Origin: Betaproteobacteria bacterium | Lineage (GTDB): Bacteria; Pseudomonadota; Gammaproteobacteria; Burkholderiales; JAEUOS01 | Reading direction: 5' to 3' | Assembly (NCBI GenBank): GCA_028292405.1 | Contig: JAQGMJ010000028.1 | Coordinates: forward strand, 145,962-209,961 | DNA: 64,000 bases | In this document: one piece after another, positions 1 to 64,000 of the stretch | Position numbering within the stretch: position 1 is the first letter of the stretch | Layout of the letters: each line of letters starts with the position of its first letter | The notes under the pieces: generated by a model | Database searches by the model: none | The model's input: the letters and a program-made list of their open reading frames with translations, nothing else | What the model was told of the DNA's origin: nothing | Program-made: the position numbers and the translations under genes

Positions 1-3000
1 GTGTCGCCGGTGTCGCTGCCCGAGATGTAGTCGTAGTACAGGTTGGCGTTCACCGTGCTGGAGGAGATGAAGGCCGACACCTGGTTGTTGACTTCATTGG
101 TGCCGTTGGCGCCCGCGCCGGAAATCGCCAGGCCGGCAAAGCCGACGCCGACGGCCAGCGCCGCGGCCACCGTGGTGCCGGTGATGTTGGCGTTCTCGTT
201 GGCCTTGATGTCCACCTGCCCGGCGATGTTCACCGAAGGCGCGTTGCTGATGAAGGCGCTGACGGTGTCGGTGATGACGTTTTCCGACAGGGCCACGCCG
301 ATCGCCACGCTGGCGCCGCCCAGGCCCACGGCCACGGAAAGCGAAACCGCATCGACATTGGTCAGGATCGTGGCCGTATCGCTGGCGGCGATCGACAGGC
401 TGCCGGCGGTTACCGCGACCGCCGAATCGATATACGCCTCGATCGGCACCGAGATGATGTTCTGCGCTTCGGCGCCCGCGCCGGCCAGGCCGACGCCGAC
501 GGTACCCGCCACGGTGATGGCCATCGAACCGGCGCCGACGCCGGCGGTGATGGTCTCGCTGCCGGTGGCCGAGATGTTCAGGGCGCCGCCCGCGTGGACG
601 GTACCTCTGGAGATATAGGCCAGCACCGAGCCCGGCGCCACGCCGGAACCGCCGCCGCCGATGTCATTGCGGGCGATTGAGGAGCCGATCGCCGCGGCTA
701 CCGCGCCGGCGCCGGCAAAGGCGCCCGCGCCGGACACGCCCACCACGGTCGCGTGAATGGCGGTGATGGCATTGGCGTTGATGTTGATCGCACCGCCGCT
801 GGTGATGGTGCCGGTGTGGGTGGTGTCGTAGGCGATGTCGGCCACCGTGGTGCTGCCGATGTCGTTATGCGCCTCGGCGCCGCCGCCGGCCACCGCGAAG
901 CCGGCGCCGCCGGCGCCCGCCACCGCCACCGAGGCAGCGGTGGAACTGGCCGTGATGGTGCCGCCGGAAACCGCGCTGATGTTGATCGCGCCGGAGCCGG
1001 TGGTGGTGAGCGAGTTGATGTTGTAGATGTCGGCGTGGACCGCATCGTCGATGGTGTTTTCGGCCAGGCTGACGCCGATCGATACCGCGACGCCGCTGCC
1101 GCCGGCGAACGCCGCCGCCAGCGCGGCGGAGACCACCGTGGTGGAGATGGTCGCCGTATCGCTGGCGAGAACCGAGACCGAGCCGGCGGTGATCGACGGG
1201 GTGCCGATCACCGATGCGTCGTCGGCTATCTCGGCGCCGATGCTTATCTTCACGACGTTGAGCGCGGAGGAACCCGCGCCCGCGGCGCCCAGGCCGCCGC
1301 CGCCCGCACCGGCCACGCCGACAGCCGCCGCGACCACGGTCGAGGTAATGGTTTCGGTGCCGGTCGCGCTTACATTAAGGCCGCCCGTCACGCCGATGGC
1401 GGAGTCCAGCACGTAGGCCTTGACCTCGCTCGGATGGGTGGCGGCGGCGATGGTGCCGGTAGCCGGATTGATGCCGTAGCCGATGACGTTGCGCGCCAGC
1501 GCCGCGCCGATCGACACCGCGCCGCCCGCGCCCGAACCCACGCCCACGGAGACCGAAATACCGGCCACCACCGCGTCGATCGTCGCACCGGCGTTGGCGC
1601 TCACATTGAGCGCGCCGGCGCTGCTGCCCACCCGCGAGCTCGCCACATAGGCGTCGGTGGCGTTGTTGATGACGTTGCGCGATTCCGCGCCGCCGCCGGA
1701 CAAGGCGATGCCACCGCCGGCGCCGGCCGCGACCGACACCGAAGCGGCGATCGAGTCGGCCGTGATGCCGCCGGTTTGCAGTGCGAAGACGTTGATGTTG
1801 CCGACCGCCGAGACCGAGTTGGTGTGGGTGCCGAAGTCGTTGCTGCCGTTGATGTAGGCCTGGCTGGTGTCGGTGATGGTGTTGACGGCCTCGCTGATGC
1901 CGATGGCCACCGCCACGTTGCCCGTGCCGCCCGCCGCCACCGCCACCGAGCCGCCGATGACGATCGCCTTGATGGTGGCATTTTCGTTGGCCGTCAGGTT
2001 GATCGCGCCGGCCGAGGACACCTTGGAATTGTCGATGTAGGCAAGGTCTTTGTTGGTGATCTCGTTGACCGCCACCGACACGCCGACCGAAGCCGCGGCC
2101 CCGCCGCCGCCGAAGGCGCCGCCGAAGGAAAGCGCGCCGGAACCGGCGATGATGTGGGCCTCGTCATCCGCCTCGACGCTGATCGCGCCGCCGGTGGTGC
2201 TGACGTTGCTGCTGTTCTCGATGCTCGCGGTCACCGAATCGGTGATGGTGTTGCCCGAGCCGGCGCCCGCGCCGGCGCCGCCCGAAGCCCCCGCGGCCAC
2301 GCCCACGGCCACGCCGATGGTCAGCGCCTCGATGTCCGCCTCGGAGGTGGCGAGGATGTTCACGCCGTTGGCCGAGGTCACGGTCGAGCCGTTGATCGAG
2401 GCCAGCGTGGTATCGGTGACTTCGTTGACCGCCACGGAGACACCCGCGGCCAGGCCGGTGCCGCCGGAACCCATGCTTATGCCGATGCCGACGCCGCCGG
2501 ACAGGGCCCACAGCTCGGCGTCGTCGTCGGCCTTCAGGTGCACGCCGGTGCCGCCCTGCGCGGATGTCTTGGTGGCGTTGACGTTGGCGCTGTTGCTGAT
2601 GACGGCGGTGGTCTTGTTGTGCGCGCGGTTGATCGATACCGAGCCGCCGATGGCCAGCGCGAAGCTGGTGCCGACCGCCGCCGAACCGGCCACGGTGATG
2701 TTGTTGACCGCGCCGGCGTAGGTGGAGTCGACGTCGATGCTGCCGGCTGTCACATTGCCGGCGGCGTTCTTGATCGAGGCCGTGACGTCGTTGGTCGAGG
2801 TGCTGGCGGGCGCGTTGGGGTCGCCGCCGAGGTAGTTGTACGAGATCGACACACCGATCGCGCCCGCGGCGGAAGCCTTGCCGACGCCGGCGATGGCGAT
2901 CGCGCCCGCCAGGGAATTGATGGTCGAGTGGTCGCTGGCGTCGATCTTCAGGTGGCCGCCGGCGCTGATGCTCTGCGCGCTGCCGATGTTCTGCACCGAG

Positions 3001-6000
3001 GCGGTGACGGCGTTCTTGATCCAGTTCAGGGTCACCGAGCCGGCGCCGGCGAAATCGCCGGAGGTGCCGGCGCCGCTGACGGCCATGGCGGCGATCTGCA
3101 CGTCGAGGCCCGGCGGCAGGTCGTTGGGCTTGGCGAAGGTGGCGATAACGGACAGGTCGCCGGAAGTATTGACAGTGGAGGCGTCGATGATCGCGCTGAC
3201 GGTGTCGGAGACATCGTTCACCGCGAAGGCCAGGCCGACGGCGACCGGGCCGCTCACCGAGATGGCGACGTTGCCGGCCAGGGTGGCGATGGATGCCATG
3301 TCATAGGCGCTGACCGAGACGCTACCGGAGGCCTGGACGTTGGAGCCGTTTTCGATGCGTGCGTCGACCGTGTCGGCAATGAAGTTCACCGCCACCGAGC
3401 CGGAGAGCGCGAACTTGCTGGTGCTGCCCGCGCCGCCGACGACGATGTTGACGTCTTTCGCCCGCTCGTTGGCGGTGACGGAGACCGTACCGCTGGCGCC
3501 CGTGGTGGTGACGTTGGCGTTGCTGATGTACGAGGCAACCGTATTCTTGATGTCGTTGACGCCGACCGACAGCGCGCCCGCGCCGCCGTTGAGACCGACG
3601 GCGATGGCGCCGGTGCCGGAATAGATCGCGGACGTGTCGGCCGCCTGCACCTGCACCGGGCCGGCCGCGCTGATGCCCTGCCCCGTGGTGCTGTTGGAGA
3701 TATGGGCATCGACGCCCATGCGCACGAAGTTGAGCGAAATCGCCCCGGCGCCGCCGAAGGTCTTGCCGCCGCCGCCGGCGGCCGTGATGCTGGTGATCTG
3801 CGCGCCCGCGCCCTGCGGCAGCGCGGCGGAGATGCCGGCGATGGATACCTGGCTGGTGACGGCGGTGAAGGTCACCCCCGTGCCGATGTTGGCCGAACCC
3901 AGCGCTACGACACCCGGATTGGTGGCAACCGCGTTGTTGTAGTTCGCGGCCAGCGAGTAATAGACCTTGGACGAATCGGGCCCGGTGGTCTTGACCACAT
4001 AGTAGGTCTGGCCGTCGGTCAGCCCGGCGATCGCGCTGCCGGTACCGGCGTGATAAATCACGGCGCTGCCGGTGGCGAGCTTGGGGTCGCTGGCGCTGGC
4101 GAAGGCGATAGTGTTGGCGCCGGAGACCTTGGGCGTGACCGAGCTGACCGTCACGGCGCTCTTGACCACCGAGAAGCTCTGCTGCGAGGCATTGCCCAGC
4201 GAGGTGTGCGCGCCGAAAACCACCTGCGCGTTGCTGGTGTTGTCGAACAGGGAGACGGTATTGCCGTTGACCACAGTCACCGTATAGGTGTGCCCGTTGG
4301 TCAGGCCGGCGATGTCGGTGTTGCCGCCGTCGTCGTAGACGACCTTCTGGCCGGTGGTCAGGTTGTGCGCGGCGCCGAAGGAAATGGTGCCCTGATTGCC
4401 GTTGGCGGCGACGGCGCTGCTGCCCAGACTGGGGTCGAACTTGAAAGAGTGGTCGGTATCGACCAGCGAAACACTGACGCTGCCGCTGCTGCTGGTGATC
4501 GCAATTGCATTGCTGGCCAGGGCGTCGGCATGGCTGGCGGCGAGCTGGATGGTCCTCGGATCAGTCGCGCTGGCGATGACGTAATAGGCGGCACCGTCGG
4601 TCAGGCCGACGGTCGAGGTGCCGTGGAACACCACTTCCTGGCCGGTGACAAAGGTCTGGTCGGCGGCGAAGTGCAGCTGGTTTTGCGCCGCGCCCGCGGT
4701 AATCGCGGTGCTCGGGTTGACGGTGACGGTCTGCGAAGAGGCTGGGCCGGCACCGGACTGGTTCAGCGGATTGGAAAAGCCGGACAGCACGGCAATGCCG
4801 CCGACCTGCGAAGTCACCTTGGAGGAATCGATATACGCGGTGACGTTGCTCTTCTTGGTGGTGTTGTCGTTGCCGACCACCGGCATCGGCTGGCTCGGGC
4901 CGGCCGAGCCGTCGGAGCCGGCGGGCATCTGGGTGCTGGTGATGGTCAGCGCGCTCGGGTCGAGGGTGCTGTTGCCGCCGACGAAGTTGTAGGCGAAAGC
5001 AACGCCGCCGCCCGAACCCTGGGTGGCCGCGCCGATGCCGACCGCCGCCGAGTACAGCGTGGACGATTCGCTCGCTTCGACATCGACGTCGCCACTGGAC
5101 AATACGACCGAGCCGCCGCTGATGTGCGCATCGACGCCGTTGGCGATCGAGTTGACGGTGACCGAGCCGCCCAGGCCCAGGTCCTTGCCGCCGGCGCCCG
5201 CCGCGGCGATGCCCACCAGCAAGGGCGTCGAATTGGCGGTGACGACCACCCCGCCGGCCGTCGCCGTGACGTTGGATTTGTTGATATAGGCCGCGACGCC
5301 GTTGGCGATGCGATTATAGGTGATGCCGGCGCCGGCGCCGGTGGCGCCGCTGACCGAGGCGCTGATCACGCCGGCAATCGTCACCAGCAGCGAAGTGTCG
5401 GACGCATTGACCGTCACACTCTTGCCGCTGACGGTGGAGCCGGCGCTGCTGCCGGAGCCCGTGCTGATATGGGCGTCCAGCGTGTTGTTGATGAAGTTGA
5501 CCGCGAGGGAGCCGGAAGCCGCGAAGCCCTTGGCGTCCTTGGTGGTGATGCCCACGCCGACGGCGGCGTCGCCGATGGTGGCGGTGGACTGCGCCTCGAT
5601 GTCGATATCGCCGCCGGTGGTGACGGTCGAATGGTCGATATGCCCGGAGATGTCGTTATTGACCGAGTTGAAGGCCAGCGCGAAACCCGCGCCGGTGGAC
5701 TTGCCCACGCCGACCGCGCCGGAAATGGCGACGATCATCGATTCGTCGATCGCCTTGACGTAGACGTTGTCGATATTGCCCGTCTTGTCCGTCAGCGTGC
5801 TGTCGATCACGCCCGCGTCGATTGTATCGGCGATGAAATTGAGCGTCAGCGTGCCCGAGCCGCCGCCGGCGCGCGCCGAGACGCCGGCCGAAGCGGTGAC
5901 GCCGACGATCTCGGCGTGCGAAGTGGCTTCCAGGTCGAAGGCGCCGGCGTAGTTGATGGTGGAACCCTGGACGGTCGCGGTGACCGTGTTCTCGATGTCG

Positions 6001-9000
6001 GTGAAGCTGAAACCGACGCCGACGCCGGTCTTGCCGCCGATACCGGCGGACCCGGCCACAACCGTGATCAGGCTGTTGTCGTAGGCCTTGACGATGACCC
6101 CGCCGTTGACGTCGGCGTTGGTGTTGGTCACCTTGGAGTCGATCGTATAGGCGGAGCGCGCCACGGCGACCGAACCGGCCACGGCCGTGCCCTTGGTGCC
6201 GGCGGCGCCCGCCAGGCCGACCGAGGTGGCGACGTTGAAACCGGTGCGCACGGCCTCGACGTCGATCGAGCCGGCGGTGAGGCTGGTGACATTGTCGATT
6301 TCCGCCGCGGTCTTTCCGCCGAGGAAGTTGAAGCTCAGCGCGCCGGCCACGCCGGTGGTCTCGGTGATCGGGTTGGCGGTCGAGACGGAAGCAGCGCCGG
6401 ACAGCGACAGCACGTTGGTCTTGTTGCTCGCGCTCACCGTCACGGGCGCGGTGTTGTTGGCGGCCGTGCTGGAGTTGCTGACGCTGATGGTGCCGGCGTT
6501 GCGGATGTAGGCTTCGGCGGTATCGCTGATCACGTTGACGGTGACGGCGCCGGAGAACGACTTGCCGGTCTTGCCCGCGGCCAGGTCGGCATTCTCGGCC
6601 TGATCGGTCGGGGCGATCTTCGATTGTTCGCCGAAATGGTCGAACAGGGCCATCAGCTCGCCCAGCATGTCGTCCGAGTTGCTGCCGCCCGCGGTCAGGC
6701 TGCCCAGGCTGCTCGGCGGCTCGGTTGAGGCGTCGCTGCGGGGCCGGGTATTGTCCGGCGCCTCCTGCGGGCTGGTGACCGCGCCGGAAATCGAGAACAC
6801 GCCGTCGAAGCCGCTGTTGCTTGCGGTAATGGCGAGGCCGCCCTTGGAGCTGAACGTCGCCAGGGTGGTGGAAGTGTTGTCGCCGAACAGGCTGCCCAGC
6901 ACCGCCTCGGTGTCGCGGGTGAGTACATTGGCGGCGGCGGTGACGCCGACGCTGGTCTTGTTGGAGATCGCGATCGCGCCGGCGACATCGACGAAAATAC
7001 CGTTGTCGTGGGCGTTGATCACCGCCGAGTTGCCGAGCGAGCCGCCGGAAGTGTCCTTGGCGATCGCCGAGCCGACGCTGACCACGGCGCCGGTGGCGAC
7101 CTGGGCGATGACCTGGTCGGTCTGCACCGTCGCGAAGCCCACGCCGGTAATCGAGGAAGAAGCCGCCTTGCCGCCCGCGATGCCGACGGTGAGGACGAAG
7201 TTGTCGGTTTCGGCATCGACATACAGGCTGTCGGCCGCGACCACCGCGCCGGAATCTATCCTGGCGGTAATGGTATTGGTGTTGACGAAGGTCATCAGCA
7301 CGCCGCCGCCGGCCGAGCCTGTGTCCTGGTTCAAAGCGCTGACCTTGCCCGCAACCGAGTCCGAAATCTTCAGTTTTCTCAGGGCGCTATCGACCAGGCT
7401 GTCGTTCGGCAGATCCATCGTGCTGGCGCCCGCGCGGGCGATGCCGCCGGCCACGTTGACGACGTTGCTGGCCGAGGTTGCCTGGACGGTAACCTGGCCC
7501 TTGGCGCCGCTGGTGCGCTGGTTGATCTGCGCCCCGGACATGATTTCCGCGGTGGCGATCTTGGTGTCCAGCAGCACGGTGACGGCCCCGGCGACGGAAG
7601 ACTTGGTGCCCTTGACCATCGACAGGGTGAGCGTGTTGGGCAGCAGGCTGCCGATGCCCGAGGTGTACTGCGTCAGGTTGCCGAGAATCTGGCCCTGGAT
7701 GCTGCTGGGGTCGCGTACCGTGGTCCAGGAAAGCGTGTTGCTCAGGTCGGCATTGGCGAGATCGACCTGCGCGTTGTCGGCGCCGATGTATTTGTACACG
7801 GCGCCGTTCGCGTCCTGCACCGTATCGTTATCGTGCAGAGTGCGCAGCCCGTCGCTGGTGTTGTAAGTGGGCGATATGCTCCCGCCCTTGAGCAGCGTGA
7901 TCAGCTTGTCGAAGTAGGCGGTGCGCGGGTCGACCTGGAACTGGGCATTGCTCAGCACCGAAACGCCGGTCTTGGCATCCACCTTGGAATTCGCGCCGAT
8001 GGTCGCACTGGCGTTGTTGGTGGTGATGCCGACGGCAAGCGCCACCGCCGCCCCGTATTGCTTGTCGGGAGACAAATTGCCCGTCTGGTCGGCCACGCCG
8101 GCGCTGGTGATATTGGTCGAGGTCGACATTTTCACCGAGCTTGAGACCATGGCGTGCACCGTCACCTCGCCGCCGGCCGACACGTCGGCCACGTGGACCC
8201 CGTCGCCGATGCGCGCGGTCGCGCTTAGGTCATAGATCTGCACCGCGATGGCGCCGGCCTTGTCGCTGGTGGCCGGGCCGTCCAGGCCGAGCTTGCCGGT
8301 GACCCAGCTGCCGATGCCGCCGAAGAAGCTGCCGATGCCATTGGCGATGTAGGCGACCGGCGCTAATTTTTGCGCAACGCCAAAAATACCGCCGCCGATC
8401 TTGTTCTGCAGGTTCTGGAAAGGGTCGCCAGTGTCGTCGCTGCCGACGCCGGCGCGGGTGACCATGCCGGCGCCCGTGGTCGGGATCAGCAGCAGCTTGC
8501 GGATGGCGACGGGCTCGCGCATCTCGAAGGCGGTCACGCTGATGCCGCCGGCGCCGGGGTTGGTGCTGGTCGGATTGGCGCTCAGGCTGGTCGAGGCCGT
8601 GCCGTCCAGGTAGGCGTTGGTGACGGTGTGCTCGTAATCCACGCCGATGGCGATGCCGGTGGAGCCCTTCACACCGGTGGTGGAACGCGAGACCACGCGC
8701 GTGGAATCGATGGTCGTCGCCTGGACCTGGATGCTGCCGTTGACGTCGTGATTGCCGGCCGACAGGACCGCCGTGTTGGCCACCTTGACCTGCGACAGCG
8801 AATTGACCACCGCCACGGCGACTGCGCCGGCGGCGCCGCCTTGCTTGCCGGCGCCGCTGGCGTCCGACACCGCATTGACGGTGTTGGTGACGGCGGCGAG
8901 CAGGGTGATGCTGCCGCCCGCGCTGATGTGTCCGGCAACCTCGATATCGGCCGTGTCGTTGAGGATGGCAATGGCCACGCCCAGGAGCTTGGAGATGGTG

Positions 9001-12000
9001 GGCGAAGGCAGCACGCTGCCGGTGGCCTGGGCGATGATGACGACGTCGCCGATGGTCGCGGTGACGCTGCTGGTGGCGTCGATGTTGATGGTGGCCGACG
9101 CCGTTTCCTTGGCGACGGAGACCAGCAGCGACAGGTTGTTGATGAAGTTGAGGACCGCCGTCGAATTGAGGATGGACTTGACGAAGCCGCCGCCGAAGTC
9201 GATCGGGCTGTCGTAGTGCGCGCCGTCGGCCTGGGCGGTGATGCTCACGGTCGCGCCGCTGAGCACCGAGTGGTTCCTGATGGTCACCGAGTTGGTGATG
9301 TAGTCGTCGTGGGCGAAGGAGCTGGTGAGCGGCTTGTAGGAAACGCTGTTGATCACCAGGTCGCCGGTGATGGTCAGGTTTTCGTTGTCGATCGTGACGT
9401 TGCTGCCGGTGATGGTCAGGTTGAGCGCGTTGCCCGTGCCGCCCGAGATCGTGATGTCGCCGGCCGTCAGGGTGACGTTGCCCAGCGAGGTGAGGTCGAA
9501 GCTCACCAGGTTGGTGTAGGTGCCGCCGTCGAGGGTGGTGGCGAGAGCGCTGGCGCCGATGCTGCTCCTGTCCAGCCAGGTGAGCGCCGAGCCGTCGTAG
9601 TTCGGAACGCTGATGTCGAGCGTGTTGTTGGTTCCGGCGCCCGCCATCGTCAGGGTCACCTTGCCGGTCGGGTGGGCCGCCAGCGCCGCAACCGAGGGCT
9701 TGCCCACCGCGAAGGTGACGTTGCTGCTGTTGCCCTTCAGATTGGCCAGGTCGTTGCCGTTGTCCAGCAGCACCGAGCCGTTGTAGGCGCTGGCATCCAG
9801 CGTCAGCACGTTGGTGGTGTCGGCGGCGTACAGCGCCGCGCCGGCGATGTTGGTGAGGGTGTCGGTCGCCGTCCAGGAGCCGTTGAGCACGCGCATCAGG
9901 CCCGCGCTGGTGCCGCCGGTGAGGGTCATGTCGCCGTCGGCGGTGACGATCAGCGAATTGGCCGCGCCCGCCAGGCCGGTCACGGTGTTGATGCCGCGGC
10001 CGACGGTGAAGACGTTGGTGCCGGCGCCGCCCTTGAGCGCGAGGTGGCCGCCGTTGGTGGCGGCCGCGCCGCTGATGGCGAGCGCGGAGTTGGTGACGCT
10101 GGTGCCGGTCAGCACGTGGCCGGCGCCGATGGTATAGGTCTGAGCCGTCGTCACCAGGCCGAGCATTTCGGCGGTATGGGAAAGCAGGACGAAGGTGGTA
10201 TCCGGATGGGCGTGGTTGGTGGCGGTGTCGCTGGCCACCAGGTTGCCGCTGCTGTCGGTGATGGTGCCGGCTTCGCCGATGGTCAGGGCGCTGGTGCCGG
10301 TGGTGCTGTCGGTGATCACCAGGTGGCCGCCGGCCAAGGTCGCCGTCAGCGGGTTGACGACGGCATTGCCGCCATTGACATAGCCGCAGGCGTTGATCGC
10401 GTCCATCACGTCGCCCATGGTGTCGCAACCGGCGAGGGAAACCGCGACCTTGGTGGTGCCGTCGCTGAGGGTGAAGACCAAGTCCGCGTCCTCGGCGGTG
10501 GCAAAGCCGTTGGCCAGGCTCTGCAGGAAGGTGTCGCGGGTGAGGCCGGTGTAAGTGCTGGCGTCGATCGAGCTGCCGTCGCCGCTGACGTTCAGGTTCG
10601 CGGTGCGGACGTTCTTGATGCTGTCGACGATGGTCCCCGAGGAGGTGACCACCGTGAGGGTGGTGTCGGAAAGGGTGACGGTCTGGGTGCCGCCGGCCAC
10701 GCTGGCGTCCAGGGTGATGCTGTTTTCCCCCGCCGAGCCAATGATGATGTTCTGCTTGGTCGCACTGAGGATGTAGGTGTTGTTGGTGCCGCTGCTGCCG
10801 TCGAGCGTGGCGACGCCGCCGAAGGCGGATGCGTCGAACAGGTCGTTGCCTTCGGCGCCGACCAGGTAGGCGCTCTGGATCTTGGTGAAGATGGTCTTGG
10901 TGTTGGTGGCCGCCTGGGTGGTCGCCACGGCGACGTGGTTGCTCGCGGCCCCGCCGGTCGCATGATCGGCGCCGAGAGCGATGCCACCGAAGGCGAGGTC
11001 GGCGGCATGCTGGCCGATGAACTCGATGGTCCACGGGCTGAAGGTCGCCGGGTCGGTGCCGTCGGCGGCCACGTAGCCGCCGGTGACCAGCACGTTGCCC
11101 ACGCCCACGCCGGCGGTGCTTTCCAGCGCCGCGCGCATTTCGTCGGCGGTGGCGTTCCAGTGGATGGCGCGGGTGCTGACACCGTTGACCATCAGGCTGA
11201 AGGTGCCGCCGCTGACGCCGCTGGCCAGCGTCACCGTCTGGATCAGGTTGTTGCCGACCGCCAGGTCGAGGGTGCTGGCGCCCAGGATCAGGCGGTTGCG
11301 CACGCCTTCCTGGAAGGTGAGGTTATTGGTGCCGTCGTAGTTAGCGCCCAGGCTGTTGGCGGCGACGAGCTGGTTGGTGGCGAAGTCGCCGCCCGTGATG
11401 TTGTAGGCGCCGCCGACGTCGACGATGATGTTGGTCGCCTGCTTGCCGCCGTTGACGCCGTGGCTGGCCAGGATGGTGGCATTGGCAACGCCGCCCACCA
11501 GGATGGTGTCGCCGGTGAAGCCGGAGGAGTCGATCGAGGTGGTGTGGTCGCCGCCGGTGAGGAAGGCTGCCGTCAGGCCGCCGCCGGTGACGTTGTCGGT
11601 CGGTGGAGTCGGGGTGGCGGCGGTGACGGTGGCGCCGGGCGCGTTCGTCGCCACCAGCGAAGCGGTGGCGCCGCTGCCGGTGAGCACCATGTTCCAGTCG
11701 CCGGATTCGACCAGTTCGTTGACCGTGGCCGCGGCCTTGGTGACGATGTTGGTGGTGCCGGCGGTGCCGGTGTAGTAGTTGGTGCCGCTGCCGCCCTTGA
11801 AGGTGTCGGTGCCATGGCCGCTTGAGATCAGGAACAGCGCGCCGGTGTAGGCGCTGGCGTCCAGGGTGATGCCGCCGGTGGTGGTGACGTCGGTCAGGGT
11901 CACCTTGCCGATGTTGCGCAGGTTCGTCACCACGCCGCCCAGCGTCAGGGTGCCGACGGTCTGGCCGGCGAGCGGGCCGGTGCCGGCCACCAGCGCGGAC

Positions 12001-14960
12001 AGGGTGGCGTTGGCGCTGACACCTTCGTTGAGCGTGGTGCCGTTGGGGTTGCTGATCGAGCCGATGATGGTGGCCGTGCCGCCGCCGCCGGCCAGCACGT
12101 TGGTGCCGGTGCTGGCGGAGACGTCGATGGTGTTGCCGGTGCCGTCGCCGGTGATGGTGTTGTTGTTGGCCCCGGAGGCGCCGATCACGTTCTTGATGTT
12201 GAGGACGCTCAGGAAGGCCGTGGCGATGTGTTCGCCGGTGCTCAGGTCGACGGTGACGTCGGCGCCGTAGTTGCTGTAGTCCAGCGTGGTGGCGGCGCTG
12301 GCGCTGCCGATCAGGTTCTGCAGGTTTGCGTAGGGCGTGGGCGAGCTGGCAAGAGGCGTCTTGTTGATCGCTGGACCGGTGCCGACGCTGGGCTTGACGA
12401 CGATGGAGCCATCGGCGCCCACCGCAATGGTTTGCGCCTGGGTCTGGGCCGAGAGGTCGAGGGTGTTGCCCGCGCCGCCTTGCGCTTCGGTGATGCCGAT
12501 GTTGGTGGCGCCGGCGGCGATCTTGTAGATATTGTTGCTGTTGGTGCCGTCGGCGGTGTCGCCGGTGTACATGGTGACGGTTTCGTCGCCGTCGAGGGTA
12601 AAGGTATTGCCGCCCACGGTCGCGCCGATGGCGCCGGTGATGTTGCGGATGAAGCCGAAGTAGGTCGAGGCGGTGGCTTGCGAGAGGTCGACGGTGACGC
12701 CGGAGCCGTAGCCGCTGTAGTCGAGCGTGGTCTTGACGTTGGCGACGAGGCTGCCGACCACGTTGAATTCGACGTTGCTGGCGCTGGCCGCCGTGATCGT
12801 GCCGCCGGTCACCGCGATGGCAAGGCCGGCGGTGGTGACGGCAACGCTGATGTCGGTGGTGCTGGCGGAATAATCCAGCGTGTTGGTGGAGTGCGCACCG
12901 CCGGCGATGGTGCTGCCCGCACCGCCGCCAACTACTATGTTGACGGCCTGGACGTCGGAGGTGCCCTGGCTGGTCTTGAAACTGGTGGCATGGGTGCCGC
13001 TGACGAGCTTGGTGCTGCCGATGAAGCCGGAGGCGTCCATCGTCTGCGTGCTGTTGCCGCCGGTCAGCACGGCGCTGCTCAGGGTGCCGGTGCCGGTGAC
13101 GGTGTCGGTCAGCGCGACGGTGGAGGAACCGGCGATCTTCGCCACCAGGCTGGTGGTGGTGACGGCGCTGGAGCCGCTGCCGGTCGTGTTGGTGGCAAGG
13201 GTGAAGTCCCAGTTGCCGGACTCGATCAGCCCGTTGACGGTGGCCTGCTGGGTGACGATGCTGTTGCTGCCAGAAGTGCCGGTGTAGTAGTTGGTGCCGG
13301 TGCCGCCGATCATGGTGTCGCCGCCGTGGGAGGCGACGAAGGTCACGGTGCCGCTGAAGGCGGAGCCGTCGAGGGTGTGGCCGCTGCCGCTGTCGTTGAG
13401 TACCAGGTTGGCGACGTTGGTGAAGCTTTCCACCGGCGCGTTGGCGGCGGTGCCCAGCTTGAGGGCACCGATGTCGGCGCCGCCGGTGACGACGACGCTG
13501 GTGCTGATGGATTCGTTGACGGTGACGTTGGCGGCATCCTGCACGCCGAGGTAGCTGTTGCCGCCGCCGCTGGCGTTGACCGTATCGTTCGAGTACAGGA
13601 TCAGGGATTTGCCGCCGGCCACCGTGAAGGTGTTGCCGCCGACGCTGGCGCCGACGGCGGCCTTGACGAAGCTGGTGCTGCCGAAGAAGGTGGCGCTGCC
13701 GGTGGACAGGTTGGCCGTCACCGCGGTGCCGAAATTGGTGTAGTCCAGGGTAATGGCGCTGTTGGCGCCGCCCACCACGTTGAACTGGCCCGCAACGGCG
13801 CTGGCCACCGTGATGGTGCCGCCGCTATAGGTGATGGTGAGCGAGCTGGCGCCGACCACGACCTTGACGTCGCCGGTGACTGAGGAGAAGTCCAGCGTGT
13901 TGCCGGTGCTGCCGGCGCCCGCGATCACGCTTTCCGAGCCGGAGGTGCCGGTGAATTTGAAGGTGTTGCCGGCGGGCACGCCCTGCAGCGTGTCGCCGTT
14001 GGCGCCCATCAGCGTGCCGGAGCCGGTGATGGTGTTGAGCAGGCCGTCCCAGTTGCCCACCGACAGCGAGCTGGTTTCGATGCTGCCGGTCTTGTAGTCG
14101 AGCACCCAGTCGCCGCCGAGGGCGGCGCTGCCGACGTTGTGCGAGGCCGCCGCGACGTCCAGGCCGGTCAGCTTGGCCAGGTTGTTGACGAAGGAGACGC
14201 CGAGATTGCCGGCGGCGACGTCGCAGCTATAGAGCAGCAGGTCGCCGCCCGGACGCAGGGCATTGCCCCAGCCCTTGATCTGCGAGGCGAATTGCGACAT
14301 ATCGGCTGCGCTGAGCACCGTGGTGCCCAGGCGCAGTTCGCCGGCGGCGCCGTGCGCGATCACCTGCACCGCGTCCAGACCCTTTTCGGCCGAGAGGATG
14401 GTGCTCATCTGCTGCACGCCGTCGAAGCGCGAGTCGAGGACGATGATTTCGACGTTGCTGGAGCGGATCACCTGCAGTTGCGCGTTCGGCCCGGTGGGGG
14501 TGCGCAGGGCCAGCGGGCTATCGGTGGACGACGTCGTCTTGCCGGACAGGGAGTCAAGCAGGCCCTGCACCAGGCCGGCGGCGTTCGGAATCGAGCCATC
14601 GACGATGATCAGCTGCGAGGGGGCGGGCTGGCTTTTCTGGAACTCGACGAAACGGTCGAGGTTGACAGTGGTGCCGGCGGCCTGGGTCTTGACGGCGACA
14701 TTCGGCCCGGCGGCATCGGCGTGCAGGCCAAGGATCGGGTGCTGATGCGGCGTCGCGTCGGCGTTGGGCGTGAGCGGCGCGGAAACCGCCGGCAGGTGGT
14801 GGGCATGGTGCGGCGGAATCACCACCTGCGCGGCCAGCAGGAAGCGCTGTTCGAGTGCCTCGAACAGCGCGCGGCGGCGGGCTGCCGGCCGGTCTGCCTC
14901 CCTCCTGCCGCGTGCCGCTTCAGCCTTCGAGATTTGCTTGCCGACTTTTCCGTTTTCCAT
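1..14960 (-). CDS. Giant LEPR-XLL / DUF4347 repeat adhesin (C-terminus beyond window)
   Basis: This is the largest gene in the window, open from its ATG to the left edge (about 4,986 codons). Because it has no stop here, it is missing from the ORF track; the 1,991-aa plus-strand ORF and the minus-strand ORFs in other frames are its shadows. A GGGAG ribosome site lies 6 nt before the ATG. The N-terminus holds LEQRFLLAA (residues about 36-44), a LEPR-XLL-type motif found in very large exported proteins. A DUF4347 domain follows (about 115-300), with a LIIVDG strand, an HGAAGEL segment and LLLYSCDVAAG. The rest is Gly/Ala/Thr/Ser/Asn-rich and nearly Cys-free. Imperfect repeats of about 60 residues, of the type AVNxVxDTxxAxIxxSTV, suggest a long beta-helical fibre. 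Likely role: surface adhesin or biofilm protein exported by a type I system, consistent with the TolC gene just upstream. Frame was checked by hand near the start, near 11 kb, near 7 kb and at the left edge. The export signal would be off-window. Confidence 0.9.
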   Translation of the reverse strand, partial: MENGKVGKQISKAEAARGRREADRPAARRRALFEALEQRFLLAAQVVIPPHHAHHLPAVSAPLTPNADATPHQHPILGLHADAAGPNVAVKTQAAGTTVNLDRFVEFQKSQPAPSQLIIVDGSIPNAAGLVQGLLDSLSGKTTSSTDSPLALRTPTGPNAQLQVIRSSNVEIIVLDSRFDGVQQMSTILSAEKGLDAVQVIAHGAAGELRLGTTVLSAADMSQFASQIKGWGNALRPGGDLLLYSCDVAAGNLGVSFVNNLAKLTGLDVAAASHNVGSAALGGDWVLDYKTGSIETSSLSVGNWDGLLNTITGSGTLMGANGDTLQGVPAGNTFKFTGTSGSESVIAGAGSTGNTLDFSSVTGDVKVVVGASSLTITYSGGTITVASAVAGQFNVVGGANSAITLDYTNFGTAVTANLSTGSATFFGSTSFVKAAVGASVGGNTFTVAGGKSLILYSNDTVNASGGGNSYLGVQDAANVTVNESISTSVVVTGGADIGALKLGTAANAPVESFTNVANLVLNDSGSGHTLDGSAFSGTVTFVASHGGDTMIGGTGTNYYTGTSGSNSIVTQQATVNGLIESGNWDFTLATNTTGSGSSAVTTTSLVAKIAGSSTVALTDTVTGTGTLSSAVLTGGNSTQTMDASGFIGSTKLVSGTHATSFKTSQGTSDVQAVNIVVGGGAGSTIAGGAHSTNTLDYSASTTDISVAVTTAGLAIAVTGGTITAASASNVEFNVVGSLVANVKTTLDYSGYGSGVTVDLSQATASTYFGFIRNITGAIGATVGGNTFTLDGDETVTMYTGDTADGTNSNNIYKIAAGATNIGITEAQGGAGNTLDLSAQTQAQTIAVGADGSIVVKPSVGTGPAINKTPLASSPTPYANLQNLIGSASAATTLDYSNYGADVTVDLSTGEHIATAFLSVLNIKNVIGASGANNNTITGDGTGNTIDVSASTGTNVLAGGGGTATIIGSISNPNGTTLNEGVSANATLSALVAGTGPLAGQTVGTLTLGGVVTNLRNIGKVTLTDVTTTGGITLDASAYTGALFLISSGHGTDTFKGGSGTNYYTGTAGTTNIVTKAAATVNELVESGDWNMVLTGSGATASLVATNAPGATVTAATPTPPTDNVTGGGLTAAFLTGGDHTTSIDSSGFTGDTILVGGVANATILASHGVNGGKQATNIIVDVGGAYNITGGDFATNQLVAANSLGANYDGTNNLTFQEGVRNRLILGASTLDLAVGNNLIQTVTLASGVSGGTFSLMVNGVSTRAIHWNATADEMRAALESTAGVGVGNVLVTGGYVAADGTDPATFSPWTIEFIGQHAADLAFGGIALGADHATGGAASNHVAVATTQAATNTKTIFTKIQSAYLVGAEGNDLFDASAFGGVATLDGSSGTNNTYILSATKQNIIIGSAGENSITLDASVAGGTQTVTLSDTTLTVVTSSGTIVDSIKNVRTANLNVSGDGSSIDASTYTGLTRDTFLQSLANGFATAEDADLVFTLSDGTTKVAVSLAGCDTMGDVMDAINACGYVNGGNAVVNPLTATLAGGHLVITDSTTGTSALTIGEAGTITDSSGNLVASDTATNHAHPDTTFVLLSHTAEMLGLVTTAQTYTIGAGHVLTGTSVTNSALAISGAAATNGGHLALKGGAGTNVFTVGRGINTVTGLAGAANSLIVTADGDMTLTGGTSAGLMRVLNGSWTATDTLTNIAGAALYAADTTNVLTLDASAYNGSVLLDNGNDLANLKGNSSNVTFAVGKPSVAALAAHPTGKVTLTMAGAGTNNTLDISVPNYDGSALTWLDRSSIGASALATTLDGGTYTNLVSFDLTSLGNVTLTAGDITISGGTGNALNLTITGSNVTIDNENLTITGDLVINSVSYKPLTSSFAHDDYITNSVTIRNHSVLSGATVSITAQADGAHYDSPIDFGGGFVKSILNSTAVLNFINNLSLLVSVAKETASATINIDATSSVTATIGDVVIIAQATGSVLPSPTISKLLGVAIAILNDTADIEVAGHISAGGSITLLAAVTNTVNAVSDASGAGKQGGAAGAVAVAVVNSLSQVKVANTAVLSAGNHDVNGSIQVQATTIDSTRVVSRSTTGVKGSTGIAIGVDYEHTVTNAYLDGTASTSLSANPTSTNPGAGGISVTAFEMREPVAIRKLLLIPTTGAGMVTRAGVGSDDTGDPFQNLQNKIGGGIFGVAQKLAPVAYIANGIGSFFGGIGSWVTGKLGLDGPATSDKAGAIAVQIYDLSATARIGDGVHVADVSAGGEVTVHAMVSSSVKMSTSTNITSAGVADQTGNLSPDKQYGAAVALAVGITTNNASATIGANSKVDAKTGVSVLSNAQFQVDPRTAYFDKLITLLKGGSISPTYNTSDGLRTLHDNDTVQDANGAVYKYIGADNAQVDLANADLSNTLSWTTVRDPSSIQGQILGNLTQYTSGIGSLLPNTLTLSMVKGTKSSVAGAVTVLLDTKIATAEIMSGAQINQRTSGAKGQVTVQATSASNVVNVAGGIARAGASTMDLPNDSLVDSALRKLKISDSVAGKVSALNQDTGSAGGGVLMTFVNTNTITARIDSGAVVAADSLYVDAETDNFVLTVGIAGGKAASSSITGVGFATVQTDQVIAQVATGAVVSVGSAIAKDTSGGSLGNSAVINAHDNGIFVDVAGAIAISNKTSVGVTAAANVLTRDTEAVLGSLFGDNTSTTLATFSSKGGLAITASNSGFDGVFSISGAVTSPQEAPDNTRPRSDASTEPPSSLGSLTAGGSNSDDMLGELMALFDHFGEQSKIAPTDQAENADLAAGKTGKSFSGAVTVNVISDTAEAYIRNAGTISVSNSSTAANNTAPVTVSASNKTNVLSLSGAASVSTANPITETTGVAGALSFNFLGGKTAAEIDNVTSLTAGSIDVEAVRTGFNVATSVGLAGAAGTKGTAVAGSVAVARSAYTIDSKVTNTNADVNGGVIVKAYDNSLITVVAGSAGIGGKTGVGVGFSFTDIENTVTATVQGSTINYAGAFDLEATSHAEIVGVTASAGVSARAGGGSGTLTLNFIADTIDAGVIDSTLTDKTGNIDNVYVKAIDESMIVAISGAVGVGKSTGAGFALAFNSVNNDISGHIDHSTVTTGGDIDIEAQSTATIGDAAVGVGITTKDAKGFAASGSLAVNFINNTLDAHISTGSGSSAGSTVSGKSVTVNASDTSLLVTIAGVISASVSGATGAGAGITYNRIANGVAAYINKSNVTATAGGVVVTANSTPLLVGIAAAGAGGKDLGLGGSVTVNSIANGVDAHISGGSVVLSSGDVDVEASESSTLYSAAVGIGAATQGSGGGVAFAYNFVGGNSTLDPSALTITSTQMPAGSDGSAGPSQPMPVVGNDNTTKKSNVTAYIDSSKVTSQVGGIAVLSGFSNPLNQSGAGPASSQTVTVNPSTAITAGAAQNQLHFAADQTFVTGQEVVFHGTSTVGLTDGAAYYVIASATDPRTIQLAASHADALASNAIAITSSSGSVSVSLVDTDHSFKFDPSLGSSAVAANGNQGTISFGAAHNLTTGQKVVYDDGGNTDIAGLTNGHTYTVTVVNGNTVSLFDNTSNAQVVFGAHTSLGNASQQSFSVVKSAVTVSSVTPKVSGANTIAFASASDPKLATGSAVIYHAGTGSAIAGLTDGQTYYVVKTTGPDSSKVYYSLAANYNNAVATNPGVVALGSANIGTGVTFTAVTSQVSIAGISAALPQGAGAQITSITAAGGGGKTFGGAGAISLNFVRMGVDAHISNSTTGQGISAAGPVQVQAADTSAIYSGTGAIAVGLNGGAGALSVGVNDIKNTVASYISNANVTTTGASGTVSVTANERAKDVNIVVGGAGSTSKFALSGSVAVNFIADTVDARIENGSNVQASGSVSVSAYDMASIATLAGNVAISVSGPVAVGLAFAVNDVSDTVSAIIDASTVNTSGDLSVIATFAKPNDLPPGLDVQIAAMAVSGAGTSGDFAGAGSVTLNWIKNAVTASVQNIGSAQSISAGGHLKIDASDHSTINSLAGAIAIAGVGKASAAGAIGVSISYNYLGGDPNAPASTSTNDVTASIKNAAGNVTAGSIDVDSTYAGAVNNITVAGSAAVGTSFALAIGGSVSINRAHNKTTAVISNSANVNATKTSAQGGTGVHLKADDDAELWALSGGVGIGISMGSGGTGLAAGVSVAVNEVTDTTLASINGSTVTSANGVNILATSEADIEALTIGVAVGVAAGASGGAGAGAGSGNTITDSVTASIENSSNVSTTGGAISVEADDEAHIIAGSGALSFGGAFGGGGAAASVGVSVAVNEITNKDLAYIDNSKVSSAGAINLTANENATIKAIVIGGSVAVAAGGTGNVAVAIGISEAVNTITDTSQAYINGSNDFGTHTNSVSAVGNINVFALQTGGITADSIAASVSVAAGAGGGIALSGGGAESRNVINNATDAYVASSRVGSSAGALNVSANAGATIDAVVAGISVSVGVGSGAGGAVSIGAALARNVIGYGINPATGTIAAATHPSEVKAYVLDSAIGVTGGLNVSATGTETITSTVVAAAVGVAGAGGGGLGAAGAGSSALNVVKISIGAEIADDASVIGTPSITAGSVSVLASDTATISTTVVSAALAAAFAGGSGVAVSIGVSLAENTIDDAVHADIYNINSLTTTGSGAINISAVSGGTITASSTAASVAVAGAGGAGFAVAGGGAEAHNDIGSTTVADIAYDTTHTGTITSGGAININANAITAIHATVVGVSGAGAFAGAGAVAAAIGSSIARNDIGGGGSGVAPGSVLAYISRGTVHAGGALNISATGSETITAGVGAGSMAITVAGTVGVGLAGAGAEAQNIISVPIEAYIDSAVAVTAGSLSIAASDTATILTNVDAVSLSVAVGLGGASVAIGVALSENVITDTVSAFISNAPSVNIAGQVDIKANENANITGTTVAAALAVGVGFAGLAISGAGANGTNEVNNQVSAFISSSTVNANLYYDYISGSDTGD

Positions 14961-14990
14961 TGCCCGCTCCCGCTACTGCTACACACCTGC

Positions 14991-15020
14991 AAAAAAGCAA
15001 AAGGCGCCCGGGGGCGCCGC
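14991..15020 (-). terminator. Intrinsic terminator between tolC-like gene and giant adhesin
   Basis: Read on the minus strand, the stop of the TolC-like gene is followed by a perfect GGCGCC-CCCG-GGCGCC stem-loop and then TTTTGCTTTTTT. This is a textbook rho-independent terminator. It ends about 30 bases before the adhesin ATG, so it may act as an attenuator that limits transcription into the 15-kb adhesin. Confidence 0.8.
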
Positions 15021-15030
15021 TTTCAAATCC

Positions 15031-16371
15031 CTACTTGGTCAGGCTGCCTATGCGCTGGATGTCTTCATCGCCAAGGGTTCCGGCCGCCTGCTTGAGCTTC
15101 AAGGTGCTGATCAGGTAATCGTATCTGGCCTGCGCCGCGCCCTTCTTGGCGGCGTACAGGTCGCGCTCGGCATCGAGCACCGCCAGCACCGTCGCCAGGC
15201 CGGACTTGTAGCCTTCTTCCTTCAGGCCGCGCGAGGCTTCGAGCGAACTGACCGACTGGTTCAGCGCCCTCACCCGGGTGATGCCGCCGGTGACGCCGAG
15301 GTAGGCGGCGCGCGCCTGGCGCTCGATGGCGCGGCGGTCGCGTTCCAGGTCTTCCCGCGACTCTTCATAGCGCTTGACCGCGGCCGAACTGACCGCGTGG
15401 GTCAGGCCGCCGTCGAAAATCGGGATATGCAGGCGCAGGACCAGGTCGTTTTCGCGTACATTGCTGCCGCCGCCGAACAGGCTGCCGCCAGTGTCCTTGC
15501 GGTCGGCGGTGTAGGCGAGATCGACGGTGGGCGCATAGGCCGAACGCTGCTTGGAAATTTCGGCGCGCGCCACTTCGACGGCCTGGTTGCGCGCCTCCAG
15601 CAGCAGGTTCTTTTCCAGCGCGCCCTGCACCCACTGGGTAGGGTCGGCCGGCACCGGCGGCACCAGTTCCAGCGAACTGTTCAGCGGCGCCAGCTCGCGC
15701 GGCACGCTGCCGATGATTTCGCTCAGGGCCTGCATTTTGTCGCTGAGGTCGTTTTCGGAAGCGACGAGGTCCGAATCCTTCAGGGCGGCGCGCGCTTCGG
15801 CGTCGCGCAGGTTGACTACCGTCACCTGGCCGCTGGAATATTTTGTGGAAGCCAGGGTGAGCTGGCTCTGGATCGCCTGGCGCTCGGTGCGCGCCAGTTC
15901 GAGCGCGTCGTGCGCGGCCAGGGCGCTGAGGTAGGCGGTGGCGGTGCGCACGATCAGGTCCTGCTGGGCGGCGGCAAAGGCGGCGGCGGCCTGCTTTTCG
16001 GCGGACTTGGCCTGGTCGTACTGGTGCCAGGCGGCGAGGCGGAAGATCGGCTGGGTCAGCGTCAGCGATGTCTCTTTTTGCGGGTAGTTCGACGTACCGG
16101 TCGCAAACACCGCGTTTTGGCTGGAAAGGATCTGTTGGCGCGTCTGCGTGCGGTTGTAGTCCGCCGCGATGGTGGGCAAAAAGCCGCTGCGCGCCTGGTC
16201 TACGCCATACGCGATGGCCTCGAATTCGAGGTGCGCGGCCTTGAGGCGGGGGTCGTTCTGCTTCGCCAGCTCGTAGACCTGCAGCAGGTTTTCGGCTTGC
16301 GCTACGGGCGCCGCCAAGGCACCAAGCACCAGCACCGCCAGAATTCGGCGCGGGAAAGACGTACGGCCCAT
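15031..16371 (-). CDS. TolC-family type I secretion outer-membrane protein
   Basis: TolC-family outer-membrane channel of 446 aa, near the family's usual size. The start is the ATG of MGRTSFPRR, not the longer ORF start in the track. It has GGGGAG 7 nt upstream and gives a clean signal peptide (LAVLVLGALAAPVAQA). The mature part opens with NLLQVYELAKQNDPRLKAA, typical of TolC, and has two similar halves of long helices (around 25-210 and 225-430) as expected for a trimeric alpha-barrel. It lies immediately upstream of the giant adhesin in the same direction, so it probably supplies the outer-membrane exit for it. The matching inner-membrane ABC exporter and HlyD-type adaptor are not in the window. 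Assignment to the family is firm; the cargo is inferred from position. Confidence 0.92.
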   Translation of the reverse strand: MGRTSFPRRILAVLVLGALAAPVAQAENLLQVYELAKQNDPRLKAAHLEFEAIAYGVDQARSGFLPTIAADYNRTQTRQQILSSQNAVFATGTSNYPQKETSLTLTQPIFRLAAWHQYDQAKSAEKQAAAAFAAAQQDLIVRTATAYLSALAAHDALELARTERQAIQSQLTLASTKYSSGQVTVVNLRDAEARAALKDSDLVASENDLSDKMQALSEIIGSVPRELAPLNSSLELVPPVPADPTQWVQGALEKNLLLEARNQAVEVARAEISKQRSAYAPTVDLAYTADRKDTGGSLFGGGSNVRENDLVLRLHIPIFDGGLTHAVSSAAVKRYEESREDLERDRRAIERQARAAYLGVTGGITRVRALNQSVSSLEASRGLKEEGYKSGLATVLAVLDAERDLYAAKKGAAQARYDYLISTLKLKQAAGTLGDEDIQRIGSLTK

Positions 16372-16935
16372 TCTTACACTCCCCTCAAGACTCTTCGGTT
16401 CCTGCGATGCGAAGCACCACACAAAACCTTACAACTTCTCATCACCCGCGGCAAACATCCCCGTGCCTTGAAGGCGAGCCCCTTCATCAAAAGGGTCCCA
16501 TGATGGTATCGAAACAGTCCCCGGATAGCAATGTTTGAGCATGAGAAAGCGTGATGTTTTGCACAGTTTTCAAAGGTTTCGCGCCGCCCGCAAAATACAA
16601 TGTCATATTTTTTGATCTCCGAACCTGCGTTCCTGTAAATTTTTCTGAGAGGACAGAGGCGTTTGTACATACTTCTGGGGACTTCCCAAATGATCTTTTT
16701 TGGTGTACCGGTTTAGCCGAGGAAGAAAAATACATTGTCATTAAAGATTAACTTTTAACGCGTTTTTAACAATTTATTTAAAAACATCCCGATATTTACA
16801 TTTTCATAACCGAATCAGCGGTTGCCCATCGCGCGGCCAAGCGCCAGGGACCTCACTGCCCGGTGCGGCCACCCAACGGCGAACCCGGGTGCCCACATCG
16901 GTTAAAGTATCGCCTTCCAACCGTGGCATTCGTTC
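16372..16935. promoter_or_regulatory. AT-rich divergent control region upstream of tolC-adhesin
   Basis: A 564-base gap between the minus-strand tolC-like gene and the next plus-strand gene. It is clearly more AT-rich than its surroundings, especially 16,540-16,820, as expected for a regulated promoter region or transferred DNA. It contains an 84-codon minus-strand ORF with no clear homology and a duplicated motif (separate entry). I could not assign a -35/-10 pair with confidence. Confidence 0.5.
16592..16741 (-). repeat. Duplicated ATGACA(A/T)TGTATTTT motif
   Basis: On the minus strand, ATGACAATGTATTTT (16,727-16,741) and ATGACATTGTATTTT (16,592-16,606) are two direct copies with one mismatch, 135 bp apart. 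Weaker similarity extends to about 33 bases (a shared ..CGGC..AAACC tail). The spacing is a multiple of three, so within the 84-codon ORF the copies read MTMYFSSSAKP and MTLYFAGGAKP. They may be regulator sites or a peptide repeat. Confidence 0.55.
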
Positions 16936-17799
16936 ATGGCAGATTCCGTAGGGGATGGCGCGACTTCAGCCGCCGCAGACCTGCGCCCCATGCATCAACT
17001 AAAGGGCGACGACGCCAGTTGGGCCAATGCCCTGCTGCGGCTGGTCGCCGGCCTGCCGCTGTACGGGGTGGAGAAGTCCTTCAAGCTCGGCCCGGCTGAG
17101 TTGCTGCGGGACCGCTTTTTGCTGGGCCTGAAGCCGGACGCTTACGCCAGACTCGACCTCGACGCCTTGCGCACCGCCCTGGCGATGCCGGAACGCAGCT
17201 TCGCCAGCATGGCGGCGGACCTCAAACGCGCGAACTTTCTCGGGCTAGCCTATGAGTCGGGCGCGAAGCAGCGTGTCTTCAAGGCCTATGTCGAATTCCC
17301 GGTGCCGGCGCGCCGCCAGCCCGGGCCCACGCCGGGTTCGGTGGCGGCGCACATGATCTATCACGGCTACAAGTGGGACCCCGACCGCGGCGAGGATGCG
17401 GCCCTGACCCAATACTGGTGGGCGCCGCAGCTCACCCTGGCGGAGATCGGCGCTTGCATCGCCCGCCACCAGGCCGACATCAAGCGCGCCGAGGTGCGCG
17501 CGACGGTGCAACAGATCATCGCGCGCTGCGCCCGCGATTGCGACGCGCGCCAGTTCCAGTACATCGAGGCGCGCGAAGGCATGGGCAGCCGCGTCTCCTA
17601 CGATCTCAACGTCTATCCCGCGGCTTTGCCGCTGGCTGAAATCGCCGGGCCGTTGAAAAACGCGGCGCTTGCATTGGCGGTCGACCCCCTGGCGCTGGAG
17701 GCGCTGCTGGCGCAATCCGCCGGCCGCACGCTAGGGCATGTCTCCGCCGGCACCGACCGCCATGGCCAGGACTTCCTGACCATTTACCACGAGCAATAG
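16936..17799 (+). CDS. Unknown protein next to SapC
   Basis: A 287-aa ORF with the codon character of a real gene, which I do not recognise. It has no signal peptide or membrane segment and looks cytosolic. Visible features are YGVEKSFKLGP near residue 50, AHMIYHGYKWDP near 137, FQYIEAREGMG near 205 followed by VSYDLNVYPA, and a C-terminal FLTIYHEQ. The tyrosines and alternating strand pattern suggest a mixed alpha/beta fold. The start could instead be an internal ATG (MHQLKG, about 18 codons on). It lies divergent from the tolC-adhesin pair and convergent with the SapC gene, so a surface-related role is possible but unproven. Confidence 0.7.
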   Translation: MADSVGDGATSAAADLRPMHQLKGDDASWANALLRLVAGLPLYGVEKSFKLGPAELLRDRFLLGLKPDAYARLDLDALRTALAMPERSFASMAADLKRANFLGLAYESGAKQRVFKAYVEFPVPARRQPGPTPGSVAAHMIYHGYKWDPDRGEDAALTQYWWAPQLTLAEIGACIARHQADIKRAEVRATVQQIIARCARDCDARQFQYIEAREGMGSRVSYDLNVYPAALPLAEIAGPLKNAALALAVDPLALEALLAQSAGRTLGHVSAGTDRHGQDFLTIYHEQ

Positions 17800-17865
17800 G
17801 CGGCACCCATCAGTGGCACTCCTGGCCGGCGGTGCCGATTCGAGGCAGCCGCCGTCCCGCCGCGT

Positions 17866-18636
17866 TTATTCCGACGCTGTCGCCGGCTTCACCGCGTCGT
17901 CGCCGATCAGCTTGCCGCTGCCTTCCAGGCGCTGCGCCACGCGGGCGACGTTGGCCATCGACATGCGGTGCGCCTCGATCCAGCGCAGGTAGCCGGCGCG
18001 GAAGAATTCGAGTACGCGGGCGTCGTCCAGCGCCGCCAGCTTGGCCTCGTCGATCATCCACAAGCCGCGCAGCACCTGCTTCTGCCCGTTCTTTTCGATG
18101 GCGATCACCTTCGACTCCAGCAGGCCCAGCTCGGCCATGCGGTTGGCGAACTCGGCGGTGCGCTGCATTTCCGCGTGATAGGCGCGCAGGAAGGTCAGCA
18201 CCCGTTCCAGGTACTCGGACTCCTTGCCGTCGTCGTTGAACAGCGCGGTGCCCTTTTCCGTGTTCATCCCGGCATAGGTCTCGTCGACGCACACCAGGAA
18301 ACGATCCTTTTCCTGGGCGCCTGCCAGTATGAAAGGATAGCGGCGCGCGAAAGCCGGTATGTAAGTGCCCGCCTGCCAGACACCCTTGTCGTCGACGAAC
18401 AGGTTTTCGTTGTCGCGCAGGCCGAGCAGCGCGGCAACGTGGAAGGAGCCCGGCGCCTCGCCGACGAAGACGATCGGGTAGTCGCGCGCGACATCGGTGA
18501 ACTCGGTGCTGGCCACCGGCAGCGCGTTGGTCTTGGCCGCGAACTTGTAGTGGTCGGGCTCGATTTCGATCTTCAGCTTCTGGTGGTTCTCGCGATTCAG
18601 TGCGACGGCACGTTCATAAAATACGCTGCTGGACAT
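17866..18636 (-). CDS. SapC-family protein
   Basis: A 256-aa protein with the SapC-family pattern. It starts MSSSVFYERAVALN and contains FTDVARDYPIVFVG and a C-terminal helical region rich in Ala and Leu. SapC was named from the S-layer (surface-array) locus of Campylobacter, and homologues are common near exported surface proteins and secretion genes in Proteobacteria. There is no signal peptide, so it is probably cytoplasmic. Its neighbourhood with a type I outer-membrane protein and a giant adhesin fits a role in surface-protein production, but its biochemical function is not known. The start is the ATG of MSSSVF; the other frames in this region are shadows. Confidence 0.85.
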   Translation of the reverse strand: MSSSVFYERAVALNRENHQKLKIEIEPDHYKFAAKTNALPVASTEFTDVARDYPIVFVGEAPGSFHVAALLGLRDNENLFVDDKGVWQAGTYIPAFARRYPFILAGAQEKDRFLVCVDETYAGMNTEKGTALFNDDGKESEYLERVLTFLRAYHAEMQRTAEFANRMAELGLLESKVIAIEKNGQKQVLRGLWMIDEAKLAALDDARVLEFFRAGYLRWIEAHRMSMANVARVAQRLEGSGKLIGDDAVKPATASE

Positions 18637-18751
18637 ACGTTCCTCGAATGTGATGTTGACCTTTGCGAAGCGGGACTGTGTGTCAATTTGGTGCGCAAGT
18701 CAACAGGCCGGCAATGCGAATCGTGATGCATCGCACATTCCACGCCCGGCC

Positions 18752-18783
18752 ATGACAGCGCAATGACAGCGCAATGACAGCGG
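18752..18783 (+). repeat. 11-bp tandem repeat (ATGACAGCGCA x3)
   Basis: Two exact copies of ATGACAGCGCA are followed by a third with an inserted G (ATGACAGCGGCA), in the gap between the sapC start and the VOC/ABC operon. The length of one helical turn per unit suggests a possible protein-binding array, or simply slippage. Confidence 0.6.
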
Positions 18784-18926
18784 CATTGCATTGATCCACT
18801 TTGACAGTGTTCCCTCCTTTGGTGCGTCTTGCGCACGGCGGCGCCCTGCGTTTGGGAAACCATGGCGCCATCCCGTGCCATGCCCCGACGGGCGTCTGGC
18901 TCGACCGCTTTGCCTTCCCAGTGAAA

Positions 18927-18941
18927 TGGCATGGCGATTGC
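18927..18941 (+). promoter_or_regulatory. Sigma-54 promoter for VOC/ABC operon
   Basis: TGGCAT-GGCGA-TTGC matches the -24/-12 consensus TGGCAY-N5-TTGC with exact GG-N10-GC spacing. Predicted transcription start is near 18,953, about 42 nt before the VOC start codon. The sequence is almost identical to the atzF promoter (TGGCAT-GGGGA-TTGC). About 90 bp upstream lies GTGCG-N5-CGCAC, a possible activator site. Confidence 0.75.
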
Positions 18942-18994
18942 TGAATGGACACCATGCTCTTGCATCCCAGTCCGCATCCCTTACATCCATCCAT

Positions 18995-19498
18995 ATGATC
19001 ATCCACGGCCTATTCCACGTCGCCATCAAGACCAACGACCTTGAGGCCACGCGCTTTTTCTACTGCACGCTGATGGGCTTGAAGGAAGTCGCCCGCCCCG
19101 ACTTCGGCTACCCCGGCGCGTGGATCGCCTGCCCGCAACCGGGCGGTGCGGCGATCATCCACATCTACGCCGGCGGCCCCGCGCTGGGCCACGACGGCAA
19201 GACCGTCTCCGGCACCGCCGCCATCGACCACCTCTCGCTGGCCTGCTCCGGCTTTCACGAGTTCCGCGAACTGGTCGAGCGCAACGGCCTGCCTTACCGC
19301 GAGTTCCTGGTGCCCGGCACCACGCTCTGGCAACTCTTTGTCTACGACCCTTCCGGCGTGCAGCTCGAACTCACCTTCGAAGGCAGCGTCGAGAGCGGCC
19401 GCGCCCCCGACATGTCGCCCGGCCGCGCCTACGTCGCCGGCGCCAGTTTTTTCGATCCCGTCCCTTACATCAAACTCGGCAAAGGAGTCACCGCATGA
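18995..19498 (+). CDS. VOC-family (glyoxalase/dioxygenase-like) protein
   Basis: A 167-aa vicinal-oxygen-chelate protein. It begins MIIHGLFHVAIKTND, with the paired beta-alpha-beta-beta-beta modules of the family. Candidate metal ligands are His in FHVAIKT (about residue 8), His in AIDHLSLAC (about 82) and Glu in VQLELTFEG near the end. The ORF track begins far upstream, but this ATG starts the domain exactly and lies about 40 nt after a sigma-54 promoter. Its stop overlaps the start of the next gene (ATGA), so it is translationally coupled to the ABC importer. It may act on the imported compound or its product; substrate is unknown. Confidence 0.85.
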   Translation: MIIHGLFHVAIKTNDLEATRFFYCTLMGLKEVARPDFGYPGAWIACPQPGGAAIIHIYAGGPALGHDGKTVSGTAAIDHLSLACSGFHEFRELVERNGLPYREFLVPGTTLWQLFVYDPSGVQLELTFEGSVESGRAPDMSPGRAYVAGASFFDPVPYIKLGKGVTA

Positions 19499-20502
19499 AC
19501 CGCACCAAGGCCCAGGCACTCTCGTTGCAGTCCTTCCCGCGCCGCCGCCTGATGCTCGGCGCCATGGCCGTCTCGGCGATGGGCGTGGTGCGCTCGGCGC
19601 GCGCCGAAGACAAGTTGAAGATCGGCGTCTTTCCCTCTTCCTCTTCGGTGCCGATCTACGTCGGCATCGAGCGCGGCTACTTCAAGGAAGTCGGCATCGA
19701 GATCGAGGCCGTACCGATGAACACCCATCCGATCCAGGTGCAGGCGATCGTCGCCGGCGACATCGACGGCAGCTCCAACCTGGTGACCCTGGAAGGCGCC
19801 AACATCAACGGCCGCCGCCCCGGCACCCTCTCCTACATCTCGCTCAACGGCCAGAACGCGCAGTACATCACCGAGCAGTTCGTGGTCAAGCCCGGCAGCA
19901 CCGCCAAGACCATCAAGGACCTGAAGGGCGCGAAGATCTTCTGCGCCCCCGGCCCGGCCAACCTCGGCGCCGCCAAGGCCATCCTCAAGAGCGTCGGTCT
20001 GGAAGAAGGCCGCGACTACACCATGACCGAGCAGGGCATGGGCGTGCACATGGGCGCCATCCAGGGGGCCAACTTCGACGCCGGCTATACGCTCGAACCC
20101 CTCGGCACCATGATGATCAAGCAGGGCGTGGCCCGCCGCCTCGAAGGCGGCGTCATCGCCACCCACCTGCTGGGCCGGGTGGAAGCACAAGCCTATGCGG
20201 CCGGGGGACTTCTCTCCGGCAAGCTGCTGACGGAAAAGCCCGAGGTCGCCGCGCGTTATGCCAAGGCCTGGGCCAAGAGCGTGAAGGACGCCGGCAGCGA
20301 CCCGAAGGCGCGCGAATACCTGACCAAGTTCAACGTGCCCGCCGACCTGGTGCAGGCCGTGCCGCTGGCCAAGTTCACCATGATCAAGGATTTGAGACCG
20401 GCCGATTACGCCGACTTCCAGAAGTTCGTCGACCTCGGCGTCGACATGGGCGTGGTGAAGGACAAGATCGACGTCAAGACCATGCTCAAGTCCTATACCT
20501 GA
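19495..20502 (+). CDS. NMT1/THI5-like ABC transporter substrate-binding protein (Tat-type signal)
   Basis: A 335-aa periplasmic solute receptor of the NMT1/TauA/SsuA type. The true start is the ATG overlapping the VOC stop. The N-terminus carries PRRRLMLGAMAVSAMG, which could be a twin-arginine signal, with cleavage near SARA-ED. The mature protein opens LKIGVFPSSSSVPIYVGIERGYFKEVGIEIE, characteristic of the family. The receptor feeds the adjacent ATPase and permease. Family members bind sulfonates, pyrimidines, nitriles and other small organic molecules. The sigma-54 promoter upstream suggests a nitrogen-containing ligand, which is inference. Confidence 0.9.
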   Translation: MNRTKAQALSLQSFPRRRLMLGAMAVSAMGVVRSARAEDKLKIGVFPSSSSVPIYVGIERGYFKEVGIEIEAVPMNTHPIQVQAIVAGDIDGSSNLVTLEGANINGRRPGTLSYISLNGQNAQYITEQFVVKPGSTAKTIKDLKGAKIFCAPGPANLGAAKAILKSVGLEEGRDYTMTEQGMGVHMGAIQGANFDAGYTLEPLGTMMIKQGVARRLEGGVIATHLLGRVEAQAYAAGGLLSGKLLTEKPEVAARYAKAWAKSVKDAGSDPKAREYLTKFNVPADLVQAVPLAKFTMIKDLRPADYADFQKFVDLGVDMGVVKDKIDVKTMLKSYT

Positions 20503-20517
20503 ACACCATCGGCAGCA

Positions 20518-21354
20518 ATGAACACCCCGATCGACCTGATGAGCGCCATCACCGGCCCGGCCGCTAGCGGGCCCAGCGACCACCGCTGGTTTCCGCCGGG
20601 CACCCACATCACCGTGCGCGGCCTGACCAAGCGCTTCGGCGCCACCACCCTGTACGAAAACTTCAACCTCGACATCCCGCGCGGCCAGCTGATTTCGATC
20701 TTCGGGCCGAACGGCTGCGGCAAGAGCACCCTGATCAACATGATGTCGGGCATCTTGCCGATCGACGGCGGCGAGGTGCTGTTCGACGGTAAGGCGCTGC
20801 GCGACACGCGCATCGGCTACGTGTTCCAGAACTACCGCGAAGCCATGTTCCCCTGGCTGCGCGCGATCGACAACCTGCGCTATCCCCTCAAGTTCCTCAA
20901 GCTTTCCAAGGCGGAGAAGGACGCGCGGGTGGAAAGGATGATCGCGCGCTTCGACGTGAAGATCGACCTGCATCGCTACCCCTACGAGCTTTCCGGCGGG
21001 CAGCAGCAGATGGTCTCCATCATGCGCGCCCTCATCGTCGACCCCGAAGTGCTGTTCATGGACGAGCCTTTCTCCGCGCTGGATTACGAGATGACCCTCT
21101 TCATGCGCGAGCAATTGCAAAAGGTATTCATGGAAACCCGCACCACCACCCTCCTGGTCTCGCATGACCTTGAAGAAGCGGTGCACCTGGCCGACAAGAT
21201 TCTGCTGCTGACGCGCAAGCCCACGCATGTGGCCGACTACATTTCCTTCGATGCGCCGCGCCCGCGCGACACCGCGACCCTTTCCACTCCCGAGTTCGTG
21301 CGCGTCAAGGCGCACAGCCTCGAAGTGTTCCAGCGCGAGGTACGCAAGCCATGA
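20518..21354 (+). CDS. ABC transporter ATP-binding protein (TauB/SsuB type)
   Basis: A 278-aa ATPase subunit. Walker A is GPNGCGKST (about residue 63), the Q-loop is FQNYREAMFPW, the signature is LSGGQQQ (about 160), Walker B is VLFMDEP (about 180), and the switch His lies in LLVSHDLEEAVH. The length is typical for SsuB/TauB-like proteins, with about 30 extra N-terminal residues. It starts 15 nt after the receptor gene and its stop overlaps the permease start (ATGA), so all three subunits are one operon. Confidence 0.94.
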   Translation: MNTPIDLMSAITGPAASGPSDHRWFPPGTHITVRGLTKRFGATTLYENFNLDIPRGQLISIFGPNGCGKSTLINMMSGILPIDGGEVLFDGKALRDTRIGYVFQNYREAMFPWLRAIDNLRYPLKFLKLSKAEKDARVERMIARFDVKIDLHRYPYELSGGQQQMVSIMRALIVDPEVLFMDEPFSALDYEMTLFMREQLQKVFMETRTTTLLVSHDLEEAVHLADKILLLTRKPTHVADYISFDAPRPRDTATLSTPEFVRVKAHSLEVFQREVRKP

Positions 21355-22133
21355 AACCCTCGTTGAAAGAACACCTCCTCGCTCTCCTTGCCAAGCTGGC
21401 GCCCTTGTGGGGCGCGCTGGTGTTCGTCGCCTTGTGGTGGATCGCCACCAGCCTGAAGGTGATCGACCCGATCCTCCTGCCCTCGCCCGCCGATTCGGCC
21501 AAGGCGCTGTGGAAGGGCATGATGGGCGGCTCGCTGTGGCACGACTTCCTGCGCACTGTCACCCGCACCCTGCTCTCCTTCATCATCGCCGTGGCCATCG
21601 CGGTGCCGCTGGGCATCGTGCTCGGCTCTTCCGACAAGATCTACCGCGCGGTGGAATTCATCATCGACTTCTTCCGCTCCACCCCGGCCTCGGCGATGTT
21701 CCCCTTGTTCCTGGTGCTGTTCGGCGTCGGCGAGAAGACCAAGATCGCGGTGGCGGCTTTCGGCGCGGCGCTGGTGATCTTGTTCAACGTCGCCTACGGC
21801 GTGATGAACGCGCGCAAGCTGCGCCAGCTCGCCGCCCGCGTGATGGGCGCCTCGCGCATCGGCGTGCTGACGGATGTCACCTTCTGGGAGTCGATGCCGC
21901 AGACCTTCGTCGGCATGCGCTCCGGCGTCTCTCTCGCCCTGGTGATCGTCATCGTCGCCGAGATGTTCATCGGCTCCACCGACGGCCTGGGCCAGCGGGT
22001 GATCAACTCGCAAATGATCTTCGACATGCCCGAGATGTACGCCTCCATCTTCGCCGCCGGCGCGCTGGGCTACTGCCTGAACCTGCTGTTTCTTTCCATC
22101 GAGCGCAAGTTCGTCCACTGGGGCGGCAAGTAG
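21351..22133 (+). CDS. ABC transporter permease (TauC/SsuC type)
   Basis: A 260-aa inner-membrane permease with six or so hydrophobic segments, starting with LWGALVFVALWWIATSL. The EAA loop that docks the ATPase is the segment around AARVMGASRIGVLTDVTFWESMPQTFVGMRSG. The start codon overlaps the ATPase stop. As the last gene, it completes a VOC-receptor-ATPase-permease operon. The next gene is on the opposite strand 36 bases away. Confidence 0.93.
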   Translation: MKPSLKEHLLALLAKLAPLWGALVFVALWWIATSLKVIDPILLPSPADSAKALWKGMMGGSLWHDFLRTVTRTLLSFIIAVAIAVPLGIVLGSSDKIYRAVEFIIDFFRSTPASAMFPLFLVLFGVGEKTKIAVAAFGAALVILFNVAYGVMNARKLRQLAARVMGASRIGVLTDVTFWESMPQTFVGMRSGVSLALVIVIVAEMFIGSTDGLGQRVINSQMIFDMPEMYASIFAAGALGYCLNLLFLSIERKFVHWGGK

Positions 22134-22169
22134 CCGCGTCCAGGCCAACCCGGCCGCGCCAAGCCCGCA

Positions 22170-23033
22170 TCAAACCGGGCGCAGGTGCACCCACAGGTGC
22201 CAGCCGAGCGCCTTTTCCAGCGGCAGCGCGGTCACCGGCAGTGGCGGCGCGTGCATGAAGCGCTTGTAGGAGCGTACCACCTTGAAGCCGGAGAAGTCCC
22301 GCTCCACCTCGGCCAGGTCGTAGACCTTGGCGTAGGGATTGAGCGGGCCGTCGGTGTTGCGGTGGATGAAATTCTCCATCCGCAGGTACTTCCATAGTCC
22401 GACAGCGCGCGCGTTCGCCAGGTGCTGCCCGAGGATGCCTTGCTGCCCGAGGATGCCTTGCTGCTCGCGGCCCAGCAAATACAGGCCGAGCAAGCCGAGG
22501 CGCCGCACCAGGCTGATGGCCACCAGGTAGTTGAGCGACCAGCGCGCATAGAGCATCACCACCAGCTCGCCCTCGGGCTTGAGGATGCGGCGGATCTCGC
22601 GCTGCGCCGTGCGGATGTCCGGCACATGGTGCAGCACGCCGTGGCTGAACACCATGTCGAAGCTGCCGCTCTCGTAGGGAATCTGCAGCACGCTGCCCTG
22701 CTTGACCTCGCGGTGCGGCAGCTCGCGCAGCGACAGGCGCATCTGCACCCGCGTCACCGATTCCGGCGTCAGGTCCAGCCCAGACCAGATGGCGCCGCGG
22801 CGGATCAGCTGCTCCGAGTCGGCGCCCTGCCCCAGGCCGATCTCCAGCACGCTCTTGCCCTTGAAGTCGATGGCGTCCAGGCAGCCCAGGATGTGCCCTT
22901 CCTTCTCGTAGCGGAAGCGGTCGTAGTCGCGGAAAAAGGCCTCGTAGTCGCCGCGCCGCTGCTGCAGGCCGCCGACTTGCCAGTCGCCGCAGGGAAAGCG
23001 GTTCCAGAAATCCTGAATGTCTGACTCGTTCAT
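22170..23033 (-). CDS. Class I SAM-dependent methyltransferase
   Basis: A 287-aa methyltransferase. Motif I is [15 protein letters not shown] (about residue 62), followed by the acidic SGLDLTP and the later motif [17 protein letters not shown], a Methyltransf_11-like pattern. A hydrophobic stretch around [23 protein letters not shown] could touch the membrane. Next to it is a perfectly duplicated GILGQQ unit caused by an 18-bp tandem repeat. The substrate is unknown. It is convergent with the ABC operon and seems to be a single gene. Confidence 0.85.
22425..22464 (-). repeat. 18-bp tandem duplication inside methyltransferase gene
   Basis: CTGCCCGAGGATGCCTTG is present as two identical units followed by a partial third (CTGC). 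It is in frame and inserts a six-residue repeat (GILGQQ) in a helical region. Perfect identity suggests a recent or still-variable slippage event. Confidence 0.85.
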
Positions 23034-23374
23034 GCACCCTCTCGCTTATGCGCCATGCAAACGGCCGGCCTGGCCGGCAAGCTGGCGCGACTGTATTGGC
23101 GCCACATGACATGCCGCTGACACCGCGGCGCGACTCGATCCACCACGGAAAAGCCGCCGCCAAACCCGCAACTGGATGCCAATCCTGCCTCTTTTCGGTG
23201 GACCGGCGGCGCGGCGATTCCCCGAAGATGGCCTCACCCGGCACCACCTTTCAAGCGGGCCTGCGCCCGCGGCGCCGGGGACCGACGGCTCCGCAGAAGG
23301 GCCGTTGCACCGAAATAACGGCTCGCGCGGCCGGCCCCGCCGCCCCGCGCGATGCCCGCACCAAAGGAACCGCC
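23034..23374. other. Gene-free stretch upstream of chemoreceptor
   Basis: This 341-base gap between the divergent methyltransferase and chemoreceptor genes must hold both promoters. The track extends the chemoreceptor ORF through it, but the upstream codons encode a low-complexity Arg/Pro-rich string with no domain. I see no sigma-54 match, clear -35/-10 pair or terminator. Confidence 0.4.
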
Positions 23375-24985
23375 GTGAAAACCAGTACCCGCCTGTTCGG
23401 CATCATCGGCGCGGCCGTCGTCGGCGCGCTGCTGATCAGCTACATCGCGCTCGCCACGATGAAGACCCTGATGATGGATGAGCGCCGCGCCCAGCTCACC
23501 CACACCCTGCGCCTGACGCACAACATGATCGACGGCTTCTACAAGCGCTTCAAGGCCGGCGAGATCACCGAGAAGGAAGCCCAGGCGCGCGCCATGGCGG
23601 CGCTCGGCGGCCTGGCCGACGGCGACGACTATGTGTTCCTGCGCTCTTCCGACGGCGTCATGCTGGTGCACCCGGTGGCCGCGCGCATCGGCAAGGTCGA
23701 CAAGGGCAGCAAGACATCCGACGGCCGCAACAGCCCCGAGGTGTACAACGAACTGCTCTCCAAGGGCCCGATGGGCATCCTCACCATCTACACCAAGCGC
23801 CCCGGCGGCACCGAAGACCTGCCGAAACTGGCCGGCGTGATGAAGTTCGAGCCCTGGAGCTGGATCATCGGCAGCGGCTTTTACATCGACGACCTCGACG
23901 CCTCCTACTGGAACAGCAGCAAGCTGCTGCTGGCCGTCTGCGGCGCCCTGGCGCTGGTGATCGGCGTGCTCGGCGTGCGCCTGGCGCGCAGCGTGATCGG
24001 CGAACTCGGCGGCGAGCCGGCCTACGCCGCGCGCATGGCCCAGGCCTTGGCCAGCGGCGATCTGACGCAGACCATCGAGACCCGCGGCCGCGACGACAGC
24101 CTGACCGGTTCGCTGCGCCAGATGCAGCGGAGCCTGAAGAACATGGTGCAGGAGATGCACGCCGCCTCCGCTCATCTCGACGAAGCCTCCACCGGCCTGG
24201 TGCAGGAAATGGACGGCGTGCGCCAGCGCGCCCACCAGGCCGCCGACTCCACCACCGCCACCGCCAGCGCGATCCAGGAAATGACTTCCTCCATCGCGCT
24301 GGTGTCGCAAAGCGCCGGCGAAGCCGAGGCAAATTCGCGCCACGCCACGGCTCTCGCCGCCGACGGCGAGGCCCTGGTGACGGACGCCACCAACGGCATC
24401 CGCCGCATTGAAACCGATCTCGCGCAAGCCACCGAGTCCGTCACCGGCCTGGTGACGCGCGCCGCCGACATCTCCAGCGTCGCCATCGTGATCCGCGAAA
24501 TCGCCCAGCAGACCAACCTGCTGGCGCTCAACGCCGCCATCGAAGCAGCCCGCGCCGGCGAGCAGGGCCGCGGCTTCGCGGTAGTGGCCGACGAAGTGCG
24601 CAAGCTCGCCGAGCGCACCGCCGCGGCCACCAGCCGCATCACCCAGATGACCACCGAAGTGCGCACGGACGTGGACGCCGCTGTCGCCGGCATGCAGGCG
24701 ATCCGCCCGCAAATGATCCAGGGCGTCGAACTCACCGAGCGCACCGGCAAGGCTTTGGCCGATATCCGCAGCGGCGCCCGCGACACTCTCGGCAAGATCA
24801 GCGAAGTGGCGCTGGCCTCCGCCGAGCAGGCCGCCGCCAGTAGCGCGATCGCCGCCAACGTCGAATCCATCACCGCGATGATCAGCGCCTCCAGCACCGC
24901 CGCCGAAGCCGCCGACAGCGCCGTCAAGCGCATCCGCGGCCTGGCGGGCTCGCTGCGGGAGTCGGTAGTGCGCTTCAAGGTTTGA
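23375..24985 (+). CDS. Methyl-accepting chemotaxis protein with sCache_2 sensor
   Basis: A 536-aa transmembrane chemoreceptor. I chose the GTG start because AAAGGAA lies 5 nt upstream and the first transmembrane helix ([19 protein letters not shown]) follows at once. Residues about 30-185 form a single-Cache (sCache_2) domain with the [15 protein letters not shown] helix and [15 protein letters not shown] end. TM2 ([18 protein letters not shown]) and a HAMP-like region follow. The signalling domain has the hairpin tip [21 protein letters not shown] (short form of the conserved tip) and [13 protein letters not shown]. No C-terminal CheR-docking pentapeptide is seen. sCache_2 receptors often sense small organic acids. 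No che genes are nearby. Confidence 0.93.
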
Positions 24986-25042
24986 TGCAACACTCGGCAT
25001 CCCCGCTGCCGCCTGATCATCCTCACTGTCACCGGGCACGTC

Positions 25043-25177
25043 TCCTCCCTTTCAAAGGGAGGCCGAATCGAAAACCCGGGCGCGGATGGGAGACATGGCA
25101 TAGTGCGCGCAGCGCACTCACCTCTCACCTTCCCTTTCAAGGGGAAGGCCGAAACGGGACCCGGGCGGGGATGGGGT
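25043..25177 (+). repeat. Two copies of a ~48-bp palindromic intergenic repeat
   Basis: Copy 1 begins CCTCCCTTTCAAAGGGAGG and copy 2 CCTTCCCTTTCAAGGGGAAGG. Each is a hairpin followed by the shared tail CCGAA..ACCCGGGCG.GGATGGG. They lie about 85 bp apart downstream of the chemoreceptor gene and look like a dispersed REP-like extragenic element, possibly acting as a transcription end. Confidence 0.7.
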
Positions 25178-25341
25178 CAAGCCACACCACCGCTCAATCC
25201 TCTAGCTGGCGACTATCACCGTGAAGCCTTGTTCAGATTTCTTTTTTTTCCCTGTTTGCCAATGCACTCTCGGCGTTTGCGATGTGGCAGTGCCGGGGTG
25301 AAGGACCTTGCTTGCCTCCACCGGATTTCGTGTTGGGGCTC

Positions 25342-25467
25342 ATGGCCATGACAAGTCGCTGCGAGAAAATCGATCCCGCCAATGCGCCGCTCTACAAGGC
25401 CGAGCTCGAAGCTGCGGACAAAAACAGCGATGTAGAGGCTATTCGGAAGTTGCCCGATTACCCGTAA
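25342..25467 (+). CDS. Possible 41-aa ORF or gene remnant
   Basis: A short ORF (MAMTSRCEKIDPANAPLYKAE...) in the 650-base stretch after the chemoreceptor. Its composition is more protein-like than the flanking DNA, with a charged helix ELEAADKNSDVEAIRK, but I know no homologue. It may be a small protein or the remnant of a larger gene. The rest of 24,986-25,637 holds only the palindromic repeats and nothing else I can support. Confidence 0.25.
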   Translation: MAMTSRCEKIDPANAPLYKAELEAADKNSDVEAIRKLPDYP

Positions 25468-25637
25468 CCGCTCACGGCAGCCGCGGAAAAATAATCGGCG
25501 AACTGTCCGGGAAAGAATTGCTTGAGACCTGCGGTATGACTCTCGGCTTATTTACGAAGCCTCATTAAGGCCGCCTCAAGCTTCACCAAGGCTGCCTCGA
25601 TTGTTGCATCGGTAGCTTCGGATTCCGGCAACTGGCG

Positions 25638-26111
25638 CTAGGGCTTGCCGCCCTTCGCATCCCGCGCCGCCTTGACCACGTCGACCGGCTCGTTCGACGG
25701 CAGCTTTTGCTTGCGCAACTGTTCGGCGCTGCGCGCGGCTGCCGCGCTGGAGGCGGGCATGTCGCCGGCCTTGCCGGTGGTGATGCGGCCGTCGCGCGCG
25801 ACATGGCCGTATTCGCCAGCGCGGACGGCGGTTTCGCCGGCGCGCGGGGCGCCGGCGGCGGGGCGCTGGCGCGTTTCGAGGGCGCTGCGGGCGTCGCGTT
25901 CGCGGGCTTTGGCGTCCTTCAGGCATTGCGGGCGGGTGGCGCCTTGCGCGCATTGGGCCTGTTCGGTTCTGGACTGGGCGGCGATGCGCTGTTTTCCGGT
26001 GGCGTAGTCGGCGGCCGAGAGGGCAGCGGCATGGGCGGCGGAGGCGCAGCTAAGGAGGAGCGCGCAGGTGAGCAGCGGGAGGGTTGCGGGGTAGCGCGGG
26101 GATTTTGGCAT
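25638..26111 (-). CDS. Hypothetical periplasmic protein
   Basis: A 157-aa protein with a clear signal peptide (LPLLTCALLLSCASAAHA). The Cys in LLSCAS might be a lipobox, but cleavage at AHA-AA looks more natural. The mature part is Ala/Arg-rich and helical: it starts LSAADYATGKQRI, has two Cys residues around QCAQGATRPQC and a charged segment KDAKARERDARSALE. Such short secreted proteins are common and uncharacterised in Burkholderiales. Function unknown. It is read in the same direction as the small gene upstream. Confidence 0.65.
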   Translation of the reverse strand: MPKSPRYPATLPLLTCALLLSCASAAHAAALSAADYATGKQRIAAQSRTEQAQCAQGATRPQCLKDAKARERDARSALETRQRPAAGAPRAGETAVRAGEYGHVARDGRITTGKAGDMPASSAAAARSAEQLRKQKLPSNEPVDVVKAARDAKGGKP

Positions 26112-26425
26112 GGCCTGGGCTCCCTTCGATTGGCGCGGGCGGCGCTGGCGTTGACGGCGTGGGCTGCGGTTTGCATCGCCAGTATGAGGCCAGGGGCGGA
26201 ATCGCGCGGGGCGCGGCCGGCTCGTCAGGGGCCGACGCCGGCGCGCGGGAGAGGTCGGGTTGCATTGCCCGTGACAGGAATGCGAAATGGCAGTTCCACG
26301 GCAAGGCCGGGCGAAAGGCGGCGCGCGCGGGCAGGCGGGGGCCTTGCCTGAAACTTGATGATCAAGGCGGCGTTGGCCGCACGCCTGCCCTGCAAAAGGC
26401 GCCGGCGAGGCCTGCTGTCGCGGTG
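26112..26425. other. Gene-free stretch between two small hypothetical genes
   Basis: These 314 GC-rich bases separate the two minus-strand small genes. Overlapping ORFs here are shadows, with Arg/Gly/Pro-rich composition. No convincing hairpin-plus-T terminator or consensus promoter was seen. Confidence 0.4.
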
Positions 26426-26728
26426 CTAGCGCGCGGAAAAGGCGTCGGCTATTTTTTCTTCGCTCAGCCGACGTTCGAGCATGGCGCGGTCTTCGGCGGA
26501 GATGTCGGAGCGGGCAAGCAGCTTGTTGATCTGGCTGATGTTGGCGGCAGGGTCTTGCCGCGGGGCCTTCGGGGTTTGGCGGGAGTCGTCCGGTGAAGGA
26601 GTGCCGGCCGCTTTGGCGGCGGCGCGGGCGGCGACTTTGCGGCGGTATTCTTCCTGCGCGAGTTCGTAGTCGGCCAAGGTGGCTTGCGCTTTGGCCATGT
26701 TCACGATGGTGATGGGGTCGTCTTCCAT
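26426..26728 (-). CDS. Hypothetical charged helical protein
   Basis: A 100-aa protein starting MEDDPITIVNMAKAQ, with AAAGG upstream of the ATG at suitable distance. It has no signal peptide or membrane helix. The sequence is helical and charged (LADYELAQEEYRRKVAARAAAK), then a Pro-rich linker, then another helix ending ERRLSEEKIADAFSAR. Cytosolic and unknown. It lies 126 bases beyond the end of the ring-opening amidohydrolase gene in the same direction; a link between them is not evident. Confidence 0.6.
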   Translation of the reverse strand: MEDDPITIVNMAKAQATLADYELAQEEYRRKVAARAAAKAAGTPSPDDSRQTPKAPRQDPAANISQINKLLARSDISAEDRAMLERRLSEEKIADAFSAR

Positions 26729-26813
26729 GAAAAACCCTTTACGGAATTGGTGGCGGCTTGGTGTCCCTACCTTGCCTGGCGCAATTCTGGCGGGCCGGGG
26801 AAGGATTTCCTGT

Positions 26814-26850
26814 AGGAGAAGTCTGAAAATTCCCGCGCCTCGCGCTTCTC
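26814..26850 (-). terminator. Possible weak hairpin after ring-opening amidohydrolase
   Basis: GGAGAAG pairs with CTTCTCC across a 23-nt loop, directly after the amidohydrolase stop. There is no T-run, so it is only a candidate transcript-end structure. Confidence 0.25.
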
Positions 26851-26854
26851 CGCG

Positions 26855-27970
26855 CTAGGCGGCCTTGGCCACCAGCGCGATCATGCCGCCGCCGGGCGGG
26901 CCCTGGTGCTCGTCGCCGCCGGAGACGAAGATGCGGGTGTCGGCGATGACCCCGGCGACGAGGCCGCCGACGGCGCCGCGGATGTGGCGCTGGGCGTTGA
27001 TGTCGCCGTCCTGCCACATGGTGTGGCGCTGGCCGCGCACGTAGCCGCTGGCGTCGGGCTCGCATTTGATCATGGCAGCGGCGATTTGCCTTAGACCCGT
27101 CGCCGTATTGTCGCCAAGAGCGGCGATGCCGAGATCGGCCAGGCAGGCGTAGATGGCGTTGATGTCGAGGGCATCGGTCATCGGGCGGTGGGCGATGACG
27201 TAGTCCGAATTCCAGGCGGCGGAGTTGCCCAGCACCATCACTTCGTTGACGGCGACCTCCACCCCGGAGGAGATGCTGGCGCGTTCGGAGAACCAGTCGA
27301 GGCGCGAGAAGAAGGCGTCTTCGCGGATTTGGCCGGGCGGCAGTTCACCCAGGGCAGCGGCGACGCCGAAGGCGCCGGCGACGCGTGTGTAGGCCATGGA
27401 TTTGTTGGGGTCGGTCGTCACGAGTTGCGCGCCGCGCGCTTTGGCTTCGGCGGCACGCTCGGTGGTGACGCAGGGGCCTTTGACTTGCACGAAGTGAACG
27501 TCGGCCGGGTCGGTGATTTTGGCTTGCGCCATGGCGGCGCGTACGGCTTGCGCGACGCTGTTCACATGCGCGATGCGGCCGAGGTCTTCGGGGGCCAGCA
27601 CGGGGGTGAAGGCGGTGCCGACGGCGAGGGTTTTTTTGCCGGTGGGGGTTTGCGCGATTGGTTGTGCCGCCGGGTCGACGCTGAAGACCACGTAATGCGG
27701 GGTGAGCACGCCTTCGGTGCCGCCGGAGAAAACGAAAATCACTTTTTCGCCGATGGCGTCCATGCTCTGGCCGAGCTTTTCGGCGAGCAGGAGCTTGAGG
27801 GATTGCGTGAGGTAGCCGCGGGTGAAGTCGTTGACCAGGCCATTGCCCTCGGTCTTGCCGAGCACGGCGACGATGTGGGCTGGGTTGACTTTTCCCGCGC
27901 TGATGGCGACGGCGAGTTCGGAGACGTCGCCGGGGTCGCGCATGGTGAAGCGGTGGACGGAGGCGCGCAT
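26855..27970 (-). CDS. Ring-opening amidohydrolase, AtzD/barbiturase family (divergent paralogue)
   Basis: A 371-aa member of the cyanuric acid hydrolase/barbiturase family, whose three similar domains each supply a Ser-Lys pair around one active site. Seen here: GKTEGNGLVNDFTR (about residue 38), [12 protein letters not shown] (about 85), HFVQVKGP, ASISSGVEV with VMVLGN, GQRHTMWQDGDIN, and C-terminal [14 protein letters not shown]. It differs from classical AtzD at several conserved spots: KGP for KCP, NKSMAYTRVAG for [11 protein letters not shown]. The start VHRFTM and the SSGVE segment look closer to barbiturase-type members, so its substrate need not be cyanuric acid. It follows the flavin monooxygenase gene by 25 nt and is surely co-transcribed. 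I infer that the monooxygenase makes, or acts near, a cyclic imide opened by this enzyme. Confidence 0.88.
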   Translation of the reverse strand: MRASVHRFTMRDPGDVSELAVAISAGKVNPAHIVAVLGKTEGNGLVNDFTRGYLTQSLKLLLAEKLGQSMDAIGEKVIFVFSGGTEGVLTPHYVVFSVDPAAQPIAQTPTGKKTLAVGTAFTPVLAPEDLGRIAHVNSVAQAVRAAMAQAKITDPADVHFVQVKGPCVTTERAAEAKARGAQLVTTDPNKSMAYTRVAGAFGVAAALGELPPGQIREDAFFSRLDWFSERASISSGVEVAVNEVMVLGNSAAWNSDYVIAHRPMTDALDINAIYACLADLGIAALGDNTATGLRQIAAAMIKCEPDASGYVRGQRHTMWQDGDINAQRHIRGAVGGLVAGVIADTRIFVSGGDEHQGPPGGGMIALVAKAA

Positions 27971-27995
27971 ACGTTTTACGGTTTCTCGTTACGGG

Positions 27996-29219
27996 TCAGG
28001 GGTAGGTCGAGATGTCGCGGTACAGGCGCTTGAGGTTTTCCATGTAGGGCGGCTCGAGCTTTTTTCGCGTGCCGGCGACCGGGTCGGCGCCGGCGAGCAT
28101 GGTGTCCGTCGAGTAGAGGGAGAACTCCATCACGAACTTGATGCGTTCGCGGCGGCGCTGCTCGACTTCTTCGAGCCAGGCGGGTACCTCGGCCGCGCCG
28201 CCGCCGGCATTTAGCTTGGCGGTGAGTAGGTCGGCGACCATGCAGGCGCCTTCGATGGCTTGCGTGGCGCCCTGCCCTAGCGTGGGCACCATGCCGTTGG
28301 CGGAGTCGCCGAGGAACATGACGCGGCCGCCGGGGTCGCGGAACAGGGCGGGCGACTCCTGCAGGCGCGACCAGTGGATGCTGGGCAGGTTGTTGCAGAG
28401 GGTGTCGACCAGCCAGGCGCATTGCGCCGAGAGCGGGCCGCCGGCGGGGGTGAAGGCGCGGCGAAAGGCAGCGGCGGTTTTCATCTCGTCTGGAATCGGC
28501 GCGCCGGGTTCGATCGGAAAAGCGCCGGAGACGTAGATGTGATCTTCCGGCACCCTGAAGCCGAGCATGCGGTTGGGGCCGTTGAACCATTGCTCGTAGT
28601 CTTCGACCAAGCCGCCGGAGGTGTTGGGCACCAGCAGGCGCAGGATACTCACGCCGACATGCTTGATGTCGGGCACGCCGCAGAGCGTCTGGCGCAGCAG
28701 GGAGTAGCGGCCGTCGCAGGAGATCAGCAGGTCGATGTCGTCGATGCGTTTGGCGGCGCCGTTCTGGGTGTATTCGATCCAGGTGTGGTCGAAAACGGCG
28801 CGGCCCGCGCCGCTAACTGCCGGGTCCGCATAGCCCACGCCGGTGACTTCGCAGCCGAACTGCACGCAGGGACCGGCTTCGTGGCGCAGCACGCGGTAGA
28901 GCTCGGACCAGCGGATGCGGATGCCGGGATTGTCGGCGACGTTTTTCAGCGGCAGGTCGAACAGCACGGTGCCGTCGGTGAGCGAGATGCGCCAGTCGTG
29001 CCAGAGGAAGCTCTCGGCGAGCACGGCGTCGGCCAGCGCCTGCGAGTGGCGCTGCAGCGCCTTCAGGCCGTTGGGGCCGATGTTGAGACCGGTGCCGGAT
29101 TCGGAGTGGTCGTCGGCCACCACCTGCTCCAGGCAACTCACTTCCAGGCCCGGCAGCGCCGCCAGCGCCCGCGCCACGATACAGCCCGCCACCCCCGCTC
29201 CCACCACTACGACTTTCAT
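27996..29219 (-). CDS. FAD-dependent monooxygenase (aromatic-ring hydroxylase type)
   Basis: A 407-aa single-component flavoprotein hydroxylase. Visible motifs are the dinucleotide fold VVVGAGVAGCIVARAL at the very N-terminus, the DG motif LLISCDGRYSLLRQ (about 170) and the FAD-ribityl GD motif VMFLGDSANGMVPTLGQGA (about 300). The start has GGAG 7 nt upstream. Family members use NAD(P)H and O2 to hydroxylate aromatic or heteroaromatic rings. The amidohydrolase downstream suggests a nitrogen heterocycle (a pyridine, pyrimidine or purine) as substrate. This context-based assignment is inference. The gene is divergent from the RND efflux operon. Confidence 0.88.
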   Translation of the reverse strand: MKVVVVGAGVAGCIVARALAALPGLEVSCLEQVVADDHSESGTGLNIGPNGLKALQRHSQALADAVLAESFLWHDWRISLTDGTVLFDLPLKNVADNPGIRIRWSELYRVLRHEAGPCVQFGCEVTGVGYADPAVSGAGRAVFDHTWIEYTQNGAAKRIDDIDLLISCDGRYSLLRQTLCGVPDIKHVGVSILRLLVPNTSGGLVEDYEQWFNGPNRMLGFRVPEDHIYVSGAFPIEPGAPIPDEMKTAAAFRRAFTPAGGPLSAQCAWLVDTLCNNLPSIHWSRLQESPALFRDPGGRVMFLGDSANGMVPTLGQGATQAIEGACMVADLLTAKLNAGGGAAEVPAWLEEVEQRRRERIKFVMEFSLYSTDTMLAGADPVAGTRKKLEPPYMENLKRLYRDISTYP

Positions 29220-29713
29220 TGCTGTGCTCCAAAAACCCGATTTAACAAAATATTACAAGCGCGGACTGATGGTCCGAAACGCCCCGAAAAGGGCAAAACA
29301 GCGTGCCCACCTAAAAAAATACACCGCGTAAGATGAACGAATGGTGAACTTTCGTTTACCTTCTTTGTTGCGAGATTCGCAAGAAGCATACCGTTGGCCT
29401 GTGTTGCATGCACCCAACATCCGAGCTTGTGTTTCTTTTCCCTCTATGCTGCGTCGCCGCATCGACGCGAAATGCGCGAAATGCATGAACCATGGCGGTA
29501 CGCCCGGGAAAATCCGAGTCCGGGAACCGGCGCGCGACGTATATAAATTTAATCCGCGTTTAACCCACCGATTCACGCAAGCGCCATTTTTGGGAATTTA
29601 TACGGTGCTGCGCACAAATGCGGGAATGCGCACTGAAAGGTCCGAAAATGCTTTAATGCTTGGCTGCAGGAGGCAGGCACCGAAACCTCCGCTCAAACGG
29701 GAAAGCAAGTCAG
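29220..29713. promoter_or_regulatory. Divergent control region, monooxygenase / RND efflux
   Basis: This 494-base AT-richer region lies between two divergent operons. It contains the inverted repeat CGGAC-TGATG-GTCCG (29,262-29,276), about 45 bp before the monooxygenase start, and a weak sigma-54-like site (separate entry). ORFs in it have no domain signal. No regulator gene is adjacent. Confidence 0.45.
29379..29393 (-). promoter_or_regulatory. Weak sigma-54-like site upstream of monooxygenase operon
   Basis: On the minus strand, CGGTAT-GCTTC-TTGC keeps GG-N10-GC spacing but departs from TGGCAY at two bases. It lies about 160 nt from the start codon, farther than the other sites in this window. 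Confidence 0.3.
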
Positions 29714-32934
<3,221 letters not shown>

Positions 32935-32938
<4 letters not shown>

Positions 32939-34323
32939 CCGAAAAGACCCATGCCAATCAAGGCCTGCCGGAGTTTCATTTGCACGGCCCTGACCACGAC
33001 ATGAGCCGCCGTTCCGTGGTGCGCCGTGCCCGCTTTGTTTCCCTGGTGGTGATCGCCATACTCGCCATCGGCTTCGTGCTGGTCCTGATGGAACGCCATG
33101 GCGACGCCAAGGCGCTGGACGCGCGCGTGACCGAAGAGACCAAGCTGCACGTCACCGTGGTGCGCCCGAACACCCGCGGGGTCAACTCCAAGCTGACCCT
33201 GCCTTCGACCGTCATGGGGCAGAACGAGGCGCAGGTGTACGCGCGCACGCCCGGCTATGTGAAGCAGTGGACCAAGGACATCGGCCAGCCGGTGAAGGCG
33301 GGCGAGGTGCTGGCGATTCTCGACACGCCGGAAATCAACCAGCAGGTGGCCGAGGCCACCGCCAATTTCAACCTGGCGAAGACCGCCTTCGACCGCTGGA
33401 GCGAGATGCGCCGCGACGACGCCGTCTCGCAGCAGGAACTCGACGAGAAGACCGGCGCCTACCGCCAGACCCAGGCGGCGCTGCAGCGCCTGCGCGACCA
33501 GCAGGCCTTCGGCCGGGTGCTGGCGCCCTTCGACGGCATCGTCACCAAGCGCAACGTCAACATCGGGGACCTGGTGAACGCCGGCAACAGCGGCGGCCCG
33601 CAGGCCCTGTTTTCCGTGGCCCAGGTAAACAAGCTGCACATGTACGTGTTCGTGCCGCAGGACCAGGCGGCGCTGGTGCAGGTGGGCGACGACGTCAGCA
33701 TCATCCGCAAGGAAGCGCCGGGCAAGCCGCTGCCGGGCAAGGTGCTGCGCACCGCCGGCGCCATCGACACCAGCTCGCGCACCCTGCAGGTGGAAATCGA
33801 GGTGCCGAACCAGGACCACGGCCTGATGCCGGGCGCCTATGTCGAGGTAGCGATGAGCATCAAGTCCGACGCGCGCATGACCGTGCCCAACAACACCCTG
33901 CTGTTTTCCGGCGCCGGCGCGCAGGTGGCGGTGGTCGGCGCCGATAACAAGGTGGCGCTGCAGACGGTGACTCTCGGCACCGACTTCGGCCTGCGGGTGG
34001 AGATCAAGAACGGTCTCAGGCCTACCGACAACCTCATCATCAACCCGCCGGACTCCCTCACCTCGGGCCGGGTGGTGACCATCCAGAAGACCGAGACCGC
34101 CAAGGCGGGGCCGGAGAAGGGTGGTAACGACAAGGGTGGCAACGACAAGGGTGGCAACGACAAGGGCGGCGCCGACAAGGGCACTGCCAACGGCGACGAC
34201 AAGAGCGGCGCCCCCGGCGCCAACCAGGACGGTGCCGGCAAGGGAACGCCCGACGCCGCCGGCAAGACCGCCCCGAACGGCGCAGCCAAGACCGCCACCC
34301 CGCCGCCGGCGGACGCTTCCTAA
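32935..34323 (+). CDS. RND periplasmic adaptor (membrane fusion protein) with repetitive tail
   Basis: A 462-aa adaptor. After a cytoplasmic N-terminus with MSRRSVVRRAR, one membrane helix (VSLVVIAILAIGFVLVL) anchors it. The biotinyl-lipoyl half-motifs (VYARTPGYVKQWTKDIGQPVKAGEVL and VLAPFDGIVTKRNVNIGDLV) flank a short alpha-hairpin, with a beta-barrel domain after. The final 70 residues are unusual: four GGNDK-type units, then Gly/Ala/Pro/Lys-rich sequence of low complexity. Such a tail is not standard in the family. The start overlaps the pump stop, so subunits are made together. Confidence 0.92.
34117..34176 (+). repeat. Four 15-bp tandem units coding (K)GGNDK
   Basis: AAGGGTGGYAACGAC occurs three times, with one T/C change, followed by the variant AAGGGCGGCGCCGAC. 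The copies encode the KGGND repeats in the adaptor's tail. Array length could vary among strains. Confidence 0.9.
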
Positions 34324-34373
34324 ACCAAGACGCCGAAAGCCAGGCGCGCCGTATCGGCAAGCCCTCTCATCAC

Positions 34374-35855
34374 ATGAAGCAGAACATTTCACGCAGGACC
34401 TGCCTGGCCGCCGCCGTCGCGGCCGCCTGCCTGGCCGGCTGCGGCGCCATCGGCCCGGACTATTTCCGCCCGGCGGTGCCCGACATGCCGGTCAACTGGA
34501 AGACCGAGCCCGACTGGGCGCTGGCCCAGCCCGCCGACATGCAGCCGAAGTCGGACTGGTGGACCGTGTTCGGCGACGCCAGGCTGAACCAGCTGGAGGA
34601 AGGTGCGCTGGCCGGCAACTTCAACCTGCAGCTGGCAGTGGCGCGCATGGACCAGGCCAATGCCACCATGCAGTCGCGCGAGGCCGCGCTCTACCCGCGC
34701 GTCGAGTTCGACCCCAGCGCCGCGCGCGCGCGCACCTCGGCGAACCGGCCGGTGGCCAACGCCGGCTCGGTCAACAGCAGCACCACGCAGAACGACTTCA
34801 AGCCGCTGCTGGCGGCCAGCTATGAAATCGACCTGGTGGGCCGGGTGCGCCGCGACGTCGAATCCGCGCGCGCCAGCGCCCAGCAGGCGCAGGCCGACCG
34901 CGAGAACGTGCGCCTGGTGCTGACCGCGCAAGTGGCCGCCACCTACTTCCAGCTGCGCCAGCTCGACGAGGAAATCCGCATCGTTTCGGAAGCCACCGCC
35001 GCGCAGGACAAGGCGCTCGACGCCATCAAGAAGCGCTACGCCTCCGGCGCCTCTGGCCAGGCCGACGTGCTGCAGCAGACGGCGCTGTCGCTTTCCAACA
35101 AGGCGCAGCTCGACCTGCTGAAGACCCAGCGCAACATCCAGGAAGACAGCCTGGCGACGCTCACCGGCACGCCGGCCGCTTCGTTCCGCATCGAGCCGGG
35201 CAGCCTGCCGCAGACGGTGCCGCAGGTGCCGGTGACCCTACCGGGCGCGCTGCTGCAGCGCCGCCCCGACGTCGCTTCCGCCGAACGCGCCATGGCTTCC
35301 GCCAACGCGCAGATCGGCGTGGCCAAGGCGGCCTTCTACCCGGTGTTCAACCTAGGCTCGACCTTCTTCGGCACGGAAGCCACCACCCTGGCCAAGCTCG
35401 CTTCGGCCTCTTCCATCCTCTGGTCCTTCGGCATCGCCGCGGCGCAGACCATCTTCGACGGCGGCCGCGCCAAGGCCGGCGTGCTGTTCGCCGAGGCCGG
35501 CTATCGCGGCTCGGTAGCCTCCTACCGGCAGACCGTGCTGGTGGCGATCCAGGAATCGCAGGACGCGCTTTCCAACATCGCCCTGCTCGACAGCGCGAAC
35601 CAAAAGCAGAGCGAAGCGGTGGACAACCAGAACAAGTCGCTGCAGGTGAGCTTCAGGCGCTACCAGGGCGGGCTGGACAACATCATCGCGCTCACCCTGG
35701 TGCAGCAAAACCAGCTGGCGGCGCAGCGTGTGCAGTCGCAGATCCGCGGCTCGCAGTTCGTCACCACGGTAAGCCTGATCAAGGCGCTGGGCGGCGGCTG
35801 GAACGCGCCGGCGTGGAATGCGGCGGAGAAGGAAGCGCGCGATCGTAAAGGCTGA
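34374..35855 (+). CDS. Outer-membrane efflux lipoprotein (NodT/OprM family)
   Basis: A 493-aa outer-membrane factor of the NodT family. The signal peptide ends in a lipobox, CLAGCGAIGPDYFRP, so the protein is lipid-anchored at that Cys. The two homologous halves of coiled-coil helices start near SDWWTVFGDARLNQL and around LPGALLQRRPDVASAERAMASANAQIGVAKAAFYP, both hallmark segments. It follows the adaptor by 50 nt and completes the pump-adaptor-channel set. No regulator of the operon is present beside it. Confidence 0.94.
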   Translation: MKQNISRRTCLAAAVAAACLAGCGAIGPDYFRPAVPDMPVNWKTEPDWALAQPADMQPKSDWWTVFGDARLNQLEEGALAGNFNLQLAVARMDQANATMQSREAALYPRVEFDPSAARARTSANRPVANAGSVNSSTTQNDFKPLLAASYEIDLVGRVRRDVESARASAQQAQADRENVRLVLTAQVAATYFQLRQLDEEIRIVSEATAAQDKALDAIKKRYASGASGQADVLQQTALSLSNKAQLDLLKTQRNIQEDSLATLTGTPAASFRIEPGSLPQTVPQVPVTLPGALLQRRPDVASAERAMASANAQIGVAKAAFYPVFNLGSTFFGTEATTLAKLASASSILWSFGIAAAQTIFDGGRAKAGVLFAEAGYRGSVASYRQTVLVAIQESQDALSNIALLDSANQKQSEAVDNQNKSLQVSFRRYQGGLDNIIALTLVQQNQLAAQRVQSQIRGSQFVTTVSLIKALGGGWNAPAWNAAEKEARDRKG

Positions 35856-35858
35856 GGC

Positions 35859-35870
35859 GCACGGCCGTGC
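35859..35870. terminator. Palindrome between convergent genes
   Basis: GCACGGCCGTGC is a perfect 12-bp palindrome five bases after the efflux channel stop and 46 bases before the end of the convergent gene. It could be the stem of a transcript-end structure, but no T-run follows. Confidence 0.3.
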
Positions 35871-35915
35871 CCTCATGCCATGGCGCCGAACCGCAGCTTG
35901 CGCCGTTGGGCCTTG

Positions 35916-36716
35916 TCAGAGCGAAAAAGGAATTTCGAAAATTGCCTTTACCGTCCACTTGTCGCTGGCGCCATTGAGGCCGCGTCCGATGCCGAGATTG
36001 AAGGGCAGCGGCTTGCGGGTGAAGTCAATGGCGTAATACAGGATTTTGCTTTGCTGGCTGCCGGTATCGAAATGCCGCAGTGCGCCCAGGTCGTTGTAGT
36101 ACTCGAAGCCCATGGCGACACCTGGCGCGACCGCGCGGGCCACCTTGTACTGCATGCCGAAATCGGGACTGCTGGGGCGCGGGCTGATCTGGCTCGGGGA
36201 AAGTGACCAGCCGAACACCGGGTTGACGGCGACCAGCCACTCTTCCGAGCGCCAGCCGCTCATGATGCGCAACTCGAAGTTCCGGCGCGAAGCCTCGAAT
36301 TTCGAATTGATGTCGGAGAATTCGCCATTGGCGCCGGCGAAGAATCCGTGGCTTGCCGCACCGGCCTTGAGCGGCACCCATTTCAGACGAAGCTTGTAGC
36401 CGCCCAGGCTGTAGTTGCCGGCATTGAACGACGTCGGCACATAAAGTCCCGCCTCGAAGTCTTCGCTCAGTCCATAGGAAAATTCCGGCGTGATGCGCAG
36501 GCCGCCCTGCGGCACCACTTCGCCCGGATACTCCGCTTGCTTGCTGCCGCGGGGAGTCGTGTTGACGTGGAGCTCAAGACCGAATTCGTGCGGACGGTTG
36601 ATGTCGTCCGTATACACCTGAACCTCGTCGATCAGCGATGCATGCGCAAGCTCGCACGCGCAGGCCGCGACGGCGAGCGCCATGGAGAAAAACAGTCGTG
36701 CGAATTTCGGTTTCAA
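35916..36716 (-). CDS. Putative outer-membrane beta-barrel protein
   Basis: A 266-aa protein with a signal peptide (FFSMALAVAACACELAHA) and a mature part made of alternating amphipathic strands: FGLELHVNTT, FSYGLSEDFEAGLYVPTS, YKLRLKWVPL, FELRIMSGW, up to the last strand KWTVKAIFEIPFSL ending in Leu. Such a pattern with a hydrophobic C-terminus suits a small outer-membrane barrel, and the opening resembles uncharacterised transporter/porin-like proteins. Substrate is unknown. It is convergent with the RND operon. An inverted repeat that resembles Fur half-sites lies about 145 bp upstream. Confidence 0.7.
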   Translation of the reverse strand: MKPKFARLFFSMALAVAACACELAHASLIDEVQVYTDDINRPHEFGLELHVNTTPRGSKQAEYPGEVVPQGGLRITPEFSYGLSEDFEAGLYVPTSFNAGNYSLGGYKLRLKWVPLKAGAASHGFFAGANGEFSDINSKFEASRRNFELRIMSGWRSEEWLVAVNPVFGWSLSPSQISPRPSSPDFGMQYKVARAVAPGVAMGFEYYNDLGALRHFDTGSQQSKILYYAIDFTRKPLPFNLGIGRGLNGASDKWTVKAIFEIPFSL

Positions 36717-36859
36717 TTTACTTCACGTGACAGTCCGGAAAGTGGCGATGCTACCGGCGTCATGGCTCGCGGGAAATCGAAATCTCGAAAATAACAGGCG
36801 TCTTTTTTTAACGGCTGCCATGGCACGGCCTGGATCGGCGCGCGCCGCGCCGGCCGGGA

Positions 36860-36890
36860 TGATTCTCAATTGCCGCGCAAACGAGAATCA
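36860..36890. promoter_or_regulatory. Inverted repeat with Fur-like half-sites
   Basis: TGATTCTC (36,860-36,867) is mirrored by GAGAATCA (36,883-36,890). The arms resemble half-sites of Fur boxes, but the spacing and order differ from the usual 7-1-7 arrangement. It may control the outer-membrane gene downstream. Confidence 0.35.
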
Positions 36891-37011
36891 ATTTGCAACG
36901 CTGAAACGCGGCGCCCTTTGATGATGCCGGCCCGGGGAACACTTTCCCGGCCGCATGCCGCGGCCCGGGCCCGGCGCTTGTCGCGAATGGTGTTGAGCAT
37001 CACTCGCACCT

Positions 37012-37027
37012 GGCCGTGATCACGGCC
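37012..37027. repeat. Perfect 16-bp palindrome GGCCGTGATCACGGCC
   Basis: A fully symmetrical 16-mer about 45 bases past the chrA stop, with further imperfect symmetry outside it. It could be an operator or the base of a cruciform; there is no T-run for a terminator. Confidence 0.6.
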
Positions 37028-37070
37028 CGAGGCGAGGTGTTGCCTGGGCACAACGATTGCGCGGCGATTT

Positions 37071-38456
37071 TCAGCGCAGGCCCGGCAACCCGAGAGTGAT
37101 CAACAGGCCCGCGATCGCGCAGGCGCCGAGCAGGGCCGGCACGCCCGCCTTGTACCGGAAGAGCGCGATCAGCGCAGCCGCGCAGATCAGGGCCGAGGCG
37201 ATGCTGAAATGGCCGCCGAAGCCCTTCGGCCACAACACGTGATAGGCGAAGAACAGCGCGAGGTTGATAATCACGCCGACCACAGCCGCCGTGATGGCCG
37301 ACAGCGGCGCGGTGAACTTGAGATTACCGTGGGTCGCCTCGATCAGCGGCCCGCCGGCGAAAATGAAAATGAACGAAGGCAGGAAGGTGAAGAAGGTAAC
37401 AACGCAGGCGGCAACCGCCGCGCCCAGGAACAGGCGATCCGGGCCGAACACCTGCGTGGTCCATCCGCCAAGGTAGCCGACAAAAGCCACCACCATGATC
37501 AGCGGGCCCGGCGTGGTTTCGCCCAGCGCCAGGCCATCGATCATTTGCGGGCCGGTGAGCCACTGATAATTCTCCACCGCGCCCTGGTAGACATAGGGCA
37601 GCACGGCATAGGCACCGCCGAAGGTGAGCAGCGCGGCCTTGGTGAAAAACCAACCCATTTGCGTGAGCGCACCTTGCGCGCCGTATAGGGCGGCCAGCCC
37701 CCCCATCGCGGCGACCCACAGGCCCAGGCCCGTGCCGGCGATCAGCAGCAGCCGGCGGCGCGAAAAGCGGGCGTGCGGCGGTGTGGGCGTGTCGTCGTCG
37801 ATCAGCGCCGGGCCGTAACCCTTTTCAGTGGCGCCATGGCCGCCGCCGAGCGCGAATACCGCCGGCGCATAACGGCTGCCGAAATGGCCGACCAGCGCGG
37901 CCGCCAGCACGATGGCCGGGAACGGCACGTCGAAAAAGAACAGCGCGGCGAAGGCAGCGGCGGCGATGCCCCACATCCAGCGGTTCTTCAGGGCACGCCC
38001 GCCGATGCGGTGGGCGGCATGCAGCACCAGCGCAGTGACGGCGGGCTTGATGCCGAAGAAGATGCCGGAGACCAGCGGCACATCGCCAAAAGCCACGTAG
38101 ATCCACGACGACACAATCAGGATGAACAGCGAGGGCAGCACGAACAGGCCGCCGGCGGCGATGCCGCCCCAGCCGCGATGCATCAGCCAGCCGATGTAAG
38201 TCGCCAACTGCTGCGCCTCGGGGCCGGGCAGCACCATGCAATAGTTCAGCGCGTGGAGGAAGCGTTTTTCGCTGATCCAGCGGCGGCGCTCGACCAGTTC
38301 GGCGTGCATGATGGCGATCTGCCCGGCAGGGCCGCCGAAGCTGATGAGGCCCAGCTTGAGCCAGAAGCGCAGCGCTTCGGTGAAGGAAACGGGAAGGACT
38401 GGGGATGCAACGACGGGCGGAATCGGCGGTGGTGCGGCAGGCAAAGCGGTGTCCAT
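37071..38456 (-). CDS. chrA: Chromate transporter, long-chain (two-domain) ChrA
   Basis: A 461-aa inner-membrane protein of the CHR family with both half-domains. The first has LISFGGPAGQIAIMH and the conserved PGPEAQQLATYIGW; the second repeats the theme with LLTFGGAYAVLPYV and TTPGPLIMVVAFVGYLGG. I prefer the ATG of MDTALPAAP over a GTG 14 codons upstream because AGAGAG lies just before it. ChrA expels chromate from the cytoplasm. It lies downstream of the GntR gene of the atz locus, with a hairpin between, so co-transcription is uncertain and a functional link is not expected. Confidence 0.92.
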   Translation of the reverse strand: MDTALPAAPPPIPPVVASPVLPVSFTEALRFWLKLGLISFGGPAGQIAIMHAELVERRRWISEKRFLHALNYCMVLPGPEAQQLATYIGWLMHRGWGGIAAGGLFVLPSLFILIVSSWIYVAFGDVPLVSGIFFGIKPAVTALVLHAAHRIGGRALKNRWMWGIAAAAFAALFFFDVPFPAIVLAAALVGHFGSRYAPAVFALGGGHGATEKGYGPALIDDDTPTPPHARFSRRRLLLIAGTGLGLWVAAMGGLAALYGAQGALTQMGWFFTKAALLTFGGAYAVLPYVYQGAVENYQWLTGPQMIDGLALGETTPGPLIMVVAFVGYLGGWTTQVFGPDRLFLGAAVAACVVTFFTFLPSFIFIFAGGPLIEATHGNLKFTAPLSAITAAVVGVIINLALFFAYHVLWPKGFGGHFSIASALICAAALIALFRYKAGVPALLGACAIAGLLITLGLPGLR

Positions 38457-38511
38457 TGAGAGCTCTCTATCGGAGTCTCCAGCGCTTGGACGGGACACCG
38501 TCTGGAATCAG

Positions 38512-38535
38512 GGCCGGGAGGCTGTTTTCCCGGCC
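38512..38535. terminator. Hairpin between gntR and chrA
   Basis: GGCCGGGA pairs with TCCCGGCC across an 8-nt loop. In the minus direction no T-run follows, so it may be a weak terminator or an RNA structure at the head of the chrA message. Confidence 0.4.
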
Positions 38536-38616
38536 GCGCCATCATAACAGGAGCCGTCTGGCGCCGCCCTGCGCTTGCTCCACGCATCCGCTCGGCCGCC
38601 CCAGGCAAGCAGCCGA

Positions 38617-39363
38617 TCAGGCCTGCTGCACCCGCGCGGTATGCAGCATGTGCAGCGTGATCTTGCGCACTTCGGCCTTGCTGGCATCGATGTGGCTTTT
38701 CAGCAGCATCTGCGCCTCGTCGGCCTTGCGCAGCAGGATGGCCTTGAGGATGCGCGCGTGCTCGTTGTAGGTGGCGTCGATGCGCGCGTCCTGGGTGAAG
38801 TCGAGGCGGCGGATGATGCGGATGCGCTCGGTGAGGTCGTGGTGGATGCGCGCCATTTCCTGGTTGCCGGTGGCCAGCACCAGGGCGCCGTGGAACTGTT
38901 CGTCCAAGGCAGCGACGCCGCGGCCGTCGGTCAGGCGTTCCGGCTTGGGCACCAGCCAGGAATTTTTAAGATCATCCAGGGTGGCGCGCTCGTCCATTTC
39001 GCACAGGCGCTTGACGGCGGCCAGTTCGAGGATGACGCGCACGTCGTATAGGTCCTCGAACTGCTGGAAGTCGAAGGGGCGCACGCGCCAGCCGCTGCGG
39101 AACATCACTTCCAGGTAGCCCTCGCGCTCCAGCAGGTACAGCGCCTCTCGCACCGGGGTGCGGCTGACCTGCATGCGCCCGGCAATCTCCGCCTCGGTGA
39201 AGCGGTCGCCGGGGAGCAGGACGAAATCGAAAATCTCCTGCTTGACGCGCTCGAACACGCGCGCGGCGAGGTTGGAGTCCTTGCCCCGGGGTTCGGTCTT
39301 CGCTTCGGTTTTCGGCGTCGTCTTGGCTTTGTCGGTCGGACGTTTGGCTAGAGTAGTCGTCAT
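38617..39363 (-). CDS. GntR-family regulator, FCD type (atz locus)
   Basis: A 248-aa transcription factor. A Lys/Thr-rich lead of about 30 residues precedes the winged helix (VFERVKQEIFDFVLLPGDRF, recognition helix VSRTPVREALYLLEREGYLEV). The C-terminal FCD ligand domain has the expected metal-site His pattern (DEQFHGALVLATGN, IHHDLTERIRIIRR, EHARILKAI). It is a close paralogue of the GntR in the receptor-deaminase operon, sharing the LLPGDRF and SRTPVREALY segments. It follows atzE by 142 bp in the same direction. I infer it controls the atzFGE promoter through the TTGTATACAT site. Confidence 0.9.
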   Translation of the reverse strand: MTTTLAKRPTDKAKTTPKTEAKTEPRGKDSNLAARVFERVKQEIFDFVLLPGDRFTEAEIAGRMQVSRTPVREALYLLEREGYLEVMFRSGWRVRPFDFQQFEDLYDVRVILELAAVKRLCEMDERATLDDLKNSWLVPKPERLTDGRGVAALDEQFHGALVLATGNQEMARIHHDLTERIRIIRRLDFTQDARIDATYNEHARILKAILLRKADEAQMLLKSHIDASKAEVRKITLHMLHTARVQQA

Positions 39364-39505
39364 GTCCTGTTATACGTTCCCTGGGTTTGGTTGTCAGCTT
39401 GTGGTCACTTTGTAACCCGACTGTTTTCCTGCGCTTTTTTCGGGCCCGGCCGTTCCATGCGGCCCATTCTCTCACCTAAGACAACTCGTCCTTTCTTATA
39501 TGTGA

Positions 39506-40891
39506 CTAAAGCTGCGCCACCGGCGCGCTGGCTACGCCGGCCAGCTCCAGCGCCGCCGCCACCCGCAGCGCATCGGCTTCGCGCCAGGGCTTGGCGATCA
39601 CCTGCAGGCCGATCGGCAGCGGCCCCAGGCCGTGCACCGGCACGGCGACGATCGGCAGGCCGATGAAGGACAGCGGTTGCGTCAAAATGCCCATCGAAGG
39701 CCGCGCCGGCAGTTGCTTGCCGTTGAGTTCGAAGGTGTCGGCGCCGACCGGGGTGGCTGCCACCGGCGTGGCCGGGGCGATGATCACGTCGGTGTCGGCG
39801 AATGCGCGCATCACCGCGTGGTAGAACCACAGGCGAAAGCGCTGCGCCTGTACGTACCACTGCACCGGCGTCAGGGCGTTGGCGAGAAAACGGTCGCGGA
39901 TGGCCGGGTCGAAGTCGTCAGGACGGCTGCGCAGGTCGGCCAGGTGCAGGTTGCTGCCCTCCGAGGCGGTGATGACAAAGGCGGCGGCGCGGGCGCGCTG
40001 CGCTTCGGGCAGGATGATTTCGCGGCTAACGTTGAGCGCCTTGGCGGCGGCGGCGACCGCGGCCAAAGCCTGCGGCCCGGCGTTCTCCCTGAAGTAGCCG
40101 CTGGCCACGGCCACGCGCAGGTTGCCCAGGCCTTCCTTGAGCAATTGCTGGGTCGGCTCCATGGCGCGGCGCGCCTGCGCGTAGTCACGCGTGTCCTGGC
40201 CTTGCAGGGCGTCGTAGACGGCGGCCAGGTCGGCGGCGCTGCGGGCGAAGGGGCCGACATGGTCCAGGCTGCAGGTGAAGGGGTAGGAGCCGCGGCGCGA
40301 CAGCCGGCCGTAGGTGGGCTTGATGCCGAAGATGCCGCACAGCGAGGAAGGCACGCGGATCGAGCCGTTGGTGTCGGTGCCGAGCGTCAGCGGCACCATG
40401 CCGGCGGCCACTGCCGCGCCGGAACCGCCAGAGGAGCCGCCGGCCACGCGCGTCAGGTCGTGCGGGTTGCGGGCGGTGCCGTAGTGGGCGTTTTCGGTGG
40501 TGAAGCCGAAGGCGTACTCGTCCATGTTGAGCGCGCCCTGCAGCACGGCGCCGGCGCCGCTCATGCGCGCCACCAGGGCGGAGTCTTCCTTGGCCGGCGG
40601 CAGGTCGCGGTTGATTTTCGAGCCGGCGACGGTGGTGAGGCTCTCGATGTCGAACAGGTTTTTCGCGGCGTAGGGCACGCCGGCCAAAGGCGGCAGCGGG
40701 TGGCCCGCGGCGCGCGCGTTGTCGATGGCGCGCGCTTCGGCCAGCGCGCGTTCGCGGGTGACGGCGGTGAAGGCGTGGATCTTGCCATCGAGGGCATCGA
40801 TGGTTTTCAGCGCAGCCTCGGCAGCCTCGACTGCCGAGATGCGGCCGGCGCCGATGGCCGCGGCGATGCCCAGTGCGTCCATGGATTTCAT
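39506..40891 (-). CDS. atzE: 1-carboxybiuret hydrolase catalytic subunit (AtzE-type amidase)
   Basis: A 461-aa amidase-signature enzyme. The Ser-cisSer-Lys triad is visible: Lys in PYAAKNLFD (about residue 77), the Gly/Ser-rich loop GGSSGGSGAAVAAGMVPL, and LGTDTNGSIRVPSSLCGIFGIKPT. The ATG of MKSMDALG overlaps the preceding stop (ATGA). GatA of tRNA amidotransferase has the same fold, but there is no GatB or canonical GatC here. The small DUF4089 gene directly upstream and atzF beyond it point to AtzE, which removes ammonia from 1-carboxybiuret in cyanuric acid breakdown. A related cyclic-ureide amide could also be the substrate. Confidence 0.85.
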   Translation of the reverse strand: MKSMDALGIAAAIGAGRISAVEAAEAALKTIDALDGKIHAFTAVTRERALAEARAIDNARAAGHPLPPLAGVPYAAKNLFDIESLTTVAGSKINRDLPPAKEDSALVARMSGAGAVLQGALNMDEYAFGFTTENAHYGTARNPHDLTRVAGGSSGGSGAAVAAGMVPLTLGTDTNGSIRVPSSLCGIFGIKPTYGRLSRRGSYPFTCSLDHVGPFARSAADLAAVYDALQGQDTRDYAQARRAMEPTQQLLKEGLGNLRVAVASGYFRENAGPQALAAVAAAAKALNVSREIILPEAQRARAAAFVITASEGSNLHLADLRSRPDDFDPAIRDRFLANALTPVQWYVQAQRFRLWFYHAVMRAFADTDVIIAPATPVAATPVGADTFELNGKQLPARPSMGILTQPLSFIGLPIVAVPVHGLGPLPIGLQVIAKPWREADALRVAAALELAGVASAPVAQL

Positions 40892-41076
40892 ACGCCGGGC
40901 TTCCACAGCGGCGCCGGCTCGTCTTCGGGCGTCAGCGGGAATTCATTGACCAACGCGGCGAGTTGCGCGAGGCGGGTGAAGTTTTCCAGCACGCCGGGGC
41001 GGTGCGCGGCGCTCACCGGCAACTCCAGCGCGGCGCTGGCGGCATCGACGTATTTCTCTATTTGGTCCGGAGTCAT
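40888..41076 (-). CDS. atzG: AtzG-like small subunit (DUF4089)
   Basis: A 62-aa protein, MTPDQIEKYVDAASAALELPV..., close in size to AtzG, the small partner that wraps and stabilises AtzE much as GatC does GatA. It carries the helix-linker pattern VLENFTRLAQLAALVNEFPL and a short C-terminal tail (PLWKPGV). It is not listed with this start in the ORF track. AAGG precedes the ATG. The start of atzE overlaps its stop, and it begins 22 nt after atzF ends, fixing the order atzF-atzG-atzE. Confidence 0.82.
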   Translation of the reverse strand: MTPDQIEKYVDAASAALELPVSAAHRPGVLENFTRLAQLAALVNEFPLTPEDEPAPLWKPGV

Positions 41077-41098
41077 GTTGCCTTGGTGCTTGAATACA

Positions 41099-42904
41099 TC
41101 AGGCCTTCGCCAGGCTGGCGAGATACGCGCGCCAGCCGCCGAAGGAGGAAATGTCAGTCGCGCCGGCCGCGGCGATGCCTTCGCAGACGAAGCCCTTGAC
41201 CCAGGCGCCGTCCTGCAATTGCACCGAGCCGATGGCCAGCGGCGGCGGCACTTCGGCGACAAAGGCGCCGAAGCTCTCCAGCGGCACGTCCCATAGCTCA
41301 AGCGCGATGGAAGCGCCGCCGTCGGCGCGCAGCATGCCCGGCTTGGGCGGCACCGTGCCCGGCAGGGCATAGAGGCGATAGGCCGGCGCGCTTAGCGCTT
41401 CGCCGGCGAAGCGCGCGCCGCGCGTGGTGAGCTGGTGGTTCAGCGGCAGGCCGCGGAGGTGGGCGCCGACTACTGCGATGCGAGCGTGGCCGGGGGCAGG
41501 CGGCGCAAGCGCCGATGTATCTTGCGCGGGCAGTTCCAGCCCGGTGGCGCCGAGCGGCAGGCCGGTGTCGTGCTGCCAGCGGTCGGCGAAGCCGACTAGG
41601 GCTTCGTCGTACCAGGCCGGCGCGATCAGGGTGATGCCGAAGGGCAGGCCATCATTGCGCATGGCGGCGGGCACGGCGATGGCGCAGAGGTCGAGCAGGT
41701 TGACGAAATTGGTGTAGGTGCCGAGGTGGCTGTTTTTCACCACCGGGTCGTCGTTCACTTCCTTGATGGTGTAGATGGTCGGCGCGCTGGGCACCAGCAG
41801 GGCGTCGATGTCTTTCCACACCGGGGCGGTCATGCGGCGCAATTCCTCGCGGCGGTAGTAGGCCTTGAAGGCATCGACCGCGCTGTAGGCGGTGGCGCCG
41901 GCGATCACCTCGCGCACCACCGGGTGGACGATCTCCGGGCGCTCGCGCATTACCGTTTCGATGGCGGCGTAGCGCTCGGCCACCCAGGGGCCGTCGTAGA
42001 GCAGCGCCGCGGTGGCGAGGAAAGGGGAGAGGTCGATGGAGCTGATCACCGCGCCCATGCGCTGCGCCCGCTCGACCGCCTGCTCGAACACGCGCTGCTG
42101 CTCGGCGTCGCCGAAAAATTCGAGCTGCGCGGGAATGCCCAGGCGCGGCGCGGCGCCGAGTGTCGCCGCGCCGGCGGCGGGGTGACGCGAATAGGTGTCG
42201 CCGGGGTCGAAGCCGCTGGCGGCGGCCAGCACTTGCGCGCCATCGGCGGCGGTGAGCGCGAAAATCGAAACACAGTCGAGCGAGCGGCAGGCCGGCAGCA
42301 TGCCGCGCGCCGACAGCCGCCCCACCGTCGGCTTGATGCCGACAATATTGTTGAAGCCCGCCGGGATACGGCCGGACCCGGCAGTATCTGTTCCCAAGGC
42401 AAAGCTCACCAGGCCGCGCGCCACCACCGAGGCGGAGCCGGAGCTGGAGCCGCCGGAGATGTACTCCGGCTTGAAGCTGTTTTTCACCGCGCCGTAGGGC
42501 GAGCGGGTACCGACCAGGCCGGTGGCGAACTGGTCGAGATTGGTCTTGCCGACGAGGATGGCGCCGGCGTCGACCAGGCGCTGCACCACCGCTGCGCTCT
42601 CGACCGGCATGAAGGCGAATTCCTTGCAGGCAGCCGTGGTGTGCATGCCGGCGTAGTCGATGTTGTCCTTGATCGCGAAGGGAACGCCGTAGAGCGGCAG
42701 GCCGGCGAGCGAGCCGCCTGCTGTGGCGCGGCGCTGCTCCAGCATTGCCACCTGGGCGGCGATGCCGGCGGCCGAGACGCGGGAGATCCAGGCGTTGTCC
42801 TCGCCGGCGGCGTCGCAGCGCGCCAGCACTTCTTGCATTGCCGTGGCGGGAGTGAGGGAGCCCGCAAGGTATTGCCGGCGCAGGGACGAAATCAGCAGGT
42901 TCAC
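41099..42904 (-). CDS. atzF: Allophanate hydrolase (AtzF-type)
   Basis: A 601-aa enzyme, nearly the length of AtzF from Pseudomonas sp. ADP. The N-terminal amidase domain has the catalytic Lys in PFAIKDNIDY, the serine loop ISGGSSSGSASVVARG and FALGTDTAGSGRIPAGFNNIVGIKP (short segment of the signature). The C-terminal domain (about 450-601, from HARIAVVGAHLRGLPLNHQL) is the allophanate-hydrolase-specific region that completes decarboxylation. I place the start at GTG (MNLLISS) with AAAGG upstream, because the extra 19 codons in the track cover the promoter. It splits allophanate to CO2 and ammonia, the last step of cyanuric acid, biuret or urea use. A sigma-54 promoter lies directly upstream. 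Confidence 0.92.
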   Translation of the reverse strand: MNLLISSLRRQYLAGSLTPATAMQEVLARCDAAGEDNAWISRVSAAGIAAQVAMLEQRRATAGGSLAGLPLYGVPFAIKDNIDYAGMHTTAACKEFAFMPVESAAVVQRLVDAGAILVGKTNLDQFATGLVGTRSPYGAVKNSFKPEYISGGSSSGSASVVARGLVSFALGTDTAGSGRIPAGFNNIVGIKPTVGRLSARGMLPACRSLDCVSIFALTAADGAQVLAAASGFDPGDTYSRHPAAGAATLGAAPRLGIPAQLEFFGDAEQQRVFEQAVERAQRMGAVISSIDLSPFLATAALLYDGPWVAERYAAIETVMRERPEIVHPVVREVIAGATAYSAVDAFKAYYRREELRRMTAPVWKDIDALLVPSAPTIYTIKEVNDDPVVKNSHLGTYTNFVNLLDLCAIAVPAAMRNDGLPFGITLIAPAWYDEALVGFADRWQHDTGLPLGATGLELPAQDTSALAPPAPGHARIAVVGAHLRGLPLNHQLTTRGARFAGEALSAPAYRLYALPGTVPPKPGMLRADGGASIALELWDVPLESFGAFVAEVPPPLAIGSVQLQDGAWVKGFVCEGIAAAGATDISSFGGWRAYLASLAKA

Positions 42905-42919
42905 GAAGCAAAAACCTTT

Positions 42920-42929
42920 ATGTATACAA
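42920..42929 (-). promoter_or_regulatory. Candidate GntR operator TTGTATACAT at atzF transcript start
   Basis: The minus-strand 10-mer TTGTATACAT, with palindromic core TGTATACA, spans the predicted start of transcription of atzF. The same 10-mer occurs upstream of the PrpD operon. FCD-type GntR proteins commonly bind TNGT..ACNA sites of this kind. Confidence 0.6.
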
Positions 42930-42939
42930 GATAGTTTAC

Positions 42940-42954
42940 GCAATCCCCATGCCA
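42940..42954 (-). promoter_or_regulatory. Sigma-54 promoter for atzFGE
   Basis: Minus strand TGGCAT-GGGGA-TTGC, with exact GG-N10-GC spacing. The predicted start site is near 42,929, about 25 nt before the GTG of atzF. It is a 14-of-15 match to the promoter of the VOC/ABC operon. Confidence 0.78.
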
Positions 42955-43079
42955 AAACCAATCAAATGTTCAATGCCCCGGCCGGGATTGGCCACGGAAC
43001 CCGCGCGGCTGACAGTGGTTTGCAAGAAGAAAGCCACGTGGAGGCGAATCGCTGCCCCTAGAGGCAAAACAAAGCGCTT

Positions 43080-43137
43080 GTGCGCGTTTGCGTGCGCTTT
43101 ATGTCGCGCATCGCACCATGCACCGACCATTCGCACC
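43080..43137. promoter_or_regulatory. Cluster of NtrC-like half-sites between divergent sigma-54 promoters
   Basis: Two GTGC (43,080; 43,092) and three GCACC or GCAC half-sites (43,113; 43,120; 43,133) are packed in 58 bp, 100-185 bp from both divergent sigma-54 promoters, the normal range for an enhancer. No full TGCACC-N5-GGTGCA site is present, so activator identity is inferred. Confidence 0.4.
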
Positions 43138-43233
43138 AACATGGGGCGGGCGACTTCAATGCACGCAAAACCGGCGCGGACGCGGCATCAGCCGCCCATC
43201 TAGGATGCCAGATAGAATCCCAGTTGAACGGCT

Positions 43234-43248
43234 TGGCACTTTTGTTGC
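43234..43248 (+). promoter_or_regulatory. Sigma-54 promoter for receptor-deaminase operon
   Basis: TGGCAC-TTTTG-TTGC is a perfect match to the -24/-12 consensus, including a T-rich spacer. The predicted start is near 43,259, about 27 nt before the receptor ATG. Confidence 0.82.
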
Positions 43249-43285
43249 TCATCTCATGGGTCCGGCCAACCTGGGGAACCGTTCA

Positions 43286-44311
43286 ATGAAAATCCTGCCT
43301 CGCATCCTCGCCTGCCTGCTGCTGGCCGCCTGCGCCGCCACCGCGCAGGCGCAAAGTGCCGCCCCGACCAAAATCAAGTTCGTGCTCGACTGGAAATTCC
43401 AGGGCCTGCACGCCTGGTTCATCACTGCGGCCGAGAAAGGCTATTTCGCGCAGGAAGGGCTGGACGTGACCATCGACTCCGGCGACGGCTCAGCCGCCGC
43501 CGTGACCAAGGTGGCCACCGGCGCCTATGACGCGGGCTTCGGCGACATGAGCGCGATCATCCAGGTAGCGGCGACCTCGCCCGCCACCGCGCCGGTGGGC
43601 GTGTTCATGCTGTACAACCGTTCGCCCTTCGTCATCGTCTCGAAGAAGGACCACAACATCCTCAAGCCGAAAGACCTTGAGGGCAAGCTGCTGGGCAGCC
43701 CGGCCAACGGCGCCACCTACAAGCTGTTTCCCGCCTTCGCCAAGGCGGCGGGCATCGACGCCTCCAAGGTGAGGACCACCAACATCGCGGCCAACCTGCA
43801 GGAAACCATGCTGGTGCGCGGCGAGGTGGATTTTCTCGCCGCCTTTGTCAACACCATCTGGTTTTCCTTGAAGCCGCTGAAGGTGGACCCGGAGAAGGAC
43901 CTGAACCTGATCTACTTTGCCGACTACGGCATCGACCTGTACAGTAATGGCGTGCTGGTGTCGCAAAACCTGATCAAGAACAACCCGAACGCCGTCAAGG
44001 GCCTGGTGCGGGCGATCAACCGCGCGATGACCGATGTGCTGGCCAATCCGGATGCGGCGATCGAAGCAGTAGCCAAGCGCGATCCGCTGATCGACAAGGC
44101 CCTGGAGAAGGAACGCCTGCTGATGACTTACAAACTACTGATTGCCACGCCGGAAGCAAAGGAGCTGGGCATCGGCGACGTCAAGGACGAGCGCATGGCG
44201 CGCTCGATCAAGACGGTGGCCGAGGTCTACGGCCTGGCGACGCCGCCTAAACCGCAGGACGTGTTTTCGCGCGCCTTCCTGCCGCCGAAGGCGGAACGGA
44301 TGGTGCGCTGA
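43286..44311 (+). CDS. NMT1/THI5-like ABC substrate-binding protein (no own permease nearby)
   Basis: A 341-aa periplasmic receptor with signal peptide (ILACLLLAACAATAQA; the Cys might be lipidated, but an AQA-QS cut looks better). The opening KIKFVLDWKFQGLHAWFITAAEKGYF matches the NMT1/THI5 family that binds pyrimidine-like and other small ring compounds. The ATG lies at a proper distance from a perfect sigma-54 promoter. Its stop overlaps the deaminase start (TGATG). No ATPase or permease gene follows, so it may share the TauBC-like pair at 20.5-22.1 kb or one elsewhere. Candidate ligand: the heterocycle processed by the enzymes downstream. Confidence 0.9.
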   Translation: MKILPRILACLLLAACAATAQAQSAAPTKIKFVLDWKFQGLHAWFITAAEKGYFAQEGLDVTIDSGDGSAAAVTKVATGAYDAGFGDMSAIIQVAATSPATAPVGVFMLYNRSPFVIVSKKDHNILKPKDLEGKLLGSPANGATYKLFPAFAKAAGIDASKVRTTNIAANLQETMLVRGEVDFLAAFVNTIWFSLKPLKVDPEKDLNLIYFADYGIDLYSNGVLVSQNLIKNNPNAVKGLVRAINRAMTDVLANPDAAIEAVAKRDPLIDKALEKERLLMTYKLLIATPEAKELGIGDVKDERMARSIKTVAEVYGLATPPKPQDVFSRAFLPPKAERMVR

Positions 44312-45657
44312 TGGCAAGTTTGCTGATCAAGGGGGCGCTGGGCGCGTTGACGGGTGAAGCATCGCCGGCGGCGCGGCTGCCGGCCGTGGATGTGCGGGTG
44401 GCCGGCGGGCTGATCGAGGAGATCGCGCCGGCTTTGCAAGCACGCCCCGGTGAGAGCGTGCTCAATGCCGACGGCTGCGTGCTTTATCCAGGCCTGGTAA
44501 ACACGCACCATCATATGTTCCAGAGCCTGCTCAAGGGCGTGCCCGCGGGCATCAACGAGGGCCTGGGGCTGTGGCTGCGCGGCGTGCATTTGCCGCGCCT
44601 GCCGATTTTCGACGAGGAGATGGTGCGCGTGGGCGCGACCCTGGCACTGGTGCAAATGGCGCTTTCGGGCGCCACCACGGTGGCCGACCATTACTATTTG
44701 CATCATGCTGGCGCGGCGGGCGTGCTGTTCGAGGCGGCCGAGCAACTGGGCTTGCGCCTGGTGCTGTGCCGCGGCGCGGTGACGGTGAAGAGCGCCAATC
44801 CGGACTACCCGGACATCGTGCCGCCGGTGAGCTTCGATGCAATGTTGCGCGATATCGACGACCTGGCGGCGCGCTACCACGACCCGTCTGCCGATTCGCG
44901 GCGCCGGGTGGCGGTGGCGCCGCTGACGCCGACCTATTCGGTAACGCCGGCCGAACTCACGGAACTGGCTCGCTTTGCCCGCGCCAAGGGGCTGCGCATG
45001 CACACCCATCTTTCCGAGACGCTGGACTACATCAGCTATACGCGCGAGAAGCACGATTGCCTGCCGGTGCAGTTCATGGCGGAGCACGAGTGGCTGGGGC
45101 GCGACGTCTGGCTGGCGCACATGGTGCATCTGGCGCCGGAGGAAGTCGCGATGGTCGCGGCCAGCGGCACCGGCATCGCCCATTGCCCCACCAGCAACGC
45201 GCGCCTGGGCAGCGGCATCGCGCCCCTGCCCGCTTATACGCAGGCGGGCGTTTCGGTGTCGCTGGGTGTCGATGGCCCAGCCTGCAGCGAGGCCAGCCAC
45301 ATGCTGGACGAGGCGCGCATGGCCTGGCTGATCCATCGCGCGGCCAGCGGGCCGAAGAGCACCACGGTGGAAAACATCGTGCACGCGGCGACCCGCGCCG
45401 GTGCAGTCAATCTCGGCCTCGACAATGTCGGGTTGCTGAAACCCGGCATGGCTGCCGACCTGGTGGCTTTCGAACTCGAAGGGCCGGCTTACTGGGGCCA
45501 GCACGACGCGCTGGCCGCTCCTCTGATCACCGGGCATGCGCGGGTACGGCATTCGCTGGTGGGCGGCCGCGCGGTGGTGCGCGATGGCCTGCTTCCTGCA
45601 ATCGACCTGGAGAAGTTGCGCCACGACGCCGCCGCGGCGGTAGCGAAACTGCACTGA
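44311..45657 (+). CDS. TRZ/ATZ-family amidohydrolase (deaminase; 8-oxoguanine deaminase/AtzB-like)
   Basis: A 448-aa metal-dependent aminohydrolase of the amidohydrolase superfamily. Metal and catalytic residues appear in order: NTHHHMFQSLLKG (about residue 68), HTHLSETLDYI (about 230), WLAHMVHL (about 270) and LGVDGPACSEASHM (about 320). The mononuclear-metal pattern matches hydroxyatrazine/8-oxoguanine/guanine-type deaminases that release ammonia from a ring amine. In an s-triazine setting it could convert ammeline or ammelide towards cyanuric acid; 8-oxoguanine to urate is an alternative. It is translationally coupled to the receptor upstream. The substrate is inferred, the family is firm. 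Confidence 0.87.
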   Translation: MASLLIKGALGALTGEASPAARLPAVDVRVAGGLIEEIAPALQARPGESVLNADGCVLYPGLVNTHHHMFQSLLKGVPAGINEGLGLWLRGVHLPRLPIFDEEMVRVGATLALVQMALSGATTVADHYYLHHAGAAGVLFEAAEQLGLRLVLCRGAVTVKSANPDYPDIVPPVSFDAMLRDIDDLAARYHDPSADSRRRVAVAPLTPTYSVTPAELTELARFARAKGLRMHTHLSETLDYISYTREKHDCLPVQFMAEHEWLGRDVWLAHMVHLAPEEVAMVAASGTGIAHCPTSNARLGSGIAPLPAYTQAGVSVSLGVDGPACSEASHMLDEARMAWLIHRAASGPKSTTVENIVHAATRAGAVNLGLDNVGLLKPGMAADLVAFELEGPAYWGQHDALAAPLITGHARVRHSLVGGRAVVRDGLLPAIDLEKLRHDAAAAVAKLH

Positions 45658-45716
45658 GCCCATACCGGCGCCATATCGAACCTGCCTTGCCCTCCTCCAC
45701 CGCCCACTCCCCCTCC

Positions 45717-46451
45717 ATGCCCGCCACTCCCCTTCACGCCCAGCGCCCGCGCGCCGTGTCCGCCCCGCGCCGCTCCCTGGCCGATGCGATCTACGAGCAG
45801 CTCAAGTCCGAGGTGTTCGACTTCCGCCTGCTGCCGGGCGACCGCTTTTCCGAGTCCGAACTCGCCGAGCGCCTGCACGTGAGCCGCACGCCGGTGCGCG
45901 AGGCGCTCTACCGGATGGAGCGCGAAGGCTATATGGAGGTGCATTTCAAGAGCGGCTGGAGCATCTGCCAGATCGACTTCGCCCAGTTCGAGAATCTCTA
46001 TGACTTGCGGCTGATCCTCGAATCCGAGGCGGTACGGCGCATCTGCCAGATGCCGGAAAACACCGAGCTGCAGCGCCTGGCGCAGCTCTGGCTGGTGGCG
46101 CCGGAGGAGCGCGTGCACGACAGCGCGCGCATCTCGAAAATGGACGAGAGCTTTCACTCGACGCTGGTGGAAATCGCCGGCAACCCGGAGATCAGCCGGG
46201 TGCACCACGAGATCACCGAGCGGGTGCGGATCATCCGCCGGCTGGGGTTTTCCGGGCCGGAGCGGGTCGGCAAGTCGTACGACGAGCACGGCGCGATTCT
46301 CAAATACATTTTGCGCAACCGCGCCGACCAGGCGGTGATGCTGCTGAAAAGCCACATCGAGCTTTCCAAGGCGCAAGCGCGCGAGATCACTCTGCACCAT
46401 CTTTCGGAGGCGCGCCAGCGTTTGCGTCCACGCAGGCTCAAGGTGGTGTGA
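45717..46451 (+). CDS. GntR-family regulator, FCD type (deaminase operon)
   Basis: A 244-aa regulator. The winged helix covers IYEQLKSEVFDFRLLPGDRF and the recognition helix VSRTPVREALYRMEREGYMEV; the FCD domain has DESFHSTLVEIAGN, VHHEITERVRIIRR and YDEHGAILKYI with metal-binding His. It is a close paralogue of the GntR beside atzE. The ATG start is a choice, since the frame is open further upstream; it begins 59 nt after the deaminase stop and the Arg/Pro-rich lead is not conserved. It probably regulates its own operon or the shared divergent region. Confidence 0.88.
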   Translation: MPATPLHAQRPRAVSAPRRSLADAIYEQLKSEVFDFRLLPGDRFSESELAERLHVSRTPVREALYRMEREGYMEVHFKSGWSICQIDFAQFENLYDLRLILESEAVRRICQMPENTELQRLAQLWLVAPEERVHDSARISKMDESFHSTLVEIAGNPEISRVHHEITERVRIIRRLGFSGPERVGKSYDEHGAILKYILRNRADQAVMLLKSHIELSKAQAREITLHHLSEARQRLRPRRLKVV

Positions 46452-46488
46452 ACGCATTCGCAACAACGCTTTCTTACCGGGGCAGCAC

Positions 46489-47274
46489 ATGAACCTGCAA
46501 GACAAAGTAGCCATCGTCACCGGCCCGGCCAAGGGCATGGGCACCGACATCACGCTTACCCTGGCGCGGGCCGGCGCCGACCTGGTGCTGGCCGGCCGCG
46601 ACATGGCGGCGATCGCGCCGGTGAAGGAGCAGGTGGCCGCGCTCGGTCGGCGCGTGATCGCGGTGGCCTGCGACGTCACCCGCGAGGAAGACGTGGCCGT
46701 GCTGGCGAAGGAGGCGCTGATGCATTTCGGGCGCATCGACATCCTGGTCAATTGCGCCGGCGGCACCGGCACCATCGAGAAACCCGGCCACGAGAACACG
46801 GTGGAAGAGTTCGAGCAGATCCTCGACCTCAACATGAAGGGCTGCTGGCTCACCATGCGCGCCGTGCTGCCGACCATGATCGCGCAGCGCTACGGCAAGA
46901 TCGTCAACGTCGGCGGCACCTTCGGCATGCGCGGGCGCTCCGGGCGCATGGCCTACAGCGCTTCCAAGTGGGGCCTGCGCGGCATTACCAAGAGTACCGC
47001 CATCGAGGTCGGCACGCACAACATCAACGTCAACTTCGTCGCTCCCGGCATGGTCGAGGGCGAGCGCTTCAACACCAAGGTGATGCCGGAGAAGGCGAAA
47101 AAGCTCGGGCTTTCGCTGGAAGATGCGCGCAAGACTTTCGAGGCCGAGTACGCGCTGCGGCGGATTTCCACCGGGCAGGACATTGCCAACGCGGTGCTGT
47201 TTCTTGCCAGCGACATGTCGCGGCAAATTACCGGCGTCGATCTCCCGGTCGATGGCGGCTGGGCTGCGCTGTAG
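46489..47274 (+). CDS. Short-chain dehydrogenase/reductase (SDR)
   Basis: A 261-aa classical SDR with TGPAKGMG (cofactor-binding TGxxxGxG, residues about 12-19), NCAGG in place of NNAG, and the catalytic YSASK with the upstream Ser replaced by GGTFGMRG (VNVGGTFG), so the usual catalytic Ser is not obvious. The C-terminus DLPVDGGWAAL is standard. It could oxidise or reduce an intermediate of the pathway; the substrate is unknown. It follows the GntR gene by 37 nt and is the last gene before a strong terminator. Confidence 0.88.
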   Translation: MNLQDKVAIVTGPAKGMGTDITLTLARAGADLVLAGRDMAAIAPVKEQVAALGRRVIAVACDVTREEDVAVLAKEALMHFGRIDILVNCAGGTGTIEKPGHENTVEEFEQILDLNMKGCWLTMRAVLPTMIAQRYGKIVNVGGTFGMRGRSGRMAYSASKWGLRGITKSTAIEVGTHNINVNFVAPGMVEGERFNTKVMPEKAKKLGLSLEDARKTFEAEYALRRISTGQDIANAVLFLASDMSRQITGVDLPVDGGWAAL

Positions 47275-47310
47275 CAGGCAAAAGTAAAAACCTACTTTTG
47301 CCTGGTTTTA
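47275..47310 (+). terminator. Strong intrinsic terminator after SDR
   Basis: CAGGCAAAAGTA-AAAACC-TACTTTTGCCTG is a perfect 12-bp stem with 6-nt loop, followed by GTTTTAATT, directly after the SDR stop. It separates the deaminase operon from the next three genes. Confidence 0.88.
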
Positions 47311-47321
47311 ATTCGCAGGAA

Positions 47322-47343
47322 ATCGCTGGCAAAGCCAGTCGAT
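47322..47343. promoter_or_regulatory. Inverted repeat upstream of cyclic amidohydrolase operon
   Basis: ATCGCTGGC-AAA-GCCAGTCGAT is near-perfectly symmetrical with one extra base in the right arm. It sits about 70 bp before the start codon of the amidohydrolase, a typical place for an operator. No clear -35/-10 or sigma-54 match was found in the 104 bp that follow the terminator. Confidence 0.5.
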
Positions 47344-47413
47344 TGCCTGGGTGAAGAGCAACGAAAAGGCGTCTCGAATTGGATTTCCGAAGCGCATGAA
47401 AGATGAGGTAGTG

Positions 47414-48835
47414 ATGCAACCCGTAGACATGCTGATCAAGAACGCCAAGGTCGTTTCGCCCGAATCCACCATCGACGCCTGCATCGCCATTCGCGGCGAA
47501 ATCATCGTCGCAGTCGGCGCCGAAGAGGCGATGCCGCCGGCCAAGCAGGTGATCGACGCCGGCGGAAAATACGTGATCCCCGGCGCGATCGACAGCCACG
47601 TGCATTTCCGCACGCCGGGCTACGAGTACAAGGAAGACTGGTATACCGGCACCGGCGCGGCAGCGCGCGGCGGCGTCACTACCGTGCTGGAGATGCCAAA
47701 CACCAACCCGCCCACCGGCACTGTCGCGGCGCTGACGCAAAAGCAGGAAATCGCGCATTCGCAGGCAGTGGTGGACTTCGGCATCTACGGCCTGCTCGAC
47801 GAGAACAACATCGACATACTCGAAGACCTGATCGCAGGCGGCGTCTCCGGCTTCAAGTGTTTCATGGGCAACACCTTCGGCAACCTGCCGGCGCCGTCCG
47901 ATGGCGCGATGCTCGAAGGCTTCGAAATCCTCGCGCAGCACGGCATGCGCTGCACCGTGCACGCGGAAAACCCCTCCATCATGGCGCGGCGCCAGGGCAA
48001 GATGGAAAAAGCCGGCCGCACCGATTCGATGGCCCACCTGGCTGCCCGCCCGGCGGTGTGCGCGATGGAAGCGGTGAGCCGCGCCGCCATTTTCGCCGAG
48101 TGGACCGGCGCGCGCCTGCACATTGCCCACAAGAGTTCGGCCGACGGCCTTTACTTCGTGCGCGACGCCAAGCGCCGCGGCGTCGACATCACGGTGGAAA
48201 CCTGCCCGCAATATCTGCTGCTTAATACGGACATGATGCAGGCCCTCGGCAAGGAGGGCGGCATCATGCGCGTCAACCCGCCGATCCGCGAGCCGGGGCA
48301 TGAAGAGCCGCTGTGGCAGGCACTGCTCGACGGCACCGTGGACATGATCGCCACCGATCACGCGCCGCACTCGCCTGAGGAAAAGACCCGAGCCAGCATC
48401 TGGGAATGCGACTGCGGCTTTCCCGGCGTGGAAACGCAAATGCCGTTGATGCTCACCGAAGTCAACAAGGGCCGCGCGACGATCAACCAGTACGTTGCCT
48501 GGTCCGCCGCCAACCCGGCCAAGGCCTGGGGCTTCTACCCGCGCAAGGGCGTGATCCAGGCCGGCGCGGAAGCCGACATCGTGATCGTCGACATGAACAA
48601 GGACGAGACCATCGACCAGGGCGGCCTGTTTTCCAAATCCAAGATCACCCCCTGGCACGGCCGCAAGATCAGCGCCAAGCCGGTGCTCACCATGGTGCGC
48701 GGCCGGGTGGTAATGCAGGACGGCGAAATCATCGCCGCCGCCGGCACCGGCCGCGCCGCACGCCAGCAGATGCCGGCGCCGAAGCCGCGCAACCTCGACA
48801 AGACCACCGCCGCCATTCTCGATTACAAGGCCTGA
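47414..48835 (+). CDS. Cyclic amidohydrolase (dihydroorotase/allantoinase/hydantoinase-like)
   Basis: A 473-aa binuclear-metal amidohydrolase. Metal ligands are intact: SHVHFRTPG (about residue 58), the carboxylated Lys in SGFKCFMGN (about 150), VHAEN, IAHKSS and [12 protein letters not shown] (about 318). The DHAPH pattern resembles dihydroorotase/allantoinase more than bacterial hydantoinase. I chose the ATG of MQPVDML, with GAGG 5 nt upstream; earlier codons overlap the operator-like repeat. No pyrimidine-synthesis genes are near, so a catabolic cyclic amide is likely. The next gene starts 2 nt after its stop, so it is coupled to the AtzD homologue. Confidence 0.88.
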
Positions 48836-48837
48836 CC

Positions 48838-49923
48838 ATGTACCGCATCGACGTCCACAAGATCGGCCAATCCGGCCCCGGCGACCTCTCGGGCCTGAAG
48901 GCCCTGATCGAGGCCGGCACCATCAAGCCCGAGCAGATCATCGCGATGATGGGCAAGACCGAGGGCAACGGCTGCGTCAACGACTTCACCCGCGAATACA
49001 CCACCGTCGTCCTGTCCCAATACCTCGGCGGGCTGCTGCAGCTGACGCCGAAGGCGGTGGAAAAACGCATCGCCTTCGTCATGTCCGGCGGCACCGAGGG
49101 CGTGCTGTCGCCGCATATCACGGTGTTCACCCGCGTCACTGCCGACCCGGTGCGCATGGGGCCGAAGCGCCTGGCCGCCGGCATCGCCTTCACCCGCGAG
49201 TTTTTGCCGGAAGAATTGGGGCGCATGGCGCAGATCGAGGCCACCGCGCAGGCGGTGATGGAAGCGATGCGCGACGCCGGCATCGCCGACCCGGAGGATG
49301 TGCATTTCGTCCAGGTGAAGTGCCCGCTGCTCACCGCCGAACGCATCCGCGAAGCCGCGGGGCGCGGCGCCCAGGTGGTGACCCATGACAACTACGAGTC
49401 GATGGGCTATTCGCGCGGCGCCTCCGCGCTCGGCGTGGCCTACGCGCTGGGCGAAGTGCAGCGCTCGCAGCTTTCCGACGCCTGCGTTCTGAACGACTGG
49501 AAGCTCAATTCCGGCGTGGCTTCCACCTCTGGCGGCATCGAACTGATGTACAACGCGATCATCGTCTTCGGCAACGCCGCCGCCTCGCCCAGCCCCTACG
49601 TCTGCGCCCATACCGTGATGCGCGACGCCATCGACGCGCGCTCGGTGATGGACGCCATTGCCGGCCTGCCGGTGCCGGCAGCCAACATCGTCAACGTCTT
49701 CGCCAAGGCCGAGGCCGACCCCAGCGGCAGCACGCGCGGCCGGCGCCACACCATGCTGGAAGATTCCGACATCAACCAGACGCGGCATGCGCGCGCCGTG
49801 GTCGGCGGCGTGATCGCCTCGGTGGTCGGCGACCCGATGATCTACGTCTCCGGCGGCGCCGAGCACCAGGGGCCGCCTGGCGGCGGCCCGGTGGCGATCA
49901 TCGCGCGCACCGAAACGTTTTGA
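48838..49923 (+). CDS. atzD: Cyanuric acid amidohydrolase (AtzD/TrzD-type)
   Basis: A 361-aa ring-opening amidohydrolase of the length of AtzD. Its motifs agree closely with classical Atz[77 protein letters not shown] and [14 protein letters not shown]. The three Ser-Lys pairs of the trefoil active site are all there. The enzyme opens cyanuric acid to 1-carboxybiuret without a classical metal mechanism. With AtzE/G and AtzF nearby the full route to ammonia is encoded. Oddly, it is not with atzEGF but between a cyclic amidohydrolase and an M20-type gene. Barbiturase activity cannot be excluded from sequence alone. Confidence 0.9.
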
Positions 49924-49925
49924 GC

Positions 49926-51104
49926 ATGGCCGCGGGTCCGGCGGGCGACGCAACAGACGACAGCATCGCGCAAGCCCTGCTGGCGCTGCTCGGCGACCTG
50001 ATCGCGATTCCCTCGACCTTCCCCGCCGGCAACACCGAAGCGATCGCGGACTATTGCGCACGCCGCCTCGCCGCCGCCGGCTACGCGGTGCAGCGCGCCG
50101 ATTCCGGCGGCGTCGTCAACACGGTGGCGCGCATCGGCAGCGATGCGCCCTCGGTGGTGTTCAACGTCCACGCCGACACGGTCGAGCCCGGCGAGCGCGG
50201 CGCCTGGAACACCGATCCATTCCAGGCGCAACTCATCGATGGCCGCATCCACGGCCTGGGCGCGGGCAACTGCAAGGGGCCGATGGCGGTGCAGCTATGG
50301 CTGGCTGGGGAAGTGGCGCGGCGCGGCGGCCCGAAGCACGGCGAGATCGTCTTTACCTTCGTCGGCGACGAGGAAAGCCTGGGACCGCACGGCCTGAAAT
50401 TCCTGCGCGACGCCGGCCACGTGAAGCCGGACATCCTGATCGTCGGTGCGCAGACCGAAAACCAGTTGGTGGTGGAAGAGCGCGGCGTGATGTGGAGCCG
50501 CATCACCACGCGCGGCAGCACCGCCCACGCCGGCATGCCGCACCTGGGCGACAACGCGATCCTGCGCATGCTTAGAGTGCTGCAACATATCGAGACAGGT
50601 CTGGTCCCGCAGATTGCGGCGCGCAAAAGCGGCACCAAGCAAGCGACCTTGAGCGTCGGCACCATCGCCGGCGGCAGCAATACCAACGTGGTGCCGGGCA
50701 GTTGCAGCGTGACCATCGACCGCCGCCTGCTGCCGGAAGAAAATCTCGACAGCGCGTTCGCCGAATTGCGCGCAGTTGCACTGGCAGCCGGCGAGCCGGC
50801 CGGCACGGTGGAAGTCGAACTCCTCACCGGCTCAAACGGCTTCGACAGCGGGCGCGGCGGCAAGGGCGTGGCGGCCTTCAGCGATGCGATCGAAAAGCTC
50901 TCCGGCGCGCCTGTGCGCTTTCTCGATGTGGTGGGCGTCTTCGATGGCCGCTACTTCGCCCGCGACGGCATCGAGATCATCGACTTCGGCCCGGGCGAAG
51001 GGCACGAAGGACATGCGCCGAACGAATCGACGCCGCTCGCGCAATTGGTTCAGGCCGCGCGGATACAGTTGCAGGTGTTGCGAAAACTCACGGACATTGC
51101 GTGA
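49926..51104 (+). CDS. M20-family (ArgE/DapE-like) protein with altered metal site
   Basis: A 392-aa protein with the two-domain M20 layout. The first metal His and Asp are in FNVHADTVEPG (about residue 80) and the catalytic Glu pair is in FVGDEES (about 147). The dimer-domain His is in GSTAHAGMPHLG and the last metal His in GEGHEGHAPNE. Two usual ligands are changed: the bridging Asp of GLGxxDxKG is Asn here (GLGAGNCKG), and the Glu of GEPT is replaced in VGAQTEN. It may bind one metal or do a different reaction. The ATG follows the atzD stop by 2 nt. I infer it processes the ring-opened product. Alternative: an ordinary amidase with shifted ligands. Confidence 0.82.
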   Translation: MAAGPAGDATDDSIAQALLALLGDLIAIPSTFPAGNTEAIADYCARRLAAAGYAVQRADSGGVVNTVARIGSDAPSVVFNVHADTVEPGERGAWNTDPFQAQLIDGRIHGLGAGNCKGPMAVQLWLAGEVARRGGPKHGEIVFTFVGDEESLGPHGLKFLRDAGHVKPDILIVGAQTENQLVVEERGVMWSRITTRGSTAHAGMPHLGDNAILRMLRVLQHIETGLVPQIAARKSGTKQATLSVGTIAGGSNTNVVPGSCSVTIDRRLLPEENLDSAFAELRAVALAAGEPAGTVEVELLTGSNGFDSGRGGKGVAAFSDAIEKLSGAPVRFLDVVGVFDGRYFARDGIEIIDFGPGEGHEGHAPNESTPLAQLVQAARIQLQVLRKLTDIA

Positions 51105-51198
51105 TTCTGTTTCATTTGTGACTTCTGGTTAAATGCGCGCCGGACCTGCGTGAAAGCTCTTATATTCGTCGCTACACAGGTTTTCCCCCGGCGACGAA

Positions 51199-51480
51199 AT
51201 GAAAAAATCCCTGCTGCTGGTTGTGCCGCTGTTGTTTGCCCTGAGCGCCTGCTCGACGCTGCAGCCGATGTTCGACAAGGCAAAGGACGCGGTCGACAAG
51301 GTGTTTGACGGCCCGACGCCACCGCCGGCCGCCGAGACCGGGACAGTGTCGCGCGCCTCCTACGACCAGTCCGCGGTGGAATGCAACCAGGAAGCCAGCC
51401 GGCCCTACGCCAACGTGGATTTCAATTTCTGCATGCGCAGCAAGGGCTACGAGGTCATTCCGCCGCATCCCGCGCCCTAG
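51199..51480 (+). CDS. Small outer-membrane/periplasmic lipoprotein
   Basis: A 93-aa lipoprotein. The signal peptide MKKSLLLVVPLLFALSAC has a lipobox (LSAC) with Ser at the next position, typical for outer-membrane sorting. The mature part has a short amphipathic helix (MFDKAKDAVDKVFDG), a Pro-rich linker, and a Cys pair around VECNQEASRP and NFCMRSKGYE that could form a disulfide. The ECxxEA...FxxCMxxKGY pattern occurs in small uncharacterised lipoproteins. It has its own 94-bp upstream gap and does not seem part of the M20 operon. Confidence 0.82.
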   Translation: MKKSLLLVVPLLFALSACSTLQPMFDKAKDAVDKVFDGPTPPPAAETGTVSRASYDQSAVECNQEASRPYANVDFNFCMRSKGYEVIPPHPAP

Positions 51481-51492
51481 GTACCAGGGCGC
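51472..51492. terminator. Hairpin between lipoprotein gene and convergent gntR
   Basis: GCGCCCT-AGGTACC-AGGGCGC forms a perfect 7-bp stem including the lipoprotein stop codon. It has only two T after it, so it could serve both converging transcripts weakly. Confidence 0.45.
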
Positions 51493-51506
51493 TTGAGCGC
51501 GCCGCT

Positions 51507-52319
51507 CTAGCTTTTGCCGCCCGGCGCAAACAGTCGCTTGACCCGCGCCTTGTGCGCCTCGTGGATGTGTGCGCGCGTCAGCTTGTCGGCGGCATCGGCA
51601 TCGCGCCTGGCGATGGCATCGACAATCGCCGCATGCTCCACCGCGTTGGCGCGCGCCCGCGCCGGGTCGGCCAGGTTGGAGTCGCCCAGGAGGCCGAGCG
51701 CGTCGTGCAGCGGGTCGAGCATTTTCAGCAAAAAGCGATTGTGCGCGCAGCGGTACAGCGCCTCGTGGAACTGGCGGTTCTTTTCCGCCAGCTCGGCGTC
51801 GCGACCGCTTTTCACCAGCGCGGCGTATTGCGCTCCCAGTTCGGTCAGCAGCGATACCTCGACCTCGGAGGCCACCTGTGCCGCCAGGCGCGCCGCCATG
51901 CCTTCGAGCATCTCGCGCATCACGTATAGCTCGCCGACCATCGAGTGGTCGAACTCCGCCACCATGATGCCGCGCTGCCCGTGCTCGGTGGCGAGACCAT
52001 CGGCCAGCAGGCGGTACAAGGCCTCGCGCACCGGCGTGCGCGAAAGGCCAAGGGACTCGGCCAGCTCCACTTCGCGCAGTCGGTCGCCCGAACGAAAGCG
52101 CCGCTGGCGTATCGCGCGGCGGATTTCCTGGTAGGCATGCTCGCCGCGCGGCAGGTCGGCCAGGGCATCGACGCTAGGCCCCAGCGGCGCGAGGGGTGCA
52201 TTCGCCGCCTCGGCGCGCACGCGCGGCGCGGCGCGCAGTGCAGCACGCGGCGCGACCCTGGCGGCCGGCCTGGCCGCGGGCTTGACCGCGGGTTTCACCG
52301 CTCTGGGGCTCTTGGGCAT
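51507..52319 (-). CDS. GntR-family regulator, FCD type (PrpD/TcuA operon)
   Basis: A 270-aa regulator. An unusual N-terminal stretch of about 45 residues is rich in Lys, Pro, Ala and Arg (KPAVKPAARPAARVAPRAA), histone-tail-like and possibly non-specific DNA-binding. The winged helix has YQEIRRAIRQRRFRSGDRL and recognition helix LSRTPVREALYRLLADGL. The FCD domain has NRQFHEALYRCAHN and VEHAAIVDAI with metal-binding His. It is the last gene of the six-gene operon, 6 nt after the flavoprotein stop, and likely controls it through TTGTATACAT upstream. Confidence 0.9.
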   Translation of the reverse strand: MPKSPRAVKPAVKPAARPAARVAPRAALRAAPRVRAEAANAPLAPLGPSVDALADLPRGEHAYQEIRRAIRQRRFRSGDRLREVELAESLGLSRTPVREALYRLLADGLATEHGQRGIMVAEFDHSMVGELYVMREMLEGMAARLAAQVASEVEVSLLTELGAQYAALVKSGRDAELAEKNRQFHEALYRCAHNRFLLKMLDPLHDALGLLGDSNLADPARARANAVEHAAIVDAIARRDADAADKLTRAHIHEAHKARVKRLFAPGGKS

Positions 52320-52325
52320 GACCGA

Positions 52326-53804
52326 TTATGCCAATGAAGCGGCCGCGCCGGTACCGGCAATTTTGCCGAACACCGCGCCCGACACCAGGCCGGTGCCGCT
52401 GGCATAGTTGAAATAGAAAATACCGCCGACCATTTCGCCGGCGCAAAACAGGCCGGGGATCGGGCGGAAATTCACGTCCACCACCTGCCCATTTTCCGGA
52501 TCGATGCGCAAGCCGCCGAAGGTGAAGGTGATGCCGCAGGTGGTCTGGTAGGCGTCGTAGGGCGGCGTGTCGAGCGCCTGCGCCCAGTTCGACTTCGGCG
52601 GGTCGATGCCCACCGTGCCCTTGCCGTCCTTCACGGTGTGCTGGAAGGGTACGTCTTTTTGCACGGCGGCGTTGTACTCCTGGATGGTCTTGAGCGCGGC
52701 TTTCGAATCCACGCCCTCGAGCTTTTCCGCCAGCTCCTCCAGCGTATTGGCGCTCACCTTGGTGACGAACTTGATGCGGTATTCATTGCGCAGGTAGTCC
52801 TTCACCTTGGCGTCGAACACCTGCCAGGCGAACTGCGCGGTTTGCTTGAGCACTTCGCCGCCGTACTTGGCGTAGGTGAAGGAGTGGAAGTCGTAGCCTT
52901 CATCGACAAAGCGCTTGCCGGAGGAGTTGATCAACAGGCCGAAGATGTAGCTGTGCTTCTGGAACTTGTCGCCGACGTTGACGTCCCCGAACTCCGGCGC
53001 GTTGCGGTCCCAGCCGGTGGCATGGCAGCCGGACCAGTTGCCGTAGGGCGCCGCCCCGATATCCAGCGCCATCTTCAGGCCGTCGCCCTGGTTGAAGCGC
53101 GAGCCGCGCACCTTCGCCAGTTCCCAGCCTGGACCTAAGTAGCGGGCGCGCATTTCCGGATTCGCCTCGAAGCCGCCGCAGGCCAGGATCACCGCCTTGG
53201 CGTGGAACTCCACCACCTCGCCGCGCTGCTGCGTGACCACGCCGCCGACGCGGATGCCGTCGTAGATCAGCTTGGTGACGCGGGTTTCGTAGAACACCTC
53301 GATGCCGGCCTTTTTCGCCGCCTTGTCGAGAAACTCCACCAACCCGGCACCGCCGCCCGACACCTCGATCGGCAGGCGGCCGAAGAACTTGCGCTTGCCG
53401 TTGACGAGACCCGACTGGCGGCCGTAGTTGGGCACGAAGCGCACGCCCGTCTCTCGCAGCCAGGCCATCGTATCCAGGCTCTTGGTGACCAGGATCTCGC
53501 ACAGCGTGGGGTCGGTGCGGAATTGCGTCAGGCGGAACATGTCGTCGAAGAACTCGTCTTCGCGGTTGGTGCCGTAGTCGCTGTCGGCGATCTCTTCATC
53601 GGTCAGTTCGGTGACGCGCTTCAGGTCTTCCACGCTCGAGTAGGCGAAGCGCATCACGCCGCCGGCAAAGCGGCTGTTGCCGCCGGATTCGTCTTCGTTC
53701 GCCGCCTCCAGCACGGCCACGCGTGCGCCCTTCTGGCTTGCCGCCAGCGCCGCGCACAATGCCGCGTTGCCCTTGCCCACCACCACCACGTCGTACTGAT
53801 GCAT
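52326..53804 (-). CDS. FAD-dependent tricarballylate dehydrogenase-like flavoprotein
   Basis: A 492-aa flavoprotein of the fumarate reductase/succinate dehydrogenase family, with best visible resemblance to TcuA. FAD site: YDVVVVGKGNAALCAALAA at the N-terminus; GGNSRFAGG; ILACGGFEANPEMR (about 215); and C-terminal GGLRIDPENG with PGLFCAGEMVGGIFYFNYASGTGL. The ATG of MHQYDVV has AGGAG 6 nt upstream, which rules out the longer track start. TcuA oxidises tricarballylate to cis-aconitate. Here it sits with PrpD-type enzymes that act on citrate/aconitate-like acids, so a tricarboxylate or related polyacid substrate is likely. TcuB, its usual electron partner, is absent. Confidence 0.87.
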   Translation of the reverse strand: MHQYDVVVVGKGNAALCAALAASQKGARVAVLEAANEDESGGNSRFAGGVMRFAYSSVEDLKRVTELTDEEIADSDYGTNREDEFFDDMFRLTQFRTDPTLCEILVTKSLDTMAWLRETGVRFVPNYGRQSGLVNGKRKFFGRLPIEVSGGGAGLVEFLDKAAKKAGIEVFYETRVTKLIYDGIRVGGVVTQQRGEVVEFHAKAVILACGGFEANPEMRARYLGPGWELAKVRGSRFNQGDGLKMALDIGAAPYGNWSGCHATGWDRNAPEFGDVNVGDKFQKHSYIFGLLINSSGKRFVDEGYDFHSFTYAKYGGEVLKQTAQFAWQVFDAKVKDYLRNEYRIKFVTKVSANTLEELAEKLEGVDSKAALKTIQEYNAAVQKDVPFQHTVKDGKGTVGIDPPKSNWAQALDTPPYDAYQTTCGITFTFGGLRIDPENGQVVDVNFRPIPGLFCAGEMVGGIFYFNYASGTGLVSGAVFGKIAGTGAAASLA

Positions 53805-53820
53805 CAATTTCTCCTGAGGG

Positions 53821-55224
53821 TTAATCCAGGGACAGCAGCGCGCCGATGGCACGCACGTCGTCCAGTGTTTCGATTTGTTGGATCGCGTCGTAGGCCGCGT
53901 TCACCTTGGCCTCGCCCAGCGCCGGCGTGGCGCAGTGGGCGAACTTGTCGCGCAAAGCGCGCGCCGACAGCGGGTTGTCCGAGGTGCGCCCCGCCGGCTG
54001 CTCGGTCTTGCCCGAGAGCACGCGGCCATCGCGCAGGCGCACTTGCACTTCGCCGCCGAAATGGTTGTCGGGGGAGAATTGCGCATCGCCATACGGTGCG
54101 GCCTTCACGCGCGGCAGCAGGCGGCGCACCCGCGCATCCATGTACGCCTTGTCTTCGAAATGCGCCAGGGTGACGCTGGCATCGAGCAATGCGCGCGCGA
54201 CGACGTACTGCACGCTGAACTTGGCGTCGAGCTCGCTGTTCGGATCGGGCCGGTTGGTGTGCTTGAGGCGCCGCTGGTGGGTCCAGATATTCACCTCGGC
54301 GATGTCCTCTTCCCTGAACTTGTGCGCGTGGGAAAGTTCGATCGCCACGTCCACAGCCGGGTGCGTGCTGCCGCAGCAGGGATATTGCTTGATCGCGATG
54401 CCCGGGCGCACGATGTCCAGTGGGCTGGCCCAGGCGTCGATGCCGCGCTGCGCGTCGTAATTGCCGGCGCCGTTGTAGACCTCGAAAAACCCCTGCTCAT
54501 GCTCGAACACCCGCGCGGCATTGGCGGTGTAGCCCGCCTGCGCCATTTTCGCCGCCAGCAGGCCCTCGCTGGCGCAGCGGCCGATGTGAAAGGGCTTGGT
54601 CATGGTGCCGAAGTTGGCCTTGATGCCGGCGGCGGAGGAGGCGGCGAGCGCGACGGCCACCGCCGTCTGCGCCGCATCCAGGTCCAGCAGGCGCGCGCAC
54701 GCCGCGGCCGCGCCAAACACGCCGAGGGTGGCGGTCGGGTGCCAGCCCTTCATGTAGTGGTGAAAGTTCACGCTCATGGCGATCTTGGTCTCGAGCTCGA
54801 AACCGGCGACATAGGCGGCGACGAACTTCTTGCCGTCCACCCTGGCCTCATCGGCCAGCGCGAACAGCGCTGGCAGGACCGGCGCCGAGGGGTGGCCACC
54901 CATGGTGTTGTTGCAATCGTCGAAGTCCAGCGCGTGGCTGGCGGTGCCGTTGATCATCGCCGCGTCCAGCGCGCGGACCCGGCCGCGCAAGCCGAACAGC
55001 GCACTCGGCCCCGATGCCGGCGTCAGTGCCTTTGTCAGCAGCGCCGCACAAGGCTCGCGCGCGCCGGCCACGGTGACCCCGGCAGTGTCGAGAATGCCGA
55101 CCTTGGCCCAGTGCACTGCCTCGGGCGGCAGGTCATCGTAATCCATTGCGGCGACCAGCGCGCCGAATTGCTGCGCCAGTCCGATTGCCTGTGTACCGAC
55201 AGATTCCTTGAGTATGGCTGCCAT
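53821..55224 (-). CDS. MmgE/PrpD family protein 1
   Basis: A 467-aa member of the MmgE/PrpD family (2-methylcitrate dehydratase, cis-aconitate decarboxylase, iminodisuccinate epimerase). It keeps the canonical HALDFDDCNNTMGGHPSAP segment (about residue 98), GWHPTATLGVFGAAAA, and the YPCCGSTHPAVDVAIEL stretch in the second domain. AGGAG lies 6 nt before the ATG. It is 16 nt upstream of the flavoprotein gene and 9 nt after the Bug receptor. Of the three paralogues it looks most like a standard dehydratase/epimerase; exact reaction unknown. Confidence 0.9.
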   Translation of the reverse strand: MAAILKESVGTQAIGLAQQFGALVAAMDYDDLPPEAVHWAKVGILDTAGVTVAGAREPCAALLTKALTPASGPSALFGLRGRVRALDAAMINGTASHALDFDDCNNTMGGHPSAPVLPALFALADEARVDGKKFVAAYVAGFELETKIAMSVNFHHYMKGWHPTATLGVFGAAAACARLLDLDAAQTAVAVALAASSAAGIKANFGTMTKPFHIGRCASEGLLAAKMAQAGYTANAARVFEHEQGFFEVYNGAGNYDAQRGIDAWASPLDIVRPGIAIKQYPCCGSTHPAVDVAIELSHAHKFREEDIAEVNIWTHQRRLKHTNRPDPNSELDAKFSVQYVVARALLDASVTLAHFEDKAYMDARVRRLLPRVKAAPYGDAQFSPDNHFGGEVQVRLRDGRVLSGKTEQPAGRTSDNPLSARALRDKFAHCATPALGEAKVNAAYDAIQQIETLDDVRAIGALLSLD

Positions 55225-55233
55225 ATGGTTCTC

Positions 55234-56247
55234 CTATGCTTCAGTGCGCAGGCCGAGTTCGCGGATCAGCTTGCGCCAGCGCGTGATTTCCGAGCGGATG
55301 TGCTCGCCGAATTGCGCCTGCGTGGTGCCCACCGGCTCCGAGCCGTCCGCACCGAGCCGCTCGGCCATGTCCGGCGAGCGCAGCGCGGCTACGATGCCCT
55401 GGTTCAATTTGGCGACGATGGGCGCGGGCGTGGCGACCGGTGCCATCACGCCGTACCAGCCGGCGACTTCGAAGCCCGGCAGGCCCGACTCCTGCACCGT
55501 CGGAATATTCGGCGCAGCGGCGGCGCGCTTCGCGGTGCTCACCGCAATCGCCCGCAGCTTGCCCGCCGCGATGTGCCCGTGCGATTGCAGCAGCGTGGAA
55601 AACAGCATCTGGATATTGCCGCTGATCACGTCGGCCATCGCCGGCGCCCCGCCCTTGTAGGGCACGTGGGTCATTTTCACGCCGGCCATCGAGGCGAACA
55701 GCGCGCCGGACAAATGGCTGAAGCCGCCGATGCCCGAGGAGCCATAGTTGATGCTGTCCGGCTTGGCCTTCGCCAGCGCGATCAGCTCGGCGACATTCTT
55801 CACCGGCAACCTCGGATTGACCACCAGCACATAGGGCTGCGAAGTCACCTGCGTGATCGGCGCCAGATCGCGCGTCAGGTCGTAAGGCGTGTGGCCCTGC
55901 AGGGTGACGTTGACCGAGTGGCTGGAGGAGATCATGGTCAGCGTGTAACCGTCCGGCGCCGCCTTGGCGCACATGTCGACGGCGATGGTGCCGTTGGCGC
56001 CAGGATGATTTTCCACCACCACCGATTGCTTCCACGCCTCGGTGAGCTTTTGCGCGATGGCGCGCGAGGTGATGTCGACGCCGCCGGCGGCAGCGAAGGG
56101 GCACAGCAGGCGGATCGGCTTGCCCGGGTAGTCCTGCGCCGGGTCGCGCTGCGCGAAGGCGGCGGGCGCGCAACCGGCCGCCCCGAATGCAGTCAGCGCT
56201 TGCAGCAGCCTGCGACGGTCGGCGCTTTCGATGATTGCCTGGTTCAT
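55234..56247 (-). CDS. Bug/TctC-family solute receptor
   Basis: A 337-aa periplasmic receptor of the Bug family (tripartite tricarboxylate transporter type). Signal peptide RRRLLQALTAFGAAGCAPAAFA, then the typical YPGKPIRLLCPFAAAGGVDITSR, GANGTIAVDMCAKAAPDGYT and the conserved SSGIGGFSHLSGALFASMAG and VPYKGGAPAMADV. The start has AGGAG 6 nt upstream. These proteins bind carboxylates or other small molecules; orphan receptors without TctAB membrane genes are usual in Burkholderiales, as here. Within this operon it likely captures the polyacid broken down by the flanking enzymes. Confidence 0.93.
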   Translation of the reverse strand: MNQAIIESADRRRLLQALTAFGAAGCAPAAFAQRDPAQDYPGKPIRLLCPFAAAGGVDITSRAIAQKLTEAWKQSVVVENHPGANGTIAVDMCAKAAPDGYTLTMISSSHSVNVTLQGHTPYDLTRDLAPITQVTSQPYVLVVNPRLPVKNVAELIALAKAKPDSINYGSSGIGGFSHLSGALFASMAGVKMTHVPYKGGAPAMADVISGNIQMLFSTLLQSHGHIAAGKLRAIAVSTAKRAAAAPNIPTVQESGLPGFEVAGWYGVMAPVATPAPIVAKLNQGIVAALRSPDMAERLGADGSEPVGTTQAQFGEHIRSEITRWRKLIRELGLRTEA

Positions 56248-56283
56248 GATTGTCTCCTCATGATCTTCCGTTCCCGGCCGGCT

Positions 56284-57633
56284 TTACCGCAGGTCCAGGT
56301 GCGACAGTTTTTCCAGCCCGCGCAGGCTGCCCAGCCAGCGCTCGCTGATCTCGCCCGGCAGGTCGGCGGCCAGGCGCCGGTATTTGGCGTCGGTGGCCGC
56401 ATCGTCCAGCGGCTGCTCCGGCGCGCCACGGAAAGTTTCGCGGTCCACATCGAAGCGGCGGCCGTCGCGCAGTTGCAGTTCCAGCCGGCTTTGCCAGGCG
56501 CCCTTGGCACCGGCCTCTTTGCCATACGGCTGCAGAACGATGCCGCGACACGCTGTGGCAATGCGCGCATCGGCCAGCGCATCTTCATTGAATGAACGGG
56601 GGTCGGCCGGGTCGCGGTGCAGCGCCAGCGCGACGCAAAACGGCACGCTGTATTGCGCCTGCATCAAATCACCCGGCGCGCGGATGTCGTGATGGCTGAG
56701 CACTTTTTCCGACACGCTCAGGCGGATGTTCTCCACCTCGTCGCCGCCGAACCCGTGCTCGGCCATCAAGGTGCACAGCGACTCCACCGGCGTATGCGCG
56801 GTAACGTGGCAGGGAAAGGCCTTGATGCAAATGCGCTCGACTTCCCACTGCTCGCCGAGGCCGGCGGTTAGCTTCGATGCATCGGCGTCGCGGCAATACG
56901 TCTCAAGAAAACCGAAGCGCCCTTCCAATATCGTCTCCGGCCCGCCAAAGCCTTCCGCCGCCAGCCCGGCGGCGAGCACGCCCGCCTCCGCGGCGCGCCC
57001 CAGGTGCAGGCGCTTGACCTCGCCGCCCCCGGCAGACTTGGTAAACGCCAGCAAGCCGGAAGAGAGCGAGCCGGCGATGCCCAGCGCATCGGCCAGTTGC
57101 TCCGCGGACAGGCCCATCACCACGCCCGCCGCGATCGCCGCGCCATACGGCCCGGTCAGCCCCGGCGCGTGAAAGCCCAGGCCTTCGCTGGAATGCCTGG
57201 AAGCCGCGCCGATGCGAAACATCACTTCGCAGCCGGCGATAAACGCCAGCAACAATCGCTCACCCGAAGCGCCGCCCTGCTCGGCCGCGGCCAGGGCCGC
57301 CGGCAGCAGCACCGCGCCGGGGTGCACCCCCGCGCCCGGCTTGCGCAGGCTGTCCTGCTCGAAAGCGTGGGCGAAGCTGCCGTTGACCAGCGCCGCCATC
57401 TGCGCCGGCAGGCGCAACTGCGGCAGGCCCAGCACGGTGCAGCGCCCGCCGGCGCCGAAGCGGCTGGCATAGCGCGCCACCGCCTGGCTCCAGGGAAAGC
57501 GGCTGCCGAAGGCGGCCACGCCCACCGTGTCGATGATGCAATTGCGCGCGCGCTCGACCACCGCCGGCGGCACATCGGCGAGCGACAGTCCGGCGGCAAA
57601 GCGCGCCAGGGTGACGGCGGCGGTCTGGCTCAC
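56284..57633 (-). CDS. MmgE/PrpD family protein 2
   Basis: A 449-aa MmgE/PrpD paralogue with a GTG start, 6 nt after the stop of paralogue 3. The family's HALDFDD segment is replaced by HAFEQDSLRKPGAGVHPGAV, as seen in non-dehydratase clades. Other family marks are GFHAPGLTGPYGAAIAAGVV, the Lys segment HLGRAAEAGVLAAGLA and CIKAFPCHVTAHTPVESL. The changed acidic motif suggests a different substrate or reaction (epimerase or decarboxylase) from paralogue 1. It may pair with paralogue 3. Confidence 0.88.
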   Translation of the reverse strand: MSQTAAVTLARFAAGLSLADVPPAVVERARNCIIDTVGVAAFGSRFPWSQAVARYASRFGAGGRCTVLGLPQLRLPAQMAALVNGSFAHAFEQDSLRKPGAGVHPGAVLLPAALAAAEQGGASGERLLLAFIAGCEVMFRIGAASRHSSEGLGFHAPGLTGPYGAAIAAGVVMGLSAEQLADALGIAGSLSSGLLAFTKSAGGGEVKRLHLGRAAEAGVLAAGLAAEGFGGPETILEGRFGFLETYCRDADASKLTAGLGEQWEVERICIKAFPCHVTAHTPVESLCTLMAEHGFGGDEVENIRLSVSEKVLSHHDIRAPGDLMQAQYSVPFCVALALHRDPADPRSFNEDALADARIATACRGIVLQPYGKEAGAKGAWQSRLELQLRDGRRFDVDRETFRGAPEQPLDDAATDAKYRRLAADLPGEISERWLGSLRGLEKLSHLDLR

Positions 57634-57639
57634 GGCGGC

Positions 57640-59037
57640 TCAGGCCTTGACCATCAGGTCGACGATCTTGCCGGCATCGCCCAACTTCTCCATGCCCAGC
57701 ACCGCTTCGGCCAGCGCGTCCACCTGGTTCGCCGGCAGCGCGTGCACGGCAAGCTTACGGAATTTTTCCACCACGTCGGCTTCGCTGGCGAAATTGTGCT
57801 CGTTGCCGCGACCGGCTTCGACAGTGGCCTTGAGCACGGTGCCGTCCTTGAGGTGGGTCTCGACGCGCACCATGTGGCGGAACTTGGAGCCCTTGGCGGT
57901 GATCTCCTTGTCTTCTTCCACCTGCACTTTTTCGGCAATGCGCATGCGCTCCGGGTCGGCCACCTTGTCTTCGGTGAATTGCTTGACGAAGCAGTCGCCG
58001 TCGAGCAGCAGCGTGGCCACGCAGTAGGGCAGGTTGAGCTGCGCCGACACCAAGCCGCTTGGAATGTATTTCCAGCCGACGTGGTCCATGGTCACTTGCG
58101 AGCCGCGCACGATGATCTTCTCCACGTCCTCCGCGCCGAAGGGCTTTTCCGCCTGCATCAGCCGCAGCGCGTCCAGCGTGGTGTGGTTGCTGCCGACGCA
58201 GGAGTAGAACTTCAGCGCCACGCCCATGGTCTGCCACACTTCGCCCAGGCCGGCGGTGAGTTCGGCCAGGTCGAAACGGTCCTGCGAGCGCGAGAAGGTG
58301 GTGCAAAAGCCGCCGTATTCGGACTCCAGCACATTCTCGATGCCGGTGAAGCCGCCCTCGGCGAGCAGGGCGCCGTAGAGGCCGCTTTGCGAGGAGCGGC
58401 CCGCGTGCATGCGCTTGACCATGGCGCCATATTGCGCCGCCATCAGGCCGGCGGCCTGGGTGCCGGCGATGCCCAATGCATGCACGGTCTTTTGCGCATC
58501 CAGCCCAAGGCCGCGCGCGGCGCCGGCGCCGGCGGAAAACACGCCGAGCGTCGCGCCCGAGTGCCAGCCCTGCGCGATGTGCTCCGGCCCCATGCAGACG
58601 CCGACGCGCGGGCCGACCTCGTAGCCGGCGACAGCAGCAGCAAGGAACTCGCGCCCCGTCAGCTTGCGGCGCGACTCGGCGATCGACAGCAGCGCCGGCA
58701 GCACCACCGCGCCGACGTGCAGCACACCCTGGCGATGCACGTCGTCCAGCTCGAAGCCCTGCACCTGGGTGCCGTTGATCAAGGCGGCGTGCGGGGAGGA
58801 CAGGCGCAATTTCGTGCCCCAGATCGCCGCGCCCCTGGACTCGTCGACCTTCGACAGGGTCTCTTGCATGATGCGGCACCAGGGCAGGTTGGCGCCGTAG
58901 AGCGCGCAGCCGAGGGAATCGAGAATCAGCAGGCGGATGCGCTGGCGCACCTCGGCGGGAATCGCATCGTATTGCAGGCCGGAGACAAACTGCGCCAGGC
59001 CGCGGGTATAGGGATTGTCGCGTGGGGTATCGCTCAT
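57640..59037 (-). CDS. MmgE/PrpD family protein 3
   Basis: A 465-aa MmgE/PrpD paralogue and first gene of the operon. It has QVQGFELDDVHRQGVLHVGAV where classical members have HALDFDD, then GWHSGATLGVFSAGAGAARG, MHAGRSSQSGLYGALLAEGGF and KFYSCVGSNHTTLDAL. Like paralogue 2 it departs from the dehydratase motif, but in a different way, so the three are not recent copies. The Lys-rich insertion VQVEEDKEITAKGSKFRHM is distinctive. A candidate GntR operator is 130 bp upstream. Confidence 0.88.
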   Translation of the reverse strand: MSDTPRDNPYTRGLAQFVSGLQYDAIPAEVRQRIRLLILDSLGCALYGANLPWCRIMQETLSKVDESRGAAIWGTKLRLSSPHAALINGTQVQGFELDDVHRQGVLHVGAVVLPALLSIAESRRKLTGREFLAAAVAGYEVGPRVGVCMGPEHIAQGWHSGATLGVFSAGAGAARGLGLDAQKTVHALGIAGTQAAGLMAAQYGAMVKRMHAGRSSQSGLYGALLAEGGFTGIENVLESEYGGFCTTFSRSQDRFDLAELTAGLGEVWQTMGVALKFYSCVGSNHTTLDALRLMQAEKPFGAEDVEKIIVRGSQVTMDHVGWKYIPSGLVSAQLNLPYCVATLLLDGDCFVKQFTEDKVADPERMRIAEKVQVEEDKEITAKGSKFRHMVRVETHLKDGTVLKATVEAGRGNEHNFASEADVVEKFRKLAVHALPANQVDALAEAVLGMEKLGDAGKIVDLMVKA

Positions 59038-59165
59038 TGCAGGATCGACTCGGAGGTAATAGGGAAGTGGATGTTGCGGAAGGAAACAGGAGAAGGCCCG
59101 GGCAGCGGCCGTCAGTCGCGCCGGAAGATGGGACGTGGAGCATCCTCAATGTCCTCTGGATTCTA

Positions 59166-59175
59166 TTGTATACAT
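59166..59175 (-). promoter_or_regulatory. Candidate GntR operator TTGTATACAT upstream of PrpD operon
   Basis: TTGTATACAT, identical to the 10-mer over the atzF start of transcription, lies in the 530-base gap upstream of the six-gene operon. Its core TGTATACA is palindromic. I could not place a -35/-10 near it with confidence. Confidence 0.55.
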
Positions 59176-59478
59176 TGGAACACAGCAACGCCCGGCAGCG
59201 CATTTTGCCGCATAAGCCGCCCGCTATTGCCCGCCCCGCGCGGCATGCAAATCAACCACACTTAGTTGTCGGGTTCGCGTATGTTTGAAACCAAGGTCGC
59301 CGCCATTAAGTGCGGCCGCGCTCTTTAACATCGCCCCATTTGGCTTGGCGCCTGATCGGTGTAGCGCGACCACAGTTGTGTTGAACGAAGCGGCCAAGCG
59401 TCGCTTCTTTGCAAGGTGGCGTGCGTTTTTTTGAAAAAACCTCAGGTTTTCTCGGGTTTTAGCGACTAAACATGCACC

Positions 59479-59499
59479 TTCGCACTGTTTTCGTGCGAA
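59479..59499. promoter_or_regulatory. Inverted repeat TTCGCAC-N7-GTGCGAA upstream of cupin
   Basis: A perfect 7-bp inverted repeat whose GCAC-N7-GTGC core has the spacing of NtrC sites (TGCACC-N5-GGTGCA). It is about 70 bp upstream of the cupin start and 18 bp from a sigma-54-like site, closer than a usual enhancer. Confidence 0.45.
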
Positions 59500-59516
59500 A
59501 TGCGTCTCGTGGCCAC

Positions 59517-59532
59517 TGGCATTTTTTGTGCT
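59517..59532 (+). promoter_or_regulatory. Sigma-54-like promoter for cupin gene
   Basis: TGGCAT-TTTTT-GTGC keeps GG-N10-GC spacing and a perfect -24 box, with one change in the -12 box (GTGC for TTGC). The predicted start is near 59,543, about 25 nt before the ATG. Confidence 0.45.
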
Positions 59533-59567
59533 TCGCAACAATACCGCCAACCGCCGAGGAGCCTGCC

Positions 59568-59993
59568 ATGCTGGACAAGACCGCCACAGTGTTTTCGCAT
59601 GTCAAACCGGGTGACACCGAATTTCGCACGGAAGGCCTGCGGAATTTTTTCAAATACCGTGATCTGGGCATCGCCGACGCCACCCACGGCAAAGTGATCG
59701 CACAACTGGTGATCGCCGGCGCCGCACCGGAAAAAGGCACCGGATGGCACCGCCATGAGGCGGATTTCCATATCGTGATCATGCTCAAGGGCTGGGCCAA
59801 GTTCATGTACGAGGACAAGGAAACCCTGGTCGAGGCCGGCGATTGCGTGCACCAGCGCCCCGGCATCCAGCATTTCCTGTTCGACTATTCGCCGGACATG
59901 GAGTACCTGGAAGTGGTCGGCCCGGCCGATTTCACCACGGTGGACATCGAAAAAGGCCCGGCGGAGGTCCCCGCTCCTGCGCCATGGAAGTAA
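59568..59993 (+). CDS. Cupin-domain protein
   Basis: A 141-aa single-domain cupin. The start MLDKTATVF has GAGGAG 6 nt upstream and replaces the longer ORF in the track. Cupin motif 1 is visible as GTGWHRHEADFHIVIMLKGWAKF, with two His and a Glu/Asp as possible metal ligands, and motif 2 as AGDCVHQRPGIQHFLFDY. Such small cupins may bind metal and act as dioxygenases, isomerases or sensors; no substrate is clear. It is divergent from the PrpD operon and followed by a strong hairpin, so it forms its own transcript. Confidence 0.87.
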   Translation: MLDKTATVFSHVKPGDTEFRTEGLRNFFKYRDLGIADATHGKVIAQLVIAGAAPEKGTGWHRHEADFHIVIMLKGWAKFMYEDKETLVEAGDCVHQRPGIQHFLFDYSPDMEYLEVVGPADFTTVDIEKGPAEVPAPAPWK

Positions 59994-60033
59994 GCACCCA
60001 AGCGACGCGCGCGTTTCTTCGTCGCCTTTAGGT

Positions 60034-60070
60034 CACGAAAATCATCCGGCTCCGCCGGTGATTTCTCGTG
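60034..60070 (+). terminator. Long hairpin after cupin gene
   Basis: CACGAAAATCATCCGGC pairs with GCCGGTGATTTCTCGTG around a 3-nt loop, with two small bulges. It is 40 bp after the cupin stop, strong enough to end transcription, although the T-run is poor. Confidence 0.6.
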
Positions 60071-60080
60071 CGAGGCAAGC

Positions 60081-60110
60081 CACTCAAGATTAGGTTTGTA
60101 CTCTTGAGTG
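60081..60110. terminator. Second inverted repeat before end of GST gene
   Basis: CACTCAAGA and TCTTGAGTG are perfect 9-bp arms around a 12-nt loop, four bases beyond the GST stop when read on the minus strand. It probably marks the end of the GST transcript; no clear T-run. Confidence 0.5.
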
Positions 60111-60114
60111 AATC

Positions 60115-60942
60115 CTAAAATTCGACATCGAGCTCGTCAATGTCGTCGGGCTCTTTTTTCGCCGCGCTGATCCAGTCCTTCACCTCGGGCACGGCCATGA
60201 CGGTCTTGCAGTAGGCGGCGCAATCCTCGTCGAGCTGCACGTTGTAGGTGAGAAACCGCGTCACCACTGGCGCGTACATGGCGTCGGCCATGCTGATCTT
60301 CTTGCCGAAGAGATAAGGACCGCCGTAGGTGGAGAGGCACTCCTGCCAGATCTCGACAATACGGTCGATGTCCGCCTGGGCGCGCGACCACACCTTGAAC
60401 TTGGGGAAGTGCCCCTTCAGGTTCATCGGCAGCGCCGCGCGCATGGCGGAAAAGCCGGAATGCATCTCGCCGCACACCGAGCGGCACATGGCGCGCGCCA
60501 CCTTTTCGGTCGGCAGCAGGCCGGCGTTGGGCTTGAGTTCGTTCAGGTACTCGGCGATCGCCAGGGTGTCCCACACCTTCACATTGCCGTGCGTCAGGCA
60601 GGGCACCAGGAAGGAAGGTGAAAGAAGCAGGATTTCCGCCTTCGCCGCGGCGTCCTTGGAGTCGAGCATGACTTCGTCGAAACCCAGGCCGGCGAACTTG
60701 ACCAGCAGCCAGCCCCGCATCGACCACGACGAGTAGTTCTTGCTGCTGATGGTGAGGGTGGTGGCGCCGCTGGACGTGCTGTTGGCCGGTTTGGCGGCGG
60801 GCTTTTTGACCGCTTTCATGGGAGCCTTTACCGGCGCCTTTTTAGCCGCCGGCTTCACGGTCTTGGCTGCGGGCTTCACGGCTTTAGCGGGCGCCTTGGC
60901 GACCTTGGTGGTTTTGGCGGTCTTGCTGCTCTTTGTAGCCAT
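60115..60942 (-). CDS. Glutathione S-transferase with Lys/Ala/Pro-rich N-terminal tail
   Basis: A 275-aa protein in two parts. Residues 1-55 are a low-complexity basic tail (repeated KPAAK/KAPVKA units) like bacterial histone H1-like or AlgP proteins. From about residue 60 a GST follows: thioredoxin-like N-domain starting LTISSKNYSSWSMRGWLLVK, with SFLVPCLTHGNVKVWDTLAIAEYL including the cis-Pro and DT/S glutathione site, then the helical C-domain with KKISMADAMYAPVVTRFL. The ATG of MATKSS starts the tail; a perfect sigma-54 promoter lies about 63 nt upstream. The tail may bind nucleic acid or polyphosphate/PHB granules; this is speculation. Confidence 0.88.
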   Translation of the reverse strand: MATKSSKTAKTTKVAKAPAKAVKPAAKTVKPAAKKAPVKAPMKAVKKPAAKPANSTSSGATTLTISSKNYSSWSMRGWLLVKFAGLGFDEVMLDSKDAAAKAEILLLSPSFLVPCLTHGNVKVWDTLAIAEYLNELKPNAGLLPTEKVARAMCRSVCGEMHSGFSAMRAALPMNLKGHFPKFKVWSRAQADIDRIVEIWQECLSTYGGPYLFGKKISMADAMYAPVVTRFLTYNVQLDEDCAAYCKTVMAVPEVKDWISAAKKEPDDIDELDVEF

Positions 60943-61015
60943 GGTGATTCCACGCTTTTCTATGAAATGAAGCCCCGGCCCGTGCGTTAGGTCAGTGATC
61001 TCTTCTTGGGCACAT

Positions 61016-61031
61016 TGCAAGGCACATGCCA
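61016..61031 (-). promoter_or_regulatory. Sigma-54 promoter for GST gene
   Basis: Minus strand TGGCAT-GTGCC-TTGCA matches the -24/-12 consensus completely, with GG-N10-GC spacing. The predicted start is near 61,005, about 63 nt before the GST ATG. It lies back-to-back with the phaZ promoter. Confidence 0.75.
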
Positions 61032-61045
61032 ATTAAAGGGCCGTC

Positions 61046-61060
61046 TGGCACAGCTATTGC
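61046..61060 (+). promoter_or_regulatory. Sigma-54 promoter for PHB depolymerase
   Basis: TGGCAC-AGCTA-TTGC is a perfect -24/-12 match. The predicted start is near 61,071, about 30 nt before the ATG of the depolymerase. Confidence 0.8.
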
Positions 61061-61100
61061 CTTGTACTAATCAAAACAGCACCAAGCGGCGGACAACTCT

Positions 61101-62324
61101 ATGCTTTACCAGGCCTACCAGGCGTATGCGGATTTGATGGACCCGCTGCGGTTTTTTGCCCGCAATGCCGCCTCCCTATTGGCCGAGCCCTCGCCCTGGC
61201 CCTGGGTGCCGGAGCAGATGTACAAATACGACCTGTCGGCTTCCTACGACGTGTTCGCGCGCACCGGCCTCACGTACAAGCGTCCACCTTTCAATATCCC
61301 CTCGGTGATGGTGGGCGGCGAGGAAGTGGAGATCCGCGAAGAGTCGCCGTTCCACACCCCCTTCGGCACCCTGCTGCATTTCGCCAAGCAAAGCGCGGTG
61401 CAGCAGCCGCGCGTGCTGATCGTCGCTCCCATGTCCGGCCACTTCGCCACGCTGTTGCGCGGCACCGTGCTGACCATGCTGCCGGACCACGACGTCTATA
61501 TCACCGACTGGCACAACGCGCGCGACGTACCCACCGAGGCCGGGCGCTTCGGGCTCGAAGATTACATCGAGCACATGATCAAGTTCCTCGAATTCCTAGG
61601 GCCCGGTGCGCACCTGGTAGCGGTATGCCAGCCGACGGTGGCAGCGCTGGCCGCCGTCTCATTGATGGCCGAAGACAACCATCCGGCGCAGCCGCGCAGC
61701 ATGACCCTGATGGCCGGGCCGATCGACTGCCGCGTCAATCCCACCAAGGTCAACGAGCTGGCGATGAGCAAGCCGATCGAGTGGTTCGAAAAGAACCTGA
61801 TCGGCACCGTGCCGATGCGCTACCCCGGCGCCAGCCGCCGCGTCTACCCGGGCTTTGTGCAGATCTCCTCCTTCATGAGCATGAACATGGAGCGCCACTC
61901 GCAGGCCTTCATCGACATGTTCAACCACTTGCACGCGCGCAACACCGAGAAGGCCGAGAGCATCAAGGAGTTTTACGAGGAGTACCTGGCGGTATCGGAC
62001 CTGCCTGCCGAGTTTTTTCTCGAGACGGTGCAAAAGATTTTCCAGGAATTCGCCCTGCCGCTGGGCAAGCTGGAATACAAGGGGCACAAGATCGACCCCG
62101 CCGCGATCCGCCGCACCGCGCTGATGACGGTGGAAGGCGAGCGCGACGACATTTGCGCGCTAGGCCAGACCCTGGCGGCGCAAGATATGTGCAGCGGCAT
62201 CCGCATGAACCGCAAGCTGCATCACGTGCAGGCGGGTGTCGGCCACTACGGCGTGTTCAACGGCCGGCGCTGGCAAAACGAGATTTACCCGATGCTGCGC
62301 GACTTCATCCACATGCACGCGTAG
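61101..62324 (+). CDS. phaZ: Intracellular polyhydroxybutyrate depolymerase
   Basis: A 407-aa enzyme that breaks down stored PHB granules in the cytoplasm. It starts MLYQAYQAYADLMDPLR, typical of the PhaZ1-type family, which lacks a lipase Ser box and instead uses Cys: here VAVCQPTVAALAA (about residue 175). The other catalytic residues fit Asp in VEGERDDICALGQT (about 345) and His in AGVGHYGVFNGRRW (about 380). No signal peptide, as expected. The sigma-54 promoter suggests expression under nitrogen stress, when carbon reserves are turned over. It is convergent with the MFS gene, 6 nt apart. Confidence 0.93.
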   Translation: MLYQAYQAYADLMDPLRFFARNAASLLAEPSPWPWVPEQMYKYDLSASYDVFARTGLTYKRPPFNIPSVMVGGEEVEIREESPFHTPFGTLLHFAKQSAVQQPRVLIVAPMSGHFATLLRGTVLTMLPDHDVYITDWHNARDVPTEAGRFGLEDYIEHMIKFLEFLGPGAHLVAVCQPTVAALAAVSLMAEDNHPAQPRSMTLMAGPIDCRVNPTKVNELAMSKPIEWFEKNLIGTVPMRYPGASRRVYPGFVQISSFMSMNMERHSQAFIDMFNHLHARNTEKAESIKEFYEEYLAVSDLPAEFFLETVQKIFQEFALPLGKLEYKGHKIDPAAIRRTALMTVEGERDDICALGQTLAAQDMCSGIRMNRKLHHVQAGVGHYGVFNGRRWQNEIYPMLRDFIHMHA

Positions 62325-62330
62325 CTGTAG

Positions 62331-63800
62331 CTACTCGATCGCGGTCTGCGCCACCCGCGAAGCGACCCACGAGCCCAGCGCCGCCAGCACGGCCGCGCCG
62401 AAAAATGCGTGGTGAAACGCATGCATCACCGCCTCCCGGTCAGCATCGGACAACGCCGCGGCGTTGTGGATGTCCAGCCCCCCGAGAAAGGCGAACACCA
62501 TCGCCCCGAACAGCGCCGTGCCCAGGGAAGCGCCGGTGGAGCGCGCCAGCGAGGTGGTGGCCGAGGCGATGCCTAAGCGGCCGCGCCCGGCGAGCGTCTG
62601 GATCACCACTTGCGAAGTCGGCATCACGGTGCCGAAGCCCAGGCCGCATAAAAAGCCCAGTCCGCTGATCAGGTTGGCCACCGGCGGCACCACGGCCATC
62701 AGCAACAGGCCGCCGCTGGCGATAGCCATGCCGGCGACGGGTATCCACTTCGGCTTGCCGAACTTCGAAATCAGCCGCCCGGTGGTGGTCGAGCCAGTGA
62801 CGATGCCGAAGGTCAGCGGCAGCACCATCAGTCCCGCATGTTGAGCGGATACGCCGTGCCCCAGCTGCAGATACACCGGCAGGAAAAACACCAGCGAGAA
62901 CATGCAGGAGGCGAAGCAGACAATGGTCAGGGCAACGAAAGTGATCGAGCGCTGGCGCAACAACTCGACCGGCAGGAAGGGTTCGGCGGCGCGGCGCTCG
63001 CGCCATACCAGCATGACCCAGAGCACCACGGCGCCACCGACGAAGGCTGCGCTGTCGAGCGAAAACCAGCCGAAGCGATGCCCCGCCTGCGAGACCCACA
63101 GCAAGGTCGTCACGCAGGCCACGGTGAACAGCAGCATGCCCGGTACGTCCTCGATGCCAGGTGCGCTGTCGTTGCGCATGCCGCGCGAAAGCTTGGTCAG
63201 GCGCCAGGTGGCGAACAGGCCCAGCGGCAGGTTGACCCAGAACAGCCAGCGCCAGCTCGCATGCGTCACCAGGAGGCCGCCCAGTACCGGGCCGCTGACC
63301 GAGGCCAGGGTGAAGACGGCGGCGAAGTAGCCCTGGAAACGCGCGCGCTGGCGCGGCGGCACCAGCTCGCCGATCAGCGCCTGCGCCATCACCATCAGGC
63401 CGCCGCCGCCCAGGCCTTGCAGGACGCGGGCGCCGACCAGTTGCCCCATGCTCTGGGCAAAGCCGCAAGCGAGCGAGCCGACGATGAAGCCACCCAGCGC
63501 GAACAGCAGCATGTCGCGCCGGCCATAGCGGTCGCCCAGGCGCCCATAAAGCGGCACCATCACGGTGGAGGCGAGCAGGTAGCCGATGGCGATCCATGAA
63601 CTGTCGCGCAGGCCGCCAAGGTCGGCGGCGATCGAGGGCGTGGCGGTGGCCAGCAGGGTCTGATCGATCGCCGCCATGAACATCGGCAGCATCACCGCGG
63701 AAAAAAGCTGCAGGAATTCCTGCACGCTGACGCGCTCGCTGGCAAAGGAGGTTTCCACCTCGCCGCCGGTTGCAGGGGGAGAATCGCTTACGGAAGACAT
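62331..63800 (-). CDS. MFS drug exporter, DHA2 (EmrB/QacA) family
   Basis: A 489-aa inner-membrane transporter with about 14 hydrophobic segments, the number usual for DHA2. TM1 has LPMFMAAIDQTLLATATPSIAADL with the conserved Asp; the A-like motif is GRLGDRYGRRDMLLFALGGF; motif C is AAVFTLASVSGPVLGGLL. DHA2 members expel organic cations, dyes or antibiotics with proton exchange. It has no EmrA-like adaptor beside it. Upstream is TTGTATATAT, related to but not the same as the GntR operator candidate. Confidence 0.92.
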   Translation of the reverse strand: MSSVSDSPPATGGEVETSFASERVSVQEFLQLFSAVMLPMFMAAIDQTLLATATPSIAADLGGLRDSSWIAIGYLLASTVMVPLYGRLGDRYGRRDMLLFALGGFIVGSLACGFAQSMGQLVGARVLQGLGGGGLMVMAQALIGELVPPRQRARFQGYFAAVFTLASVSGPVLGGLLVTHASWRWLFWVNLPLGLFATWRLTKLSRGMRNDSAPGIEDVPGMLLFTVACVTTLLWVSQAGHRFGWFSLDSAAFVGGAVVLWVMLVWRERRAAEPFLPVELLRQRSITFVALTIVCFASCMFSLVFFLPVYLQLGHGVSAQHAGLMVLPLTFGIVTGSTTTGRLISKFGKPKWIPVAGMAIASGGLLLMAVVPPVANLISGLGFLCGLGFGTVMPTSQVVIQTLAGRGRLGIASATTSLARSTGASLGTALFGAMVFAFLGGLDIHNAAALSDADREAVMHAFHHAFFGAAVLAALGSWVASRVAQTAIE

Positions 63801-64000
63801 GGGGACAGCGTGAGAGACGAGCAGGCCGCGCCGCGACGAAATGCATCACGGCGCGATTTTGGGGACAAGGCCGCGGCGCAACATCAGCGCGCCCGGCCGT
63901 TACCTTGTATATATGAATGATGCGGCCCGCGAACATAAGTTCCGGGCCGATCATTAACGTTGCATGAAAACTGCGTACAGCGGGCGGCCGGCGGTGGCGG
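63801..64000. other. Upstream region of MFS gene to window edge
   Basis: Two hundred bases with no complete gene. TTGTATATATGAATGATG (from 63,905) is the only AT-rich element and may be part of the promoter or operator of the MFS gene. A gene on either strand could begin beyond the edge. Confidence 0.4.

Follow-up and report, generated by a model that had tools for sequence, protein, structure and literature searches.

Does an ABC importer whose predicted promoter nearly matches that of the allophanate hydrolase gene atzF belong to the same regulon, and does its pump also serve a second receptor encoded next to atzF? The question is raised by a 64-kb stretch of Burkholderiales DNA (64,000 nucleotides of contig JAQGMJ010000028.1, hereafter the window), where the exact 15-mer TGGCATGGCGATTGC lies at 18927-18941 (+), its -12 GC 53 bp before the start codon of the VOC gene that opens the importer operon, and TGGCATGGGGATTGC lies at 42940-42954 (-), before atzF. 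An earlier note on this DNA had drawn attention to the pair, and both the coordinates and the single mismatch between these elements, 24.0 kb apart, hold up: GG-N10-GC is kept in each, and each fits the sigma-54 -24/-12 core.

When three or fewer mismatches are allowed, matches to the 15-mer do not exceed chance, with eight found versus 4.8 expected. TGGCAYN5TTGC, to which the importer element conforms with its GG and GC 10 bases apart, is found five times in the window versus 0.45 expected, a count reached in 0 of 100 shuffles, and 52 times genome-wide versus six for a reversed control pattern, which argues that the organism uses this motif. All five sites in the window lie on the correct strand just 5' of a start codon, 35-74 bp before atzF (42904), SBP2 (43286), GST (60942) and PhaZ (61101), and the 53 bp separating the importer core from VOC (18995) are compatible with sigma-54 promoter placement. 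A positive control within the window comes from the divergently oriented GST and PhaZ genes, whose motifs lie at 61016 (-) and 61046 (+) (region 61016-61061), because the PHB depolymerase/GST pair of Burkholderia cenocepacia was found experimentally to be sigma54-NtrC-dependent (PMC5491218). The genome carries rpoN (two matches), ntrC (two over the cut-off) and other full-length enhancer-binding protein homologues; the two rpoN and two ntrC genes (C46, C71 and C11, C89) are either true duplicates or reflect the 4% contamination of the assembly.

The gene descriptions given by the earlier note for the importer operon (VOC, NMT1-type binding protein, ABC ATPase and permease) were borne out, and the four genes are very probably carried on one transcript, since they overlap or nearly abut (Table 1). 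SBP1 is closest to SsuA-type structures, as judged from a structure model of moderate quality (pLDDT 72.8). In the DNA upstream of the core, GTGCGCAAGTC and its inverse GTGCGCAAGAC are the only two exact GTGCGCAAGWC matches within the window; this motif, defined post hoc, is not conserved in orthologous loci and was rejected as an activator site.

Table 1. Predicted promoters, candidate sites and genes of the window discussed in the text
Feature	Position	Strand	Remarks
GTGCGCAAGTC	18691-18701	+	Exact GTGCGCAAGWC match
Three tandem copies of 11-bp unit GCAATGACAGC	18749-18782	+	Candidate upstream activator sites
GTGCGCAAGAC, inverse of GTGCGCAAGTC	18826-18836	-	Exact GTGCGCAAGWC match
Sigma-54 -24/-12 core TGGCATGGCGATTGCT	18927-18942	+	Predicted promoter of importer operon; score 17.3 (maximum 20.1)
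VOC (glyoxalase/dioxygenase-fold) protein, operon gene 1	18995-19498	+	Orthologues beside SBP1 in L031-L038
SBP1, NMT1-superfamily periplasmic binding protein, SsuA-like branch	19495-20502	+	ATGA overlap with VOC
ABC ATPase	20518-21354	+	Each orthologous locus has one (~62-75% identical) beside or near SBP1
ABC permease	21351-22133	+	ATGA overlap with ATPase gene; orthologues 65-76% identical, beside SBP1
AtzD1, ring-opening amidohydrolase (cyanuric acid hydrolase/barbiturase family)	26855-27970	-	Likely pathway partner of importer
FAD-dependent monooxygenase	27996-29219	-	Likely pathway partner of importer; orthologues in L031, L033-L038, L044-L046
AtzF, allophanate hydrolase, GTG start	41099-42904	-	
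Sigma-54 core TGGCATGGGGATTGCG	42939-42954	-	Predicted promoter of atzF-atzG-atzE
NtrC-like box GCACCAACATGGGGC	43133-43147	+	atzF/SBP2 intergenic region; one mismatch in 10-base core
Sigma-54 core TGGCACTTTTGTTGCT	43234-43249	+	Predicted promoter of SBP2 and deaminase operon
SBP2, NMT1-superfamily binding protein, ThiY/THI5 (pyrimidine) branch	43286-44311	+	No adjacent ATPase or permease

SBP1 orthologues are found in Comamonadaceae, Noviherbaspirillum, Pigmentiphaga and further Burkholderiales, and all four of the other genomes in the family to which the window belongs also have one. VOC orthologues alone were dropped as promoter anchors and SBP1 was used in their place: VOC and the importer genes are on opposite strands in the nearest genomes, so the region upstream of VOC is uninformative on the importer. 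We scored candidate elements with a -24/-12 matrix that approximates the published consensus; with this matrix a score of at least 13 arises by chance with a probability of 0.007 (0.7%) per 250-bp stretch. Strong elements precede the first importer or monooxygenase gene in L031 (19.7), L035/L036 (18.7), L038 (15.1), L044 (15.1), L045 (16.1) and L046 (13.3), that of L031 being counted with the caveat that it overlaps the 3' end of the upstream amidase gene. L033, L034 and L037 have a degenerate version, TGGCATGCAATCCGCT (score 12.2), with a degraded -12 and overlapping the end of the amidase gene, which was left out of the count; no element was found in L048, and none before the importer genes of L032. 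Gene order differs among the loci, so inheritance of flanking sequence does not by itself account for this recurrence. Motif enrichment, gene-proximal placement and recurrence in other Burkholderiales despite reshuffled gene order thus indicate that the element at 18927-18942 is probably a genuine sigma-54 promoter of the VOC-SBP-ATPase-permease operon, as the earlier note had proposed.

The genes that travel with the importer suggest what it may serve. Among 14 SBP1-ATPase-permease loci, the window included, a ring-opening amidohydrolase is found in 10, an FAD monooxygenase in 11 and VOC in 11. Five loci (L031, L033, L034, L037 and L038) carry ring-opening amidohydrolase, amidase, monooxygenase, VOC, SBP1, ATPase and permease in one run, with a LysR gene upstream (the L033 run among them) and AtzH downstream where examined; AtzH-like genes are likewise found next to the importers of L032 and L034. 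The monooxygenase and amidohydrolase of L044-L046 lie ~5 kb upstream of the importer, with a molybdenum hydroxylase gene between, and those of the window (26855-29219) lie on the other strand ~5 kb past the permease. The window pair has a weak sigma-54 match of its own (score 10.0) and may be under different control from the importer. AtzD1 scores above the cut-off of the cyanuric acid hydrolase family (NF052395, 469 versus 360) and has orthologues in L031, L033, L034, L037, L038 and L044-L046, with a distant homologue (39%) in L055; the window's genome holds nothing close to the third amidase of the orthologous operons (best 40%). This conserved gene neighborhood makes it most likely that the importer is dedicated to the monooxygenase/ring-opening amidohydrolase pathway, and its substrate would then probably be an N-heterocycle. 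In the literature searched we found no description of the monooxygenase/VOC/ring-opening amidohydrolase combination. Tentatively, the conserved set of ring-opening amidohydrolase, amidase, FAD monooxygenase, VOC and SBP/ATPase/permease, joined in Noviherbaspirillum by AtzH and LysR, could represent an undescribed pathway in which flavin-dependent hydroxylation would ready an N-heterocycle for hydrolytic ring opening, supplied by a dedicated sigma-54-driven importer. The 64-kb window holds two diverged ring-opening amidohydrolases of the cyanuric acid hydrolase family, AtzD1 (26855-27970) and AtzD2 (48832-49923), each of which is tied in relatives to a different NMT1-type receptor system.

The explanation we favor, and consider likely, is that of a sigma-54-driven importer for the neighboring ring-opening pathway rather than a pump shared with SBP2, the deaminase and atzF. 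It builds on four computed observations, namely the core motif, its genome-wide enrichment, the fact that it recurs 5' of orthologous importer genes, and the conserved neighborhood; the transcription of the importer, its activator and its substrate are what we infer from them. RNA polymerase with sigma-54 would sit in a closed complex at 18927-18942, with a predicted transcription start near 18953, and an enhancer-binding protein bound upstream (18640-18900) would hydrolyze ATP to yield one VOC-SBP1-ATPase-permease mRNA. A different activator may act at atzF. The importer would then bring in the compound on which the FAD monooxygenase/ring-opening amidohydrolase pathway encoded at 26855-29219 acts, probably an N-heterocycle.

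The earlier note had instead placed the importer and the atzF/deaminase operons in one nitrogen regulon, with the importer's ATPase and permease powering both receptors, an arrangement that we now regard as improbable. Sigma-54 cores do precede both operons, and sharing of ATPases and permeases among receptors is known from other ABC importers, which counts in its favor. SBP2 indeed lacks a permease, there being none near it within the window. The two receptors are of one family at the level of the Pfam NMT1 domain that both contain, but beyond that they are only distantly related (pairwise BLASTP not significant, E 0.13; 18% identity by profile) and they fall on separate branches: SBP2 is nearest to thiamin-/pyrimidine-binding proteins of the ThiY/THI5 type (3ix1, 4nmy), and SBP1 is nearest not to these but to SsuA-type proteins. 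In relatives, SBP2 adjoins SDR, hydantoinase-type and AtzD2-type genes together with an ATPase and permease of its own (L118, L119, L120, L123 and L124, in some of which members are absent or cut short), and remoter SBP2 homologues likewise come with pump genes of their own. The relatives' pump genes are ~25-38% identical to those of the importer and belong to another ATPase/permease subfamily; ranked within the window's genome as stand-ins for them, the importer ATPase comes 11th and the importer permease 6th, which argues against the importer pair serving SBP2. The SBP2/deaminase/SDR/hydantoinase/AtzD2/M20 cluster at 43286-51104 is without the pump genes that relatives carry directly after AtzD2, and the genome (assembly 92.9% complete) holds no orthologue of the relatives' permease (best 36%), an absence that a shared pump would accommodate. 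Given a cluster without pump genes and a genome without a close permease orthologue, SBP2 appears to be an orphan receptor here.

As for a common regulon, which the note had read from the near-identity of the two 15-mers, no more than one base separates the members of 16 of the 1326 pairs that the 52 genomic sites form, and an unrelated site at C74:160480 is as near to the importer site as the atzF site is; near-identity was therefore discarded as evidence of co-regulation. The -24/-12 core is common to all RpoN promoters, and specificity comes from their activators. Of 29 relatives, 10 have a strong element (15.4-18.7) 5' of atzF, and the seven nearest are all among these 10. NtrC-like boxes (GCACC-N5-GGTGC, sought about 90-150 bp upstream of the promoter) occur with two mismatches 93-151 bp upstream of 6/11 atzF promoters, whereas the best site at the window's importer promoter has 4/12 mismatches, no better than shuffles, and the eight importer promoters gave one match, in L038, which abuts the promoter itself and is not usable. 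The box at 43133-43147 is suggestive only, the pattern being common in GC-rich DNA, and the contrast between atzF and the importer is likewise suggestive, with the loci related and the box weak in such DNA. Between the atzF start codon and its sigma-54 core lies a GntR-type palindrome, TTGTATACAT, at 42915-42930; a second TTGTATAC is found at 59166, and genes of the GntR family are present downstream of atzE (38617-39363) and within the deaminase operon. The lack of a suitably placed NtrC-like box at the importer promoters also weighs against a common sigma-54 nitrogen-stress response in which each receptor keeps its own pump, although GC-rich DNA makes such boxes difficult to score and NtrC, for example, could act at low-affinity or distant sites. 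We rate such a response as a strong contender, a little short of an even chance; it is compatible with the explanation we favor, from which it differs only in naming the activator. Speaking for it, other sigma-54 sites in the genome stand ahead of nitrogen-catabolic genes, AtzH-like and hydantoinase-like ones among them, as read from their translations, and in Pseudomonas sp. ADP the atzDGEHF operon and the ABC operon atzRSTUVW are both sigma-54-dependent and induced by nitrogen starvation (PMC6834077). Sigma-54 cores were also seen before an AtzH-like gene and a 2OG-Fe(II) oxygenase-like gene in L072 (G000:C35:836) and L083, and a 2OG-Fe(II) oxygenase resembling that genome translation has a sigma-54 core in L032 as well. 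Finally, the importer element might be a chance match, the operon being read from an unrecognized promoter. Its absence or degeneracy in some orthologues fits this idea, but we think it unlikely given the genome-wide enrichment, the correct position and strand and the recurrence in several lineages, and a search across 18600-22300 found no sigma-70-like promoter.

Pseudomonas sp. ADP already offers an example of heterocycle-ring-opening and ABC importer operons that are both under sigma-54, and Burkholderiales are known to carry atzG-atzE-atzH-type clusters with transporters (PMC6219798). Our sigma-54-driven importer for the ring-opening pathway is reminiscent of the former in joining a ring-opening amidohydrolase pathway to an ABC importer operon, with sigma-54 control predicted for the importer, and in the related amidase, AtzH and LysR genes of orthologous importer loci. 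Unlike in Pseudomonas sp. ADP, the importer is a three-gene NMT1-type system accompanied by a VOC gene, and the orthologous loci include an FAD monooxygenase; AtzT, found to bind guanine and 2-hydroxyatrazine, is a different receptor, and the window's importer operon has no identified LysR gene adjoining it. The receptor (NMT1/SsuA-like), ATPase and permease families are those of SsuABC/TauABC/NrtABC-type importers, but the scores fall far under the cut-offs for SsuA (SsuA_fam, 59.7 versus 163.5), TauB (NF008421, TauB-type ATPase, 163 versus 357) and TauC (107 versus 342), and the neighborhood is one of heterocycle catabolism, not sulfur.

Taken alone, near-identical sigma-54 cores are thus uninformative about a shared regulon. 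An importer without an assigned role is here given a probable real and conserved sigma-54 promoter, and the search for its substrate is redirected from the allophanate and deaminase operons to the neighboring ring-opening pathway. The monooxygenase/VOC/ring-opening combination is the part most worth following: the pathway recurs in Noviherbaspirillum pedocola, N. suwonense, N. soli and Pigmentiphaga litoralis, where it is directly testable.

Follow-up and report, generated by a model that had tools for sequence, protein, structure and literature searches.

A flavin monooxygenase gene adjoining a distinct clade of AtzD/barbiturase-family amidohydrolases, the candidate core of an N-heterocycle catabolic module

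Introduction

Cyanuric acid and barbituric acid are the only established substrates of the AtzD/barbiturase family in the open-access literature, and one class of the family is inactive on either (PMC3758960). In a 64,000-nucleotide stretch of betaproteobacterial DNA (hereafter, the window), a gene for a ring-opening amidohydrolase of this family (AtzD-like) lies directly behind a gene for a flavin monooxygenase (FMO). The locus therefore raises the question of whether AtzD-like is one more cyanuric acid hydrolase (CAH) or acts, together with its neighbor, on a different ring. Both protein families have been described before. The open-access literature searched, which includes few subscription papers, yielded no account of the pair, the clade or the operon.

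Results

Two adjoining genes and their fixed pairing

The two-gene operon with a 25-nt gap proposed in a preliminary description of the locus is present on the minus strand (Table 1), with FMO upstream, its stop codon at 27996-27998, and the ATG of AtzD-like at 27970-27968. The G+C content at the third codon position is 0.86 and 0.88 in the two reading frames, and because codon-position G+C fits, we consider both to be real genes; the long frames opposite them (28374-29336 on the plus strand, for example) were rejected as shadow frames of G+C-rich DNA. In the surroundings of the pair, simple scans for promoters and terminators found no signal that clearly exceeded those in shuffled sequences.

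The FMO gene adjoins the AtzD-like gene in all 14 sampled members of the clade defined below, which come from Burkholderiales, Bradyrhizobium and one further family, and neither an FMO nor a VOC (glyoxalase-fold) homologue was found in the flanks of about 0.5 to 1.5 kb of 15 further loci of the family, almost all of them CAH-type. The recurrence in three lineages and the absence from these other loci indicate that the pairing is not due to chance. Plasmid-borne copies of the pair were rejected, since FMO has no match among 72,556 plasmids, on which all AtzD matches are less than 60% identical; thiamin-linked control was likewise rejected, as no Rfam TPP riboswitch was found in the window or in 11 loci.

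Table 1. Coordinates of the pair, of the associated genes and of the second AtzD-family gene in the window.
Feature	Position	Strand	Evidence
FMO, a class A FAD-dependent monooxygenase of 407 aa; leading gene of the pair	27996..29219	-	ORF
AtzD/barbiturase-family (Toblerone fold) ring-opening amidohydrolase (AtzD-like), 371 aa	26855..27970	-	ORF
VOC (glyoxalase-fold) protein, about 167 aa	18995..19498	+	Module member by synteny elsewhere
NMT1/THI5-like ABC substrate-binding protein	19495..20502	+	Orthologue linked to the pair in loci L003-L007 and L067
ABC transporter ATPase	20518..21354	+	62-67% identical to module-linked orthologues
ABC transporter permease	21351..22133	+	71-73% identical to full-length Burkholderiales orthologues
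CAH-type AtzD paralogue	48841-49923	+	AtzD-family match, classical CAH motifs

The amidohydrolase belongs to a clade of its own

AtzD-like is a whole-length match to PF09663 (residues 5-368, 451 bits, cut-off 25), and the NCBIfam model for cyanuric acid amidohydrolase would still give it that name (469 bits, cut-off 360). Its AlphaFold2 model (pLDDT 88) has the Toblerone fold and is structurally nearest to the CAHs, superposing on the CAH 6bup with a Z score of 53.7 and an rmsd of 1.8 over 359 residues. Relatives that are 56-70% identical were found in four metagenome-assembled genomes, three from Burkholderiales and one uncultured, and in two Bradyrhizobium (one genome per species). Further genome searches added one genome of another family and six of a single genus, which we call Bradyrhizobium from the closeness of their genes to those of Bradyrhizobium.

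In a maximum-likelihood tree of 34 family members, rooted with uncertainty on a long outgroup, AtzD-like and 13 relatives form one clade with support of 100/100, whose stem is 0.83 changes per column long, and AtzD, TrzD, the Moorella and Azorhizobium CAHs and barbiturase all fall outside it. By sequence, the clade is distinct from the characterized CAHs and from barbiturase. Since the root is unsure and barbiturase itself sits on a long branch near the CAHs, we claim no sister relations. Grouping of the protein within confirmed CAHs, which together with CAH activity alone would have spoken against the initial reading, is not what the tree gives; the clade does, however, branch from among the CAHs, as barbiturase does. 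A structure (PDB 5hy0), apparently from Frankia and with the entry title "orotic acid hydrolase", seems to be a member of the class in PMC3758960 for which no activity is known.

The term "paralogue", used from the outset for AtzD-like, proved apt, given that the window holds a second AtzD-family gene (Table 1), which groups with the AtzD-type CAHs with moderate support (93/78) and shares 64% identity with the AtzD of strain ADP. This copy lies in a second N-heterocycle cluster (43256-51104), with genes for an NMT1-like binding protein, an 8-oxoguanine/ammeline-deaminase-like amidohydrolase, an SDR protein, a hydantoinase/allantoinase-like protein and an M20 hydrolase. An AtzD-M20-transporter group resembling this cluster occurs at another locus (L028, genome G004).

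A conserved catalytic core with a mixed specificity signature

The motifs SGGTEG and HQGPPGGG, reported at first reading as kept, are both present, and the two reported departures from classical AtzD were also borne out: KGPCVT replaces KCPLLT, and NKSMAYTRVAG replaces another classical motif of 11 residues. The three Ser-Lys dyads and three arginines named for the family (PMC4051656, PMC3758960) correspond to K39/S82, K164/S234 and K302/S350 and to R51, R196 and R331 of AtzD-like. They are kept throughout the 14-member clade, and the dyad that is absolutely conserved in the family (Ser226/Lys156 of the Azorhizobium CAH) is among those present. The AtzD numbering before about residue 165 is off by one, and the comparison there was made by motif.

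Five specificity positions have been defined, which in CAHs (groups I-III) are Arg195, Thr321, Arg325, Gly345 and Gly346 and in barbiturase (group VI) are Asn195, His321, Lys325, Val345 and Ser/Ala346 (PMC3758960). The clade has R-Q-R-G-G at these positions, as opposed to R-T-R-G-G and N-H-K-V-S/A, so that AtzD-like agrees with the CAHs at four of five, departs at position 321, where Q327 stands in the place of Thr or His, and matches barbiturase at none. The clade and barbiturase both have KCE (297 equivalent), and all clade members but one share with barbiturase the Ile before the last Arg (324 equivalent). Compared with CAHs, the clade mostly has N for Tyr/Leu in the channel (N188) and CV for LL. 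These departures from the CAHs (T to Q, KCE, N and CV) are invariant or nearly so. The mixed signature falls outside the six groups of PMC3758960. The automatic label "cyanuric acid amidohydrolase" probably misnames the 14 members. The intact three-arginine pocket suggests a ring that carries three oxygens, arranged in a 2,4,6-like fashion, but bound within an altered rim.

The flavin monooxygenase resembles HpxO in structure

FMO carries the GxGxxG FAD motif and the GD motif on the class A flavoprotein monooxygenase fold, and it is remote by sequence from characterized enzymes (less than 45 bits to any PDB chain). The best structural matches of its model are tied between TrlE (Z 40.1) and HpxO (Z 39.9), and its score against the NCBIfam HpxO model, 60.6 bits, is below the cut-off of 500. 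The HpxO sequence used only as a search probe is identical to the PDB chain at every residue. Arg217 and Tyr229 of FMO align with Arg204 and Tyr216 of HpxO in both MAFFT and hhalign; we take the latter two to be the residues that act on urate, an assumption with which the existence of an R204Q entry (3rp8) agrees. Their equivalents are invariant in 12 FMOs, and the first of the two positions is His in NicC and TrlE.

More distant relatives of FMO (39-46% identity) occur without an AtzD protein of the clade type. Those at three loci (L023, L024 and L026) pair with a VOC protein, and others have neighbors resembling PuuE allantoinase, ureidoglycolate lyase and RutB/biuret hydrolase, or lie near ammeline/8-oxoguanine-deaminase-like, Rieske and nitrilase proteins. 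In one genome (G003), the surroundings include a very divergent AtzD-family protein. At L027:18465-19526 (the same gene in L013), the encoded protein is a very divergent member of this family, about 30% identical, with changes both at the serine of SGGTEG and around the catalytic Ser, a region that is usually invariant. Roughly 9 kb separate its gene from that of another FMO in the subfamily, and nitrilase-family and PuuE-like genes adjoin it.

The module in other genomes

Eight Bradyrhizobium-type loci share the order MoM-MoS-MoL-AtzD-FMO-VOC, where Mo denotes molybdenum hydroxylase genes; an amidase gene comes next in three of them, and the genes mostly touch or overlap by a few bases. In the Burkholderiales loci, the FMO-AtzD pair, an MmgE/PrpD protein, molybdenum hydroxylase subunits, an ABC transporter and a VOC protein lie within about 10-12 kb, and some loci add a CoA-transferase or an amidase; the VOC protein or the small molybdenum subunits are absent from view in some, the end of the contig or of the stretch read truncating part of these loci. 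Between the two kinds of modules, the molybdenum hydroxylases are only about 36-38% identical. At one locus (L068), neither molybdenum genes nor a VOC gene were found within the 18.5 kb examined.

The wider neighborhoods differ. NadX and nicotinamidase genes adjoin the VOC gene in three close Bradyrhizobium loci, L008 has a nicotinate phosphoribosyltransferase, and other copies have as neighbors a uracil phosphoribosyltransferase, purine-breakdown genes or a transporter of ECF type that includes a PF09819 component. These neighbors are mostly related to N-heterocycles but disagree on which one (uracil, purine or nicotinate salvage), and some may be there by chance.

Associated and surrounding genes in the window's own genome

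The window's VOC protein has the conserved His/His/His/Glu pattern of a metal site; an E. coli GloA sequence in one VOC alignment served only as a rough guide to the metal ligands. The transporter and VOC genes (18995-22133) are on the opposite strand, about 5-7 kb from the pair, the VOC gene being the more distant at about 7.4 kb. Because of this distance and strand, the assignment of the VOC protein to the module is drawn from synteny elsewhere, where its relatives directly follow FMO in the Bradyrhizobium loci. The closest molybdenum large subunit in the window's genome is on another contig and is 69% identical to a Burkholderiales one; the FAD subunit has only 53-56% matches elsewhere.

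Several other features of the window were recorded. An apparent efflux system of RND type (29660-35855), comprising a pump of the inner membrane, an adaptor and an outer membrane factor, is divergent from FMO and starts about 440 nt upstream of it. A putative gene for a chromate-transporter-like membrane protein (37071-38498, minus) overlaps at its listed start with a match to the cis-regulatory RNA chrB-b (38479-38533, minus; Rfam RF03086, 50.9 bits), so that its true start is probably further downstream. A minus-strand frame open for almost 5000 codons (1-14960) runs off the start of the window and is preceded upstream, on the same strand, by a gene for a TolC-like outer membrane protein (15031-16335); together, they look like the genes for a giant secreted protein of repetitive sequence and for its exporter. 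Next to a fumarate-reductase-type flavoprotein (52326-53807), a group of genes (53821-59037) encodes three MmgE/PrpD-like proteins and, in their midst, a binding protein of tripartite-tricarboxylate type, all named by eye.

Discussion

A proposed route and its competitors

In the reading we lean toward, the pair forms the core of a catabolic module for an N-heterocycle, in which ring hydroxylation is followed by hydrolytic opening of a ring of oxo-pyrimidine type. The claim that the module is distinct from the cyanuric acid route is supported by a 100/100 clade, a specificity signature of its own, and a recurrent association with a molybdenum hydroxylase, a VOC protein, an amidase and an ABC transporter. 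In this module, the NMT1/THI5-like ABC transporter would import the compound, and a xanthine-oxidase-type molybdenum hydroxylase would add an oxo group to a carbon adjoining a ring nitrogen. FMO, with NAD(P)H and O2, would then hydroxylate an electron-rich ring carbon, by analogy with the C5 hydroxylation of urate by HpxO; AtzD-like would open the cyclic imide so formed through Ser-Lys hydrolysis, leaving the ureide or amide product to be handled by the VOC protein and amidase. We place the FMO step ahead of ring opening, since monooxygenases of class A require a ring that is aromatic or an enol. The genes and their conservation, the unbroken set of catalytic residues and the separate clade with its signature are observed; the order of the steps, the type of ring, the substrate and every activity of the module are inferred.

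Since FMO has the HpxO-type Arg and Tyr, the three-Arg pocket is intact, and purine and pyrimidine hydrolases surround the relatives of FMO, the evidence points to a ring of oxo-pyrimidine or purine type rather than to a pyridine. Of the ring types first suggested, pyrimidine and purine thus come to the fore, and pyridine, the least supported, is kept in play by the nicotinate-salvage neighbors. A barbiturate-type ring fits the AtzD-like pocket and the HpxO-like FMO together, a purine ring fits FMO better than AtzD-like, and a pyridine fits least. Oxidation of pyrimidines to barbituric acid is an established first step (PMC3758960), and the molybdenum enzyme could be the oxidant that performs it in the module. 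In the most specific version, offered tentatively, the substrate would be a uracil- or barbiturate-type pyrimidine, and AtzD-like would open a 5-hydroxylated barbiturate. With rather more confidence, though still short of an even chance, we suggest a new substrate class for the Toblerone fold, opened only after hydroxylation by the partner FMO, in an oxidative pyrimidine or purine route whose intermediates would be a C5-hydroxylated trioxo-pyrimidine and a ureide not described so far.

The strongest competitor, which we nonetheless consider unlikely, is a purine or methylpurine route, in which the molybdenum hydroxylase would form a urate, FMO would convert it to a 5-hydroxyisourate, and AtzD-like would act as a non-homologous 5-hydroxyisourate-type hydrolase on the six-membered ring, followed by the VOC protein. 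The HpxO-like features of FMO and the PuuE allantoinase and ureidoglycolate-lyase-like proteins near its relatives are consistent with it. So is genome G1069, where the module operon is followed within about 5 kb (L064:12124-17115) by genes for a uracil phosphoribosyltransferase, a PuuE-like protein, an OHCU decarboxylase/HIU hydrolase fusion and a uricase, and so is G000, where neither HIU hydrolase nor OHCU decarboxylase was detectable. However, a normal HIU hydrolase is present in 9 of the 11 carriers searched and an OHCU decarboxylase in 8, which led us to reject a simple replacement in the urate pathway. Moreover, the three arginines would bind three carbonyl oxygens of one six-membered ring, to which a bicyclic purine would be a poor match.

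That AtzD-like is an ordinary CAH, for which FMO prepares a substituted s-triazine, is improbable. Its complete set of catalytic residues, its score against the CAH model, its nearest structures and the origin of its branch all agree with such a role, and on its sequence plain cyanuric acid hydrolysis is possible; against this stand the nearly invariant departures at and around the specificity position, the CAH-type AtzD already encoded in the window, and the surroundings of the pair, where no biuret or allophanate hydrolase was recognized. The combination of a molybdenum hydroxylase and a flavin monooxygenase is also the logic of nicotinate breakdown, but a nicotinate-type route, with hydrolytic opening of a dioxo-pyridine and the NadX, nicotinamidase and nicotinate phosphoribosyltransferase genes in its favor, is the most doubtful of all, as the position that is His in NicC is an HpxO-type Arg in FMO, the nicotinate genes vary by locus and serve salvage rather than breakdown, and a pyridine would leave the three-carbonyl pocket unfilled.

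With an invariable monooxygenase partner and an operon that is conserved, the clade opens the question of its substrate to direct testing and suggests natural, non-industrial roles for the Toblerone fold.

Comparison with known systems

AtzD-like shares with the CAHs (AtzD, TrzD and those of Moorella and Azorhizobium) the fold, the dyads, the arginines and Gly-Gly at the 345/346 equivalents, at 42-50% identity by structural alignment. It differs from them in forming its own clade, in having Q at the 321 equivalent, KCE and I/V324, with N188 and CV for LL in nearly all members, and in always adjoining a flavin monooxygenase at the loci examined. With barbiturase (Rhodococcus, PDB 5hwe, the chain used in the analysis), it shares the family, the fold, KCE and mostly Ile at the 324 equivalent, at 38% identity, whereas the Asn195, His321, Lys325 and Val345 of barbiturase are replaced by Arg, Gln, Arg and Gly. 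FMO has the class A fold in common with NicC (6-hydroxynicotinate 3-monooxygenase; Z about 36), from which the Arg at the HpxO-204 position separates it, and with the urate hydroxylase HpxO (PDB 3rp6/3rp7), to which it is only 21% identical and with which it shares the Arg/Tyr equivalents.

Follow-up and report, generated by a model that had tools for sequence, protein, structure and literature searches.

Divergent sigma-54 boxes and a conserved palindrome over the atzF start suggest joint nitrogen and GntR control of an atz-like locus in Burkholderiales

The window, by which we mean the whole stretch of 64,000 nucleotides analysed from contig JAQGMJ010000028.1, carries two divergent groups of genes separated by the intergenic region 42905-43285. 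The minus-strand group runs in the order atzF, atzG, atzE and a gene coding for a GntR/FCD regulator. Its first gene, which starts with GTG, encodes an atzF-like allophanate hydrolase with amidase and AH_C domains (41102-42904; TIGR02713, 809.6 bits against a cut-off of 511; PF21986). It is followed by an AtzG-like small subunit of 62 amino acids (40888-41076; PF13318, E 6.5e-17), an AtzE-family amidase (39506-40888; NF006631, 695.6 bits against a cut-off of 461) and the regulator (38617-39363; PF00392 and PF07729). The plus-strand group opens with a periplasmic binding protein of the NMT1/SsuA type (43286-44311; PF09084) and an amidohydrolase-family deaminase (44311-45657; PRK12393), followed by a second GntR/FCD regulator (45765-46451, with an approximate start codon), assigned by its profile and by its 55% identity to the first, and by a short-chain dehydrogenase/reductase (SDR) recognized by profile matches (46489-47274). 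Hydantoinase/allantoinase-like, atzD and M20 peptidase genes come after it. A terminator-like hairpin of 12 pairs followed by GTTTTAATTC lies between the SDR and hydantoinase genes (47275-47304, plus strand), so that the plus transcript may end before the hydantoinase, atzD and M20 genes, in which case atzD would be transcribed separately.

The initial annotation had read the locus on the model of the atz cyanuric acid genes of Pseudomonas sp. ADP. AtzD, AtzG, AtzE and AtzF are indeed encoded together, and AtzD shares 63.5% identity with its pADP-1 counterpart. Four observations make a cyanuric acid pathway doubtful: the open reading frames of the locus include no atzH between atzE and the GntR gene; the atzF-atzE operons of the nearest relatives contain, in the stretches read, a peptide-type ABC transporter and no atzD; the hairpin stands before atzD; and the deaminase is of the guanine/8-oxoguanine/isoxanthopterin kind. 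Its nearest solved structure is 2paj, an isoxanthopterin deaminase. Cyanuric acid is a possible substrate, and a compound derived from purines, pterins or ureides is as likely a candidate; atz names in such clusters need not imply herbicide breakdown. Trees were set aside as a guide to function, as neither protein was resolved: AtzD branches apart from the atzE-linked group as well as from the hydantoinase-linked one, and AtzE groups with its four family relatives only. The stretch 26858-29219 (minus strand) holds another AtzD-family gene, which has 47% identity to the first and exceeds the AtzD cut-off, preceded by a FAD monooxygenase-like gene. A conserved module of binding protein, SDR, hydantoinase, AtzD, ABC ATPase and permease genes occurs in Burkholderiales (Variovorax, Aquabacterium and Pigmentiphaga; loci L075, L077, L085-L087, L089, L095, L111, L119, L130, L137 and L147), with upstream sigma-54 boxes nearly always absent.

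Two divergent sigma-54 promoters had been proposed in the intergenic region, as TGGCAT-N5-TTGC on the minus strand (42940-42954) and TGGCAC-N5-TTGC on the plus strand (43234-43248), and both are present letter for letter. The complete -24/-12 elements are TGGCATGGGGATTGCG for atzFGE (42939-42954, minus strand) and TGGCACTTTTGTTGCT for the receptor-deaminase operon (43234-43249, plus strand), each with GG and GC at -24 and -12 in the TGGCAY-N5-TTGC spacing. From TTGC to the start codon there are 35 nt on the minus side (GTG at 42904) and 37 nt on the plus side (ATG at 43286). If the C of TTGC is taken as -12, transcripts are predicted to start at about 42928 and 43260, with leaders of 24 and 26 nt. 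Scored with an approximate sigma-54 matrix (maximum 18.8), the plus box reaches 17.2, the top match in 64 kb, and the minus box 14.6. When the intergenic region was shuffled under a first-order Markov model, 0.15% of the shuffles contained a box that matched or exceeded the plus box in score, and 0.05% contained two boxes of at least 14.6. Genome-wide counts were made by pattern searches in place of matrix scans: the 5.5 Mb genome has 52 sites of the form TGGCAY-N5-TTGC and 6 of the reversed pattern, and the window holds 5 of the 52 sites where 0.6 are expected (P ~4e-4). The presence of the two boxes is beyond chance.

Two RpoN and two NtrC proteins score above curated cut-offs in this genome; each ntrC sits after an ntrB, and one of these sets comes after glnA. 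The two NtrB-NtrC pairs and two RpoN genes (L154 and L195; contigs C11 and C89), in an assembly with an estimated contamination of about 4%, may reflect a duplication or a mixed bin. Judged by translations, other sigma-54 matches of the genome stand at genes for nitrate reductase, nitrate transport, hydantoinase, xanthine dehydrogenase and nucleoside-type transport, which are predicted to serve nitrate, purine and pyrimidine scavenging, and several sigma-54 matches of the genome have NtrC palindromes upstream. Autoregulation of ntrC was considered and dropped, as the two nearby matches fall within ntrB coding sequence at matching positions.

A comparable promoter architecture is found before atzF in the four nearest genomes, whose AtzF proteins are 60-64% identical to that of the window. 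All four carry a sigma-54 box 52-66 nt before the atzF start, of a quality expected 0.0017 times per 40-nt stretch, and all four carry an NtrC palindrome 90-116 nt further up, which would turn up by chance in about 0.5-3% of 250-nt stretches. In other Burkholderiales atz clusters too, sigma-54 boxes precede atzF, atzD or the transporter, and some of these clusters add NtrC sites in pairs, spaced 30 nt. In two genomes (G138 and G236) divergent boxes flank an NtrC palindrome at atzF. The proposed layout therefore has real parallels. Sigma-54 control of both sides, as initially annotated, is supported, with NtrC as the likely activator: the genome codes for RpoN and two NtrC-family proteins, relatives have sites for sigma-54 and NtrC before atzF, and the other sigma-54 sites of the genome stand at the scavenging genes named above.

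Just past the minus box lies an element that the initial annotation had overlooked, the palindrome CTTGTATACA(A/T) at 42919-42930, which covers positions -2 to +10 of the expected atzF transcript. Read on the minus strand, it is CTTGTATACATA (ideal form CTTGTATACAAG), a predicted GntR/FCD operator. In the aligned family promoters the window has CTTGTATACATA, three relatives CTTGTATACATG and the fourth CATGTATACATG, with TGTATACAT invariant in all five members. Allowing up to two mismatches, the palindrome stands just before atzF at 13 of 30 atzF loci. It is restricted to atzF promoters: the 29 loci other than that of the window gave 12 matches within 100 nt before the start and none at 131,286 other positions. 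CTTGTATAC occurs once in the window. When 399 genomes of the order were searched for a composite pattern, a sigma-54 box followed by TTGTATAC, 19 sites came up (none for the reversed pattern). Of these sites, 11 are at atzF and most others precede genes for binding proteins or transporters; in the genome studied here the only one is at atzF. Palindrome and sigma-54 box are not always paired, since four atzF loci have the former and lack the latter.

The palindrome co-occurs with the GntR/FCD regulator encoded after atzE. Of 300 genomes, 39 have an orthologue of this regulator and 38 of these 39 also have atzF; in palindrome-bearing genomes most orthologues lie within 15 kb of atzF. The genomes of 13 of the 13 atzF loci with the palindrome and of 2 of the 17 without it contain an orthologue, a difference (P ~2e-6) that is inflated by shared ancestry, with several loci per family and loci not fully independent. 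The value becomes ~2e-5 if the genome G270, counted as having an orthologue for a contig-cut GntR copy next to atzF, is placed among those without. At least five families enter the comparison, and one of them, f10, has both kinds of locus. That another regulator binds the palindrome, or that it is a feature of initial transcription, is an unlikely reading. The second GntR of the window and the two loci that lack the palindrome and have the GntR elsewhere in the genome would fit it; the absence of an orthologue for 15 of the 17 palindrome-less loci, as well as its presence in the genome of every palindrome locus, argues for the regulator encoded after atzE. Repression is suggested by the position of the palindrome over the start, and both this direction and a ligand that would relieve it are proposals. 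The earlier view that a GntR takes the place of AtzR gains from this co-occurrence.

The two promoters differ in what is conserved. As judged from the sequences compared, the minus box is kept in the family, and the plus promoter has no palindrome and a box that is not conserved: the closest relatives of the receptor gene have no strong counterpart before them (12.8 at best in one, none of at least 11 in the others), and 12 of 13 related modules have no sigma-54 box upstream. Conservation of the divergent arrangement as a whole was rejected as an argument, the arrangement being limited to this genome among those examined and the plus-operon relatives mostly lacking the box. This contrast could mean that the atzF promoter alone works with sigma-54, the plus box being unused, the receptor-deaminase operon driven otherwise and no enhancer shared. 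We hold that to be quite unlikely: the plus box is the best of the 64 kb, near consensus, rightly oriented and 37 nt from its start codon, and the best NtrC-type palindrome of the region lies about 94 nt upstream of it, which is a proper distance.

A shared enhancer had been read from five GTGC/GCAC half-sites between the promoters. There are in fact six (43080, 43092, 43113, 43120, 43133 and 43161), which is an ordinary number: the shuffle mean is 4.1, P for six or more is about 0.23, and 12% of window segments hold as many. Half-site counting was accordingly abandoned as evidence, and the cluster as such does not speak for a shared enhancer. A single pair of half-sites forms an NtrC-type palindrome, CGCACCAACATGGGGCG at 43132-43148, with one arm degenerate; it is the best such palindrome between the promoters and our candidate for a shared site. 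With the textbook consensus matrix its P value in the intergenic region is about 0.08. With a matrix trained on 16 sites, taken from relatives and from elsewhere in this genome and none from the window, P is about 0.009 over 279 nt and 0.002 over the 100 nt suitably spaced from the plus box, the former figure depending in part on the choice of training sites by consensus scan. The palindrome begins about 190 nt from the minus box, in relatives mostly 90-116 nt, and is the sole good NtrC candidate for the minus promoter. We infer that NtrC would bind here and that one enhancer may serve both promoters. The least likely of the alternatives, in which both promoters use sigma-54 and are served by another enhancer-binding protein or by NtrC acting independently of a site, GCAC/GTGC being background, would suit the ordinary half-site count, the consensus P value and the atzR promoter of Pseudomonas sp. 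ADP, which NtrC activates without upstream sites, yet it sits poorly with the NtrC palindromes beside the atzF box of all four relatives, at other sigma-54 promoters of this genome and in other atz clusters.

We therefore return to a divergent nitrogen-control region, probably with sigma-54 and NtrC acting on both sides and a GntR/FCD protein repressing atzFGE. Sigma-54 RNA polymerase would wait at both boxes and start transcription only once NtrC, phosphorylated when nitrogen is limiting, acts on it from the region in between, with 43132-43148 as the most likely site. On the atzFGE side a second control would be added, in which the GntR/FCD repressor binds the palindrome over the start and its block is lifted once a compound of the pathway is present. 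Of the initial annotation, the boxes, sigma-54, NtrC and the replacement of AtzR by a GntR are retained. The half-site count, the cyanuric acid substrate and the idea that both sides always switch together fare less well, the last being doubtful because only the atzF side carries an operator.

Nitrogen control of atz operons is itself already known. According to PMC6834077, which cites Platero et al. 2012, nitrogen starvation induces the two divergent atz operons of Pseudomonas sp. ADP, and both depend on sigma-54. The window resembles the pADP-1 arrangement atzDGEHF/atzRSTUVW in its divergent hydrolase and ABC transporter operons and in its AtzD, AtzG, AtzE and AtzF homologues. It differs in that the minus operon begins with atzF, a GntR/FCD gene stands in for the LysR-type AtzR, no atzH was seen between atzE and the GntR gene, the receptor belongs to the NMT1/SsuA type and atzD is found only much further along the plus strand, past the terminator-like hairpin. 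Comparative genomics has predicted atzF to be an NtrC target in Rhizobiales (PMC5343134), whereas the present locus belongs to Burkholderiales and has the additional palindrome over the transcript start. In the atzG-atzE-atzH clusters of Burkholderiales, atzF precedes the other genes in the same orientation, and an ABC transporter often comes in between (PMC6219798). The window shares the upstream atzF, and the four family relatives also have the transporter; in the window no transporter gene separates atzF from atzG, and the facing operon is that of the receptor and deaminase. In G138 (L040), divergent sigma-54 boxes with an NtrC palindrome between them and CTTGTATACAAG over the atzF start are likewise found, but the genes serve urea breakdown and urea uptake, the atzF-urea carboxylase genes facing a urtA-like urea receptor gene.

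A literature search for the palindrome letters gave unrelated matches only, among those listed, and no title or abstract dealt with control of allophanate hydrolase by a GntR. The literature compared did not feature the palindrome together with its GntR, so that the atzF promoter appears to differ from the known kind. We put at even chances a broader proposal, in which a so far unnamed promoter with two keys, NtrC/sigma-54 and a GntR/FCD operator CTTGTATACAAG over the start, is widespread in Burkholderiales and joins atzF (in urea amidolyase and carboxybiuret-type pathways) with transporters of nitrogen compounds in a single regulon. If so, a GntR of unassigned role would gain a target sequence and a function, and general nitrogen status would be combined with a specific substrate signal at a single start site. 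The regulon would also be searchable by sequence, the composite pattern already reaching nitrogen-compound transporters beyond atzF.

Further sites were seen elsewhere. A sigma-54 box, TGGCATGGCGATTGCT (18927-18942, plus strand), stands some 53 nt upstream of the start codon (ATG at 18995) of a short VOC-like gene, which in turn precedes an ABC transporter (19516-22130); in G239 (L235), a 64% identical ATPase gene has the composite promoter of sigma-54 box and TTGTATAC. Between a GST-like gene and a polyhydroxybutyrate depolymerase-like gene (61016-61061) there are two more divergent sigma-54 boxes, TGGCATGTGCCTTGCA on the minus and TGGCACAGCTATTGCC on the plus strand, at a distance of about 30 nt. 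Finally, ATTGTATACATT at 59165-59176, the only other TGTATACA in the window, lies upstream of MmgE/PrpD-like genes (minus strand) and is perhaps a site for a third GntR (51507-52319).

Follow-up and report, generated by a model that had tools for sequence, protein, structure and literature searches.

The 64,000-nucleotide stretch of DNA analysed here (the window) encodes an M20-family protein in which two of the metal ligands expected for its type have been replaced. It is best described as an M20 variant within ureide catabolism whose reaction is predicted. The reading we prefer, at a probability of about 0.4, is that of an M20 enzyme with at most one metal that takes over once allantoate has been cleaved, with ureidoglycine as its most likely substrate. 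Its placement in ureide catabolism is strongly indicated by gene context; metal content, substrate and reaction are inferred. The gene (ATG at 49926, TGA at 51104, 392 aa) and the two codons concerned are located as follows:

49926..51104, + strand, M20 protein with Asn115 at the bridging-Asp position and Ala175 at the GEPT-Glu position (Pfam, TIGR01910, motif alignment)
50268..50270, + strand, AAC codon of Asn115, bridging-Asp position (alignment)
50448..50450, + strand, GCG codon of Ala175, GEPT-Glu position (alignment)

Domain matches over cut-off are found to Peptidase_M20 (PF01546, 80.3 bits) and M20_dimer (PF07687, 76 bits), and the protein also passes the ArgE/DapE subfamily model TIGR01910 (230 bits, cut-off 217.6). 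None of the named M20 enzyme models in the match list comes close to its cut-off: the best score for a DapE equivalog is 186 versus a cut-off of 381, that for ArgE (TIGR01892) is 151 versus 298, and that for the YgeY equivalog (PRK13004) is 167 versus 321 bits. Its best 25 NCBIfam matches are of the ArgE/DapE type, and models for AllC and the hydantases are missing among them. An AF2 model (pLDDT 87), made with an input alignment of 20 sequences from which one row from a plasmid collection (L014) was left out, has the M20 fold. Its best VIA matches are DapE (7uoi, Z 39) and ArgE (8uw6, Z 38), and 5-nitroanthranilate aminohydrolase also matches (VIA Z 36.6). The reading frame is intact and codon use is normal; since both changes are, in addition, fixed across relatives, a pseudogene or a sequencing error is ruled out.

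We take the roles of the ligand and catalytic residues of DapE to be established knowledge for this family. When ligand positions are assigned by alignment with H. influenzae DapE (3ic1/5vo3), Asn115, within the motif GLGAGNCKG, falls at the bridging Asp (D100), and Ala175, within VGAQTEN, falls at the GEPT Glu (E163). The other pairs (window protein/DapE) are H82/H67, E149/E134, E150/E135 and H363/H349. An initial annotation of this gene had described the Asp to Asn change, the lost Glu, and the retention of the catalytic Glu pair and the outer His, and the alignment bears out each of these observations. Among the 39 aligned members of the window's family, residue 115 is always Asn; at residue 175, 38 members have Ala, one has Thr and none has Glu. 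Thus, the dinuclear M20 ligand set (H, bridging D, E, E/D, H) is incomplete throughout the family (N, 39/39; A/T, 39/39), while His82, Glu149-Glu150, His201 and His363 are invariant in all 39. In 16/16 canonical M20 proteins, taken from these genomes and from E. coli, the bridging position holds Asp. A visibly degenerate M20 paralogue, L084 (G838 C49), which carries NACLDT (His to Cys) and DEH (Glu to His), was set aside from these comparison proteins.

Three relatives have APT instead of AQT, indicating that the constant feature is the loss of the Glu and not the presence of the Gln. The tripeptide Glu185-Arg186-Gly187 is both invariant in the window's family and specific to it. Glu178 was considered as a substitute ligand and ruled out, since its position varies. 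Because the ligand changes are fixed in all 39 family members and the catalytic residues are invariant, we read the changes as neither chance nor decay, and a mono-metal or metal-free M20 enzyme is plausible.

Close relatives of the window protein are 48-58% identical to it. With the window genome counted each time, the family is present in 3/399 genomes of the window's own order and in 2/398 genomes of a phylum-wide draw; it is also present in 66/76 genomes of one other order of the same phylum, which from its make-up we guess to be Reyranellales. In one member genome (G838 C24, ~116600-116930; L098/L075), a fragmentary second GNC-type M20 copy, its middle apparently deleted, lies just downstream of the intact one.

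A second ligand-deficient M20 family, VSK, was first met as the next-best M20 match in genome G001 (170 bits, versus at least 560 for the window's family). Its motifs are GVAVSKS, in which the bridging Asp has become Val, and SAGFS, in which the Glu is lost; all 47 sequences have Val or Thr at the bridging-Asp position and Ala, Pro or Ser at the GEPT-Glu position. The C-terminal metal His is also replaced, by Lys, in 29/47. In these Lys-type proteins (e.g. L136, L137, L141, L146, L153, L168), only His82 and Glu150 remain of the five ligands. Across all 86 sequences of the two families, His82, Asp84, Glu149, Glu150 and His201 are invariant. AllC is near VSK loci of both types (Lys, 26/29; His, 8/11), and this sameness of neighbours suggests that up to three of the five ligands have been lost without a change of setting. 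VSK is present in 50/399 genomes of the window's order and also on Azospirillum, Roseomonas, Aminobacter, Variovorax, Caballeronia and Burkholderia replicons. Each ligand-deficient family forms a solid clade in trees (100/100); the two as one clade give an AU p of 0.54, and the trees fit either a single or a separate origin.

The placement of both families in ureide catabolism comes from their neighbours. Loci were picked by protein score, not context, and neighbours were counted by tblastn, since a simple gene caller was at times misled about the strand where GC content was very high. For both families together, an AllC-type allantoate amidohydrolase is near 66/78 loci and a PuuE allantoinase near 55/78. 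AllC adjoins 32/38 loci of the window's family, and PuuE adjoins 30/38; within ~6 kb of VSK loci are found AllC (34/40), PuuE (25/40), UraD (22/40), PuuD (18/40) and UraH (17/40). The AllC linkage far exceeds a chance rate of ~1.3% per locus, roughly estimated from genomes that hold as many as six hydantase-type genes, with the caveat that related genomes do not count as independent. Annotated cases of an allantoin context are present in Aminobacter, Azospirillum and Roseomonas, and VSK loci such as L093 and L146 contain PuuD, UraH, UraD, PuuE and AllC, the route from urate to ureidoglycine, together with the M20 gene. The adjoining AllC proteins keep all metal ligands (68/68, plus one with a gap), in marked contrast to their M20 neighbours.

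As expected of an enzyme of the ureidoglycine stage, most relatives are encoded with an allantoinase and an allantoate amidohydrolase; the window copy itself adjoins an AllB-like enzyme, not AllC. Five members (the window's, L001, L003, L016 and L017) have an AllB-like hydantoinase in place of AllC. Extra genes near these hydantoinase-type loci encode a C-N hydrolase (L001, L016), a RutB/BiuH-like hydrolase (L017) or AtzD (the window). In L003, the M20 gene is adjoined by homologues of E. coli FdrA and YlbE (the oxamate branch) and by a glyoxylate-type aminotransferase; this stretch of an alphaproteobacterial MAG (L003 1-10376) is an oxalurate/oxamate-type ureide cluster with hydantoinase and SDR. 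In the window, the genes upstream of the M20 gene are:

39506..40891, - strand, AtzE-family amidohydrolase (TIGR02715, 677 bits, cut-off 426)
40888..41076, - strand, AtzG-like small subunit (PF13318, 62 bits)
41099..42904, - strand, AtzF allophanate hydrolase, divergent (TIGR02713, 810 bits, cut-off 511; PF21986)
43286..44311, + strand, NMT1/SsuA-type substrate-binding protein
44311..45657, + strand, TRZ/ATZ-type amidohydrolase (PRK12393; 8-oxoguanine-deaminase-like; NF009059, 580 bits, cut-off 543)
45687..46451, + strand, GntR/FCD regulator
46489..47274, + strand, SDR-family oxidoreductase
47414..48835, + strand, cyclic amidohydrolase, allantoinase AllB-like (TIGR03178, 370 bits, cut-off 357.85; BLAST)
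48838..49923, + strand, AtzD/TrzD-family ring-opening amidohydrolase (PF09663, 505 bits; NF052395, 533 bits, cut-off 360)

Gaps of only 2 bp separate the AllB-like gene from AtzD and AtzD from the M20 gene, and so the three form one tightly packed unit. By BLAST, the AllB-like hydantoinase is 33% identical to E. coli AllB; the best PDB matches of AtzD are the cyanuric acid hydrolases 4bvq and 6bum. A homologue of the SDR adjoins the hydantoinase and M20 genes also in L003 and L017. Within 12 kb, on the opposite strand and divergent to the run that holds the M20 gene, lie the genes for AtzE, the AtzG-like subunit and AtzF, and together with AtzD they make the window look like the carrier of a cyanuric acid route; no AtzH was recognised among the called genes scanned near the cluster. 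In a published survey, atzG-atzE-atzH clusters occur near allantoate amidohydrolase genes (PMC6219798); thus, atz-type and allantoate-type clusters are known to meet. In the window genome, PuuE is nowhere over cut-off, AllA gives only a weak match (40 bits), and the one M20C gene is on a different contig. Given the adjoining AtzD and the lack of a PuuE over cut-off, the window copy may have another substrate than the AllC-linked majority.

Elsewhere in the window, a second AtzD-family protein (NF052395, 469 bits) is encoded directly downstream of a FAD monooxygenase (26855-27970 and 27996-29219, both - strand). Apparently the same pair is present in G001 (L097 7761-10078), and it is possibly an oxygenase/ring-opening pair for a purine or pyrimidine. 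A separate catabolic cluster (52326-59037, - strand) contains a TcuA-like FAD dehydrogenase, at least two MmgE/PrpD-family genes and a tricarboxylate-type binding protein. Chromate-type transporter genes lie near three hydantoinase-M20 clusters (window 37071-38456, - strand; L001 6234-7393; L016 4529-5625), those of L001 and L016 being recognised by eye and mutual similarity only. Finally, an open frame of ~4984 codons (3-14960, - strand), with DUF4347 as its sole recognised domain, probably encodes a giant surface protein.

Since the clusters reach ureidoglycine via AllC, the step left open in them is the conversion of ureidoglycine to ureidoglycolate. A point against the ureidoglycine reading is that this compound also decays spontaneously. 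The ureidoglycine aminohydrolase AllE (TIGR03214) is over cut-off in 0/14 tested genomes with the window's family, with a positive E. coli control; most of the same genomes have a strong AllA match (10/14) and a PuuE over cut-off (11/14). However, few genomes of the window's order carry AllE at all (4/399), and 1/50 VSK-positive genomes also carries it. Consequently, the absence of AllE is weak evidence for its replacement by M20, and says little about avoidance of AllE by M20-positive genomes of this order.

In the mechanism we propose, the two-metal site would have been dismantled, leaving one metal at most, and the enzyme group would act in ureide (allantoin) catabolism directly after ring opening and the first ureido cleavage. 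Water would replace the α-amino group of ureidoglycine, giving ureidoglycolate and ammonia (the AllE step), with Glu149 serving as the acid/base and His201 of the partner subunit helping to bind the substrate. An aminal needs far less electrophilic activation than an amide; this would account for the loss of the two-metal site. The window cluster would then be a variant, served by the same enzyme but with its ring opened by the AllB-like hydantoinase. A wider and more doubtful proposal is that both M20 groups, perhaps convergently, are metal-light or metal-free aminal hydrolases that perform the ureidoglycine step instead of AllE; in the part of VSK with three of five ligands lost, a metallopeptidase scaffold would then catalyse without any metal.

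Other explanations can be weighed against the ureidoglycine reading. The protein could be a one-metal ureido (carbamoyl) hydrolase, that is, an allantoate or ureidoglycolate amidohydrolase or an enzyme for another N-carbamoyl product of the adjoining hydantoinase. There is a good precedent in YgeY, an M20 (PF01546) protein that cleaves a ureido group after the hydantoinase HyuA in the reductive urate breakdown of E. coli (PMC12507026, PMC12990295); the E. coli set of SsnA, HyuA and YgeY (PMC12507026) is mirrored by the TRZ/ATZ amidohydrolase, hydantoinase and M20 genes of the window, L003 and L001. In addition, 24/24 family members match the YgeY model, with the window protein under its cut-off. 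However, YgeY and the compared AllC proteins keep the bridging Asp, a complete AllC already adjoins in most loci, and ureidoglycolate is covered by AllA in many genomes. Such a hydrolase is a serious competitor, though less likely than the ureidoglycine reading. We consider it improbable that the protein is a pseudoenzyme, assisting or regulating AllC without catalysis of its own. That AllC adjoins in most genomes, and that two or three metal ligands are missing, would fit such a role, but all 86 sequences keep the catalytic Glu149 and the trans-His201, which is unexpected for a pseudoenzyme. Moreover, the difference between the ArgE/DapE type and the hydantase-type AllC makes a mixed dimer unlikely, and several loci, the window's among them, have no AllC nearby.

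Two further readings bear on the initial annotation. It had suggested a mono-metal or metal-free enzyme, perhaps a decarboxylase or a hydrolase for carbamoyl products of AtzD, and had proposed checking whether GAGNCKG-type M20 proteins co-occur with AtzD. The metal-poor part of this interpretation fits a ligand loss conserved in two families; the link to AtzD does not hold as a general rule, as the relatives adjoin AllC and PuuE, and a decarboxylase or AtzD-product hydrolase is conceivable at most for the window copy. There, action on AtzD products (1-carboxybiuret, 1,3-dicarboxyurea or allophanate), e.g. in place of AtzH, has some points in its favour: AtzD is in the same gene run, the divergent atz genes lack a recognised AtzH, and the Pseudomonas ADP pathway is encoded by atzDGEHF (PMC6219798). 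However, of the 39 family loci examined, the window's is the sole one with AtzD adjoining. AtzD is missing from 7/14 tested genomes and, outside the window, lies elsewhere in the genome in those that have it, so that the family at large offers no support and the proposal is quite improbable. A normal two-metal enzyme, with other acidic residues filling both positions, has the least to recommend it and is very improbable. Glu185, invariant in the window's family, could be a substitute ligand, as it aligns with DapE Arg178, a residue of the DapE active site. It is conserved in that one family only, however, being His in VSK, and the alignment contains no invariant acidic residue specific to both ligand-deficient families near either lost ligand.

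Homology-based annotation labels M20 proteins as metallopeptidases or deacylases, but the two families described here lack the residues on which that chemistry depends. Both are almost always in urate/allantoin gene clusters, which suggests an unrecognised step in purine nitrogen recycling. If this is the ureidoglycine step, a gap in a central route of nitrogen recovery would be filled, and the proteins would offer a natural series (five, three and two ligands) for metal loss and the gain of a new reaction in a two-metal hydrolase.

Among known systems, the M20A deacylases DapE and ArgE share with the window protein the fold, domain order, catalytic Glu, metal-2 Glu and His, and trans His. Unlike them, the window protein is without the bridging Asp and GEPT Glu, is only 20-26% identical, and has no adjoining lysine or arginine genes. 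E. coli YgeY is likewise of the M20A type, follows a hydantoinase and belongs to ureide chemistry (PMC12507026), but it keeps the Asp and Glu ligands (GTSDQEG, TEPTD). The M20C amidohydrolases AllC and HyuC (allantoate and carbamoyl substrates) share the pathway and gene neighbourhood, whereas AllC is of the hydantase branch with all ligands kept. AllE, the (S)-ureidoglycine aminohydrolase, has the reaction and place in the pathway proposed here; it is a cupin-type protein (ura-cupin, TIGR03214) with no homology to M20, and it is absent from the 14 genomes tested. Finally, 5-nitroanthranilate aminohydrolase (5k8p) has an M20-type fold and, judging from PDB titles, replaces an amino group by water, as proposed here for ureidoglycine; its substrate, however, is aromatic.

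Follow-up and report, generated by a model that had tools for sequence, protein, structure and literature searches.

The window analysed here is a 64,000-nucleotide stretch of a betaproteobacterial contig. At positions 51507–59037 it carries an operon of six tightly packed minus-strand genes, with intergenic gaps of 6 to 36 nt, transcribed in the order A1, A2, Bug, A3, flavoprotein, GntR/FCD regulator:

57640–59037, minus strand: A1, MmgE/PrpD, first gene; both Pfam domains; signature Q-E-H-I-H-K-K; predicted one-base hydratase/dehydratase
56284–57633, minus strand: A2, MmgE/PrpD; signature H-E-H-E-H-K-K; predicted hydratase or isomerase, with Glu replacing the second-base Tyr
55234–56247, minus strand: Bug/TctC periplasmic solute receptor; PF03401, 238 bits, above cut-off
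53821–55224, minus strand: A3, MmgE/PrpD; complete iminodisuccinate (IDS) epimerase active site; predicted epimerase
52326–53807, minus strand: TcuA-like FAD dehydrogenase (the flavoprotein); Pfam FAD_binding_2; Tyr replaces the catalytic Arg of fumarate reductase
51507–52319, minus strand: GntR/FCD transcription regulator, last gene; PF00392 and PF07729
59162–59179, no strand assigned: candidate operator ATTGTATACATT; contains GTATAC; ~131 nt upstream of A1

These domain assignments are firm; A1, A2 and A3 each contain MmgE_PrpD_N and MmgE_PrpD_C, both above the Pfam cut-off. For the flavoprotein, ATG at 53807 is a more likely start than GTG at 53852. Coordinates and Pfam matches confirm the original prediction of six close-packed genes with three MmgE/PrpD enzymes and a Bug receptor. 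Its motifs were also read correctly, HALDFDD belonging to the protein of 53821–55224, HAFEQDS to that of 56284–57633 and GFELDDVH to that of 57640–59037; it numbered the enzymes PrpD-1, PrpD-2 and PrpD-3 from left to right, which correspond to A3, A2 and A1 in the transcription order used here. The sixth gene, for the GntR/FCD regulator, was left out of that account.

Conservation and regulation of the gene set

The operon is a real, conserved unit, built from known enzyme families in a new combination. We examined the neighbours within ~10 kb at 80 loci chosen by A1 alone (A1 orthologs 69–79% identical). At least one of A2, A3 and the flavoprotein is found within this distance at 55 of the 80 loci, and all three at 24; flavoprotein orthologs (70% identity or more) occur at 51 loci, A2 orthologs at 36 and A3 orthologs at 34. 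Elsewhere in Betaproteobacteria the set turns up with its order either preserved or rearranged; carriers of homologs include Achromobacter and Candidimonas (loci L023 and L024) and Polynucleobacter (L034). Four loci (L025, L026, L028, L034) have exactly the order A1-A2-Bug-A3-flavoprotein-GntR, and two (L031, L035) have it as far as their contigs reach; in three others (L023, L033, L038) the same genes are split and divergent. Since the order is identical at some loci and broken at others, it is the gene set that is kept, and not its order. Several frequent neighbours of A1 (families f0, f1, f2, f4 and f6) were set aside, since most of their occurrences are in MAGs that are close relatives, as were SelA/SelB/thioredoxin-reductase-like neighbours, which look positional.

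Of 120 genomes sampled from the order, 6 have an A1 ortholog (69% identity or more). Orthologs of A2 and of the flavoprotein are present in 4 genomes each, always A1-positive ones; the chance of 4/4 falling within the 6 is ~2e-6 if genomes are independent, which they are not fully. Genome G055 has operon genes on different contigs, yet they co-occur. Some genomes, for example G060, have A1 without A2, A3 or the flavoprotein, so the role of A1 may be separable from the rest of the set. Across 23 loci, correlations between the distance matrices of these four proteins range from 0.82 to 0.90, values that co-inheritance would produce but to which shared species history also contributes. Co-occurrence near A1, the 120-genome sample and the distance matrices all support the earlier suggestion that these genes act as one functional set.

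At 18 of 78 loci the 200 bp upstream of A1 contain the hexamer GTATAC, compared with 17 of 866 other genes (Fisher p ~7e-12, with loci treated as unrelated). The site is present at 13 of the 14 listed loci that encode a GntR homolog. Its flanks differ by GntR class: where the regulator shares at least 60% identity with that of the window they approximate ATTGTATACAAT, and at most loci of the more distant class they read ACCAC(G/T)GTATAC. In the window, GTATAC lies at 59168, within the candidate operator. The GntR/FCD protein would control the operon through this palindrome ahead of A1.

Three diverged MmgE/PrpD enzymes

A maximum-likelihood tree of A1–A3, three solved relatives and 22 further MmgE/PrpD proteins of the same genome places the three operon enzymes in three separate, fully supported ortholog groups. 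The proteins are mutually ~30% identical (A2 is 29–30% identical to the A1 and A3 types), and this divergence, together with the separate supported clades, excludes a recent tandem duplication of one enzyme. None of them reaches the NCBIfam PrpD equivalog cut-offs (best 50 bits versus 458–950). The 2-methylcitrate cycle genes prpBCD(F)-acnD have MmgE/PrpD in common with this operon, and a PrpB-like lyase and PrpF are found in loci related to it; however, the operon has no citrate-synthase-type gene, and a canonical prp operon lies separately in this genome, on contig C31.

We mapped active-site residues on IDS epimerase and human ACOD1, taking as signature IDS positions 85, 88, 99, 145, 150 and 198 plus a second Lys. 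The A1 signature is invariant in 81 sequences save at the Tyr position, where 79 have Ile and 2 have Val; those of A2 (38 sequences) and A3 (H-D-H-Y-H-K-K, 34 sequences) are wholly invariant. The differences among the groups are far beyond chance. The complete IDS-epimerase residue set (H85, D88, H99, Y145, H150, K198 and the second Lys), including the His+Tyr two-base pair, is present in 34 of 34 A3 orthologs and in no A1 or A2 ortholog. By sequence alignment at ~25% identity, A1 has Gln for a carboxylate-binding His and Ile or Val for the Tyr, and A2 has Glu at the Tyr position, so that neither carries the pair. IDS epimerase (2hp0/2hp3) is also the closest solved relative of A3, albeit a distant one (218 bits over ~400 aa) with a different operon context.

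In the published mechanism, the His+Tyr pair characterises two-base epimerases, cis-aconitate decarboxylase is without that Tyr and is proposed to use a one-base mechanism, and the mechanism of 2-methylcitrate dehydratase is not settled (PMC12290011). Because the pair is kept in A3 only, this mechanism leads us to predict that A3 is an epimerase and that A1 and A2 are something else. A1 is predicted to be a one-base hydratase/dehydratase, and A2 a hydratase or isomerase whose invariant Glu could serve as a second base of another kind. As originally proposed, then, the three enzymes have diverged and very probably perform different steps, in view of their separate ortholog groups and group-invariant active-site differences.

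AlphaFold models, made of A1 and A2 alone, show the two-domain MmgE/PrpD fold (pLDDT 87 and 91, respectively). Their TM-scores to cis-aconitate decarboxylase and IDS epimerase are ~0.8–0.88 for A1 and ~0.82–0.89 for A2. In both cases the best matches are cis-aconitate decarboxylases, but their ranks barely separate from the epimerase, and we dropped the top structural match as a guide to reaction because the models do not tell the two activities apart. As the main rival to the route proposed below, it is nonetheless conceivable, if unlikely, that the flavoprotein makes an aconitate-like acid which A2 and/or A1 decarboxylate, in the manner of cis-aconitate decarboxylase, to an itaconate-like acid for CoA-ester degradation by genes elsewhere. 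The missing epimerase Tyr and the top matches of both models are in keeping with this; His103, His159 and Lys207 of human ACOD1 are kept in both A1 and A2, and His277 in A2 only (38/38). On the other hand, alignment finds no equivalent of ACOD1 Tyr318 in A1 or A2, in a column that is unreliably aligned. Moreover, we noticed no itaconate CoA-transferase, hydratase or lyase genes in the operon or its conserved neighbourhood, whereas an isocitrate-lyase (ICL)-type lyase is there.

The flavoprotein and a proposed route

The flavoprotein was originally described as TcuA-like, a label that holds only loosely: it passes NCBIfam NF006130 (TcuA; 548 bits, cut-off 369) but fails the stricter TIGR02485 (238 bits, cut-off 373), and the operon has no TcuB partner. 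A true TcuA followed by TcuB lies elsewhere in the genome, outside the window (contig C7:114091-116656); this TcuA scores 751 and 659 bits against the two models and is 36% identical to the operon flavoprotein. The proteins are homologous FAD dehydrogenases with the same change, a Tyr at the position of Arg402 of fumarate reductase. Arg402, His504 and Arg544 are not kept in the flavoprotein, which led us to reject a fumarate reductase. By these comparisons it is not TcuA proper; the most fitting reading is a dehydrogenase whose substrate is related to tricarballylate but is probably a different acid. The original link to tricarballylate is thereby undercut. We consider it improbable that the flavoprotein is a second TcuA for tricarballylate (or citrate/aconitate) use, with the MmgE enzymes interconverting aconitate isomers into the TCA cycle: tricarboxylates are known ligands of TctC-type receptors, and the NF006130 score and the Tyr would fit, but, beyond the TIGR02485 failure and the separate TcuA-TcuB pair, aconitase would already handle cis-aconitate and make three more enzymes redundant.

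Related clusters give clues to the chemistry. A PrpB-like protein of the ICL/PEPM family, related to methylisocitrate lyase but under its cut-offs, is encoded close to A1 at 8 loci, which represent about four lineages. The six-gene operon contains no lyase gene; the ortholog in this genome (58–59%) is at C4:154930-155781, clustered with four other MmgE genes, and further family members lie beside an MmgE on contig C85 and between two flavoprotein paralogs on contig C18. The latter paralogous cluster reads Bug - flavoprotein - lyase - LeuC - LeuD - PrpF - flavoprotein - AcnA - MmgE - Bug, and a Hydrogenophaga plasmid carries flavoprotein - LeuC - LeuD - Bug - PrpF. Taken together, the C18 cluster, the A1-linked lyase and the plasmid point to a logic of dehydrogenation, cis/trans isomerisation, hydration and cleavage. 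By analogy, A1 and A2 may stand in the window operon for PrpF and a LeuCD-type hydratase. Among ~27 loci of the flavoprotein subfamily examined, only ~11 have a hydratase, PrpF or MmgE nearby; the remainder have sulfonate transport genes or nothing telling alongside.

The itaconate/methylsuccinate cluster (PA0881, an (S)-(R)-methylsuccinate isomerase; PMC12290011, PMC9875883) offers a parallel, in that an MmgE/PrpD epimerase likewise feeds a branched-succinate dehydrogenase. PA0881-type isomerases have the proposed catalytic residues of A3, but with Glu for the Asp. That cluster has one MmgE/PrpD, an acyl-CoA dehydrogenase and a CoA-transferase, whereas the operon described here has three MmgE/PrpD enzymes, a CoA-independent flavoprotein and no CoA enzyme.

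Gene content, the three ortholog groups, the active-site differences, co-inheritance and the operator association come directly from sequence; from these we infer what each reaction is, in which order the reactions run, that a lyase acts, and to what class the substrate belongs. We give an even chance to a CoA-independent epimerisation, dehydrogenation and hydration/isomerisation of a C2-substituted succinate, followed by cleavage by a lyase encoded elsewhere. The operon would serve uptake of the acid and the opening steps of its degradation. The substrate would be a branched di- or tricarboxylate of this class, related to tricarballylate or methylsuccinate, which the Bug receptor would bind in the periplasm. 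A3 would interconvert its stereoisomers by a two-base His/Tyr mechanism, as in IDS epimerase and methylsuccinate isomerase, and the flavoprotein would oxidise the usable isomer to a substituted maleate/fumarate (aconitate-like) acid. A1 and A2, neither of which has the Tyr, would isomerise and hydrate this alkene to a substituted malate; an ICL/PEP-mutase-family lyase, encoded at another site in this genome or, in other species, next to A1, would then cleave the malate to a 2-oxoacid or glyoxylate plus a carboxylate. More tentatively, and on balance doubtfully, the pathway may be both iron-sulfur-free and CoA-free, proceeding by dehydrogenation, isomerisation, hydration and cleavage, with three MmgE/PrpD paralogs replacing a PrpF isomerase and an aconitase-type hydratase. 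If true, a single protein family does epimerisation, isomerisation and hydration in one route.

The original prediction allowed for a branched or an amino-substituted polyacid. The neighbouring enzymes are more in keeping with a branched or carboxylated succinate, and nothing points firmly to an amino-substituted substrate. We hold out little prospect for a nitrogen-bearing acid, either iminodisuccinate-like or a product of ring-opening amidohydrolases like those encoded in the adjacent convergent operon (46489–51104): IDS epimerase is the nearest solved relative of A3, some A1 loci have PuuE-like deacetylases (7 loci), an AllC-like hydrolase or an amidase nearby, and the genes of the convergent operon include hydantoinase-like, ring-opening amidohydrolase and M20 ones, but the module has no C-N lyase or transaminase, and methylsuccinate isomerase likewise conserves the residues common to A3 and IDS epimerase (PMC12290011). 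Moreover, not one of the SDR, hydantoinase-like, AtzD-like and M20 genes of that operon shows conservation in the neighbourhood of A1 (0/80 loci), which rules it out as a conserved substrate source.

Genomic setting and wider meaning

This genome has 25 MmgE/PrpD genes, whereas most genomes of the order have 0–3 and a few have twenty or more. Counted from maps, a Bug gene lies within two genes of 20 of the 25, far above the expectation of ~19% (~270 Bug candidates, assuming 5,200 genes). Because the genome has only 6 TctA permeases, we regard the Bug receptor of the operon as an orphan, like those known in other expansions (PMC5994714). That the route is undescribed, as first suggested, agrees with the open-licence literature, which covers single MmgE/PrpD enzymes and TcuA; we found no paper there on this combination, nor any that links MmgE to TcuA or to TTT receptors, which is weak evidence given that scope.

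About a fifth of prokaryotic species have MmgE/PrpD proteins, nearly all of them uncharacterised (PMC12290011), and the family includes human ACOD1. The operon points to an environmental polyacid whose degradation appears undescribed, and its three MmgE/PrpD enzymes, each with its own invariant active-site change, form a compact set for linking residues to reaction type in this family.

Surroundings of the main operon in the window

The main operon, which encodes the three MmgE/PrpD enzymes A1, A2 and A3, faces a convergent operon:

Window 46489-51104, + strand: SDR, hydantoinase/allantoinase-like protein, AtzD/TrzD ring-opening amidohydrolase and M20 deacylase

The AtzD/TrzD protein scores 533 bits against NF052395, above the cut-off, and the operon resembles a gene set for breaking down heterocycles of the barbiturate/cyanurate type. 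A further GTATAC palindrome, ATGTATACAAG, separates divergent ORFs at window 42922, upstream of a region holding another GntR-type regulator, the C-terminal portion of ORF 44571-46451.

Related genes elsewhere in the genome

The source genome encodes 25 MmgE/PrpD proteins and at least 150 TctC/Bug receptors (270 candidates), versus 6 TctA permeases; some relatives have 80-96 MmgE/PrpD candidates, unscored. Two clusters lie on other contigs:

Contig C4, 153-172.5 kb (L093): cluster that includes four MmgE/PrpD genes
Contig C18, about 217-237 kb (L125 and L100): paralogous cluster

One of the four MmgE/PrpD genes on C4 falls in the A1b group, whose members in other genomes are neighbours of A1. 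The C4 cluster also encodes five Bugs, the ICL/PEP-mutase (PEPM)-family lyase, an OYE-like flavoenzyme and a pair of proteins with the metallo-beta-lactamase fold. The C18 cluster comprises Bugs, two paralogs of the TcuA-like flavoprotein, a PEPM/ICL lyase, LeuCD, PrpF, AcnA, an A2-like MmgE, and HIBADH-like and muconate-cycloisomerase-like genes.

Other compared loci

Titles of L013, L069 and several 'Bordetella parapertussis' MAG loci (Chitinophaga, Dehalococcoidia and B. parapertussis MAGs) do not fit their betaproteobacterial gene content; these bins are probably mislabelled or contaminated. At L106, L107, L147 and L149, flavoprotein relatives (58-59%) lie close to a phosphosulfolactate-synthase-like gene, with a sulfonate-type ABC transporter also present in the annotated cases; these loci may represent a sulfosuccinate-type degradation cluster.
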